Under the pieces are notes generated by a model. It was not told where the DNA came from and made no database searches. It worked only from the letters and a program-made list of their open reading frames with translations. 64,000 bases of DNA, taken from the NCBI RefSeq assembly GCF_964355755.1, contig NC_092675.1, positions 18,552,912-18,616,911 on the forward strand, written 5' to 3'. Shown here piece after piece: positions 1 to 64,000 of the stretch. The position numbers and the translations under genes are program-made. Within the stretch, counting starts at the first letter, position 1; every line of letters begins with the position of its first letter. This stretch comes from Antedon mediterranea. Taxonomy: Eukaryota > Echinodermata > Crinoidea > Comatulida > Antedonidae.

Positions 1-1706
1 AATGAATGAATTACTTTACACAGCACGGTATAGGCCTAATGGTAAATGTTAATCGTATCGGCATGTATTCTGTTTCTTAAAGAGTTATTATTAAGTTAAT
101 AATTGGGTCTGGCCATTTCACTAATATATTACTATGACTATACTAAAGATGGCCGCATAACCGCAACATTCTAGGACTGTTGACTCCTCAAAATATGAAT
201 AAAACATCACTTATTATTATGATTAATAGGATTATTAAGACATATAAAGTTTTGTTGTACACGCCGCTACGTGCACATGCATGTTCGCCCATTTGAGCGT
301 AAATAAAGGTTTGAAGTAAATAATGCCGATGACCGTGGTTCTGTTTATGAGAATTCAATAGTGATATCCAATAATTGACATCGATATGCATACCAAATGT
401 AATTCTACCACACTATACATTTTGTTCATGATTACAATGCGCTAACAACGGTGCTTGAGAAGATCTTCAGGTACAGTTTCTTTAATTTTCTGTGTATGTT
501 TATTAGGCCTACTACAAATTCATTAGGAAGAAGCTAGCTATTATTTCGAGATGAGAGGATTAGTGATGTAGATGTGCGGGTTGGGAGGTACAGGTGGCCT
601 AATATTTATAGTTTTTATAATATTTATAACAGTTAATATTTTGAGCTACCAGATAATGATGTCATTTCTCAATACAATAACAGAAATTTAGAACAATAAC
701 TAGTGATTTTTGTTAGTTAGGCATAATGTTATACGGTGGTATGATGCAATTCACATTTATTATACGCTTACACTAATAATAAGCATATTACCTATTGCCT
801 ACTGGTAGGCCTATTATCATTAGATAATTATTTTGTAGGCCTACAACAAGTTAAGTTAATTAAAGTACAATTCTTAGTATTAACAATTAATTTTACATAA
901 TTTTAGTAACCTTGAGTGGTAATGCTAATCAATAACCTAATTATTGAACTTAATGAGCGCATTTTCTGACAGCACAGTTTGATGCCTTCTTCAGTCATCA
1001 CGTGATGTCAAAATATTTAACCTATGACCTGTCAGACTACTCTCTGACAATATTTGATTGTTTAATATAATGATGACATTTAAATCGATGTCATAATTAC
1101 AGACTTATATATTAAGTATAGTAATAAATGTTGTAAGCCGTGGGAGGTCTGTTACTAATGGTAATGTCGTTGTTTGCTTTAAAAGTTCTGTGATGCTGTA
1201 AAGCTGCTGGTATTGACAATTTCTATTGTAAATCTTAAAAGCACAATTTTTAGTAGAACATTCATAAAAACGGATTTTCTTGTTATTACTAGCTACGCTG
1301 AACATTTATTTTCCTTTGGGTGAAGTTTAGATATTTAGTAAAATTACCATGTTTGTAATAAAATAACAACGCAATTCTAATATTATACATTGTAACCCGG
1401 TAATTGTTAAAATGCATCGCAACCATTATATATAAATATTGACAAAGGAAACAATAAATATGATTTGTCGTCAAATGAAAATATGTATGATTTGCATTAG
1501 GTTACAATTTAGATAACAATTCGAAATAGTTGGTATAACCTAAGTTCTATGTTGGAGGAAATAAACTAATACATGATAAAAGGTTCATCCAAGTAATAAA
1601 ATAATAATTTCGACTAAACACATGAAAATGCTAATGACATGTTCAAATGCTAAACGCGTTACGTTTACTTTGAAGATAACATTTACATAAATAAATTGTC
1701 TTTCAG
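1..1706. other. AT-rich stretch without a recognisable gene
   Basis: I see no exon with both splice sites and a recognisable product here. ORFs in this stretch are short, rich in Ile, Leu and Tyr, and look like chance. The palindrome TAGGCCTA occurs several times (for example at 31-38). The stretch could be an intron of the gene that owns the exon at 1707-1892. Confidence 0.5.
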
Positions 1707-1892
1707 TTGTATACATCGATATTATCAGCTGATAAGGTAGTGTTTAGTCGTAGCACACACGGGGAAGGGGGAGCTTTGGAAGGTGTGAACGAAGACTTGG
1801 AGAATCTGATGAGTACTAAGAGGGCCACAGAGCGTTACCTTAACAACGCGTATGTTGTAGAAGATGACGAGATTGCCAATCCGATATGTTTG
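1707..1892 (+). CDS. Orphan internal exon, phase 0/0, gene unknown
   Basis: The stretch of 186 nt (62 codons) is preceded by a good acceptor (tctttcag) and followed by a consensus donor (gtaagt). Only one of the three forward frames is open. The peptide is hydrophilic and acidic and ends in ..EDDEIANPICL; it has no ATG suited to a start, so it would be an internal exon. I do not recognise the family. It could belong to a gene that begins left of the window. It could also be an upstream exon of CHAT: both its ends are phase 0 and the first CHAT exon has a phase-0 acceptor candidate at 6527, so the two would join in frame. It does not resemble the vesicular acetylcholine transporter often nested in CHAT loci. 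Confidence 0.4.
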
Positions 1893-2082
1893 GTAAGTAT
1901 ACTAATCTTTTCAGTTCAATGCAATAATTATTTATTTTCCATTCCTCAAATAGCAAATAAATTAGGCCTAAGGTTAAACACAAATTAAAGGATTTTTTTA
2001 CTTACAGTAAATTAAAAAAATTATTAGGATTGGTATATTATCATACACGTGACATTGGAATAACATCTTATTTTCATCTTAT

Positions 2083-2214
2083 AGTTCTGTCAAACACTAT
2101 CAAACTTTTTTGACAAAAAAAGTGTGATATGCCCAAATATGGTAGTAATATGACATCATCGTGTCCATGGGCACATCACATTTTTTGTTGCATAACATTT
2201 GATAGTTTAGTCCT
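2083..2214. mobile_element. MITE, AAGCTCTGTCTA family, diverged copy
   Basis: The stretch has near-palindromic ends related to ACTATCAAACT, and the internal blocks 'gcccaaatatggtagta' and 'gtccatgggcacatcac' shared with the other copies in this window. The outermost terminal bases are degraded. Confidence 0.65.
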
Positions 2215-3509
2215 ACGTCACTCATATAACCATGTTGCTACCCGAAGTAGACTATAACAATTACGGTCTTGGATTCCAAACCGTTTGCGTGTTGATGATC
2301 TCTAGTTGGTTATTAACAATTTTTACTAATTAGGCCTAATTATATTTATAATGTATGAATAATATTTACATACTACTTCTCACAAAAAAAAATGTTCACT
2401 TATTTTGTGACATTTTCGATCGTTATCTTCAGCATTAAGTTAGGCTGGTAGACGATTTACTGAATCATATGACCAGGATTGAGAAATACTTAAATAGCAT
2501 TTACGAAATCTTATATGCATTTTAGTTTTTCGTCATAGATTGTAATAAACATAAATGTTAATCAGCAAATGGAATACCGTCATAATCATTTTTATAATCA
2601 TTATTTTCTTCATAAACACCCCAGCCACAACCACAACAACAATAACAAACACACACGCACAAATCGGTTAAGTATTGACGTCAAAATTGATGCATGTGGT
2701 CGTTTTTAATACTAACGCGGCCATGCAAGTGTCTGTTGCTGTCTCATGATTGACAACCATACAGTACATTGTCTCGAAAAAAGAAAAATAACTCCGAAAT
2801 CATTTACCCTTTATTATACCTAATACATTGCTGTGCTGTATTACCTTTCTTTCGACTTTCAACCTTTTTTTGCTTTAATTATTTCTCCTTCTTCCACACA
2901 ATCGATATAATAGTTATCCCTTCTATTCCAGAAATATATGTCAGTTCTGTTTCTCTTACAAAATTAAGAGTAATCATTAAGGAATTTAATGCTATTATTT
3001 TATTGCACTAAATAGAAACGCCATTATTGACTAAGAATGCAGCCAGCAAAAGGCTTTGCTAGATGTATTGATTAAACTCTGTCAAACGGATTTTAGGCTA
3101 ATTTGATTGTGGTCCTGAAGGGTATGGAACGCCGACGGCTATAATCGTTTGTATTCATTTGTTGCAAACTTCAATCGCTTCAATGTAAGCGATATACTTT
3201 CCATGAGCATAAATAGTTTATCTTTAAATTTATGAAAACAACTTATAAAAGCAAGTCAATTAGTGTTGTTTATTGTATTGATTACAATGATATATATCAC
3301 TTAGTGGTTATCTCCTAAATATTAAATTTCATACCTCTATTTAAACAAAATATTTATCAATAATTATATACTTTACTTTATCATTCAACATTTTTATAGG
3401 AAGTCTATACTGTAAGATGCCAAATACACAATATAATTTATCATGTTTAAAGTCATGAATGACTTTACCTTGAACATGCATGTGTGAAAAATGAAATAAT
3501 CAACATCTG
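2215..3509. other. Non-coding AT-rich stretch
   Basis: No exon, RNA gene or clear repeat was seen. A short AAC/CAA-rich tract lies near 2620-2660. The 80-codon ORF at 2769-3011 starts at a non-ATG codon, has no splice context and resembles no protein I know. Confidence 0.4.
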
Positions 3510-3669
3510 AAGCTCTGTCTACATTATCAAACAGTTTAACAAAAAAGTGTCATGTGCCCATATATGGTAGTAATATGCCAAAATTAGGTAGTGGTATGAC
3601 ATCATCATGTCCATGGGCACATCACATTTGTTTTGAGTCACATCAAGTTTGATAGTGTAGACAGAGCTT
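3510..3669. mobile_element. MITE, AAGCTCTGTCTA family, well preserved
   Basis: This copy of about 160 bp begins AAGCTCTGTCTACATTATC and ends with its inverted complement (GATAGTGTAGACAGAGCTT). The interior carries the family blocks with 'ccatatatggtagtaatatg' and 'gtccatgggcacatcac'. There is no coding capacity, so it would be non-autonomous. Confidence 0.8.
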
Positions 3670-3782
3670 AAAACTAATGTCAAAAAATTATGTATACATT
3701 CTCAAAAGTTTTTTTTGGAATTGAAGGTATACGAAACAGTGCACATTAGTTTGGAAATATATGTATTTCTATGTTATAAATG

Positions 3783-3968
<186 letters not shown>

Positions 3969-4076
3969 AAATCAAGCACAGAACATTAATTCTAAACCGC
4001 CCGGTGATATACTGAAATTTAATTAATTAATTTGAAACGATAAAGATGAGGAAATCTGTGAGAATAAGAAAAAGTC

Positions 4077-4147
4077 GCCCCAACCGAGATTCGAACTCGG
4101 ACCGCCTGCTTGATATGCAGATGTCCTAACCATTAGACCACTGGGGC
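4077..4147 (-). tRNA. tRNA-like gene, anticodon ATC (Asp codon GAT)
   Basis: The minus strand folds as a full 71-nt cloverleaf without CCA. The acceptor stem is GCCCCAG/TTGGGGC, the D arm GTCT..GGAC, the anticodon stem TCTGC/GCAGG with loop ATATCAA, and the T arm CCGAG-TTCGAAT-CTCGG. The discriminator base is G, followed within a few bases by a T run (a Pol III terminator). T33 and A37 are in place, so the anticodon reads ATC, which decodes GAT. Eukaryotic Asp tRNAs normally carry GTC, and the D-arm 'GGTCTAATGGTTAGGA' looks more like tRNA-Glu. The gene sits inside a repeat unit, so it may be a tRNA-derived passenger or pseudogene although the fold is intact. Confidence 0.75.
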
Positions 4148-4211
4148 TTTCATGGTATTGTTCGAACTCGATTGGATAGCGACTCTTTAACATTCTCGGC
4201 GTGGTACGGTG

Positions 4212-5108
4212 GGACGCGATTTTTTTTTTCGTACATAAGTTGGGGACCCCTCATGAAACGTCACAAAATAAACATGAATAATTCATCAGTTAAATTTGTT
4301 GTTCCGTGTGCACCCAAGCGTATATCAACAAGAAGTGATTACACAACTGCGATACGATACTTTCTACAGTAGGCCTACACACACCACTATGCAAAATGTG
4401 TCGAGTCGAGGCTAATCGACAGCTAGGCAAGACATTAAACTAAGTAGTAATTCATTGGACGTAGCCCAAAGAAAGCTTAGACCCACAAGAATAAAGAATG
4501 TGTATAATTTTTGTACTGTAATTTTTTAATTCTGCTTTTATTATCAAACAAATATGCATGTACTCAAAGGAACTTTAAAAATGCGCGACATATGAACACA
4601 TGAGATGGGAAGATTTGACACACGAGAATAAAAAATGTATTTTTGTGTAATGTTTATTGTTTAATTTTGCTGACTATTACTCGGATTGTGTCATACCAAA
4701 GATAGTTACACTATCTTTGGTCATACCTAACACACACACGTCACACACATCCACACAGCTACTACTAGAATAGACATGGGTTTAGAGACTAAATTAGGCC
4801 TAATAGTATTAATAGAAACTATAATTTTAACACGTAATTCTTTAGTAATAAATTATATTAAAAACACCATAAACTAAAGGCTGATTATTTCGACAATCCA
4901 CACAAAACTCCGCTATTCTTCTATGAAATTGCACGCCGCAACAACAGCGGAGATAGGCCTAGAATCGTACCGCACTTGTGTAATCACTTCTTGTTGCTAT
5001 ACGCTTGGGTGCACACGGAACAAGAAAATTTAACTGATGAATTATTCATGTTTATTTTGTGACGTTTCATGAGGGGGTCCCCAACTTATGTACGAAAAAA
5101 AAAATCGC
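4212..5108. mobile_element. Long-inverted-repeat DNA element (fold-back type)
   Basis: About 160 bp at 4212-4375 recurs inverted at 4958-5108 with roughly 90% identity by eye. Shared landmarks are an A/T homopolymer, 'cgtacataagttggggacc', 'cctcatgaaacgtcacaaa' and 'gtgtgcacccaagcgtat'. The centre (4376-4957) has no coding sequence but contains a perfect 11-bp stem-loop near 4697-4721 (CCAAAGATAGT, 3-nt loop). It is non-autonomous; I cannot assign a superfamily. Confidence 0.7.
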
Positions 5109-5283
5109 CGGCGGGACAGCACTAGTCCTCAGTTGTACGCACGCGCACCAGAGATCAAATTGATACGCCCTCATCTTACAGTATTTTTATTCACGAGGCG
5201 GGATCTCTCAGAAGAGATACTTTTATATATATAAACAAATCAGGCACAGAACATTAATTCTAAACCGCCCGGTGATAATACTG

Positions 5284-6484
5284 CTTTTTAAACATATCAA
5301 AATGTCTTTTGTCCAAAACCTAACCTTTGGAAGGAAAATACACTAATTTAGAGAGATATACAGAAAGAGTATTACGATAAAGAGCGTTTATTTTGCTGCA
5401 TAATTTCACTAATTTCCATTTTTTATTTGAACGTCACTAATTACCAGCAAATAGATTTGTATAATTTATGAATTATTTTATTGTGTTTAAAAGTTCATAT
5501 TTATTTCTGATGCCGTTTCGTGTTCTCAATTAGTTTTCTCTTCTTGAAATTTCTATTGCTGTTTCCAATATTATACGTCATTTGACCTAAATCGATAACA
5601 GAGAAGATCGCTCTATAAATGAAAAATAGTAATAGTAATTGTATTAAACAACAATGGTAATATTAGCAATAACGAATCATACTTATAATGATCTCTGATC
5701 TAACAAAATCTCTATTCGTTAAGATACACCTACATAATCATGTAACGCTGTTAAATAATATAAATAATGGTGTATGTTGTATATATTTAATTATAGTTTA
5801 TATTGTTTTATAATTAGTTATTTTTTATATTTATTTATTTTATATTATGGTATTATTACTAGGGTTATGTCGCTACCGATCACGATCCAATGAACCATAC
5901 AGAATTAACGATTACGTCTATGACCTAGTATCGAAGATTATAGGCCGTCTAAACAGCACTGTCGTATCAATTTATTAAGGTGTTCAATGATGATATTGCT
6001 ATCTCATTATTGGTATCTCTTGTTTCAAAAATTGGAAGTATTGTTCCAAGTTCGATCTATATGAAACTGTTAAGAAAATCAATTTGACCGAGTTACGGTA
6101 CATTTCACACTTGCTCAGTATCACGGAACGGCAGACTGGTTTGTACACACGCGTCATCTGCCATTGAAGAAACAGACTTGGTGCGAACGTTCCTATTCTT
6201 TAAACGATTTTCGATTGTTTAACAAAATATTTCCGTTAAACGGAAAATGTATATAGAGAGATAGTCATATTAATAATTATAGTACTTGTTCGATTTTAAA
6301 TTAATCATTTTTTAAAATCATAATTAACCATAATTATAAGGAATTATACATGAAGAGTAAGCCCGGGAGAGTACCATACGATGGGTAGGATCTACCATGA
6401 TATCGGGCAAAAATAATGTTAAAAGTAATATAGTCATCGGCGAAAAAACCTTAATTTTATCTATATATTGACAAGGTTTAAAAT
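5284..6484. other. Region 5' of the first recognised CHAT exon
   Basis: AT-rich, with no exon I can support and no clear TATA-type promoter. If CHAT begins with untranslated or alternative upstream exons, as in other animals, its promoter could be here or further left. No vesicular acetylcholine transporter ORF is present between 1 and 6484. Confidence 0.4.
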
Positions 6485-9400
6485 ATGTTTAGAATGGATT
6501 ATAACAATATTGTTTATTATGTACAGAGGCAGCTTCCACCTTTACCTGTTCCTCCTCTAGTAGAGTCACTAGAGCTGTATCTTCGATCTCTAAAGCCTCT
6601 GTTGACAGAAGAGCAGTTCAGAGAAACTGAACGAATCGTCACTAGGTTTGGAGAAATGGGAGGAAGTGGCCAAAAACTACAGAGCAAGTTATGTGAATAC
6701 GCTAAGTGCAAGTCAAATTGGGTAAGAGTGTAAAGCTTGGTTATCGCTTCCTGATTGGTCAACTCACTTGAGTTGCGTGCGCGTTGACTCAAGCTAAGCT
6801 CTGTCTATCAAACTTGATGTGACAAAAAAGTGTAATATGCCCAAATATGGCAGTAATATGATAAACGTGGTAATGATAATGACATCATCATGTCCATATA
6901 TATCGCAAAACAGTACGTTTTAAAAACAAGCATCATATCTAAATGATAAAAGGTTATCAGATTTATTCATCGAATTTGAATAATAATGAGGTTATTTGGT
7001 GAATTTTACAGGCTAACGACTGGTGGCTTGATGACATGTACCTAAGGGCTAGATTACCGCTTGTCGTCAACTCAAACCCAGGAATGGTCTTCCCTAAGCA
7101 GCAGTTTGAGGATCGAAATCAACAACTAAAATTTGCTGCAAGATTAATATCTGGAATACTCGATTACAAGGTTATTATTGACGCGTGAGTATACGTTGCA
7201 AATAAAACATATTATTGTTATTCCCAAATGCTTGGCTATCTTATATTTGCCTCAATGAAATAGGAAGCCTGAGGAAAATTTGTATAATTAACATTTCTAT
7301 AAAATAATATGACGCATACAAATAAACCATTACACATACTAAGTACTGTACTAGATTATGTAATTACTATAGCTTCGTTGTCATATCGTCGTAACCAGGC
7401 AAACATCTTATTCTGTTCTGTATCACCATGTAATACTAAACATTAATTTTACGTGTTACTATACAAACCTTCAAATTTGTAAAATATGTATGAAAAGCCA
7501 TGTGTGCCAAAGCAGTTTTACAAATATTAAGCAGAATCGCCATCTACTACTTCAAATGTAGCCTACTAAACCACACGTCTTGCGTTATATTAGGAAATTA
7601 AAATTATTCTAAATACCTGTTATTTATTAAATAAATATTTATTATTTGTAATTTTTATATAGCCGAGCCTTACCAGTGGACAGAGCACGACATAATAAAC
7701 CTGGACAACCGTTATGTATGGAGCAATATTACAGATTGTTTTCTTCCTATCGCGTACCAGGCGTGGTTAAAGACGAACTTGTGGCGCCAACTGTTAGTGT
7801 TATGCCCGAACCCGAACATATAATAGTCGTCTGCAGAAACCAGGTAGGCTGCTGCTGTGAGAAATTAAAATAACTTAGTGAACAACCGACAGTTATATAT
7901 AACAAAAAGGGTGTCATTAGTTAGGTTACAAGCCTCTAACCAAAAACTATTCAAATCCCAGAGGTTAAACTAAATTGTTTGATTAAATTTACTGGAGCTA
8001 AGATAATCGTCAGATAGTCATTCTCTATTGTTTTAAATAATAGTTCTTTGTTCTGGATGTCATCATAAACTTTAAGCGACTCAGTGAGCAGGATTTATCG
8101 AGCCAGTTGAAAAGAATTGTTCATATCGCTACATCCTCATCTCCGACGCCGCCTATCGGTTTATTAACAGGAGATGGTAGAACAGACTGGGCAAACGCTC
8201 GAATGAGGTTAATGGAAGGCAAGTTTAAATTGATTCATTCACATTATACTTTTAAATGACCGATTAGATTGATACTGAGTTGGCGTGGGCCGAGTTGACA
8301 TGGGGTCAACTTGACACATGGCCGGCCCACTTGAGTTTTACGGTAGTACAATATTATTATCACTCTTCCCTACTAGGATGACGTAAGTGTGTATGTTTTC
8401 ATCATAATTTACCCAATATGCAGCGGTTTTCTTTAAAAAAAACCAACCCCAGTGTACTTGTTTATATTGAACTTTTCTTATACTAAACATTATATAACTT
8501 AATTACATTTTTAAATCAGATTCGACCAATAGGGATTCACTTGACATGATTGAACGTTGTATATTTGTGCTTTGTCTTGATGAGCACATGAATCATCCGC
8601 CCACCGACATCAATAAGCCCATGGACAGAGAAGATGTTCCACTTGCAAAACAAATGCTGCATGGAGGAGGGAGTGAGGCCAATAGTGGGAACCGTTGGTT
8701 TGATAAGACTATGCAGGTATATTAATATTTAAAATATCTATGTGAGTGAATTGAATACGTCCATATATAGTCAGATAAATACTGAAAATAAAGTAAAGCA
8801 AAGACTATTCAAAATGAAAAGGGTAAGGATCAGGAAAACCCAGAACATTAAATTGTAGCTCGTAACGGCAACTTCGGAGGCGTATTTTTAAATTTTGTTT
8901 CAGCCCACCTATATTTGTTTTATCTTCGTCGTTCACTCACAAACTTTAACTATCTTTCTCACATTTGTAATACAGTATATGTTAAGCATAATCATCACGG
9001 CCCGAAGGCGTGTTTCGAGCTCTATTCTCACATAATTTAATGTATGACTTAAGAGTAACACGTTTTTATATAACTTTTATCTACATTTCAGTTTATTGTG
9101 GGGGAGGATGGTTCTTGTGGATTAAATTACGAACATTCGCCGTCTGAGGGCGTTGCTGTGGTGCAGTTGGTCGAGCATTTGTTACGATACATGTAAGTCT
9201 CAAATTGATATTCGTAATGATGATAACGATTTTGAACATATTCTAGATAATCATTCTATTTTCATTTTCAACAATACCATTATCATTATAATCAAGTAAT
9301 TTATTTTATCTGCTACACAACATGTTAGTATAAGTTTATAAAATGTATTCACAGAGACTCCGATACCCACCGACGAAGGTTAATTAGAGCACAGTCAATA

Positions 9401-12400
9401 TGTGAGTTACCTTATCCAAGACGGCTACGCTGGAAGTTGTCTCCTGATAGCATAGTTGATATTGATAATGCACGATTAAGGGCAGACAGGTGATAATTAG
9501 TTATACATTATATTCACTTTATAAACATTTAGGATAAATATATTGTTACGTAAACCAATGTCCAAAACTTGTTTAACGGTTAACAACAGTGAGTGAGTGA
9601 GTGGCCGAGCGGTTAAGACAGTGGAACCGTAATTACCTGGCCATAACAACGGCAGGGGTTCGAGGCTCACTCACTCCATGGTTCTGGTGGTAGAACGAGT
9701 CTTCTCGGATAAGGACTATAAACCGTAGGTCCAGTGTACACATCTGGCTCGTGTGCAGTTTAAAGAACCTAGTACATCTTTCGAGACGAGTAGGGAGTTA
9801 CCCCGGTGTATTAGTACATCACAGCCACTGATCACCAACTGGGCCCTCTGGGAGACCAGTCATTGACTGAAGAGGTTACCCAGTATAAATATATATTTCA
9901 ATCAATCAATCAATCAACACAAAATAATCCATGATAATGATACAATGGTACTGTATAAAAAATATTAACTAGTAAACTAGACAAATATAATAATTGATCT
10001 AACGTAATTATACCCAAATGCTCGCGAATTTGCAATTTACTGGATATTCAAAATATCTGACCAATCAACATTTATCCGAATGACAAAATGCTAAACAAAA
10101 TCTTATATATAGTCGGGAGTATAGTTATATTACAAGATAAAAAATACCTCTACGTCATTTAGGTATACATGATTTGAAGTCTATATACACCATTCTATCC
10201 AACTATACAATGAGCTAAATTCCTAATCCAGATGTAGACAAATACCACTACTTCTACAATCAACAAACTATGAATGAAATGATCAGTTTGGATTGGTTGA
10301 GAAAACGTTAACACAAATTCATTAACATTAATGTAATTGTAGATTGGTACACAATGTGGACTTGAAACTATTACGGTTTACTGAGTTTGGTAAAGGGTTT
10401 CCCAAATCACAAGACATGAGCCCTGATGCGTTTGTCCAACTTGCTTTACAAGTTACATATTACAGGTAAGTTGTTACTATTATAACTTTATAATGATTGA
10501 TTATAAGCAGTACTAATAACTGTTTCTAATTATATAAAATATCATTTTAATATTTGAATCAGTCGGTAGCGTTTATTACGGTATATCAAGTTCAAAAAAC
10601 ATTTATTTATTCAACAATGGCATTATACAGTATAATATAATTATAGGTGTGTACATAAATGAAAACATAGTAATAAGCCATCATTTGGGGTCTTCTCTAG
10701 AAGAAAACAAGTTTCTTGTCTCGAGAAAGACCCCAGAAACAATACACATACATTTAAACTAATACAATTTACTACATAAAATAATAAATAAAAACAAAAA
10801 CGATGAAATAAAAATAGATACTTTCAGTATCAAGAATTATTCTTTCACGCCAAATTATATATTGAACAATGTAATTAATTGAATTATTACACAATGTGTC
10901 TGTATGTATAGTATGTATGGGCATCTAATATCGACGTACGAGAGTGGGTCAACAAGACGTTTTCATGAAGGTCGTGTGGACAACATAAGAGCTGCGTCAC
11001 AAGAGGCGTTGGAATTTGCTAGAGCCATAAAAGGCGACTGTTTAGCTACGGTAAAAGAAACAAATATTTATAAAAACATTTATTTATATTAACCACATTG
11101 AAACACCGGTTCGTGTGGCATTTAACTCACTATTATGTAGATTATTAGCATCTTTAATTCATTTATTATTTCTATTGTAAACAATCCCTTTAATTTATAA
11201 ACAGTTCATTGATTGAAAAGTTTGATTTACTGTTACAGTTAGAAGAGAAGATAAAATTGATGCGCAAAGCCATCAAATCTCAGACAGATTTCTGCGTAAG
11301 AACAATTATGGGACAGGGTTTTGATTGTCATCTACTTGGTCTTCGTGAACTATCGAGGGAATTGGGAGAACCAGTGCCAGAGATATTCCAAGACGTAGCT
11401 TATGAAATAAGCAACGACTTTACGTTGTCAACAAGTCAGGTACGGTAGCTAATCATGATAACACAGTATACCCTGTCAACATGAATAATATGATCGTATA
11501 AATAATTATTTCTGTAACGTTTTCAATTTAATATTTTCATAACCAAACAACGATTTGTATTATTCCTTGTTGATGGAACATAATTGTGTGTGACGATTTA
11601 GAGGGCGCACTATATTACTCACTAAACACCATTTAAACTAGTCCGATGGTATTGTTAGAAAAAATAACACAATATAACATTTTTAACATTCCCAAACGAT
11701 TGGTTTAGATTTAAATTCAGGCTGTCCGCTTCGAAACAAAAACATTTTGGGTGACGATATAGAGGGCGCACTATATTACCTCAATAAACATATTTTAAAC
11801 TATATATTTTAAACAAAACATAACATCTTTAACATTCGAAGACCATGTTTTAACATTGTATTAGAGATGTACATACGATATCAGAACAATCACGAGATTA
11901 AGGATATCGCCGCACGCACGTGCTCGCCGTATAGCCGTCGCTGTAAATTGCATCGCAAAAATCTACTTAATTAGTTTTCACTGTTGTTAACATAAAAGAG
12001 ATAGTTACCGTCACTTCAATTGCTAACATTACTTGTATTAGGCTTAAATTTGCTAAAATGTTTAGTCTGGTATTTTGAAGAAACACTTCAATATATATCC
12101 AGATAGGCAAAAGAAACAAGAAAAAAATCGCGCGTTACTTCTAGAATGTTTACTCGATGGTATATAAAGTTGGTTCGTACTTTCGGTACTGATTTTACCA
12201 CCTGGTAACCCTGTTTACTAATTAAATTGAGTTAGATAATTAGTTATTAACAATAAAAACGAATTTAGGTTCGATTTGATTTTCCTCAAATAGTGCTGTT
12301 TTCCGATCGTGGTACACACTATCTAATGGATGTCCTTGAAAAATACCCGCACACAGTAATACGAGGATGCTTCGCATTTACCTATCTCCTTCTACGGCAA

Positions 12401-15400
12401 TTAAAACGAATTTAGGTTCAACTATTTGCCCCAAATAGGGGTGTTTTCCGATCGTGGTATACACTGTCTAATGGGTGTCCTTGAAAAATACCCACATACA
12501 AGGATGCTTCGCATTTACTTATCTCCTTCTACGATAATTGTTTTTAATAGCTGAAAACCGGTCGAACAGCTCGAGTACAGCATCAAAATGTTGAAGAAAG
12601 ACCGATTTTCTTAAAAAATTATATTTTGATTTAATATACGTTTATACAAAATTGTATTGATTTGCGATGAATGGAACATTCCAATCTTACACTCTCAGTA
12701 TAATTATTTGGTTTAACACAAGTAGGTAAGTTTATGGGTCCTTGGAGATAAACTTAAAACATTTAGATATAGTATAAGTTATATAATAACAATAAGATAT
12801 ATAAACACATACAAATAAACTTTATTACTGTGAATGTGGGTAGGCCCTACTGTTAAATATACAAACACATAATATACAAATGAACTTTATTACTGTGAAT
12901 GTGGGTAGGCCCTACTGTTAAATATACAAACACATAATATACAAATGAACTTTATTACTGTGAATGTGGGTAGGCCCTACTGTTAAATATACAAACACAT
13001 ATTATACAAATGAACTTTATTACTGTGAATGTGGGTAGGCCCTACTGTTAAATATACAAACACATATTATACAAATGAACTTTATTACTGTGAATGTGGG
13101 TAGGCCCTACTGTTAAATATACAAACACATATTATACAAATGAACTTTATTACTGTGAATGTGGGTAGGCCCTACTGTTAAATATACAAACACATAATAT
13201 ACAAATGAACTTTATTACTGTGAATGTGGGTAGGCCCTACTGTTAAATATACAAACACATATTATACAAATGAACTTTATTACTGTGAATGTGGGTAGGC
13301 CCTACTGTTAAATATACAAACACATAATATACAAATGAACTTTATTACTGTGAATGTGGGTAGGCCCTACTGTTAAATATACAAACACATATTATACAAA
13401 TGAACTTTATTACTGTGGATGTGGGTAGGCCCTACTGTTAAATATACAAACACATATTATACAAATGAACTTTATTACTGTGAATGTCATTTTTACGATG
13501 ATGAAGAAATAACCATGAACTCATCATCATTGTTAATTTCACCCTTTGCTTCAACGCCAACAAGATGTGTAAAGGAAAACCAAACTAGGACATATAACTC
13601 TATTGCTGAAATCTCTGACAATGAAACTCGGGAAATTTCAACACAAACCCCTCAAGTTAAAATAACTGATGTATCAATCCAGACACCTAGTCATTGGGAC
13701 CAAATTCCAACTCTTAAAAGCAAAATTAGAAAACAGGATGGAAAAATAAGTGAACTCATAACTCAACTGAATGAATTGAAACATATTCATAGCAACTTTG
13801 TGCAACTCACGTCATCATTCAAAGAATTAAATGAAAGGAACTTAATCCTTGAAACACAGTTTGCTAGTTTGCGTCATGAAAAAGCAGAGGAACAAAATGA
13901 GTATCGCACGCCAAGTAAAGCATGTAAAATAAAGGATCCTGTAAAATCAACTACTCATGTACAAACTACAAATCGATTTGCAGCTATTGCGGTAAATGAT
14001 GCACCTACACCTGATCATGATACATCTGTTTCTCAGGATGAGCAAACAAGCTCTGTCATATATCTAAATGACAGCAAAGTCGAGCAAGACACTCCGAAAC
14101 CTGAACCCATCATAAGGCATATGGAACTGAAAGAAAATTTGATAATTGGAGACTCCATGCTAAAACATATACGAACAAGAGGTCTTATAAATACTAGCGT
14201 AAAGACTTTACGAGGTGCTACTGTTCAACAAATTACTGCCACCATTCAAGAAATAAATCTAAGTCAGGTAAGAAATGTCATTGTTCATGCTGGTACAAAT
14301 GACTGTGGAAATCCAAATTTCAACAAAAATAAACTACAACTTGATTTCCATGAACTTATGGTCTATCTGCAATCTAGAATCACAGGAAAGGTTTATGTAT
14401 CTGGTTTATGCCCAAGACTAGACAACCCTCAACTAAATCTACATGTACTACAAACTAATGAAATGCTAAAAGCGAACTTCAAAGATTGCTTCATAGATAA
14501 CTTTAAGGCATTCCTATCACCATTTGGACTTGACACCTCGAAATTTACAAGACATGGACTTCACCTTAATGAACGTGGAACAACTGCACTCATCAAAAGC
14601 ATAAACTCTAGTGTGACAATCTTAAAAACAAACACCCGCCAAACAGAACTAACTTCATCTATTGCTTCTTGTCATTTCTGTGGAGAAAATGGACATATTC
14701 GCCGTATTTGTCGACATAGGAAACCGCTCCAATGTTGGTACTGCCAAGAGGATGGCCACAAGGCTAAATTTTGTTTATTACAACAACAATGAAAAGATGG
14801 CAATGAAGATAGGGCCGTGAAAATAAAAGACATTTACAGTAACAATATTTTAAACGAAACGTTAAACCTACCGCTCTTATTTGAAACTAACAACTCGATT
14901 CAAGATGTAACCGGTACAACGGATGTTTTCACTGAAGACTGTTCAATATTTCAAAGACATGGTCTAAGTATTTTAAGTCTTAACATTGTTTCACTTATAG
15001 GTAATTTTGACAATTTTAAACACATTATAGAAAATAATGAAATTGATGTTATATCTTTAAATGAAACTCGCCTTGATTATACTATTAGTAATAATGATGT
15101 ACGTATAAATGGCTATGATCTCTATCGTAAAGATCGTAACAGGGAAGGTGGAGGAGTTGCTGTGTACTTAAATCGCAACGGGAAGACTACTCATAAGTTA
15201 AGACCAGATCTTATGAATGAACATTTGGAAATGTCTATTATTGAAATTAAACAACTAAATTCAAAACCATTCCTCCTTTTATCATGGTATAGACCCCCAA
15301 ATTCTGATATGCAGATCTTTGAGAGAATAGAAAAAGTACTAGAGAATGTTGAAAGTACAAATTTAGAATATATGATAATTGGGGATGTAAATTGTGACAC

Positions 15401-18400
15401 TCATTCTAAAAACCTATCTTGTTATACTAAAAAATTAATTGATATTGCTAAAAATTTTCATCTAACTCAATTAATAACTGAGCCAACGAGAATCACAGAA
15501 AATAGTAGTACTTTAATAGACCATATTTACACAACAGTTCCTAATAGTATCTCCAAATCAGGTGTTTTACATACAGGTATCAGTGACCATTCTGCTATCT
15601 ATGTAATTGTTGGTAAACAAGAAAAGTGTAAAGCTCATAAGCATAAATATAAAACAAGTAGAAACTACAAACATTTTAATGAAAATGAATTTAAAAGGGA
15701 TATTGAAAAAATAAACTGGCAAGAAATTCAACATTATAATGATATTGATGACGCTACATATTTTTTCGAATCTAATTTTCTTAAAATTGCTAATGATTAT
15801 GCCCCGCTAAAAAAGAAGAGGGTGCGAAACAAAACTAGTCCTTGGCTAACAGATGATCTAGTTAGGTCTATGCGTGAGCGTGATGTACTAAAAAAGAAAG
15901 CATCTAAAACTAATACACCTGAAATGTGGGCTCAATACAAACTAAGTAAAAATAAGGTAAATGCTGAAATAAAGAAATGTAAAAAAGAATATTTTTCTAA
16001 ACAATTAGATACAAAAGATTCAAAGAAAATATGGGAAACTTTAAGATATATTGTCCCAGCAAAGAGTATAAACACTGAAATATCAAACTTAAAAACAAAT
16101 GATAACAAACTAACAGCAGACTCTTCTAAAATAGCCCACAATTTAAACAAATATTTTTCTAAAATAGGACCTGACCTTGCAAAAAACATCCCACCAGAAA
16201 TTCCTAGATTACTTATTGTAAATAATACTAATCAAAGTAGGGACCTACTTAAATTTAGTTTTGTTAATCAGGAATATATTTATAAACAATTAAACGCACT
16301 CGATGTTAGTAAAGCGACAGGCTTAGATGAGCTTCCAGCTAAAATGCTGAAGTTGGTTATTGATCAAATCGTTGGACCTCTCACTTATTTGGTAAATCTC
16401 TCACTCTCAACCAGTACTTTTCCAAAAAGATGGAAATGTGCCAAAATATGCCCAGTGTTTAAGGGGGGAGATAGGACTGAAGCTAGCAACTACAGACCCA
16501 TATCAATTTTACCGATTCTTTCTAAAATTATCGAGAGGGTTGTATTTGATCAGGTCTATCAATTTATTAACTCAAAAAATATGATTTATGCTTACCAATC
16601 AGGATTTCGTCCTAATTTCTCTACTGTATCTTCATTATTAAACATTACAGAAGATTGGATAAATGATATTGATTGTGGGAAGTATATAGGTTTAGTCATG
16701 CTTGATCTGAAAAAAGCTTTCGACACGGTAGACCATACCATACTTATAGACAAGCTTAAATCATTTAACTTAGATGTCTCTATTATAAATTGGTTTAAAG
16801 ACTATCTTTGTGATCGTACGCACTTAACACAAGTAAATGGTGTCCGATCAGATAAATGCTATAGTAATTGTGGAATCCCCCAAGGATCAATTTTGGGACC
16901 ACTCTTATTTATACTTTATGTAAATGATCTACCAAAGCATGTAAATAGTGTACAGATTAGTATGTATGCAGATGATACAGCTCTTTACTTTGCATCTTCT
17001 GATATAAATGAAGTACTTGCAAAAATTAATGAAGATTTAAAAAAAATCAAATCATGGCTAGCAAGTAACAAGCTTAGTCTAAATGTAAATAAAACTCAGT
17101 GTATGTTTATAGGAACACAACAAAGGCTTGCAAAATTAGCAAACATTGATCTAAATTTAAACATAGACAATGTTCGGCTACAAAGAGTAAAAAGCTGTAA
17201 ACATCTAGGTGTTGTTATTGATGAATATTTACTGTGGGATAAACAAATAGATAATGTTAAAAGTAAAGTATTGCCAGGCTTGTACTACTTAAAAAAATCT
17301 TCAAATCTCGTCCCAAAACATGTATCTTGCTTAATGTATAATAGTATTATCTCTCCACAGTTTAACTATTGTAATATTGTGTGGGGCAGATCAAATAAAA
17401 AAAAATACTAATAAACTACAAATGCTACAAAACAGAGCAGCCAAAATTATTACAAAAACAAGGAAATACGACTCAAGTACACAAGCCCTGCAAAACTTAA
17501 ACTGGATAAATCTTAATACTCAACTACATAATAATGAAGCCAAAATGTTATATAAAATATTCCATAATCAAGCACCACCATATCTAAACGAACTATTTAC
17601 ACCCAAACTAGACACATACAATACAAGATCAAAGGATGTATTAAAATTGAATAAACCCAAAACAGAATATAAAAAAAAAAGTTTTTCATATCATGGTGCT
17701 AGTTTATGGAATACTCTAAAAAAACCAATGCAAAATGCCACAAATTTGAATACTTTCAAAAAATTATTGGTGTGATTTATTATTTATTTTGTACTCTTGT
17801 CACAAATGTAATTAAGGTTTCTGTTCATATATTTTTGTTCTCTAATTTGTTATTTTTAAAATTTGTTATTTTTAAAATTTGTTATTTTTAAAATTTGTTA
17901 TTTTTAAATGTGTAATGTACTACTGTTAGTTGATCACGGCCTTGTAGAAGAACACCTTTATGGTGACACAAGCTTTTCCGTGTTAAAATAAAGTATTTAT
18001 TATTATTATATTATATATTATTATAATGTGGGTAGGCCCTACTGTTAATATACAAACACATAATATACAAATGAACTTTATTACTGTGAATGTGGGTAGG
18101 CCCTACTGTTAAATATACAAACACATAATATACAAATGAACTTTATTACTGTGGATGTGGGTAGGCCCTACTGTTAAATATACAAACACATATTATACAA
18201 ATGAACTTTATTACTGTGAATGTGGGTAGGCCCTACTGTTAAATATACAAACACATATTATACAAATGAACTTTATTACTGTGAATGTGGGTAGGCCCTA
18301 CTGTTAATATACAAACACATAATATACAAATGAACTTTATTACTGTGAATGTGGGTAGGCCCTACTGTTAAATATACAAACACATAATATACAAATGAAC

Positions 18401-21399
18401 TTTATTACTGTGGATGTGGGTAGGCCCTACTGTTAAATATACAAACACATATTATACAAATGAACTTTATTACTGTGAATGTGGGTAGGCCCTACTGTTA
18501 AATATACAAACACATATTATACAAATGAACTTTATTACTGTGAATGTGGGTAGGCCCTACTGTTAAATATACAAACACATATTATACAAATGAACTTTAT
18601 TACTGTGGATGTGGGTAGGCCCTACTGTTAAATATACAAACACATATTATACAAATGAACTTTATTACTGTGAATGTGGGTAGGCCCTACTGTTAAATAT
18701 ACAAACACATAATATACAAATGAACTTTATTACTGTGAATGTGGGTAGGCCCTACTGTTAAATATACAAACACATATTATACAAATGAACTTTATTACTG
18801 TGGATGTGGGTAGGCCCTACTGTTAAATATACAAACACATATTATACAAATGAACTTTATTACTGTGAATGTGGGTAGGCCCTACTGTTAAATATACAAA
18901 CACATATTATACAAATGAACTTTATTACTGTGAATGTGGGTAGGCCCTACTGTTAAATATACAAACACATATTATACAAATGAACTTTATTACTGTGAAT
19001 GTGGGTAGGCCCTACTGTTAAATATACAAACACATAATATACAAATGAACTTTATTACTGTGAATGTGGGTAGGCCCTACTGTTAAATATACAAACACAT
19101 ATTATACAAATGAACTTTATTACTGTGAATGTGGGTAGGCCCTACTGTTAAATATACAAACACATATTATACAAATGAACTTTATTACTGTGAATGTGGG
19201 TAGGCCCTACTGTTAAATATACAAACACATAATATACAAATGAACTTTATTACTGTGAATGTGGGTAGGCCCTACTGTTAAATATACAAACACATATTAT
19301 ACAAATGAACTTTATTACTGTGAATGTGGGTAGGCCCTACTGTTAAATATACAAACACATATTATACAAATGAACTTTATTACTGTGAATGTGGGTAGGC
19401 CCTACTGTTAAATATACAAACACATAATATACAAATGAACTTTATTACTGTGGATGTGGGTAGGCCCTACTGTTAAATATACAAACACATAATATACAAA
19501 TGAACTTTATTACTGTGAATGTGGGTAGGCCCTACTGTTAAATATACAAACACATATTATACAAATGAACTTTATTACTGTGAATGTGGGTAGGCCCTAC
19601 TGTTAAATATACAAACACATATTATACAAATGAACTTTATTACTGTGAATGTGGGTAGGCCCTACTGTTAAATATACAAACACATAATATACAAATGAAC
19701 TTTATTACTGTGAATGTGGGTAGGCCCTACTGTTAAATATACAAACACATATTATACAAATGAACTTTATTACTGTGAATGTGGGTAGGCCCTACTGTTA
19801 AATATACAAACACATATTATACAAATGAACTTTATTACTGTGAATGTGGGTAGGCCCTACTGTTAAATATACAAACACATATTATACAAATGAACTTTAT
19901 TACTGTGAATGTGGGTAGGCCCTACTGTTAAATATACAAACACATATTATACAAATGAACTTTATTACTGTGAATGTGGGTAGGCCCTACTGTTAAATAT
20001 ACAAACACATATTATACAAATAAACTTTATTACTGTGAATGTGGGTAGGCCCTACTGTTAAATATACAAACACATATTATACAAATGAACTTTATTACTG
20101 TGAATGTGGGTAGGCCCTACTGTTAAATATACAAACACATATTATACAAATGAACTTTATTACTGCGAATGTGGGTAGGCCCTACTGTTAAATATACAAA
20201 CACATAATATACAAATGAACTTTATTACTGACAGTTGTTTCTTAACGTTTGTATTAATTATTTAATTACTAAACATTATATTTCAATCGACTATGACAGT
20301 GACAGTTTTAACAAAATAATAAATCGCAAATGTGTTAATGTATTTAGTGGTATAATTTTTATAGGCCTATAAAACATGAAAAAATATTTTGTTAACTGAT
20401 AAAGATGGATTAAGAATAAACGTTTTTCCTCTTTGTACCCATCTTCTTCCCCATCCCCCATCCCTCAACCCTTAATGTTATATACAAAACACAAATTGGG
20501 TTTATTTAAATGAGTCCAAATCAAAAATTTTGTGACAAGTTTCTCTTTCGAAATTAATTCCCAGGGTGCTAATTTTAGTTGACTACATAAATCATCGTGT
20601 ACGGCACATCAATTTACAGCGACAGCTGTACGGTGACCGCGTGCGGCGATATACTTAATCTCGCGATTGTTCTGAAATCAGATGTACATTCCTAATACGT
20701 TGTTAAAATATGGTCCTCGGTCAATTTGTCCTTTAAACTCGGGCTGTTCGTGTTGACGGAACAAAATTTTGTGTGACGATATAGAGGGCACACCACATTA
20801 CAAAAGTCATATTTGGCCATTATACTAATTTGACTGATGTACTGTTAGAAAAGATAATAACAACGGTTTCACCTATACCATTCTTACACGAGATTTAAAC
20901 ATAGGCAGTCCGTCGTGTCGATGGAACCAAATTATGTGTGACGATATAGAGGGCGCACTACATTACTCACAAAACTTTATTAAAGTAGTTTGTTAAAATA
21001 ATATATCAATACATTTAACCTGTTTTTATTGTGTAGGTTCTAACTAAGCTAGACACATTTATGTGTTACGGTCCGGTGGTTCAAAATGGTTACGGTGCCT
21101 CATATAATCCTCATGAAGATTATATACTGTTTGCCATATCATCTTTCAAAGATTGTTCAGAAACCGATTCGACTATCTTTCGAGAGACTCTATATAACTC
21201 ACTGATGGACATGCATAACCTGTGTTTAAAGATGAGCCGGAAGTTACGTCGGCAGAGTGCTGAAGTTCATAATGATATCTGCACAGAGAACGGTGACGTA
21301 AAAAATGGTGACGAAGATTACGTATCGGAAAATTCAGTTCAAAATGGCGATGTAATTATAAATGGTAGTAGTAGTAGTAACAATTCTAATGGACTGTAA
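6485..21399 (+). CDS. CHAT: Choline O-acetyltransferase, eleven coding exons
   Basis: Transfers acetyl from acetyl-CoA to choline to make acetylcholine in the cytoplasm of cholinergic neurons. Coding exons: 6485-6721, 7012-7184, 7663-7843, 8044-8218, 8520-8716, 9092-9192, 9355-9489, 10343-10465, 10912-11050, 11239-11439 and 21037-21399. Phases join throughout, giving about 674 aa, in the usual range. Landmarks are LPPLPVPPL near the N terminus, [36 protein letters not shown], the catalytic-His segment YEHSPSEG (exon 6), [23 protein letters not shown] and [16 protein letters not shown]. These favour ChAT over carnitine acyltransferases. Ten introns are short; the last (11440-21036) is swollen by satellite and LINE. 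Intron 4 uses a GC donor at 8219. The start is uncertain: ATG 6485 is first, but an acceptor at 6525-6526 could make 6527 an internal exon edge. The C terminus is a low-complexity Asn/Asp/Gly/Ser tail. Confidence 0.95.
6796..6900. mobile_element. MITE, AAGCTCTGTCTA family, half copy in CHAT intron 1
   Basis: The copy begins AAGCTCTGTCTATCAAACTT and keeps the left internal blocks and 'gacatcatcatgtccat', then stops. The right terminal inverted repeat is missing. Confidence 0.65.
9592..9918 (+). mobile_element. tRNA-derived SINE with (AATC)n tail
   Basis: The head is tRNA-like with a Ser/Leu-type A box (GTGGCCGAGCGGTTAAG) and a B box (GGGGTTCGAGGC), bounded by complementary GTGAGTGAG and CTCACTCAC stems. 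A roughly 220-bp body follows ('gttctggtggtagaacgag', 'cagccactgatcaccaact') and then an (AATC)n tail. It lies in CHAT intron 7, sense to the gene. A second member is on the minus strand at 21867-22158. Confidence 0.85.
10587..10760 (-). mobile_element. Probable LINE/SINE 3' end remnant in CHAT intron 8
   Basis: The stretch has a T-rich start, 'tttatttattcaacaatgg', and a terminal hairpin formed by 'ggggtcttctct' and 'cgagaaagacccc'. This fits a retroposon 3' end read on the minus strand. No coding part remains. Confidence 0.35.
11591..11956 (+). repeat. Left flank repeats of the satellite region
   Basis: Two copies of a module of about 160 bp with the core 'gacgatatagagggcgcact' (first copy 'gacgatttagagggcgcact') lie near 11591 and 11752. 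They are followed at 11840-11956 by a block ('agaacaatcacgagattaag', 'atatcgccgcacgc', 'gtcgctgtaaattg') that recurs inverted at 20607-20720. Together they frame the satellite and LINE block in the last CHAT intron. Confidence 0.65.
12261..12542 (+). repeat. Tandem duplication, unit about 140 bp
   Basis: Two adjacent diverged copies share 'aaaacgaatttaggttc', 'gttttccgatcgtggta', 'tgtccttgaaaaatacccac' (one base differs in copy 1) and 'ggatgcttcgcatttac'. Non-coding, inside the last CHAT intron. Confidence 0.75.
12836..13487 (+). repeat. 65-bp satellite array 1, about ten copies
   Basis: The unit starts gtgggtaggccctactgtta and ends ctttattactgtgaat. Successive starts are 65 bp apart (12836, 12901, 12966 and so on). 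Copies are almost identical; the main variants are an A/T change in 'cacata(a/t)tat' and gaat/ggat at the unit end. The array is interrupted at 13487 by the LINE and resumes at 18028. Confidence 0.97.
13515..14792 (+). CDS. LINE ORF1: coiled coil, SGNH esterase-like domain, zinc knuckles
   Basis: About 425 aa from the first in-frame ATG after the satellite. Residues around 70-130 look like a coiled coil. From about 205 to 365 there is an SGNH/GDSL hydrolase-like domain: block I IIGDSM (Ser near 214), the HAGTNDCGN block, and a C-terminal HGLHLNERG block that keeps His, although the residue three before it is not the usual Asp. Two CCHC zinc knuckles close the protein ([14 protein letters not shown] near 386 and [14 protein letters not shown] near 408). 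CR1-clade ORF1 proteins are known to carry esterase domains. Its likely role is RNA binding in the retrotransposition particle. The frame stays open upstream into the satellite. Confidence 0.85.
   Translation: MNSSSLLISPFASTPTRCVKENQTRTYNSIAEISDNETREISTQTPQVKITDVSIQTPSHWDQIPTLKSKIRKQDGKISELITQLNELKHIHSNFVQLTSSFKELNERNLILETQFASLRHEKAEEQNEYRTPSKACKIKDPVKSTTHVQTTNRFAAIAVNDAPTPDHDTSVSQDEQTSSVIYLNDSKVEQDTPKPEPIIRHMELKENLIIGDSMLKHIRTRGLINTSVKTLRGATVQQITATIQEINLSQVRNVIVHAGTNDCGNPNFNKNKLQLDFHELMVYLQSRITGKVYVSGLCPRLDNPQLNLHVLQTNEMLKANFKDCFIDNFKAFLSPFGLDTSKFTRHGLHLNERGTTALIKSINSSVTILKTNTRQTELTSSIASCHFCGENGHIRRICRHRKPLQCWYCQEDGHKAKFCLLQQQ
14817..17775 (+). CDS. LINE ORF2: AP endonuclease plus reverse transcriptase, one frameshift
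   Basis: Main frame to 17411 (about 864 codons), then about 120 codons in another frame to 17775. N-terminal APE-type endonuclease: [27 protein letters not shown] and the catalytic SDH in GISDHSAIY. Reverse transcriptase: [75 protein letters not shown] and the active-site YADD near 16966-16977. The tail ([11 protein letters not shown].., SLWNTL) is typical of CR1/L2 ORF2. The frame change falls in an A run at 17397-17406, so one base gained or lost explains it. No ATG precedes the endonuclease. ORF2 lies in the ORF1 frame, directly after its single TGA. Confidence 0.88.
17843..17908 (+). repeat. 17-bp AT-rich tandem repeat in the LINE 3' UTR
   Basis: About four copies of a unit reading ttgttatttttaaaa(t). 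Confidence 0.8.
18028..20229 (+). repeat. 65-bp satellite array 2, about 34 copies, with higher-order order
   Basis: Same unit as at 12836-13487. Two units (starting 18028 and 18287) are 64 bp because one A is lost after 'ctgtta'. The order of variants in units 1-4 (64-bp/A, A with ggat, T, T) is repeated exactly in units 5-8, a 259-bp higher-order repeat. Further right an A-T-T three-unit rhythm is visible. The array ends abruptly at 'tttattactg' before unique sequence. Confidence 0.97.
20607..20975. repeat. Right flank repeats of the satellite region
   Basis: 20607-20720 is the inverted copy of the block at 11840-11956. Near 20773 and 20937 are two more copies of the module with core 'gacgatatagagggc', in the same orientation as those at 11591 and 11752 and about 164 bp apart. 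Confidence 0.65.
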
Positions 21400-21729
21400 A
21401 AAAACAAGGTACTTACGACTAGATTGATTTATCTAATCATGTTGAACCGTTTATAATAATTATTTTTGAGTCAAAATGTCCCGAGTCGACAAAGATTAGT
21501 AATGTGTCTGCTCTTGCCATTATTCTGTCCAACCCCCATGTGTATTATTGATACATAATGGTGTTCCTGTTCGAAATTGATTCTAACAATTTAACTTCCA
21601 TTTTAGAACCAAATCTAATCTAATAAGTCAGCTTATAAATGGAATACAATTTCGATTCTGGCGTAAAACATTGTTGTTGCTTGCTATTGTATTACAGTCG
21701 TATTGTCTCAAATTATGAAGCACAGTTTA

Positions 21730-21935
21730 TAATTAGTGGGACAGTTTTTTTAAAATATATTTATCCTGGGCGACCTCTTCAGTCAAAGACTGGTCTCCCA
21801 GAGGGCCCAGTTGGTGATCAGTGGCTGTGATATAATTAGTGGGACAGTTTTTTTTTTATATATTTATCCTGGGCGACCTCTTCAGTCAAAGACTGGTCTC
21901 CCAGAGGGCCCAGTTGGTGATCAGTGGCTGTGATG
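21730..21935. repeat. 103-bp tandem duplication of a SINE 3' end
   Basis: The block 'ataattagtgggacagtttt', then 'tatatttatcctgggcgacc' through to 'gatcagtggctgtgat', occurs twice in a row (21730-21832 and 21833-21935). Only the second copy continues into a complete SINE. Confidence 0.85.
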
Positions 21936-22158
21936 TACTAATACACTGGGTAACCCCCTACTCATCTCGAAAGATGTACTAGGTTCTTTAAAGTGCACAC
22001 GAGCTAGTTGTGTACACTGGACCTACGGTTTATAGTCCTTATCCGAGAAGACTCGTTCTACTACCAGAACCATGGAGTGAGTGAACCTCGAACCCCTGCC
22101 GATGTTATGGCTACGTAATTACGGTTCCACTGTCTTAACCACTCGGCCACTCAACTCA
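21867..22158 (-). mobile_element. tRNA-derived SINE, same family as 9592-9918
   Basis: On the minus strand it has the same GTGGCCGAGTGGTTAAGACA head, GGGGTTCGAGGTTCACTC B-box region and body as the copy in CHAT intron 7. It lies downstream of the CHAT stop codon, possibly in its 3' UTR: the first AATAAA after the stop that I found is at 22431. Confidence 0.85.
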
Positions 22159-23107
22159 CCAGTAGGTATATTTCCTATGGTCATGCTCACCCGATGGGCA
22201 GAGCATGTATGACTAGAATTATCAAAACTGGTACACATGCGATAACTATGATACTCTATGACTTATTTTTTTACTTTTACGTTTTAAAGTAACAGTACAA
22301 ATCTATTTTAACATAAACCTTTGAGTAACGTGTGAAATATTTATTTAGAAACCACTACCTATAATCTAGCATACTTTATTTAAGTAAAATAATATAGATA
22401 AGTAAATATACGTATAAAGAACATCGATGCAATAAAACAGAGTTTACCTATTTTTAAATTAATGGTGCGTGTAAGTATAATTAATAATATAATATAACAA
22501 ATATATAATCTATTGTATGTGAATAAGTACAGTACATGTTAGGGTAGTTATAATGCAACGTGATTAGCAGAAATGTTATACACTGAATATAATACAATTT
22601 TCCATTTTCCTATAAGATAATATCAAAATTTTGGAGTCTATTATACAATTTAGAGTCATAAAAACCATGGTTAATATGAAGTTAGTTTTATTTTGTGCTA
22701 ATGATTTATCTAATAGCAACATGTATACAGCCATACAATTACAGACAGGCCATGATTAGTAATGTAATTTAGATCAAGGCAATTTTTAGAGCTAATGGTG
22801 TCATGTATTTAGCATTGTACAAGTAAGAAGCTGACATCAAGAGGATTCAAACTCAATCATCATCCATTTCAACTCTAAATTGAATAACTGATATTCGGTA
22901 TTGTAGCTATACAATTTGCCCAGTAAAAATAATTCTATGCTACAGAATTTCATATATATGATATCACGGAATTTGATTATTCAACTCAGTAATTTCTGGT
23001 CCATAGAAAGTATGATACTGGAAAATAGTTGTAGATACGTAGATATACTTGTATGGTGAAACCATTGAACAATTTAGTTATCTCTGTGGGTTGTATAGAA
23101 ATAGACT

Positions 23108-23257
23108 AAAGCCCTGTCTAAACTATCAAATTCTATGTGACAAAAAACGTGATGTGCCCATACATGGACACGATGACGTCATATCGCTACCATATTTGGG
23201 CATATTACTACCATATTTGGACACATCACACTTTTTTGATAGTGTAAAAAGAGCTTA
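23108..23257. mobile_element. MITE, AAGCTCTGTCTA family
   Basis: The ends are AAGCCCTGTCTAAACTATCA and GATAGTGTAAAAAGAGCTT. The internal blocks are in inverted order relative to 3510-3669 ('ggacacgatgacgtcatat', 'ccatatttgggcatattac'). Confidence 0.75.
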
Positions 23258-23659
23258 AAACGATAGAATTGAATTAAAAACCTTGCGAAATGTTACTGAA
23301 ATTAGACGTAACTGCATTCCAACATTCTTTCAAAATGATTTTGATGAAGTGATACATTTGTGTGAAGAGAAACTATTTATTTTGTTAAAAAGAAATTATT
23401 ATTATAACTTAATTAGCTTTATATTACTGTGTTAAAATGTCAGGGTGTTAATAGTGTTAAATCATGAAAGCAATTTAAATGCGCATTTTGCGGGATGTAA
23501 CATTTATGTTTCGTCATTTACACAGCAAAAGTGTATTCATTTGCGCTTAGTATTATAATGCACAATTTGATTTACGTACAATAGGGTTTCTTCTGGAATC
23601 ATATGGTTTATAAAAACTTAATTTAGAACATTACACAGTATAAAGGTGTACCGGCATTT

Positions 23660-23771
23660 AAAGCTCTGTCTGCAATCAAATATCGGACAAAAATGTACCA
23701 AAATATAGTAGTGATATAACATGGTGTCCATAATGGGCACATCACAGTTCATATAGTGTAGACAGAGCTTA
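23660..23771. mobile_element. MITE, AAGCTCTGTCTA family, short copy
   Basis: About 112 bp with both ends intact (AAGCTCTGTCTGCAATCAAA and TAGTGTAGACAGAGCTT) and a reduced interior. The flanks read TTTAAAGCTC on the left and GAGCTTAAA on the right. Confidence 0.75.
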
Positions 23772-24097
23772 AAGTAAAAAACAAACCTGATTTTTTTTAT
23801 TGATAATATAATTCTGCAGAAATTGGTCAGAATATAATATTTTATTTGAGCAATATTATTTAGTCTTAATAAAAATTATTATTTAAACTCCGGATAATTT
23901 TTATACTTTGACCTAAAACAATATTGGGCAAATATTGTTGTGATTAAACCAATACTTTTTAACATTTTATTAAAAAATGTAGAGTTGAGTGAAATTAATG
24001 GATTACGCGTTACTAATATTTGTCCTACTAATGTTAATAAAAATGAATAGAAAATACTTTATTGCTTATTTGGTTGTTTTTTTTTTAAACTAAACAA

Positions 24098-24205
24098 CTA
24101 CACTATCAAACTTTATGTGACAACAAAATTTGATGTGCCTATATATGGACACGATGATGTAATATCACTATCATATTTGGGCACATCACACATTCTTGTC
24201 AAACT
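24098..24205. mobile_element. MITE, AAGCTCTGTCTA family, degraded ends
   Basis: Has 'actacactatcaaacttta', 'ggacacgatgatgtaatatc' and 'ttgggcacatcacacattc'. Outer terminal bases are lost. Confidence 0.6.
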
Positions 24206-24994
24206 AGTTTGTTACACAAGCTGTATATTAGTCCCGCGTGACCGAGTGTGGTCGTAGGGTCGCTTCGCAAAGCTAAATACATCGATAATGTATTTATTAG
24301 ACATTTCAATTGATGTGAAAATAGAAGTTTAATAAAAACACAATCTTATGATCTTATAACAAAATTGATTATGCTTTCTGTTGGCCTATTATTAAAATGC
24401 GTTTATCTTATAGAAAGAGAAACTTTAAAAAATCAACTCTATTTTCGATACCTGTCAACATCAACGATTACAATTATATGACATGAATATGCAAAAGTCA
24501 TCCAACATGCAATACGCATAGCACAGGCAACGGAAAGGAAAGTATAAATAGGACATTCTTGCATCATTAGACCTCTAATATAGGTAAAACAATAGGGAAA
24601 TAATCTGTGTCTCTTCAGATTTATAATACAGTGACTCATTACATAAGTAATACTATCGTGACAAGATTACTTGAGGAAGTGATCCCATCACTCAATGAAC
24701 GTGTTTTTAAATCTATTATCACACATGCTCGTTATTAAAAACTATACAGAGTAAAATAGAGCACCCAAGTAGGGACATATCATGGGTAATGGATGGGGTG
24801 GTGCTGGGGTGGTTAGATGAGCAGGCATTTTAAAGTCTTAATTTGATTTTTTTGGTAGGTTCAATGAAACATGAAGGGCATCCAACAATTCCACTGCAGT
24901 CAGGGGGAATAATGACAAAAGGTTTCCTACTTTCTAGAAGGTTTATCAGATAATTTATATTGTTTTCACAACACTTTGATTTTGCCATTTCCCC

Positions 24995-25200
24995 CCTGAA
25001 TTGAATTGAATTGAATTTATTTGGAAAATCATCATAAAAAATACATACAAAGTGATAACATAAATTACGGACATTACAAATAATACATTTATAAAAGATT
25101 TTCCAGGATGGCCCAAAAAAGCTTATCAGCTTATTTCCATTGGGATCTTTTTACAATCTAAAATAAAAAATATAAACATTACAAAGTATAGCATTAAACA
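24995..25200 (-). mobile_element. LINE/SINE 3' end remnant with AATTG tail
   Basis: A pentanucleotide (AATTG)n tract at the left end, then 'tttatttggaaaatcatca' and 'aagattttccaggatggccc', look like a retroposon 3' end with a short-repeat tail on the minus strand. No coding part remains. Confidence 0.45.
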
Positions 25201-26362
25201 CGTAAATATAACAAAAACAGTAATATAAAAAACAAGTTAAATTAAAGACTATGATTGACTTATAAAGTTATTTGGTTGAACAGAAATGACTGGTTTTAAA
25301 CTATAGATTATTATATTGACATTTAGAGCCTCCAATTTTTAGTTTTCAATGTGGCCGCCTTTAAAAATATAAATAGATTCAAAGAGTCCACGTAACGAAT
25401 TTCATTCCAATTCTCATACGGTAACGTATATGGCGATATAAATAAATCGGCTGATATAATGCAGCTATAACACTAGTATTTATTGAAAACCCGGAAACCC
25501 GCAAGCCTTATGTAGTAATGTAGTAGGTGGGTTAGGTTATTATTTAACCATGGAGGAATTACGTGCTATTACAGTGTTCATTATGTTGAAAATCCCAATT
25601 GAAGGTTAAAATAGAATATTGTTGACAATATATATTGCATTTAATCATTTGTATTGTATTTTTCAACAAAAACAAATTCCATGCATACTGATGGACTAGT
25701 ACAAACATTACAAACATATTCTTGTGATAATAATAATAAGGAAAAAACAAATTTAAAAACGCTAATTTCACTTCCATGATTTGAAATTGTTTCGATGATG
25801 GCCTTCGTATTAATTTTTCGATAAAAGGAATACTATAAAAATTGTGGTAACTATCACCAAACCAATGTTTTGGTACCTTGGTTCATTCAATTTTTTTACA
25901 GCATGTGGCTTCAAAATCTGACGAGGAAGGGAACTTGAAACTAATTTTTCATTTGGCTTAGCATCAGATTAAATAGTGGCTATAAATATAAAATCATTGA
26001 AACAAAAATATTAACTCATTGTATTAACTTCAAAATAAATCAAAGAGTCATGATGTTGCCTTCCTGTGGTAGAGAACAAATCGTAAGTGGAGTCCTGAGA
26101 TCTTACTTCCTTTATAATACAGCAAATGATCCATTGTTTTAATGTTGTCATAGGATGAATTAACGTCGAATATAATTAAAATAATATTAACGGAAGCTAT
26201 TTAGACTCTAGGCTAATTTAGTTGTTTAAAACACGCTTGGCATTCATTCAAATAATTAGCAAGCGGAACGAAGGTTTATCCTTCCTTAACATGTCATACA
26301 GTAGGCCCCTACTTGCATTTTAAGGCATTGGTTGTAGCTCTCATGTATATTTGTGGTGTGTA

Positions 26363-26517
26363 AAGCTCTCTACACTATTAAGGTAGTTTGAACAAAAAGT
26401 GTGATATGCCCAAATATAGTGGGGATATGCCCATGTATGGACATGATAATGTCATATCACTACCATATTTGTGCATATCACCACCATATTTGGGTTTGAT
26501 AGTGATAGACAGAGCTT
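26363..26517. mobile_element. MITE, AAGCTCTGTCTA family, with TA target duplication
   Basis: Begins TA-AAGCTCTCTACACTATTA and ends GATAGACAGAGCTT-TA. The terminal AAGCTCT inverted repeats are flanked on both sides by TA, as expected for a Tc1/mariner-like insertion. Confidence 0.78.
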
Positions 26518-26723
26518 TAGAGGAATGAAATATGTATTTGAACAATTATGCTTTTTTTTGCACCAAGGGTGTGAATATAATTACTTAATTTTATTCACCG
26601 TCACTTCTGTTCAGAATAATAGAGTAAAGAGACGAAGAAATTACTAATAAATAATCAAGAAAATATACAGCTATTAAATTTATTTAATTTTAAAAATAAT
26701 AATATATTACTGCTATCTTGGGG

Positions 26724-27655
26724 TTGAAATGGATGCGGGTATGACTATGATTTCTCATATCTCAAAAACTATTTCTACGTCGTCTTTTCACTTACGAAAC
26801 ATCCGAAGGATTCGAAAGTTTATTAATGAGGCAGCAGCTAAACAACTTGTTCATGCTTTTGTCACTTCACGACTGGATATGGGAAACTCATTGCTATATG
26901 GGCTACCACAAAAACAACTCCACAGGCTTCAGCTGATTCAAAATACAGCTGCACGAGTTGTTAAAAACTACCAAGATATGCACACATATCAAATACCTTG
27001 GAAACTTTGCATTGGCTTCCTGTTAGGTACCGCATTGTTTTTAAAATATTACTCTTTGTTTATAAGTCTATTAATGGCATGGCTCCTGAATATATTTCTG
27101 ACATGCTTAGGCTGTATGTTCCCAGACGGAATCTGCGTTCTAGTGATACGCTGCTTCTACATCAACCTAAGTCTCACCACTCATGGGGAGACAGAGCTTT
27201 CACCGTTACTGCTCCTCGTCTATGGAATGCTCTACCGAGCTCTATCAGATTTTGCAAAACTGTTGATACTTTTAAAAAATTATTAAAAACACATTTATTC
27301 ATTAAGGCATATGGAAATCATGAGGTTTCTTAAAGTTCTAGAATTGTATAGTATACTTTTTCCTGACCAGCATTATCTTTGGGGTGCCTCTGTCTTGGTT
27401 GTTGTCTCTGAGCACCCGGTCGTCTGTGGCAAGGAAAATGTGTATCCTGTTCCTTTGTTTGGTCACCTAGGTAGGGGTCCGGGACCGCGACAGAACGAGA
27501 ACGGATGGGGACCCTCCAAAGAAATTGCATTTTATTTGTCGGGCATTTGTATGATTTGTTTTATTTTTTTATTTTATTTATTTATTTTTTTTTTAATGCG
27601 CCTTGAGCACTCTTGAGTGGTATGTGCGCTATAAAAATCCTGTTATTATTATCTT
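26724..27655 (+). pseudogene. LINE 3' fragment (L2/CR1-like reverse transcriptase tail)
   Basis: Two overlapping frames encode the end of a non-LTR ORF2. 26729-26990 gives the thumb/C-terminal part (FVTSRLDMGNSLLYGLP, LHRLQLIQNTAARVV); 26998-27300 gives LHWLPVRYRI, YKSINGMAPEYI, WGDRAFTVTAPRLWNALP. A frameshift near 26960-26998 separates them. The 3' part ends 'gcgctataaaaatcctgtt' plus an ATT repeat, typical of L2/CR1 tails. The 5' part of the element is absent, so it is dead on arrival. It differs clearly from the LINE at 13488-18024. Confidence 0.85.
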
Positions 27656-28730
27656 GTTTAATATTAATAACGTATTATAACGTAACGGTAATAATGATAA
27701 CGTCTTAAAGTCATTGGCTGTAACTTATATTAATTAGGTAGGCTAAGAATATCAACTAGCCTTGGGCCTACGTTCATGTTTGTAAAAAAAACTAACGAAA
27801 AAAAAACATAATACTTTAATACTATTACAGAATAAGAGCCATGTGTTTTTATGACGTAACGACCGCTCTAAAGAGAGGAACTTTTCACTGAGTAATACTT
27901 ACTATTAGTGACTCACAAAACAGGGTTGATACTCCTATCGTATAAAGGCGAAATATTATGTACTTGGACAATAGAATACTTCCTCTATATGCTTTGCGTA
28001 ACAAATTATTTGAATCATAAAAAAAAAAATATATAGAAAAAACTGAAACATGAATATACCGTTTAGTGTAAACCAAGACAAATATTAACCTCAACCTATG
28101 ATCGAACACAATTTTAAATTTCAAAATGACTGACATATCAATCAGTACACGTTAATGATTGGTATTATTGATCATTGATTTTTTTTGTTTCTATAATTTC
28201 TTATTAAATATTGTGCTATGTAAAATGTGTAATGGAAAATAAACATGCATTAGTAAACCGTGAGCGTTGTACTCGCATACTCGATTTATTTATCAAATGT
28301 TGGTTATTAATAAAACATGTAGACTATACTAGTACAGAACTATCGTGGTTCAGAAATTCAAGTACCAAGGTGCAATTTATTTATTAATATTTCAGAATCA
28401 AAATACAATGTGTTGGATTTTGGAATAAAAACGATTAAATTAACAGCATCATTGGTAGTTCATATTCAAGTCATATTCTTCTATTTCATGATCAGTCAAG
28501 TTTCCCAATTTTCAAAGTTGTTTTTGTTAAAGCTATAATAGTTTTTATCATCTACTACCAATTAGATATTTGTTTCTGGTTCGGTTTCGTATTTTATACA
28601 TACTGTATTTGGAATTCTATAGGAGTTTTTTTGCCAACACAATGCTATTACTCACTTCACGTGCTTTAAGAGTAGTTAACCGCAACTCAATTGGCGTGCA
28701 ACCCCGGCGAAGAAAATATTCTTCACTTCC
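27656..28730. other. Upstream region of the MMP gene
   Basis: AT-rich and without supported exons. A G/C-richer patch (28690-28720) precedes the TATA box. Nothing else recognisable. Confidence 0.45.
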
Positions 28731-28739
28731 CTATAAAAA
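28731..28739 (+). promoter_or_regulatory. TATA box of the MMP gene
   Basis: CTATAAAAAC lies about 150 bp upstream of the MMP start codon. An initiator-like TTAGTTCAGT follows about 25-30 bp downstream, giving a probable transcription start near 28762. The 5' UTR would be about 125 nt. Confidence 0.65.
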
Positions 28740-28887
28740 CCCGGTCACTTGTTGAGCGCTTAGTTCAGTGTCGTCTGCCTATAAGTGTCTTGGGAGGAAT
28801 AGAGCTCAACTTAAAATACTGTCTGATCTAGGACACGACAGACAAGATACCGGTGTTCACTTCCAGTAGAACAGACAAGTTGCTAAC

Positions 28888-31800
28888 ATGTTGTCTGTTG
28901 TAGTTCTTTTGTCAATTTTAAGTGTTCGTTATGGAGATACTTCCCCAGTCACAAATGCAAATGCTGCAATGGTGAGTATATTCCGATCGCTTAGTTTTAG
29001 AATGCTTTCTAAGTTTGTTTATGTCATATTTTAAAATATTTTTTAGTTATGCTATTTAGGTTTTCTGAAGTTGAAAATTAAATAAATACAATTTAATTTT
29101 AAAACATATGTTTAAAATAAAACAAAGAGCACATTTCATTCTATACACAATTAAGAACAAGACAAATATGATAGAAATATATATATATTTTTAAACATAA
29201 CGTTCATTTTGCTTTGTAATTACAGAACAGGAATGTATCCCATTTACATCAACATTTAAAAAAAAATGTTATATCGGCCCACATTTATATTTTATTAGTT
29301 TAAGAGCACATTAAGATGATTTTTTTTATTGTGGTTAAAACAATTATGACGATTAATTTATTTAAGTGAATACAACTTTTCTAAACATGTTAAAACAGTA
29401 AAATTGAGACGCATGTGCGTCACCGACGTTAACATTATAAATTCGATTAGTCCGGCTATAATTTCATGAACTTTTTCACTGGTTAAACTCAATTGTACTA
29501 AATTTTAATTTCAAGATAAACAAATTATGAAGGACTCATGTGATACGTATACAGAGATGATTATCACCACTGATTTCCAAAACTTTCAATTCGATTTATT
29601 CGACTAATTTCCTCTTTTTCCGATACGTAAAATAGAAGGCATATTACTCCAAGGATCGAGCACGCGTGTGAACGGCTGCTATAGGACGAGCGTAAACTAG
29701 TTTTCAATTCGATAAGTCATCGAGAACTATCGACAACTTAATAATATAAAATTAAATATCAAATGAAATAAAACTGTAGAAATAGGACAATTTTTTTTCT
29801 AATTTGATAAAAGTAGTGTAGGCCTATCTGTAGAATGATTAGGTCCTCTATATTGTAGGCCTACCCGCCTACGCACCACCCCTATAAGTGATCTATCGCA
29901 ATTTCTGTGCTGTCATTCATGAATATATAACCTTTTATATTACTCATTTAGTCTAGTCTTATTCGACTTATTAATCGTAAACGAAAGACATTTGGCACAG
30001 AATGTTTGTGCATTGGGCTTAATAAATTATGTTTAAAGTTTATCAATATTCGAAATAAGCGTGCTACTGTATAAGTGAAAGAGTGCGTGCGGATGAGGAC
30101 ATGGCCTTTTAAGCATATTTATATCATTGGTCTACTCCCAAGTTAGCTGGTTTCTTTTATCTTTCTATTATAATTTTCTTCTCTTTGTGTCATTTTAAAT
30201 ACATCTTATACATAAATGTTTTTATTATTTCCTTACTTCAAAGGAATATCTGACAGTTTTTAATCACATGGATCCTGTAGATGCCAAATCAGGTCAACTT
30301 AGGTCACAGGATGAACTTATTGAAGGTCTTAAAAAATTCCAACGCTTTGCTAACATTTCGGTAACAGGTAAGAATTTGTCACTTAAAGTCAATCATAAAC
30401 TTTACTACGTGTATTTATTGTGCTAATTACGGATATACTGGTTGTGTTGAGTTGGTTGTAGGCATATTAAGGAACATTCGAATTGCGACGACCTGGGGCC
30501 TAAGGTATGTGTTACTTCATTTGTCCCATGTCATCGTCGTCGTCGAAATCGAGTCTTCGTTTTTTTAGTCTGTGTCTGTCTGAGATATAAAAAAATTGTA
30601 TTATATAGGTAAATTTGACGAAACTACTATGGAAATGATGAGTCTACCTCGATGTGGTAACCCAGACTTTGTGGGTACTGGTCAAGACGCAAGACGCAGA
30701 AGACGATACGCACCTCAAGGAAGCAGATGGCCTAAGAACGACCTTACTTACTTTATAGAAAACTTCTCACCTGATCTTTCACAAGCTAATCAAGTGAAAG
30801 TTATTCAAGCAGCATTTGATGTAAGATCCATTCTGTAATTCATTTTTAATAAACATCCAATGCACGATGACGAAACATAAACAATCAAACAAATAAAAAG
30901 AAAATAGATAAATAAATAAATATAAAATGTATGAATAGCAAATAGATAAATGAATGAATAAACGGACCGACGGCCGGATACATTAATAATGAACAAACGA
31001 AAGTATGAACATTTACGAGTCAATCATGTACAAATAAAAGAGAAAACGACACTACCATTAGGCCTATTAAAATTAGTGTAGAATTTCACTTAGCCTGTGC
31101 ACCAGAACCTCTACAAAATTATCATACTTATGTGAATGCCATTTTAAAGTGTAATGCAACAATTGTCGTTTTATTAGATTTGGGCTAAACAAACCGCATT
31201 GAGTTTCAAAAGACAGAATAGCAAGAGGGGAGCTGACATCGTTATACAATTTGCGAAAGGTAGCCACGGTGACGGCAATCCATTCGATGGCATCGGTGGT
31301 ACGTTAGCCCATGCCTACTTCCCACAGTTCGGTGGGGATGCTCATTTTGACGACGCAGAGCGTTTTACTCTAAATAGTTACTCAGGTAAGTTAAACGTGT
31401 GCATGTATTATTATAAACACGTTATATAGCACTTATTATAACACACCTGAGCGGATTCTTGTCATTTGATTGAAGGATTGTGGATCACATGATATTCAAT
31501 AACTACTCAATTGAACTCTGTGACGAGTATCGAGATTGATTTATGCAATATGCGCTGTGAGCGTACTGCTTTTGTTATAATACAGTTCATTCTTGTTAAC
31601 ACGTCTAATGAGTCTATGTACACCAATCCATGTTTCAATAGTAGGTTAAAGTTGTTAATATTAATAACTGTTTTAACCCTAAACATCACAATTGGATCAA
31701 AATATAATGCGAAAGATTAAGCATAGTAAAAGGCCTTTGTTAGGTTTACGGGACCCTTCCAACCTCACCCCTTACTCTACATCCCAAAGAAATAAGGGAT

Positions 31801-34279
31801 TCGCCACGGTATTCTGTTAAACCTAGATTGATCAAAACTGTCACGTTTTATTGGGCCGAATTACTCATCCTGAGAGGTTGCGTAGTAGTTGGAACTAAGT
31901 CAAAAACGTCAAACACCACCCACACCTCAACTAATCCCTGATCCCATGATTGTTCGAGCGAAAGTGTGTTACTAATATTAGAACGGTATTAAACTCGAAC
32001 AATGTGTGCAAAATACCGCGTAACACGTCCGGTTATGGTCGATGCAAGATCTAACAACATTTCACAACTTTGCAAATGATTTTTAAATTACGACAAAATA
32101 GATTGTAATGCGCTTAAATAATGAATAAAACAAATCTATAATAATTCAATACAGATCAAAACAGAACACAATAACAACTGTCCTTCCCACGCACGATATC
32201 TTGACTATTACGTTTATCGGAAAATGTGTTAGGCCTATACTGCTAAAAACTCCACCAGTTAGAACTAACAAATTTTAGAAACTATATTCCATGTAACTAA
32301 TAATGTTCTGTAAAGTCATTATTTCATAAAAAAATTCTTTTGTGTAATCCTTCCCTGTCCTACGTTGTTTACTGCGTGAAGTGAAGATGATTGGAAATAA
32401 AGATTGAATTGAAATTTAAATATAGGGGTCTACCTTTACTTACTTACCACTGGTTAATGTGTTAAACTGTGGGAATGCACAACTTTATTTCTGTTTTTTT
32501 TTGTTCTAATTTTACGTTTATCTTTGATATTTTGTAATTTGCAATCTTTCAAGAAGATAATTCAAATATATGATCAGTGTCTGAAAAGAATAATTTAAAC
32601 GAATGACACAATATGCAAAATAAATGAATCATACTAATATAAAGTAATTTACTTCCCGTTAAAGACGAATAGTGAAGAGTCGGAAATATTCACTGGTGAA
32701 ATATTGACAAACTATAGTATATAGGCATACCATGGCATTTCCCCTCCCTCCCTGACCAAAAACAATCAATGGCATAAACTTTTGTGATGCTAGCTATGAA
32801 AACAAGATTTCAAAAAAGTATCCCAAATCAATTATTTTGACTTTGTTTTCACACAATTTTTGCTTATTTTGACTAATAATGGTCGTAATTTATATCTAGG
32901 AACAAATCTTTTTCAAGTAGCAGCCCATGAATTTGGTCATAGTTTAGGTCTTGCTCATTCTGACGTCAGCGCTTCACTAATGGCGCCTTTTTATAGAGGA
33001 TATATACCAAGCTACAAATTACATAGAGATGATATTGAAGGAATTCAACACCTTTATGGTAGAAAAACAGCAGTACAAGGACCTGCAACGGACCCACCAA
33101 CGTACAACCCGACACGTAAACCATCAGAATGTGGTGGAAAACTAGATGTGATGACAAGGACTGCAGATGGGAACACATTTGGATTTTATGGTAATGGTCT
33201 GAGGCTAAATTATTATATTACATTAATTAATTTTCGGTACAATAATAAACAGCAGTAAACATATAGGAAATTAACAGATAAATATATATTTTTGCATTAT
33301 TTTTACTATGAATGTAACTCAGTAGTATGATATCGTGTTTATATATTACTCAACAGGTAATAACTACTGGCTTATTACTGATACTGGTGCAGCCAATGGT
33401 TATCCAAAGCCAATCCAAGAAGGCTGGCCAGGGCTACCCAACAAACTTGATGCAGGATTCTTCTGGGAAAGAAGTGGTAAAACGTACTTTTTCAAGGTAA
33501 GTATTGCAATACCCAAGATCGATACAAACAAAACTATGGCACTGGTTGATAGATCTACGATATAATATTTCTTTAAAAAAGGGTACCTTAAACAAATAAG
33601 GTGGTGGAGAAGGCTAACGTCCCGTTTGCTTATCGTCATGACAGAGTAATTTATCCATCGTAAGTAAATGTCATAGCATTCTTTCCAACATTTGTTTTGA
33701 TATTTCTTAAAGGGAAACAAGTACTGGAGATACACAAATCGAGTTCCTGATGTTGACTACCCAAAACCTATTTCGAACTGGCGTGGAGCACCAGCCAACA
33801 TGGACGCAGTTTTTGTATGGAGTGGAAATGGTCGTATATATTTTGTAAAAGATGGACAATATTATCGATACAACCCAACTACTTATCAGGTTGATCCAGG
33901 CTACCCAGCACCGTTATCAAATTGGAAAGGACTTCCACCTCGCATTGAAACGGCTATGCAGTGGAAGAATGGAAAGACATATTTTTTTTCGGGAAGCAGC
34001 TATTGGCGTTTTAACGACAAAGCATTTGACGTAGAAGCGGACTACCCCAGACTCACGGCAATTTGGTGGATAGGCTGCTCAAATACAGCTGCTTTACAAG
34101 GGGCTGGAATCACACCAACTGTACCCGCCGCAGATGGCACAACTACATCTAGCATTCTTGATACAGACACTAAAACAATTGTATTAAACCAGAACAATAA
34201 TGCAGTGTCGAATTATTCACATCCTTTTTCAATTGTGTTAATGTTTGTTACAGGTCTATTGACTCTGTTTCGTCTATGA
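28888..34279 (+). CDS. Matrix metalloproteinase with furin site and GPI-like tail
   Basis: Zinc endopeptidase for extracellular matrix or surface proteins. Seven coding exons join in phase: 28888-28971, 30244-30367, 30609-30820, 31178-31385, 32900-33190, 33357-33496, 33713-34279 (541 aa). Order: signal peptide (about 1-20), prodomain with cysteine switch PRCGNPD (Cys about 85), furin site RRRRR (98-102), catalytic domain with [11 protein letters not shown] (zinc His about 219, 223, 229) and Met-turn SLM (about 237), hinge, hemopexin domain (Cys about 287 to Cys about 475), a Thr/Ser/Asn-rich stalk and a hydrophobic end (about 522-541) with only a terminal Arg-Leu after it. There is no cytoplasmic tail and there are no fibronectin repeats. 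This matches GPI-anchored membrane-type MMPs (MMP17/25 type) rather than secreted ones. The furin site implies intracellular activation. Orthology to a named MMP is not settled. Confidence 0.93.
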
Positions 34280-35496
34280 TAAAACTAATTTACAAAAGAT
34301 ATCTTGTTCGATGCGGACCACTGAATTTACCCATATTAACGGGAATCGACTCCAGTATCTATGCCGTATTAAAGTGACGTTCGTTTGCAATGAAGATAAA
34401 GTTGAAGAGACGCGTAGGAAAACGTCCAGGAAAAGAACATAAATACCCCGCGTTTAAAATTGGTAGTGCTGCTTTTTTTAATGGCCTAATATTATAGCCT
34501 AGCTTTCAACATTGATTCAAGATGGAAGCAACGAACTAATTGAATAAAAGTTTATATTAAAGCCATATGTGTGTTATACTGTAAAACAAATAATGAATGT
34601 TTTATATTCGTTGAATGGAGAGAATATTTCATGAGTAAGACAGATTGATTGATTATTCTATTTTAAATAAATAATGCAATATTTCCACTATTTAACTCAT
34701 AACGTTCATTAATTGTATAGTGACTTCTGGACAGTGGCTCGTTTCTCCGTTATTTCTTGTATTGTTTCCGTCAATCAATAATAAAATAATAATCCATTCA
34801 TTTCGATATTTTTTTATTTCGTCTTTTGCGCTGCTACCCACTGACATAAGACATAGATTTATATTCACCTGTCTATGAACAATAACTGAACTGAATCTAA
34901 TAGGCCTATTTATGGTATATGAAATTATTTAATCTTCAGTTTTGTTCTTTCTTCAAATCCAAAGTGGATTGAAATCGTCATTCATTAATTTTCTTGTAAT
35001 GTATTTCTATTTAAATTAAACATGCTAAACAGTGATAAACAATAATATTACTAATCTGGGCCCGCTTTTTTGTAACACAACAATTTACGGTAGGGCCTAT
35101 ATCAAACATACTTTATTCTTCTTCAACTTCCGTTTTAAATTAACAATCTTTCATTTTTATTGACTAAACATTCTTTATAGACCTATAGTTTTTTTTTTAA
35201 ATACAGCTGTCATACGCAAAAGTATATATATTCTATAACATGATTATAGAATTACAAAGGTTGGGCTATATGCTTTTATTCGTGCGAATCAAACATTCCT
35301 GATCTGCATAAAGAAATACTTCTGATAAGATCGCATGGTGGAAACAGGTGTTATACCAACGAAAGATTATCCTGGCTGATCCAAAATCAATTGCGTGATC
35401 AAATATAATTATCGATTGGAATTTACCATGATTTGTTCCCACAAGATTAAATAGTCAAATCAATAATGATAATTTCGCATTCCCCTGCTATGAGCA
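34280..35496. other. MMP 3' UTR and intergenic spacer
   Basis: Contains the MMP polyadenylation signal and then AT-rich sequence with no gene or recognisable repeat up to the lectin promoter. Confidence 0.5.
34543..34548 (+). terminator. MMP polyadenylation signal AATAAA
   Basis: First AATAAA found after the MMP stop codon, giving a 3' UTR of roughly 280 nt. Confidence 0.6.
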
Positions 35497-35502
35497 TTTA
35501 AA
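35497..35502 (+). promoter_or_regulatory. TATA-like TTTAAA of the lectin gene
   Basis: TTTAAA lies about 25-30 bp upstream of an initiator-like TCATTAG (about 35525-35532), giving a 5' UTR of about 30 nt before the ATG at 35558. Confidence 0.4.
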
Positions 35503-35557
35503 TTAGTTTGGACCTTTACAGTACAATCATTAGTGTCTGCACCGCCAAACAATCAAG

Positions 35558-37402
35558 ATGCGCCCAATACTGGCGATCATCGGCTTTGTCGCACTTGCGA
35601 CAGCGTGTGAAGATGGTTGGGAGTCATACAATGGCTACTGCTACTTGTTTAATCAAATAGGTGGTAACCGGAACTATGCTGATTCTGAAGTATTTTGTTT
35701 GAACCACGGAGCACACCTGGTGTCTATTCATAGTGAAGCTGAGAACGATTTCGTTACCAGAACAGCACGGGATTTAGATATGGGTAATACGTGGATAGGG
35801 CTTGATGATAATGGTCATGAAAACGAATTTACATATTTGGATGGAACACCTTTCTATAGAGGTGGATACACTAGAGGTGAACCTAACAATCACGGGGCTG
35901 GACAGGACTGTTCTTATTTTCCATTTGGACCGACACCATATGGATGGGACGACTTAGATTGTAGCCGGAACAGCAGATTTGTATGTGAAAAAAATGTTGA
36001 ATGCGAAGAAGGATGGATTACGTGGGGACAAAATGGCCATTGTTACAAGTTTTTTCCAGAAGAAATGATTTACGCCCAAGCCAAGGCAAGATGTACTGAA
36101 GAAGGTGGTTACTTGGTATCAATTACAACCGACGATGAGAATACTTTCGTCATTAGGAATGTTGCTATAGAAATAAGTGGAAGTGAAAGGCCACCAAGAA
36201 CATGGGTTGGTCTAGACGACACAGATACGGAAGGGCTATGGCATTATGCTGATGAATTGGATACTGAATCTTTTGTTGGCCGGTTTTCAAGAGGAGAACC
36301 GAACAACGCTGGCTCCGGACAGAATTGTGTGTGGTTTCCGTTTCGTGAAGATGATGCATGGGATGATGTTTCGTGTGGGGCGCAACGAAAAGCTGTCTGC
36401 AAGAAACCTGACTTTCAACAAATGGCGACAAGCTGCAGCGGTAATTGGCTTTCATATGGCGACAGCTGCTACAAGTTCGACAATACACAACGAAACTATG
36501 CTGCATCTGAAGAATATTGCACTACTCAAGGAGGGCATATGGTGTCTATTCATAACGACGCGGAGAATGCTTTCGTTATCGATAAAGCACAAGAACTGGA
36601 TTTGCGTAATACGTGGATAGGCCTTGATGATAATGGTCATGAAAACGTCTTTACATTTTTGGATGGAACAGATTTCTTTAGAGGTGGATACACTAGAGGT
36701 GAACCTAACGATTGGGGAGGTAATCAGGACTGTTCCTACTTTCCATTTAGAGAGACGTATGGATGGGACGACATGCGCTGTAGCAATAGTGCACAGTATA
36801 TATGTGAAAATGTAGCTCCATGTGCAGCTGGCTGGACCGAGAATCAAGGACATTGCTACAAGCGCTATAGTGATTCCGTTGATTATCCTACAGCTAAGGC
36901 ATCGTGTATTGGACATGGTGGTTATATATTAGCAATTACAACCCCGGAAGAGAATGAGTATGTTTATGATAATATTCAAGATGATCCGTCGTCGGACCCA
37001 CCAACAACATGGGTTGGTATAGACGACATGCAATATGAAGGGAGATTTACTTTGGCTGAACCTGGTAATGATTTTTTTAATGGACGGTTTTCAAGAGGAG
37101 AACCAAACAACGCTGGCTCCGGACAGAATTGTGCGTGGTTTCCGTTTCGTGATCCATATTCGTGGGATGATATTTCGTGTGAGGCGCAAAGAAGCGTTGT
37201 CTGTAAGAAACCTGATCCAGCACGCAGGTTTGCTGATGACATGGCTCGTCATTTGAAAGATACCTTGTTGCATATGCGGGACGCATGTTTTGCGTCCGAA
37301 CAACTGACGGTCGAAGATGACACACAAAATATGTGTGAAAAGGTAGAAGAGGTGATTAATACATTAATAGAAGATTGTGGAGGCGGCGCCAATGACGAGT
37401 AA
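35558..37402 (+). CDS. Secreted lectin with four C-type lectin domains, intronless
   Basis: One open frame of 614 aa with a short signal peptide (MRPILAIIGFVALATA, residues 1-16). Four C-type lectin domains follow at about 17-145, 146-284, 285-417 and 418-552, then a helical acidic tail with two or three Cys. Each domain has the EPN motif (Glu near 108, 247, 382, 515), which in this family goes with calcium-dependent mannose-type binding, and a WDD in place of WND. Domains 1 and 3 share NTWIGLDDNGHEN and GGYTRGEPN; domains 2 and 4 share GRFSRGEPNNAGSGQNC and CKKPD, so the gene grew by duplicating a two-domain module. A role in innate immunity or adhesion is inference. It has no introns although neighbours are split. 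The start is fixed by the signal peptide and nearby promoter motifs. Confidence 0.93.
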   Translation: MRPILAIIGFVALATACEDGWESYNGYCYLFNQIGGNRNYADSEVFCLNHGAHLVSIHSEAENDFVTRTARDLDMGNTWIGLDDNGHENEFTYLDGTPFYRGGYTRGEPNNHGAGQDCSYFPFGPTPYGWDDLDCSRNSRFVCEKNVECEEGWITWGQNGHCYKFFPEEMIYAQAKARCTEEGGYLVSITTDDENTFVIRNVAIEISGSERPPRTWVGLDDTDTEGLWHYADELDTESFVGRFSRGEPNNAGSGQNCVWFPFREDDAWDDVSCGAQRKAVCKKPDFQQMATSCSGNWLSYGDSCYKFDNTQRNYAASEEYCTTQGGHMVSIHNDAENAFVIDKAQELDLRNTWIGLDDNGHENVFTFLDGTDFFRGGYTRGEPNDWGGNQDCSYFPFRETYGWDDMRCSNSAQYICENVAPCAAGWTENQGHCYKRYSDSVDYPTAKASCIGHGGYILAITTPEENEYVYDNIQDDPSSDPPTTWVGIDDMQYEGRFTLAEPGNDFFNGRFSRGEPNNAGSGQNCAWFPFRDPYSWDDISCEAQRSVVCKKPDPARRFADDMARHLKDTLLHMRDACFASEQLTVEDDTQNMCEKVEEVINTLIEDCGGGANDE

Positions 37403-37423
37403 TTGAAATGTTTAACATTTGTT

Positions 37424-37622
37424 TATGCTTCGTTCACACTTAGCCAATATTCAGATTCGGTAACCGGTAGAAAATCGTTAAAAAAAATGGTGTAACTGTT
37501 CTGATTAACGTATTCCGGATTCGATTCCGGAATAAACATACGTGTGTTATCGAAAACCTAAACGTAGCTCGGAGTTTTCTCCGGCAACCGGATCGAGTTC
37601 GGGCTCAATGTGAACGTAGCTT
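37424..37622. mobile_element. MITE in the lectin 3' UTR
   Basis: About 200 bp with inverted ends ATGCTTCGTTCACACTTAGC and GCTCAATGTGAACGTAGCTT. It starts about 20 bp after the lectin stop codon and contains the first AATAAA (37531-37536), a candidate polyadenylation signal. A second AATAAA is at 37749-37754. Non-coding. Confidence 0.65.
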
Positions 37623-38439
37623 TAATCTTAAAAATGGCAATTGAACCAATGTTAAGTACAGGATAATAATGTCACAACCTTTAAAACTCAAAATTATTAT
37701 TTAAAATTGTTTAAAAAAATGATCGTTTATTTGGAAGTATCATTTACTAATAAACATTAGGCACTGGTTTGTACCACACCAGTGTCTGATATGCATTAAG
37801 TAAATTGAAGTTGATGATAACATTACCTGATTTAACATTATTCAAGAAGCCTAATCATGTAAATATTCTATACTTTGCCTTCTCGGTTTAGTTTACTTTC
37901 AATTAAAATGGTGAAATGGCATAACTGTTGGTTATTGTTTAATTACTGACTCGTCTCAATCTAAGTTATTAATCTATAAACTAAAGTTTATGTTTTGGGA
38001 TAGAAGATAAATTTGGAGAAACGGATACAAACCAAAACACTAGATTTGAACTCGGTCACTATGGACGAGTTAGGTTATCCGCCGCGCAAACGCCACGTGC
38101 ACGTCTCATACAGAAAAACGATTATGCCATTGTGACCTGAAGAAAATAAAATGTTAGTGTGCCCTCTATTTTGTGTCTAAGTATATACAGCTAATATACA
38201 ATAGGTATATATACTGTATACATACTAGGGCCTACATACAGTAAATAATAGGTGGAAATAACGATTTTTAACATAATGACGTCATCATAATGAAACACGT
38301 ATATAGCAAATTTGGAAGGGAATTATCTAAGCAACAACATATTAACGTGTTGACGAAATTTGGTTACGTAGAATATGGATGCGCGCTCTTTTAGTTTTAA
38401 ATGTCATGAAATATGACGCAAAATATGAAAATACGACTT
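37623..38439. other. Intergenic stretch after the lectin gene
   Basis: No gene was seen. The second candidate lectin polyadenylation signal (AATAAA, 37749-37754) is here. AT-rich otherwise. Confidence 0.45.
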
Positions 38440-39150
38440 TTATAATTCAACTGGCCATTATGATGACGTCACAACATCCGATGCGCAAAATTCGTACATG
38501 AATTCGTATTTACAATTCAAAAGCTTCCAGAAAATTTTGTAATCATGAGTATCACTTTTCATTCTGAGGAGCTATAACAAATTGAAATTTACTGTAATGA
38601 TGAAAATAAGTGATCCAGGCTATTCACGCTTTCGAACATAAATCATGCGAAAGATAATTGATTGACCTTGACAATATCAAAATATGGGGGAAAATTGGAA
38701 TACGGATAAGTGGAGCGCTCTATTAAATGTGATGAGCTATGACGAAAGAGACAGATGAGTGGAAATAGACTTTTCAGTCAAACAAATTGCAACAGTTTGT
38801 TTTTTTGCTGAAACATGCTCAACTATATGTAGATATTATCATATCCAAAATCTACCCTGATCTGCCCATAATAAATTACCTAATTTGCATAAAATCAAAA
38901 TGGCTGCCATTTTACAACTTTGATCCCAATTATCTCTTAAACCATAAAGAATTTGGTGTAAGAATGTAGTGAAAACAAATATAAACATGACCCCAAAGAT
39001 TCAGAATATATCTGATTTGTCTTTGGGGTCAGGGTCAAAGGTCATTCCAGTTTGACATCTAAAATATGCTAATTATCTCTTAATCCATTAGGTATTTTGA
39101 ATAAGAATGTATAAGTACAAATATAAATGTGACCCTAAAGATTTAAAATA

Positions 39151-39834
39151 CCGTAAAACCTCGAAAAGAAGCCCATGGGCTTCTTATTTTTTTAGTGCTC
39201 TTGGGTGGGCTTCTTTTCGAGATGGGCTTCTTTTCGAGATGGGCTCCTTTTCGAGAGTACTTTTGCAAACTGTAGAGGGGGGCTTCTTTTCGAAATGAAT
39301 GCTGTCAATTTTGTGAATTTCTACTACAATAATATGACTTTTGAGATATTTTTTCAACCATGAAATTATGTTTAATATACCAATTAAAAAACAATATAAA
39401 AAGCCAAAAAACATATATATATGCCAACGAAGTAGACAAGAAAAAGATACAAGATGCGATTAAAGCACCGTGGACGAAAATAAACTGTAAAATAAATGTA
39501 TGATAAACACGATCATACATATTAATTATTATCATCAGTCTGCATCACAAGTATCTGGCATTAAATTATCCTACTACAGTAACTCTTAATCACGTCTTTG
39601 TACTGTTTATTTCTGTTTCTTTTGACGTTCAGTTAATAAACCTACATTCCTAATACAGTATAGTAGTCTATCTCGAAAAGAACCCACACTATCTTGAAAA
39701 GAAGCCCAGGGGGCTTCATTTCGAGATGGGCTTCTTTTCGAGAGTACTTTTGCAAACTGTAGAGGAGGGCTTCTTTTCGAGATGGGCTTCTTTTCGAGGT
39801 TTAAGCCCATGGGCTTCTTTTCGAGGTTTTACGG
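39151..39834. mobile_element. 684-bp DNA element with TA target duplication, nested
   Basis: The ends CCGTAAAACCTCGAAAAGAA and their inverted complement are over 30 bp long and flanked by TA (39149-39150 and 39835-39836). The interior is built from repeats of about 18 bp of the type 'gggcttcttttcgagat'. Removing it rejoins 'gaccctaaagatttaaaata' to 'ttgtatttgatttgtctttg', which matches the uninterrupted sub-repeat at about 38991-39035, so it inserted into the fold-back repeat. Confidence 0.82.
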
Positions 39835-41192
39835 TATTGTATTTGATTTGTCTTTGGGGTCAAGGTCAAAGGTCATTCCAGTATGGCCTCTAAAATATGC
39901 TAATTATCTCTTAATCCATTAGGTATTTTGAATAAGAATGTATAACTATAAGTACAAATATAGGCCTAAACATGACCCTAATGGTTTAGAATAATGTACA
40001 GTAATTGAATTGTATTAGGGTTCAAGGTTCAAAAGGTCATCTAATTACACTATATACAATTTGAAAATAACTCTCAAAACATCAGGTATTTTTAACAAGA
40101 ATGTATTTAATATAAATATGACCCTAAATATTCAGAAAGATGCAATTGAGTTGTATGGGGTCAAATGTCATCTAATTATGCCATATAAAATATGCTAATT
40201 ATCTCTCAAACATCAGGTATTTTGAACAAGAATGTATTAATAGAAATATACAGTAATATGTTCTTATGATTTGCATTTGATTAATTTGTATTGGGTCAAG
40301 ATAAAATGTCATTATCTTACAATATAAAATACTCTAATTATGAAGTGAATTCATTTCAATTTGGATGATGTACTATGAACAAATCATATCTATTTTGAAA
40401 AGCTCCTTCAGGGATCAGACTATTAGGAAAGGTGTTTTAATTGTAAGGAATTACATTTATTATATTTGTTTGTTTTTTTTAGATTATAATAGTACACTAT
40501 GCTAAAATATGTCACACAAAAACTGTCAATCCTGGCTGGTTGTGTGAAGTGTTTAAACTGAAATTATGGGAAAGTGTGGAAACACCTTTAGTTACAAAAT
40601 TTGTAGCTGTGAAAATGGAGGTCATGTGGTTCAAACAGTAACCAACCACTTTTTAAACAGTAAAACCTGACCCTAACATTGGGAAAAGTTAAGTTGTACT
40701 AACCAAAGTGTGTGCAGTAGTGAAAGATGACATATTCTGTGTATTAAGAATACAGAGACTATGTGAACTAAAAATCTTTAGAACAAGTGTCTATAGTTTA
40801 CTTTAGTATAAGTATTAAGAACGAGTCCTCTGCTCTCAAATGACACAAATACAGAAAATATAGAGATACATTAAAAAAAAATAGAATCTTTCGTAACACC
40901 CTAAATTTTTAAGTTTGAGATGGATGAATATTTAAAAAAATCCAGCCATTAAAAACAAGTGTAGTTTGTATTCATATTTAAATACCCTTAGTGTATGTTA
41001 AAATTTATCTAAACACAAACATTTTAAAGTATCAGTATATATTAGGATTAAGTAACAGTATTTATTAATACTTTTATTAGCAAAATGATGCTTCAATCGA
41101 GAATGTAATGAATACAGTAAGACAGTAAGTCATTGTGATACTTACTAAAGTATACTTTAACAAAACTAGTTCTTTGCAACTGTTGTTGCTTA

Positions 41193-41237
41193 GTTTAACC
41201 AGGGAAGAGTTAATTTAACTCTTCCCTGGTTTAACTG
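41193..41237. repeat. 45-bp palindrome
   Basis: Two arms pair almost perfectly around 'taattta'. The central 15 bp of each arm (ccagggaagagttaa and its complement) are exact. It lies in the middle of the fold-back region, near its right arm. Confidence 0.8.
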
Positions 41238-42290
41238 TAGATAATTTGATTTAAAAAAAAATTATAGATGATAATTTATAAATTACTAATTATCAGAAAG
41301 CTAAGTTTATTGGTCTACTCTGATGTAATTTTACTGAATTCTCAGTGAAGCGAGAATTGTCCAGAGTATGGCAAAAACATCTTTTCGATCGAGTCTGACC
41401 CAAGAACTATATAGTATGCCTAAATGTAAAATTAAATGTCAAAATAAGAATGACCTACTGATCCTATATGTAAATTTAGTAGTTATAATATTTAATAAAT
41501 AAACAATTTTTTCAAAATGTTTAAGGTAAAATCATTGATCTAGTAATCTCTGGGTGGGAGGAGTGTGGGCGCAGTTTGCAGACATCAATCTGCTGCAATG
41601 TCTGTACTGTATATGCTATGTTTTTAGTAGTAGTAAGACTACTATGCAAATTGATTTAAAGGATAATTTGAATTTTTTTTATATTGTGACCTTTGACCCA
41701 GTGACCCCAGGGTAAGATGAAAAATCAAATGTGCTATTCTGAATCTTAAGGGTCATGTTTATATTTGTACTTTGACATTCTTATTCAAAATACCTAATGG
41801 ATTAAGAGATAATTAGCATAATTTAGATGTCAAACTGGAATGACCTTTGACCTTGACCCCAAAGACAAATCAAATATATTATTCTGATTCTTTGGGGTCA
41901 TGTTTATATTTGTGTTCAATACATTCTTATACCAAATTCTTTATGGTTTAAGATATAATTGGGATCAAAGTTGTAAAATGGCAGCCATTTTGATTTTATG
42001 CAAATTAGGTAATTTATAATGGGCAGATCAGGGTAGATTTTGGATATGATAATATCTACATATAGTTGAGCATGTTTCAGCAAAAAAACAAACTGTTGCA
42101 ATTTGTTTGACTCAACGCCTATTTTTCATCTATTTCCACTCATCTAAAAAAAAAATCATATATTTTATATTGGAGTGGCCATAAGATGACGTGAAAATGT
42201 CCGGTTAGCCATATTGATGCATGATCCGATATCTACAACTCATCTACTTCCAGAATATGTAATAAAAATAAAACTTCACAATTTAGTTCA

Positions 42291-43219
42291 GAAACTATGA
42301 TTGTTTAAAAAAAGGGATAATTTTGACGAATTTTTGAACTTTTTTATAAAAAACGCGCGAAAATTCGAAGTGCTCGTATGAAGTGATTTTAAGTAAAGAA
42401 GAAAAAAAAAGATCGTGACAATAACAAGTGTGGATAACCAATAACGCAAATGCTATTTTCTCAAACATAGTTAAATTGCGGTCTCTATCGGAGTACTTTC
42501 TCCATGATAATCCGGTGAACATATATGGTACATTATGAAACCTATAGAAGTTACATCGAATCAATGCTATAGATATTGCCTTGATCGGCTATACATTTGA
42601 CGGAGGGAGGGAGACGTATGTGGATCGGTTACCTGGTTAAGTTCATTTCGTGGGCACATGGCAATCTTTGGAGGGTACTAATGATTAATAACTAAGCCTG
42701 ATCAGATTCTCGATACTGTATTTGGTGCGGTAATACAGCATCACATGTATCGTCTACCATCTCCTAATGCTTACCTTGCATGATACAGATATCACATATA
42801 TTCCGAGTATATTACTGTATTACCAAATTATTTTGCAAGGGGAAAAAAGCGATGGACTAAAATCAAGTTTTCATATTATATTGCCTTGCTTATTGTACTG
42901 CACAGAAATTTACATAGTAATAGTAACTATTCAAACTTTATAATTCATTTAAAAGCAGAAGAAATTAAATTGTTTTACAGTGACTTTATTTTAATGGTTT
43001 GGGCATACAGAATTCCCTTGATACACTTAACGTTTTACCATATGATGTTGGACACATTTTCTTGGAGATGGAGATCACAATGTGACACCGCAGTTCTTTC
43101 TTCATCATTTGATCTGGTAGGTCACCAATATTAAAAAACTGGTGGCTTGCAACACAGTTCATTGGTTTTCTACCCCTCAATTGAAATGATGATGTTCGAT
43201 TGCCATATCTTATTCTCAT
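42291..43219. other. Intergenic stretch and SAMD8 3' UTR
   Basis: No separate gene was recognised. On the minus strand AATAAA (plus-strand TTTATT at 42985-42990) lies about 230 nt after the SAMD8 stop and could be its polyadenylation signal. Confidence 0.45.
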
Positions 43220-46200
43220 TCAAAAATAGCATTTGATTGACCTAGGCCATTTAAAAGGCCACTCGTACTCATTAGGTACAATACCATTAACATTAGACTC
43301 AAAATAATAAAACATAGGAAACCAAACTTGTGCTCTTCTATCTGCATGGTGCAATGTTTTGTTATTCGCAAGTGTATGATAATAAAGAAATAAACGAGAC
43401 GAAATATAAAAAGCTATGACAACATCAATTGAATAATGTTCATGGCCTGCTAAGATAAAGAAAATGCCAAACAGATTGAGAACCCATGTCAGTGTGTGAA
43501 GAAGAGTAAACCTTCGCGGGGTGTCTGCAAAAGAGAATTAAATAAAATCACATTAGAAAGTAAGCCATGACCTGGAATGGCTGTTAAACATACGGGGGAA
43601 GTACACATATGTTGGCCACATGTTGCTAAAGGTTCTGAGTTTTTAAGCTGAGTGAAGCAGTTAAGATATGACAACTGGTGAGTACCACACATAATAATAA
43701 TGATGATAAGTTGAATAATGATAATAAATTAAATAATGTTCAATCCTATAGACGACTTTGGTCGCTTTGCGTTAAATGTTGATGTTAAAATATTATTAAA
43801 GGGGGATTCTGGGTTTAAAATTGCTTTTAAATATCGTTTATTTATTAAATAAAAAATATTATAACAATATAGACATGTCAGAATGAAGAAGTAATAACGA
43901 GAAATTAAAAAAATTAAATTTCATACATTTTAGGGTAAATTCATGGAAAGTCTGTTTTTCAGCAGCTTAGGGAAGCTCATTAATATTCATGAGATATTCA
44001 CAAAATCACGTCGCCAGTGGATTCCAAACTCGCGACGTCATGTACGTTGTCTTTGTCAACTAATTTCCCGACTAATTTACATCTCTCTCCCCTGTCAAAC
44101 GACGACCACCCGATCATTGTGAAATACATTTTTTGTAGATTTTCTAAGCTAGGCCTAAAGTGTAATAATAACAGTAGTAGCATATATTTATTTGACATTT
44201 AATGAAATACCAAATTTAGTACAGATTACGGAGTCATAAATTATACTATTTTTATACCTCTATAGTACAGATTGTATTATCGGCTTCACGTACAATACTA
44301 CTCGAGGCCTAGCCTAATGGGCGAGAGCCATTCTGACTAGGGATTCCATGCCATGATGGCTACGTTAAAACAGTGGGGCCCATAGGCCTAGCTAGCCTAC
44401 TACTAGACGATTGGCCCATAAATAATAAAACCCATCCTATCAACCAAACTCATAAACAATCTAAACCTAAAACGTTCTACAAAATCGGCTGTAAATATTG
44501 AAGCAAAACAAGGTCCGATCGCCGTCCACACGTATGGTGTCCCGATCGTCTAAAATAAAATAGGCTTAGTTTACTCTCCAAAAAAGCGGATACTCATGCA
44601 TCAAGCAAGTAGACCAGGTAGTAGGAAGGAGACCTAGCCGATCCGGCCCAGTTAAAAATTGAGCTAGCTAGTGTAGTAGACCATATGCGAATTGATACTA
44701 CCAGGCCTTTTACTATAGACTGCACTACACAAATATTCCAACTCTCTCATTTGAGCTATATTATCTATACCATTCCGGTAGGTCGAGTCAACCTTCAATC
44801 AAATACTGTATATCGTTCATGTTGTGATTATAGACGGGGTATACTCGACCCGACCAGTTTGGTATTGTTGAATCTGCTTATCACGTGACGATGCCAGGCA
44901 TGGGCAGCAGAGAGAGCACGTGTATCGTCGTCTCGCTCGATCCTCAGCAGGAATGTACAGTATACGTTACGCTTCATTGATTTTGATTTTTCCCTAAGTC
45001 GGTGCGAAAATCGGCAAACGTAAAGTGCAAACATATCTAATTTTTCACTATTTTGATGAATTTTCATTAAAAAATGACTTTATAAATGGGAAGACCGACT
45101 AAAATTACATCAGATAAGTATAATTTTACAAAAGTAATTGATATGGTTAATGATAACGAGTCGTCGGAAGATGGACCATTTCACGAATTTCCTATTTTGT
45201 AACCACAGTGTGATTTTGCCGTAGCTGCACTTGTAATCTGGCCTGATTTTACAGCTTTCGTTCTGCTTCACTGGGCGCTTATATAAATTGAAACTTTTAC
45301 CGTTCAAGAGACAAACAAATATATTTTACATTTTTTACTATTCATTTTAAACCCGGAACCCCCCTTTAAATAAATAATAATGACAACAACAATTATAAAT
45401 AAATTATATATAAATAAAATACACAATGTGGAAGCTCTGATGAAGTATTGCAAGATCAAAAACAATGCAATATTTTGAAATAGCTGTATGAGTAATAAAT
45501 ACAAATAATACTGCCGATACTATCAATGCCACTAATAAATTTCCTGATACCCTATGACGTCATTTTTATGTTATGAGCATGCGCAAGTCGACCGACACGT
45601 CAACTTTTTTGGACTGAGTACGAATGGACGTTTTAAAATCATAAAACTGTAAAAAGATGGCGGAGAATGATCTCACGATGATTTTTAAGAATTTAGAATT
45701 GCATTTTTTGTCGATGAGTAACAGTTGTAATTCAAATCTCAAAGTCTAACGTCTTTAGATTGGTTTACCTAAATACTAGTTATGTTTTCATTCTCCACAT
45801 CAATAATATTGTTTGCCTAAAATAACCAACATTAGATAAACAAAAGTATACCTACATTCAGTAATAAACATGTTTGACATGGTAAGACAAACAGTGTGTC
45901 CACTGAACATATAATCACCGCATGTGTGTACTCCAGTAAGAGACATACCCAGTCCAAATGAAATTTCAAATGCCCTATTTAATTTGGTCCATATGTCACC
46001 ATATACCTTATTAAGAAACAAAAAAGATTGTAAGTTACCAGTTATGATTTTCGAAATATGCTATCCCTGGGTGCAATGAAGGACTTACATTATAAACAGG
46101 AATGTGTGTATACTAAATATTGCAATAAATATGTGACCTACAGTATTATAAATTCATTGTTTATGGTATTGTAAGCCACCCAAGCTCACCATAAACACAC

Positions 46201-47627
46201 ACATAAGACTAGGCTTGCTTAGCACTATACACTTTTACTAAAAAACATCTCTTCCAGTTTTTGAAATCTTAGTTCTACCTCTGGGACTACAAAAAAAGAC
46301 AAAAAAAAATACTATTTACCTTTCCAGCACACTGTAAGTGGATTCCAGGCACTGAGAGGGATGTTACAAACATTGTAACACACCGTAATAGAAACACAGT
46401 ACCAAGTAGTGCAAAGCAACGGCGCAAGACAATAAACCTAAAAAAATAATGTTTTAAAGATCAGTTACAATCAATAACAAAACAAACATTATTTCTCAAA
46501 GGTTAGGCCAAATAACAAGAAGTTCCCTCCCACTATATAAAAATGACTTTTAACCAAGGCTATTTAAATATTTTTTTCGAATCCTTCGATTTTTCATAGC
46601 AAACAACATGATTGTGGTCATCAACCTAAATAGCTAAAGCTCTTCATAAAAAAAAAGAATTTAAAATCCTGGACATGAAACTAACAATTCTTTTGGACTT
46701 CAATCTATTTATGATCAAACTCTATCAGTAAGGTTTGCATACATGTATAATTAAGTATCACTCTTGTTTGAGATGTCAATGATTGAATACAGTCTTATTT
46801 TCATCTGAAAGCTCTGTCTACACTATCAAACTAGTTTGACAAAAAAGTGTGATGTTCCCAAATATGGTAGTGACATGCCCAAATATGGTAGTGATATGTG
46901 ACAAAAAATGGACATGATGATGTCATATCACTATCATATTTGGGAACATCATTACCATATTTGGGCACATCACACAAACTAGTTTGATAGATAGTGTAGA
47001 CAGCACACATATTTACCTATGTTTATGTATAAATATTGTAATCGAGAAAATTGATGCAAGGATTAATCCGCACATCTCACATGCTTGAAAAGCCCATGGT
47101 ATCATAGGCACACTGTCCAGAAAAATGTCAGGTAGAGGAGGGTACTTTGTCATATCTGGAACACGGTCATGTACAACTACCATTACAAAAGCTGTCAGAA
47201 GGGCTACAACAAAAGCATAAACAAAACTGATAACTGTCTTGTGTATTTCACGTTCAAACTTTGGTTTATTAATATCTGTGGAATCTTGATATTGTACGTT
47301 TTTTTTTGATCGTATATTTCTGCGGCGTAAATGAATAAAATCCCCTGAACTTGGTTTTCCATTTGTTTTGAAGGTGTCAATGCTGTCATATTCACTGGTT
47401 TGGTTGGTTTGAAGTGTAGAAATAAGAAGATAAAGCCTTTTAATGTCTCCTAATATTTTTAATTGTAGTGGTGGAGTTTTTAGGTCATCCTCATTGAGTA
47501 ATAAAAGAGCTTTCCCATCGATTTTATGCTTGTCACAGAGAATCTTGCTATATTGTTGAAATCCATTGTGAATCAGCCATTGCTCTACATCAGAGCAAGT
47601 CCAAGTACTAGCAGATGTAGAATACAT
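43220..47627 (-). CDS. SAMD8: SAMD8 / SMSr, ceramide phosphoethanolamine synthase, complete copy
   Basis: ER membrane enzyme of the sphingomyelin synthase family that makes ceramide phosphoethanolamine. Minus-strand exons in reading order: 47627-47017, 46437-46320, 46006-45856, 43524-43220; phases fit and give 394 aa. An N-terminal SAM domain (about 8-75: [25 protein letters not shown]) precedes several membrane spans. Family markers are [35 protein letters not shown], and the catalytic residues in GDYMFSGHT (His about 280) and GHEHYSIDV (His about 323, Asp about 327), followed by [12 protein letters not shown] and VPNEYEWPF. The exon-3 donor is set by conservation: gtaggt after GAA T gives TEYTPR. 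An acceptor just 5' of the ATG implies a non-coding first exon upstream, perhaps with its donor near 48426. The first two exons and part of the third lie in the 5.2 kb duplication. Confidence 0.93.
43796..45369. mobile_element. 1.6 kb DNA element with TTAA target site (piggyBac-like ends)
   Basis: Lies in SAMD8 intron 3. The left end TTAAAGGGGGATTCTGGGTT and right end (inverted) TTAAAGGGGGGTTCCGGGTT match over about 28 bp, with TTAA as the outermost four bases at both ends. No transposase ORF is visible, so it is non-autonomous. The interior includes a C/G-richer CTAG-rich patch (44290-44960). Confidence 0.7.
46808..47003. mobile_element. MITE, AAGCTCTGTCTA family, longest copy
   Basis: About 195 bp in SAMD8 intron 1. 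The ends are AAGCTCTGTCTACACTATCA and GATAGATAGTGTAGACAG. Its two halves are near-perfect inverted copies ('gtgatgttcccaaatatgg' against 'ccatatttgggcacatcac'), so it can form one long hairpin. The duplicated copy is at 52035-52230. Confidence 0.82.
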
Positions 47628-47644
47628 ATTGAAAAGAATACCTC

Positions 47645-48965
47645 TGAAAAGAAACCATCATTATTGATGAAATTAAATCAAAACCAATTAATAATAATAT
47701 ACTGTATGATAATGTGTGAACATAAAATTAAATTTGTGAAAAGAACACAATTATTATAGTACACAATACAGAATAAATATACTGTATTATAACAAATTAA
47801 TTAGTTAGGCTAGCTAGGTCATCTAATCACTGGCTAAGCTAGCCAAACTAGCTAGGCCGACAAGTAGGATAGCTATCTGGTTAGCCCAGAGATTTGTAAT
47901 TAGACTACTGTAGCTCCCTACTACACAGACTACTACTACTAACTATAATAGTTTTAGTACAGACTACTAACAAAGTAAACTAGCCTAGCCGGCTCATCAA
48001 GACAAGAGGCTAATAATAATGAAAAGGCTAGCCTACTACTAGAAGCAAAGACTGTATAGCGCCGCTCGCACAACAATCTTTGCTACAAGGGCCTAGCACT
48101 GCAGTAGCTAGTCTACAGTACAGCTTAGAACAGTACAGTACAGTACAGGGGATCCGTCTACACTCTCAATCCTAACAAGGGCCTACTAGGCTAGTCTATA
48201 GGTACGTAGGGCCAGGGCCAGGCCTATCTAGCCTACTAGCTAGACGGACAAGTCGCGCCGTAAAACATGGTTTACTATTCCTCAAGGTATGTGAGGAGAA
48301 ACTACTGTTTTTTGGAATATTCTTACATTTACAACAAAAAGGCTGGTCTGATAAGCGTAGGCCTCTACTATCTAATAAATAAGTAGGAGGTAGGCCTAGA
48401 AATGTGTGTAGAACGCCCATCATACCTGCCAGCACATGACACGCTCCGTGGGCGTTTTGAGGCCAAAGGTTATAAAGAGTTACCATTTCCCTCTTAACCT
48501 ACATTAATATGGTAATTTTAGATCGTCGGTTATTTAATTGTTAAAGCATTATAAAAAACGTATTAATAATATAAATGTTAACAAATTAAATTTTAACTAA
48601 TAAAAAAAGTGTAAGCAATAAAACAAAAATCAAATATTATTATTGTTATATTGTGCATAATTCCCATTACCAAAATGGAGCTTTCTTCCTCATAAATATT
48701 CATTTGACAATAATGTCAAAAAGATTATTCAAGCGTAGAAATGACAACAATGGAAGGCATGTTCTTTGTAAAACTCGGCCAAAAAGCTTAATAATGCGTA
48801 ATAAAAGCCACGTAGCACTGAGGTAAAGGTCTTTTGCTAATTAACAGGAAATCTTCTATTTTTTGAACAGAAAATTTCTTTTAACCCGTAATGTAAAATT
48901 GTCAATTCTTATTGATTGTGGAGACGATCAACCTGGGTCCTGGATTTGATAAACAGGATAGCGAG
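47645..48965. promoter_or_regulatory. Shared SAMD8-PLA2G12 divergent promoter region, copy 1
   Basis: The two genes point away from each other across about 1.3 kb. The part at 47790-48230 is unusually rich in CTAG, AGGCCTA and GTAC-type short palindromes. A possible minus-strand donor near 48426 (CTGGCAG|gtatga) may end the non-coding SAMD8 first exon. The 14 bp of indels that separate the copies fall here (near 48215 and 48392). No TATA box stands out, which fits a broad bidirectional promoter. The right copy is at about 52872-54206. Confidence 0.5.
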
Positions 48966-49802
48966 ATGCAGATAAGTAGTAGCAAGATGTATTGGGAAAA
49001 TCTAGGCCTACTCACGATGGTAATAATGTTTACGAACTACTGTGCTGCAAGTGACTTCCAGTTGCCACCCGAACTAAACGACGGTGTACAGCTAAGCCCC
49101 GAAAAATCAGCACGAGTTATTGAGAGTATAAAAAAGCTGGGCGAATTGTATGACAAGGCTGACATTGGAAACAAAAACCAAAATATTGACTGTGGATTTT
49201 ATTGTCCAACAGGTAGGCATCCATTATCAAATAACTAAACATGTGATTCATTTACCTGGCATGCATTAAATAGTTATATGTTTTTGTTAGGCCTATTTAC
49301 ATCCTATAGTAACCCATAATATCAAAGGACATATAACATGTAAGTTCTTTGATAATATTAATTAAAAACAATTAAAGATAAACTTGGATAATGGCACAGC
49401 TATTTTATATTACCAAAAATAAAAGTTAAAATTGTGCATACAAAAGTATATGAACCATTAATTGAGTGCAATAAATACAGTATATATGATGAATGAATTC
49501 CATTAATATTAGGTAAACAAATATGCAAGCAGTTATAAATTCATTTAGTAGATTTTATTGTTAAATCAAAACTTAAAATGGAACAAATAAATACATTTTT
49601 TCGAAATTATATTTCAGATCTTATAGCCGTTGAAAAACCAAAACATAAAGTCTATCCAGATGGCTGTGGAAACCCAGAAAACAAGGTACTGTATTATTTC
49701 TGTAGTTACAGATACAGGTGTCATTTGGAATCTTTTGGAGAATAAAAACATAGGCTGCTTTAAGACATGAACAAGATCTCTTACAGTTGGATTGACCTAA
49801 CT

Positions 49803-49986
49803 AAAGGGTCTTTCACACTTGTTCCGGTCCGGGGCCGGCAAATCCAATTGAACGTCAATGTTTTGTTTTTACGTGGCTACGCGCATATCGATTGGCGCAT
49901 AGCCGCGTAGAGCATCGTGAAAACGAAACATTGGCGTTCGATTTGCCGGACCGGAACCGTGTCGGAACAGGTGTGAAAGACCCTTT
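49803..49986. mobile_element. Palindromic MITE in PLA2G12 intron 2
   Basis: About 184 bp between TA dinucleotides. The ends AAAGGGTCTTTCACACTTGT and the complement of GGTGTGAAAGACCCTTT pair, as do inner blocks (ccggtccggggccggcaaat against atttgccggaccgg). Non-coding. The second copy at 55044-55227 comes from the segmental duplication. Confidence 0.78.
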
Positions 49987-50269
49987 AGTGCCTAGAAGCA
50001 AGACTAATATACTGTATCTCAATGTCCAGATCCAAAACGGTTGATCCCGAAATTTGCAATTGTTGCTTTGTGATCAACATACTACACTTCACTCCACTCA
50101 TGGAAATTCCTTCCAGAACCTATCAAGACATGTTTTCTATAATATTTATAGGTCTATGATATAAGTATTATGAACTTTTAGAAGTTTACAAAGATGTTCA
50201 GACGTCATGTGGTTGTAAAATAACCTAATCATCTGAACTCAGCGAAATGTGAAACTGATTATTTTAAAC

Positions 50270-50450
50270 TGTTGTATATATTTGTGTTACTTTTTCTGTA
50301 TTTAAGTTTATTTCATTTTTACACTCTAGTGGGTCGGAGAGTCACTCGATAGTGTTTTATTTCACTTTTTGACAATCCCGTCTACCCCCTAAAGTGCTCT
50401 GTACCCTGTGATTTTTATTATTTAAAAAAGACGAAATAAATGAAATGACA
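50270..50450 (+). mobile_element. Probable retroposon 3' end in PLA2G12 intron 2
   Basis: 'tgtatttaagtttatttca' through a C-rich segment to 'gacgaaataaatgaaatga' resembles a LINE/SINE 3' end. No coding part. It is repeated at about 55511-55691 by the duplication. Confidence 0.3.
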
Positions 50451-51185
50451 TCAGATGCTATCACCCCCTACCCTTTTTGCTTTTTTTGTTATCATTTTAA
50501 TTTCATGTTTCATAAGCCATGTTTATTCAGCCTTGTGTAAACAATTCATTTGCATTTCGTAATTTGAAATACACAGAGAGTTATACAAGTTGCAATCTGT
50601 ACATTCAATTTTGTTTATAATTGTTTTTCTTCAGCTTGATTTTCCAGTTGTACCTGAAATTATAAAATGCTGTGATACACATGACATCTGTTATGGAACC
50701 TTTGGAAAAGTTAAACAAATATGCGATAAACATTTGCACACGTGCATGGAAACAGAATGTAGAACTGCTATGAAATCTCTTGGGTTTAAAGAATCACAAG
50801 AACAAGGTAATATACAGTAGTACAATAAAAAAAAATTTTTACCAAAAAATGTGTCCTTCCACAACGTTGTATTATATACTAGGCCTAAAAAAGAAATAAA
50901 ATATGTTCAGTTAAAGAAAAATATTTTAGTATTTAAGAAATATGTACAGGTCAGCATAATTAATAAAGATATTCAGAAAAATAAATTATTGACATTTTGC
51001 CCTTACATTTTGTGATGGTATTATAGTAGCCTACTATAGTAAAGGGTTTATGGATAGTTAATTCTACAGCCCTCCTTTCCTTGGCCCCCTCTATTTTGAT
51101 ATCCATGATCCATCACTGATCATTTATTTTGTGTCGGCAGCTGTGAGTCAGAAAGAAGGGGAGTGGGTTAATCATGCATTATTGT

Positions 51186-52854
51186 TTAAATTTCAAATGC
51201 CCTATTTAATTTGGTCCATATGTCACCATATACCTTATTAAGAAACAAAAAAGATTGTAAGTTACCAGTTATGATTTTCGAAATATGCTATCCCTGGGTG
51301 CAATGAAGGACTTACATTATAAACAGGAATGTGTGTATACTAAATATTGCAATAAATATGTGACCTACAGTATTATAAATTCATTGTTTATGGTATTGTA
51401 AGCCACCCAAGCTCACCATAAACACACACATAAGACTAGGCTTGCTTAGCACTATACACTTTTACTAAAAAACATCTCTTCCAGTTTTTGAAATCTTAGT
51501 TCTACCTCTGGGACTACAAAAAAAGACAAAAAAAAATACTATTTACCTTTCCAGCACACTGTAAGTGGATTCCAGGCACTGAGAGGGATGTTACAAACAT
51601 TGTAACACACCGTAATAGAAACACAGTACCAAGTAGTGCAAAGCAACGGCGCAAGACAATAAACCTAAAAAAATAATGTTTTAAAGATCAGTTACAATCA
51701 ATAACAAAACAAACATTATTTCTCAAAGGTTAGGCCAAATAACAAGAAGTTCCCTCCCACTATATAAAAATGACTTTTAACCAAGGCTATTTAAATATTT
51801 TTTTCGAATCCTTCGATTTTTCATAGCAAACAACATGATTGTGGTCATCAACCTAAATAGCTAAAGCTCTTCATAAAAAAAAAGAATTTAAAATCCTGGA
51901 CATGAAACTAACAATTCTTTTGGACTTCAATCTATTTATGATCAAACTCTATCAGTAAGGTTTGCATACATGTATAATTAAGTATCACTCTTGTTTGAGA
52001 TGTCAATGATTGAATACAGTCTTATTTTCATCTGAAAGCTCTGTCTACACTATCAAACTAGTTTGACAAAAAAGTGTGATGTTCCCAAATATGGTAGTGA
52101 CATGCCCAAATATGGTAGTGATATGTGACAAAAAATGGACATGATGATGTCATATCACTATCATATTTGGGAACATCATTACCATATTTGGGCACATCAC
52201 ACAAACTAGTTTGATAGATAGTGTAGACAGCACACATATTTACCTATGTTTATGTATAAATATTGTAATCGAGAAAATTGATGCAAGGATTAATCCGCAC
52301 ATCTCACATGCTTGAAAAGCCCATGGTATCATAGGCACACTGTCCAGAAAAATGTCAGGTAGAGGAGGGTACTTTGTCATATCTGGAACACGGTCATGTA
52401 CAACTACCATTACAAAAGCTGTCAGAAGGGCTACAACAAAAGCATAAACAAAACTGATAACTGTCTTGTGTATTTCACGTTCAAACTTTGGTTTATTAAT
52501 ATCTGTGGAATCTTGATATTGTACGTTTTTTTTTGATCGTATATTTCTGCGGCGTAAATGAATAAAATCCCCTGAACTTGGTTTTCCATTTGTTTTGAAG
52601 GTGTCAATGCTGTCATATTCACTGGTTTGGTTGGTTTGAAGTGTAGAAATAAGAAGATAAAGCCTTTTAATGTCTCCTAATATTTTTAATTGTAGTGGTG
52701 GAGTTTTTAGGTCATCCTCATTGAGTAATAAAAGAGCTTTCCCATCGATTTTATGCTTGTCACAGAGAATCTTGCTATATTGTTGAAATCCATTGTGAAT
52801 CAGCCATTGCTCTACATCAGAGCAAGTCCAAGTACTAGCAGATGTAGAATACAT
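51186..52854 (-). pseudogene. SAMD8: SAMD8 copy 2, truncated; junction creates a stop
   Basis: Minus-strand exon 1 (52854-52244) and exon 2 (51664-51547) are intact. Exon 3 begins normally at 51233 but after 15 codons (.. RAFEI) the duplication junction is reached, and the next codon is TAA (51188-51186). The unspliced product would be 258 aa: the SAM domain and first membrane spans, without the catalytic GDYMFSGHT and HYSID segments. It could act as a non-catalytic SAM-bearing membrane protein, or be silent. Alternatively, transcripts could skip the broken exon and join copy-1 exon 3, which is also phase 0, giving a normal protein from a second promoter. Confidence 0.88.
52035..52230. mobile_element. 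MITE, AAGCTCTGTCTA family, duplicated copy
   Basis: Same as 46808-47003, carried along by the segmental duplication and not an independent insertion. Confidence 0.82.
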
Positions 52855-54206
52855 ATTGAAAAGAATACCTCTGAAAAGAAACCATCATTATTGATGAAAT
52901 TAAATCAAAACCAATTAATAATAATATACTGTATGATAATGTGTGAACATAAAATTAAATTTGTGAAAAGAACACAATTATTATAGTACACAATACAGAA
53001 TAAATATACTGTATTATAACAAATTAATTAGTTAGGCTAGCTAGGTCATCTAATCACTGGCTAAGCTAGCCAAACTAGCTAGGCCGACAAGTAGGATAGC
53101 TATCTGGTTAGCCCAGAGATTTGTAATTAGACTACTGTAGCTCCCTACTACACAGACTACTACTACTAACTATAATAGTTTTAGTACAGACTACTAACAA
53201 AGTAAACTAGCCTAGCCGGCTCATCAAGACAAGAGGCTAATAATAATGAAAAGGCTAGCCTACTACTAGAAGCAAAGACTGTATAGCGCCGCTCGCACAA
53301 CAATCTTTGCTACAAGGGCCTAGCACTGCAGTAGCTAGTCTACAGTACAGCTTAGAACAGTACAGTACAGTACAGGGGATCCGTCTACACTCTCAATCCT
53401 AACAAGGGCCTACTAGGCTAGTCTATAGGTACGTAGGGCCAGGCAGGGAGGGCCAGGCCTATCTAGCCTACTAGCTAGACGGACAAGTCGCGCCGTAAAA
53501 CATGGTTTACTATTCCTCAAGGTATGTGAGGAGAAACTACTGTTTTTTGGAATATTCTTACATTTACAACAAAAAGGCTGGTCTGATAAGCGTAGGCCTC
53601 TACTATCTAATAAATAAGTAGGAGGTAGGCCTAGGCCTAGAAATGTGTGTAGAACGCCCATCATACCTGCCAGCACATGACACGCTCCGTGGGCGTTTTG
53701 AGGCCAAAGGTTATAAAGAGTTACCATTTCCCTCTTAACCTACATTAATATGGTAATTTTAGATCGTCGGTTATTTAATTGTTAAAGCATTATAAAAAAC
53801 GTATTAATAATATAAATGTTAACAAATTAAATTTTAACTAATAAAAAAAGTGTAAGCAATAAAACAAAAATCAAATATTATTATTGTTATATTGTGCATA
53901 ATTCCCATTACCAAAATGGAGCTTTCTTCCTCATAAATATTCATTTGACAATAATGTCAAAAAGATTATTCAAGCGTAGAAATGACAACAATGGAAGGCA
54001 TGTTCTTTGTAAAACTCGGCCAAAAAGCTTAATAATGCGTAATAAAAGCCACGTAGCACTGAGGTAAAGGTCTTTTGCTAATTAACAGGAAATCTTCTAT
54101 TTTTTGAACAGAAAATTTCTTTTAACCCGTAATGTAAAATTGTCAATTCTTATTGATTGTGGAGACGATCAACCTGGGTCCTGGATTTGATAAACAGGAT
54201 AGCGAG

Positions 54207-56802
54207 ATGCAGATAAGTAGTAGCAAGATGTATTGGGAAAATCTAGGCCTACTCACGATGGTAATAATGTTTACGAACTACTGTGCTGCAAGTGACTTCC
54301 AGTTGCCACCCGAACTAAACGACGGTGTACAGCTAAGCCCCGAAAAATCAGCACGAGTTATTGAGAGTATAAAAAAGCTGGGCGAATTGTATGACAAGGC
54401 TGACATTGGAAACAAAAACCAAAATATTGACTGTGGATTTTATTGTCCAACAGGTAGGCATCCATTATCAAATAACTAAACATGTGATTCATTTACCTGG
54501 CATGCATTAAATAGTTATATGTTTTTGTTAGGCCTATTTACATCCTATAGTAACCCATAATATCAAAGGACATATAACATGTAAGTTCTTTGATAATATT
54601 AATTAAAAACAATTAAAGATAAACTTGGATAATGGCACAGCTATTTTATATTACCAAAAATAAAAGTTAAAATTGTGCATACAAAAGTATATGAACCATT
54701 AATTGAGTGCAATAAATACAGTATATATGATGAATGAATTCCATTAATATTAGGTAAACAAATATGCAAGCAGTTATAAATTCATTTAGTAGATTTTATT
54801 GTTAAATCAAAACTTAAAATGGAACAAATAAATACATTTTTTCGAAATTATATTTCAGATCTTATAGCCGTTGAAAAACCAAAACATAAAGTCTATCCAG
54901 ATGGCTGTGGAAACCCAGAAAACAAGGTACTGTATTATTTCTGTAGTTACAGATACAGGTGTCATTTGGAATCTTTTGGAGAATAAAAACATAGGCTGCT
55001 TTAAGACATGAACAAGATCTCTTACAGTTGGATTGACCTAACTAAAGGGTCTTTCACACTTGTTCCGGTCCGGGGCCGGCAAATCCAATTGAACGTCAAT
55101 GTTTTGTTTTTACGTGGCTACGCGCATATCGATTGGCGCATAGCCGCGTAGAGCATCGTGAAAACGAAACATTGGCGTTCGATTTGCCGGACCGGAACCG
55201 TGTCGGAACAGGTGTGAAAGACCCTTTAGTGCCTAGAAGCAAGACTAATATACTGTATCTCAATGTCCAGATCCAAAACGGTTGATCCCGAAATTTGCAA
55301 TTGTTGCTTTGTGATCAACATACTACACTTCACTCCACTCATGGAAATTCCTTCCAGAACCTATCAAGACATGTTTTCTATAATATTTATAGGTCTATGA
55401 TATAAGTATTATGAACTTTTAGAAGTTTACAAAGATGTTCAGACGTCATGTGGTTGTAAAATAACCTAATCATCTGAACTCAGCGAAATGTGAAACTGAT
55501 TATTTTAAACTGTTGTATATATTTGTGTTACTTTTTCTGTATTTAAGTTTATTTCATTTTTACACTCTAGTGGGTCGGAGAGTCACTCGATAGTGTTTTA
55601 TTTCACTTTTTGACAATCCCGTCTACCCCCTAAAGTGCTCTGTACCCTGTGATTTTTATTATTTAAAAAAGACGAAATAAATGAAATGACATCAGATGCT
55701 ATCACCCCCTACCCTTTTTGCTTTTTTTGTTATCATTTTAATTTCATGTTTCATAAGCCATGTTTATTCAGCCTTGTGTAAACAATTCATTTGCATTTCG
55801 TAATTTGAAATACACAGAGAGTTATACAAGTTGCAATCTGTACATTCAATTTTGTTTATAATTGTTTTTCTTCAGCTTGATTTTCCAGTTGTACCTGAAA
55901 TTATAAAATGCTGTGATACACATGACATCTGTTATGGAACCTTTGGAAAAGTTAAACAAATATGCGATAAACATTTGCACACGTGCATGGAAACAGAATG
56001 TAGAACTGCTATGAAATCTCTTGGGTTTAAAGAATCACAAGAACAAGGTAATATACAGTAGTACAATAAAAAAAAATTTTTACCAAAAAATGTGTCCTTC
56101 CACAACGTTGTATTATATACTAGGCCTAAAAAAGAAATAAAATATGTTCAGTTAAAGAAAAACATTTTAGTATTTAAGAAATATGTACAGGTCAGCATAA
56201 TTAATAAAGATATTCAGAAAAATAAATTATTGACATTTTGCCCTTACATTTTGTGATGGTATTATAGTAGCCTACTATAGTAAAGGGTTTATGGATAGTT
56301 AATTCTACAGCCCTCCTTTCCTTGGCCCCCTCTATTTTGATATCCATGATCCATCACTGATCATTTATTTTGTGTCGGCAGCTGTGAGTCAGAAAGAAGG
56401 GGAGTGGGTTAATCATGCATTATTGTTTAACCAAATTCATTTTAAAAATCAAACTTGTTTATTTTTTCAGGATGCAAAATGATGAGTAAATTGTTATTCT
56501 CTTCTATGATGAGCTCTAGTTGTGATGACTATAAAAAGGCACAGCAAAAGGCTATACTATGTGAGACTGATGACGACGATGATGATGATGACGACGACGA
56601 TAATGATAACGATGATGATAACGATGAAGATGGAAAGGCAACAAGCAAAGAAATAGATGAGAAATCATTAGAATATAATAATGATAGAATATACGAATCC
56701 GACGATGATTTTGTAAGTGTAGAAGTAGAGGATTCCGATGTTCTTGATGATGAAGATGTAATCAATATAGAAGATGATTTAAAAATAAAAGATGAACTAT
56801 AA
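54207..56802 (+). CDS. PLA2G12: Group XII secreted phospholipase A2, complete copy, acidic tail
   Basis: Exons 54207-54453, 54859-54926, 55876-56047 and 56471-56802 join in phase (272 aa). A signal peptide with core LGLLTMVIMF comes first. The second exon has the group XII calcium-loop-like segment DGCGNPENK, and the third has CCDTHDICYG with the catalytic His-Asp (about 121-122). Cys spacing follows PLA2G12A/B. The last exon continues the family fold (GCKMMSKLLFSSMM..C..C) and then adds some 75 residues rich in Asp and Glu, with a run of eleven Asp, absent from vertebrate members. The family hydrolyses the sn-2 ester of phospholipids or, in catalytically dead members, binds lipid; here the His-Asp pair is kept. 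I start at ATG 54207, the first in-frame ATG upstream of the signal peptide. The tail may be a calcium-binding or anchoring extension (inference). Confidence 0.92.
55044..55227. mobile_element. Palindromic MITE, duplicated copy
   Basis: Duplicate of 49803-49986 in intron 2 of the right-hand PLA2G12 copy. Confidence 0.78.
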
Positions 56803-56807
56803 ATAAA
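56802..56807 (+). terminator. PLA2G12 polyadenylation signal, one base into the stop
   Basis: AATAAA shares its first base with the final A of the TAA stop codon. A second AATAAA about 100 bp downstream (near 56899) is the more usual spacing, so the downstream one may be the functional signal. Confidence 0.4.
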
Positions 56808-56934
56808 GATGTAGGCCTATTGGTGCTACTATAGCTTGATATTCGTTTACGGGAGCCTGCACAACGTGTATCCCGCTACAAAGTGTAAACGTTGAATTTT
56901 AATAAAAACACAATTTATTTTGATAGAGATCAGA

Positions 56935-57145
56935 GTGGAGTTGTGGCTTGGTGGTTATGATGCTTGGCTACCAATCTAAGGGTCCTGGGTTTTTTCCTGT
57001 TATGTCTGAATTGTTTTCTAAACTTACAACTACAATCCCAAAGAATTCTATTATACTTTGTTAATGTAAAGCATCTGTGTATGTTGTCTTGTGAATTGGA
57101 TTGCCACCTCTTTAAGAAGGATAGTGAATGAATTCGCTTATGGTT
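56935..57145 (+). mobile_element. tRNA-derived SINE, second family
   Basis: The tRNA-like head has the A box 'gtggcttggtggttatgatg' and a B box decayed by a T run ('ggtcctgggttttttcct'). A body of about 130 bp follows with 'ttgtgaattggattgccacc' and 'tagtgaatgaattcgc'. It is unrelated to the SINE at 9592-9918. Confidence 0.6.
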
Positions 57146-57149
57146 ATCC

Positions 57150-60100
57150 TTGCCAATTTGCCTAATAAACAAACTAATATCCCATTATCAACATGAATAA
57201 TTAGTATGAAAAATATTGTAATATCCGTATGAGTAATGCCTGACTAATAATAAAACGACAATAAAGCAATCTGGATACATTCTTAACATCATAATTGCGT
57301 CTAACATTATTACAGCCATCGTTATTACACTTTATATATTTAACCTTGATATTTATATGTTGTACTTTTTAGCTGATAGTACGGTACCATTATATAAACG
57401 CGTGTTTTATCTTCTCCTATGATTACGTACAGTTTATTTTTTCAGGAAGGGAAATAAATGTATAATATATGTTTTACAAAATGTGTTTCTTTTCATTATA
57501 TACTTTATTATTAATTTGCATCTATTTCTACGTCTTCCGATTCAGCTTTTTGTTTGTTCGGTAAGGCTACGTTCACACCCGGACGTTAATGCTTACGGTA
57601 CTAATCTGTACTGTACACAGGACCCTTGGTCTGAATGTAGTTTAAAACTGGAAAAGACTAATTTTTAATCATTTATTAGATTAATTTTGTCGTTTCGTAA
57701 AATACAATGGCGTACCGGTACACCTGTCTTAACACGTAGTACTGATATATTGCCCTCTATGATCAAGAATAATATAGAAATCAATTCTACAGATTCTATG
57801 AAATATAGATGCGGTAAACACACTACTCAATTTAATAGCAAGGTTTGTAGGCCTATATTATGCAAGTTGTAATATTCCCAGTGGAAAAAAAGAGGACAGA
57901 ATTGCGTGCATTACGGTTAGACCTACTGTAGGTGTTTATACAATCGTACTGTATTCGTTTAAGAAGCGTTTGACTGTGGCAAAGCTTTGTTCGATGAGCG
58001 ATCTACGGTTTTAACATCCGTGTTTTTCAAGTAGATTTCTGCCAGTAAATCAATGACTTAGTTCTTATCTTACTCTTTTCAACACACGAGTTTAGCTACT
58101 GTGGTTATTTTTTGTAATGTGTACGGGCTATGACCCACAACTAAAGAAGGAGTATACCTACAATCAGATAAGTAAGTAAGTTACACATTTTATTATTTTC
58201 ATTTACGAATTTCAAGATTCAAGAAACGTTATTGGTCCACTTTAAAATGGAAATTTGTTTTGCTTGGCATGATTATGACAACAAAGCAAAAATACATCTA
58301 ATTGCAAATGACAATGTTAAAAAAAAACTATTAAAAGCGCCAAGGCTCTGTTATACCTTAATGCAGTGTTATTTGAAACATATATAAAATCATTCGATTG
58401 TGCTGTGACATATAAACTATTAGGGTGATTAAAACGGTCAAGGGTTTTATTTAGCTGTTATCAACAAAACGATCTATTGAGAAAACGAAGTTTAAAACAG
58501 TACATAGGCCTATTATAGTTCCTATGAAAGAATCACTCAATTTTCATAGAGTTATCATATTACAACTGAACATTATATCGATGCTCTAAATAATTCCTCT
58601 TTCTATAAGTATTTGTTATAACTTTATTTTCATCTTGACTGTGTAATTTGGAGTAATTATAGAAAAGTACAGTGTTCCAATTACTATTTAAGAAAATATA
58701 ATGTACTGTATTGTTTTGATATGATATGAGCATGGATAAAGTATTATAAGTCTATGTCATAGGTGAAAAATGACTTTCAGAATATAATTCGTTATCTTGT
58801 TATTCTACATCAGTACATACGGTACCGTACAATTCAATCCGATTCGATTATCAATGTGTAACCTGTTCACTTAATTATGTTTTTATTTCTGTAAGTACAT
58901 TATATTCGATGTGAATTTCCCGAGGCACGTTCTGCCATTGTTTAACACACTTGGAAACTTGCTCTGTTGGCTACATTAAGACGTTTATTAGTTCATATTG
59001 TATATTGTGTCTGTAAAATATTTCTATTACTCTGGTGGTCAATTTTAACCAAACACTTTCCCAGTGTAACACAACATAATTGATATTTAGTACTAGCAAG
59101 ATGTAATAACAGTCTAAAGAATTAAAAAAATAATAATATTAATAATAGTCCAAACAAGATACGCTATCGTTAAAAAATTATTACATTTTTACATAATACG
59201 GTAGGTTATCAATCTTCATGAAAATATTTCATAAATCCAAGGTTATTTTACCTATAGTTTTCAATCATGTATTAATCTTAAATCTCAAATAACGGACCAG
59301 TTTGCGATCAATGTTTTTGAAGTTGCGTTTATAGGCCTACAATTCCTACATTTCAGGACTAATAGGGTGGAGTGGGACTGGTCACGTCACCCAACCCACT
59401 TCTCAGGGTACGCACACGATAGCTATTTAGTGTAAATACAGCAGCTTAGATAATTAATTAATTTTACAAATAGTCATATAAAATAATTAATTGCTTTATA
59501 AATTGATATATAATTTACATTCGTACTTGAATTATAAAAAACTGCACTTTCATTTATTATGAGATATGGTTCTGATGGAATAGAGATTGATTTTCTTTGT
59601 GTGAATAATTCATGATATTTTGGGTCAATAAAATATACAATTCTTATTTTATGGATTAATTTTTTTGGATCAAAATAAAAATATTGAATTTTAAAAGCTC
59701 TTAAAAATATAATGATAAGCAAATAATTCACCAAGTATAACGAGAGAAGAGTAAAATTACATAACAGTTTAGGCCCTCAGAATTTAACATTACAAGTTGG
59801 TAAATGATTGTTGATTTGAATGATTGATTGAATAACGAAAGGATGGACGAAATTGATGGATGTCTGGATAAATTAGATAAATTATTAGATGGAAAGAGAT
59901 TGAACGTTAGATGATGGAAAGACGAGTAAATGATACGTGTTACTGCTGCTTGGTGATGGGTAGTGTTTTTGCTTGTATTTACTGGTCCCTGTGAGTGGGT
60001 GGATAGGTGGGATGACATGATTGATAACCTGTATCTAAAATCGATGTAGCAATTTTCGTTGCGATTACCGCGTCATAAATTCATAAACTTCCAACTTATT

Positions 60101-62860
60101 ATTATGAAACATAATATTTGTTGTGCTACACGTGTCGAAAAGTCAGATCAACCCTAATTACCAAATGTGTAATGATAATGGATATAAAACGTGCACACAC
60201 TCGTCTTCATACATTAGTGGTATGGTTAATTACTATAGATTATAGGCAAATCACTATTACTAATAGTTAATAACGTATCAGACAGTTGGCTTCGAAAATG
60301 TATACGGTTCGGTATTATAGTAGGCTAGTGATAGTACGTTATTATCTTCTTCAGATGACGTTATTCTACACCCGCAAACAACTTAAAAGAAATACCTTCC
60401 TTTGTTTTGTCAGAAAGTATAACATTATTCGTTTATTCAATTAATTAATACACCGCTTCCATCTTCAAATACAATAAAAATCAAGCGCTTGATGGGTGTG
60501 GTTGGCCGCGAAGTAAAACATAGACGCGCCCTTGTACAATACAGATTTGGATTCGATCGCGCAATTCAACACTACGCTAAGAAATGTTTACAAAAGAAAT
60601 ACACATCATGCGAAATGAAACATTGAAATAGAAAGTACACTTTTACTTTAGATGAGTTTAAATCTTTTGCCATGGTCCAAACCTACTAACAATCTTTGAA
60701 ATTGAAGAAAATACACTATGTGATGCGAAATGAAACATTCAAATAGACAGTATACTTTTACTTTAGATGAGTTATCAGTAATCCACCATTAGGCGGGGTT
60801 CTCCATGGTCCAAACCATTTTTTTCTAATGGGTTTGGAAGATACTTCCCCAAATCTTCGAATCTCCGTGACTGAATATCTCATCAAATTATTATTGTTAT
60901 GTACATAGCCATACCATGGCATAACGATACGGTATTATGGTATTGTATTACCAGGGATCTCATTCGTTCCCGGTATTACCATTTACAGAATGAATGTATC
61001 GAATCATCACACACATAATGATTCTTCTTTTTTGAAAAATCGTTAATTCGTGAAAGTATAGTATTAGCTGCATTGACAATCAATAACATCTTATAACATT
61101 GTACATAAAAGAAGTTTGAATAAAAAAAACGATGATGCCGCAGGGTTGTGTTCATATAGCATTTTGTATGCGGAAAGTGAGGTTTTAGTTTTGTATTTCG
61201 ATTTAAAAATACCCAGGCTAAACAGAAAATAAATTAACAGAAAATATTCACATATTTTATAAGAAGAATACATTAAAACATTAAATCACAAAACCCAACT
61301 TTAGAGCTTAAGACTCTTTTCTTATGACGTCATGTTAATTTATTGTGCGCATGCGTTTAGTTTGTTTTGGCAATTTTTGTCAAGTTGTTGCTCATCGTCG
61401 GACCCAATTTCGTCGCTTCTAGTATTAAAAAAAAAATCGATTTTAGTAGACGACGAAGACTTGAACCAATGAATTCCTAGTTCTTTACAAATCAACTTTC
61501 AACTGAAGGGTAAAACCTGCAGGCCTAAGTTTAATTATGGTTATTCTAAGGTTTCAATAACAATAGCATGTCTTCTGATAATTACATGTTTGTTGCACTA
61601 ATTAGTGACGTGATTGTTGCTATTGAATTAATATTTGAAGATGCATAATTAATTTGGAAATAATTCGTAATAATATTATACCCTTGAGTTTCAATTAATG
61701 TTGTATGTTTTCAAGACACCTAAAGTAGAAACAACTTATCCAGTCCTCAACTGTCTCTACATAGATTAACATGTATAAAGTACATTAAGTATCGTTTATG
61801 CTCATTTTATATTCTCATTCATAATCATAATCCACTGAGTGTCATTGATTCTTTAACACACCTCTGTATCTTTTCGAAACATTCAATAGGATGTGATTGA
61901 ACTATAATTATGTTTCATGGACAATATTCTCAAATATAAAAATAGTTTACACTTGTGGAATCATTGTGTAAGCGTGTGTTTTCCGGTTGCTTCGATTACA
62001 TCATTTTGATACAAACGCCTCTCGGGATGTAAATCTTCTTTTTGGCATGTACAGGGCTATCCCTTGTTTTTCTGTATTTTGCTAGCTTTGTATGGTATAG
62101 AAATAAATCAAATCATCAACCGTCGGAAAAGGAATTTAATTGAAAACAGATTATCACAGTAAACCAAAAATCCATGCTCTGTACGAAATTATTTAACAAG
62201 TATAGGACCTTGTTAGATTTAAATGAAGTACTATACAGTACAAAAGACAGACAGATCACTTGAAACCAAAGGGCTCTTCAGAATCACAATTATCTTGCCG
62301 ATTTAGTGGTTCTTGAATAACGCCCGAAACATATGTTATCTTGCAGTTTCGAATCATACTTTATACATAGCTTAATTCAATAGTTGGTAGCCTTTTACTT
62401 GTTTTATCTTACGGGAGTACACTCTATCATACGACAACAACTCAAGCTTAGGCTTAAGAAATTTCTAATTTCTGAATTTGATAATTATATACAAATTACT
62501 ATTTTTGTCGATCAATATTATCTAATTTGTTATTTTACAATCTTAATATTTTCGAAAACAAATTCAATAGACACACTTTTATTTTATTTATTATTAAGAA
62601 GCGTGAAATTAGAAGTCAGCCGTTAGCTTCCTCGGTGTAGACTTCTCCATTATTAATAACAAATTTATCAGAAAAGCAACTGAGAGAATGAATCAATAAA
62701 ATGAGAATATTAATCATTATCCTTTACAGTATCAGAATTGTTTTAAATGATATTAGGTTTAGATGCTATTCAAATGTTCTATATATTCTATTGTTTTGTA
62801 CTTATTATGGTGTCGTTACATAATTATACATAATATTAATTTGAGTTACTACTAATAGTC
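57150..62860. other. Gene-poor stretch with repeat debris
   Basis: I found no exon with splice sites and a recognisable product. Visible items: a one-sided 'ggctacgttcacac' motif near 57568 related to the MITE at 37424; a possible retroposon end at 58205-58340; a degenerate GATG/TGAT-rich stretch at 59800-59935; a 56-bp direct repeat pair at 60602 and 60717; and a possible retroposon end at 61985-62115. Confidence 0.5.
60602..60775 (+). repeat. Pair of 56-bp direct repeats
   Basis: 'gatgcgaaatgaaacattc' plus 'acttttactttagatgagtt' occur at about 60605-60660 and 60720-60773, with few changes. The phrase 'ccatggtccaaacc' also recurs (60671 and 60804). Non-coding. Confidence 0.6.
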
Positions 62861-62866
62861 AAATTT

Positions 62867-63250
62867 GGTACTTGATGATTGTGTATTCTTGTTCTCAAGT
62901 TGAAGAGAATTCGGTACTTAATGGTTAGGTATTCTTGCCTTCCAGTGGAAGAGAATTCGGTACTTAATGGTTAGATATTCTTGCCTTCCAGTGTAAGAGA
63001 ACTTGGTACTTGATGATTAGGTATTCTTGTTCTCAAGTTGAAGAGAATTCGGTACTTTTAATGGTTAGGTATTCTTGCCTTCCAGTGGAAGAGAACTTGG
63101 TACTTGATGATTAGGTATTCTTGTTCTCAAGTTGAAGAGAATTCGGTACTTAATGGTTAGGTATTCTTGCCTTCCAGTGGAAGAGAACTTGGTACTTGAT
63201 GAGGTATTTTTGTTCTACAGTGGAAGAGAACTTAACTTGGTACTTGATGA
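62867..63250 (+). repeat. 46-bp minisatellite with two alternating unit types
   Basis: About eight units. Type A reads 'ggtacttgatgattaggtat' then 'tcttgttctcaagttgaaga'. Type B reads 'ggtacttaatggttaggtat' then 'tcttgccttccagtggaaga'. The order is approximately A-B-B-A-B-A-B, then a partial mixed unit. Confidence 0.9.
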
Positions 63251-64000
63251 TTGAGTATGAGCAACTAAATTACATGTTAATAATGGTATTTTTTTTACAG
63301 CTGTACGTCGATCTGTATTATTAGGAAGATATTCATATTGTTGAAGCGCATTTACTTGTATGTGTGTGTATAACATTGCTTGTTTACGACTTCATTGCAT
63401 TTAGAAGTTAAAGAAGTCCACCACGACACCTTTAGTTAATGACATCAGGGAATTATGATCAAACGCACGTCATATACAACACTTCTTCATTGTTGCAAAT
63501 TAGACCACCTTGGTTGAAACACATATTTAGAAAATGCTTTAACTACTGATAAAGATTAATATAAAGACGTTTTCCACAATCCTGTTTTACCTTGATACAC
63601 CGTGCTGCATGCAGAATAGGCCTATTTTGATAACATCAGTAATAAAAAAAATAAGACATGATTACCATTATCATACGCCGGCCTACTTATTTTTGAACAA
63701 GTATAGACAATACCTCGCCCACAAGACGAGATAAACTGCAGGTTTAGACACCGAGAGAAAAGAAAAACATTTAACCAATCCCAATGTTATATATCTACAC
63801 GACTAAATTTTAAAAGTTGTTAGTTCGATGCATAAAAGGAGTACTGTAATTGAAAGTTTGTAGTTCGATTAGGCCAAAATGATATAGACTTTGAGGTAAG
63901 TTTACGGCTCGTCATTTAAAAAGTTTTAGCTCTAAATGCGATTAAAGTCCTTAATACAGCCCTACTAATACGAAACGCTTTATTTTGTATATTGCATCAT
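63251..64000. other. Non-coding end of window
   Basis: No gene, RNA or clear repeat was recognised. Confidence 0.45.

Follow-up and report, generated by a model that had tools for sequence, protein, structure and literature searches.

A probable, very recent tandem duplication across the divergent SAMD8 and PLA2G12 genes of Antedon mediterranea

Gene-fragment duplications in other systems and at the SAMD8/PLA2G12 locus

Drosophila yakuba carries tandem duplications that catch gene fragments, form chimeric genes or draw in non-coding sequence; in the part of PMC5460883 that bears on such events, these are treated as population variants. The figures taken from PMC6380325 describe the small recent segmental duplications of D. 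melanogaster as mostly strain-specific, with 72.6% of them singletons and 83.4% under 500 bp in length. Duplicated gene fragments may also be produced by assembly error. As excerpted from PMC9516828, some assemblies contain many false duplications, which may sit on one scaffold; gaps between the copies are a listed mark, some such duplications are closed by wrong gap filling, and read errors left uncollapsed give rise to "homotype" false duplications.

In the window analysed here, the whole 64-kb stretch of Antedon mediterranea DNA (C6:18552912–18616911), which is AT-rich and carries animal-type genes, SAMD8 and PLA2G12 stand head to head at 43220–56802 and a unit of 5.2 kb is present twice. 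This arrangement resembles the segregating duplications of D. yakuba, as described in the same part of PMC5460883, in being a direct repeat with partial genes at its internal junction and 5' gene parts joined to sequence from outside the gene; it differs from them in that SAMD8 and PLA2G12 are divergent, so that two 5' parts face each other and no sense-strand chimera of the two genes is formed. The copies differ little and are presumably young, like the small duplications of D. melanogaster in the figures of PMC6380325, whereas the length of the unit exceeds that of most of them. The false heterotype and homotype duplications outlined in PMC9516828 likewise consist of adjacent, near-identical partial gene copies, but the SAMD8/PLA2G12 copies lack an assembly gap between them and have very low divergence. 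The SAMD8/PLA2G12 duplication is another case of the known kind that catches gene fragments, and is ordinary in kind.

The duplicated unit and the two genes it interrupts

Self-BLAST of the window aligned positions 45961–51189 (the left copy, A) with positions 51188–56430 (the right copy, B) as a same-strand direct repeat whose copies abut head to tail, with an alignment length of 5,243, 99.714% identity, one mismatch and two gap openings. In a base-by-base alignment the copies differ at just three sites, all of which lie outside the modelled coding exons: 8 bp found in B only (53441–53448, the corresponding A site lying between 48213 and 48214), an extra 6-bp TAGGCC unit in B only (53626–53631, A site 48391), and a sole substitution, C at 56163 in B and T at 50922 in A. 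The right copy has the longer form at both indels, which total 14 bp and fall within the interval between the two start codons (47628–48986 in A, 52855–54227 in B). The 6-bp difference, being one TAGGCC unit, is of the form that replication slippage would produce. Near-identity runs up to the exact breakpoints at both ends of the unit, introns and dispersed repeats included, and then ends sharply, the flanks past the breakpoints being dissimilar. Such abutting same-strand copies, alike throughout and sharply bounded, have the features of a recent direct tandem duplication, one of the readings that the preliminary description had offered for 45961–56430; its figures of one substitution and 14 bp of indels in 5.2 kb, and the very small divergence that it claimed, were reproduced by the alignment.

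Exon models for both genes were built manually, on the guidance of splice signals and homology alone. The complete SAMD8 gene (43220–47627, minus strand; coding exons 47017–47627, 46320–46437, 45856–46006 and 43220–43524) encodes a protein of 394 aa in which SAM_1 and PAP2_C were matched by domain search. Also present are HYSIDV and a 10-residue motif, both of which we take to have roles in SAMD8 and SMS-related proteins, and the left gene is assigned to this group on these features. Residues 8–391 align with SMS-related protein 1 (8ijr), the nearest solved chain, with an E value of 2.1e-143. Over the whole assembly (354,431,138 bases in 18 contigs), the PAP2_C profile matched at two places only, 43373–43549 and 45845–45925, both belonging to the left SAMD8 (7 candidates scored); a separate gene resembling sphingomyelin synthase 1 or 2 was not found in the assembly at the sensitivity of this exon-by-exon search.

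The complete PLA2G12 gene (54228–56802, plus strand; exons 54228–54453, 54859–54926, 55876–56047 and 56471–56802) encodes 265 aa and scored 79.4 bits against PF06951 at a cut-off of 34 bits, which the inner copy also exceeded with 57.5 bits. These domain matches and the alignment with SMS-related protein 1 bear out the gene names given in the preliminary description. The inner PLA2G12 (48987–50806, plus strand; exons 48987–49212, 49618–49685 and 50635–50806) is a copy without exon 4; with readthrough of intron 3, its frame comes to 159 aa. It retains the exons bearing YPDGCGNP and CCDTHD, which are presumably the Ca-loop and catalytic site. In the whole assembly the PLA2G12 family model matched just two places, exon 3 of the complete gene and exon 3 of the inner copy. 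In human, SAMD8 and PLA2G12B are both in 10q22, and SGMS2 and PLA2G12A are both in 4q25; on these positions, the linkage of SAMD8 with PLA2G12 may be ancient. Among the titles found in a literature search on PLA2G12 with SAMD8, none concerned linkage of the pair.

The left breakpoint, 45961, lies inside SAMD8 coding exon 3 (45856–46006) and the right breakpoint, 56430, inside PLA2G12 intron 3 (56048–56470). With two divergent genes each cut once, a single complete SAMD8 is kept on the left side and a single complete PLA2G12 on the right side. The exon models thus agree with the earlier placement of the breakpoints, and with the claim that the outer genes are whole and the inner genes without their 3' ends. 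The inner SAMD8 (51188–52854, minus strand) is composed of exons 52244–52854 and 51547–51664 and the first 46 of the 151 nt of exon 3 (51188–51233). Its frame ends at a TAA created at the junction, giving 258 aa, and a domain search of this product found no PAP2_C match. An AATAAA located 60 nt past the junction on the same strand could act as a poly(A) signal for the inner SAMD8.

Origin of the duplication and its alternatives

The junction offers little to an exchange between repeats. Where they meet, A and B have only AA (2 bp, 51188–51189) in common in the base-by-base alignment, which is not above chance; 21% of 20,000 simulated breakpoint pairs of the same spacing in the window share at least 2 bp. 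Non-allelic recombination between repeats calls for long homology at the breakpoints. On the chance-level overlap and the dissimilar flanks, we reject repeat-mediated unequal crossing-over; so small an overlap makes no repeat-mediated exchange necessary and tells against one between long repeats. The overlap accords with end-joining or with replication restart, two processes that the sequence cannot by itself tell apart. In the course of events we propose, one break within exon 3 of SAMD8 and another within intron 3 of PLA2G12 would have led to a direct tandem duplication of ~5.23 kb, the broken ends being joined with 2 bp in common through end-joining or faulty replication restart. The event would add another start region, from which 5' parts of both genes face each other across the junction. 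Little harm is expected from such a change, chiefly on account of its geometry, in which the outer copies of both genes are left whole; as both genes are still complete, the duplication is probably close to neutral, and it may be segregating to this day.

The single substitution in 5,229 sites gives a divergence of 1.9e-4, with a 95% Poisson range of 5e-6 to 1.1e-3. At assumed rates of 1e-9 to 1e-8 substitutions per site and year, the point estimate of age is ~96,000 years at the slower rate and ~10,000 years at the faster; at their outermost, the 95% limits under the same assumed rates reach ~240 and ~530,000 years.

We consider it probable that the unit is a real and very recent direct tandem duplication. 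Its most serious rival is an assembly artefact, which the preliminary description had raised for two haplotypes: these, or uncollapsed copies of one haplotype, might have been set in series by the assembler and the gap closed. Errors of this type do occur and can place partial gene copies side by side, as excerpted from PMC9516828, and the three sites at which A and B differ are what alleles could show. Against this, no N bases are present in the 264 kb examined, the junction included, so that the assembly gap that is the usual, if not invariable, mark of a false duplication is absent between the copies; and ends sharing 2 bp would not be expected to have been joined by ordinary read overlap. 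A 701-bp probe of SAMD8 exons matched two places in the whole assembly, both of them in the window and at 100%, and found no third copy of this sequence there, this one assembly being the source of the copy-number evidence; the two matches of the PLA2G12 family model, both to exon 3, likewise favour a real duplication. None of the three differences is a change in homopolymer length, although the left copy holds nine homopolymers of at least 7, which makes simple read error a poor explanation. For two alleles of an outbred animal, a single substitution over 5.2 kb is also few. If heterozygosity is assumed to be 1%, the probability of at most one substitution between alleles, indels left out, is ~0.04 in the absence of recombination and much smaller where recombination occurs; for an assumed 0.2%, the corresponding values are 0.17 without recombination and 0.0003 with free recombination. 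At either assumed value, so close a match between two alleles is unlikely but not impossible in the limit of no recombination. A heterozygosity of 3.22% is given for one brittle star in the part of PMC11310086 drawn on here. With no N, no third place and one substitution, the artefact proposed earlier becomes the less likely account, and we regard it as unlikely though still of some weight.

It is much harder to credit a tandem duplication of greater age in which gene conversion has maintained the likeness of the copies. Tandem copies convert each other, so the process itself is unexceptional, but here the near-identity extends to the breakpoints themselves and takes in introns and dispersed repeats. 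To our knowledge, conversion tracts that span a whole duplicated unit are unusual, and no observation requires conversion at this locus; we hold this explanation to be extremely improbable. As a real duplication, the unit would be a clean example of a gene-interrupting duplication near its birth, with its breakpoints mapped, and would illustrate the protection that a divergent order gives to both genes. Automatic annotation may list two SAMD8 and two PLA2G12 genes here where probably one of each is whole.

Predicted products of the inner genes and sequence context

The preliminary description had counted two truncated genes at the inner positions. The inner 3' ends are indeed missing, but truncation is less settled for the transcripts, as the exon phases permit in-frame splicing to the 3' exons of the neighbouring copy. 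Exon 2 of PLA2G12 starts, and exon 3 ends, in phase 1 in the exon models, which would allow the left copy's exon 3 to be joined, with the frame preserved, to either exon 4 or exon 2 in the right copy, with predicted products of 265 aa and 345 aa, respectively. For SAMD8, the phases likewise match between exon 1 or 2 in the right copy and exon 2 or 3 in the left. The inner 5' parts may yield truncated transcripts, namely a 258-aa SAM-containing membrane stub without the catalytic domain and a PLA2G12 without exon 4; alternatively, they may skip the junction and be spliced onto the neighbouring 3' exons. Judged from sequence, it would be quite improbable that the duplication is both real and expressed either as an inner PLA2G12 transcript of exons 1-2-3-2-3-4, whose 345-aa product would have two copies of the Ca-loop/HD exons, or as the inner SAMD8 stub, oligomerising with the full enzyme via SAM. 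Were inner products expressed, this young variant would be a natural experiment in the making of a new protein from tandem duplication of a divergent pair.

A megablast survey of 264 kb found the SAMD8/PLA2G12 unit to be the sole same-strand pair of at least 1 kb and at least 90% identity outside two short-period arrays, these being one of ~68-bp period and the 65-bp arrays of the window (64 rows dropped by coordinate). When pairs down to 400 bp were taken in, again at 90% identity or more, the remaining same-strand pairs came, apart from the 65-bp arrays of the window, from short-period tandem arrays, with periods of ~68, 262 and 42 bp and one pair at a distance of 234 bp; one inverted pair was recorded. 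No other gene-sized duplication was seen in these 264 kb, which make up less than 0.1% of the 354-Mb genome. A genome search with the whole 5.2-kb unit, in which 39 of 4,503 candidates were scored, was dominated by two dispersed repeats and was uninformative on copy number, the window itself being absent from the 40 matches listed. Both lie in PLA2G12 intron 2 of A: a MITE-like repeat at 49802–49987, with many genomic matches at 86–96% among the matches listed, and a second repeat at 50232–50451, with at least five at 84–94% among those listed.

A search of the 18 contigs for mitochondrial COX1 gave no match. Several further features were observed in the window and its surroundings. A palindromic, MITE-like stretch, recognised by eye, is located at 46814–47003 and again at 52041–52230, and contains 21-bp units like CATATCACTACCATATTTGGG; units resembling these also occur at 23180 and 26453. 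An inverted repeat of ~390 bp (38763–39150 and 41735–42124, 94% identity) has further degenerate copies between its arms. A single open frame at 35534–37399 appears by eye to encode four C-type-lectin-like units of two alternating kinds. A LINE-like element at 12809–20230 is positioned within a 65-bp tandem array, with 10.4 array copies before it and 34 after it at 98% matches; its open frames (13404–14789 and 14793–17408) are, by eye, zinc-knuckle and endonuclease/RT-like. AATGT is found at both edges of the element, an arrangement suggesting that it inserted into the array and duplicated a short target sequence. Upstream of the window, a tandem array of ~4.8 kb (L009 5003–9774) has a period near 68 bp, its units being 96–97% alike.
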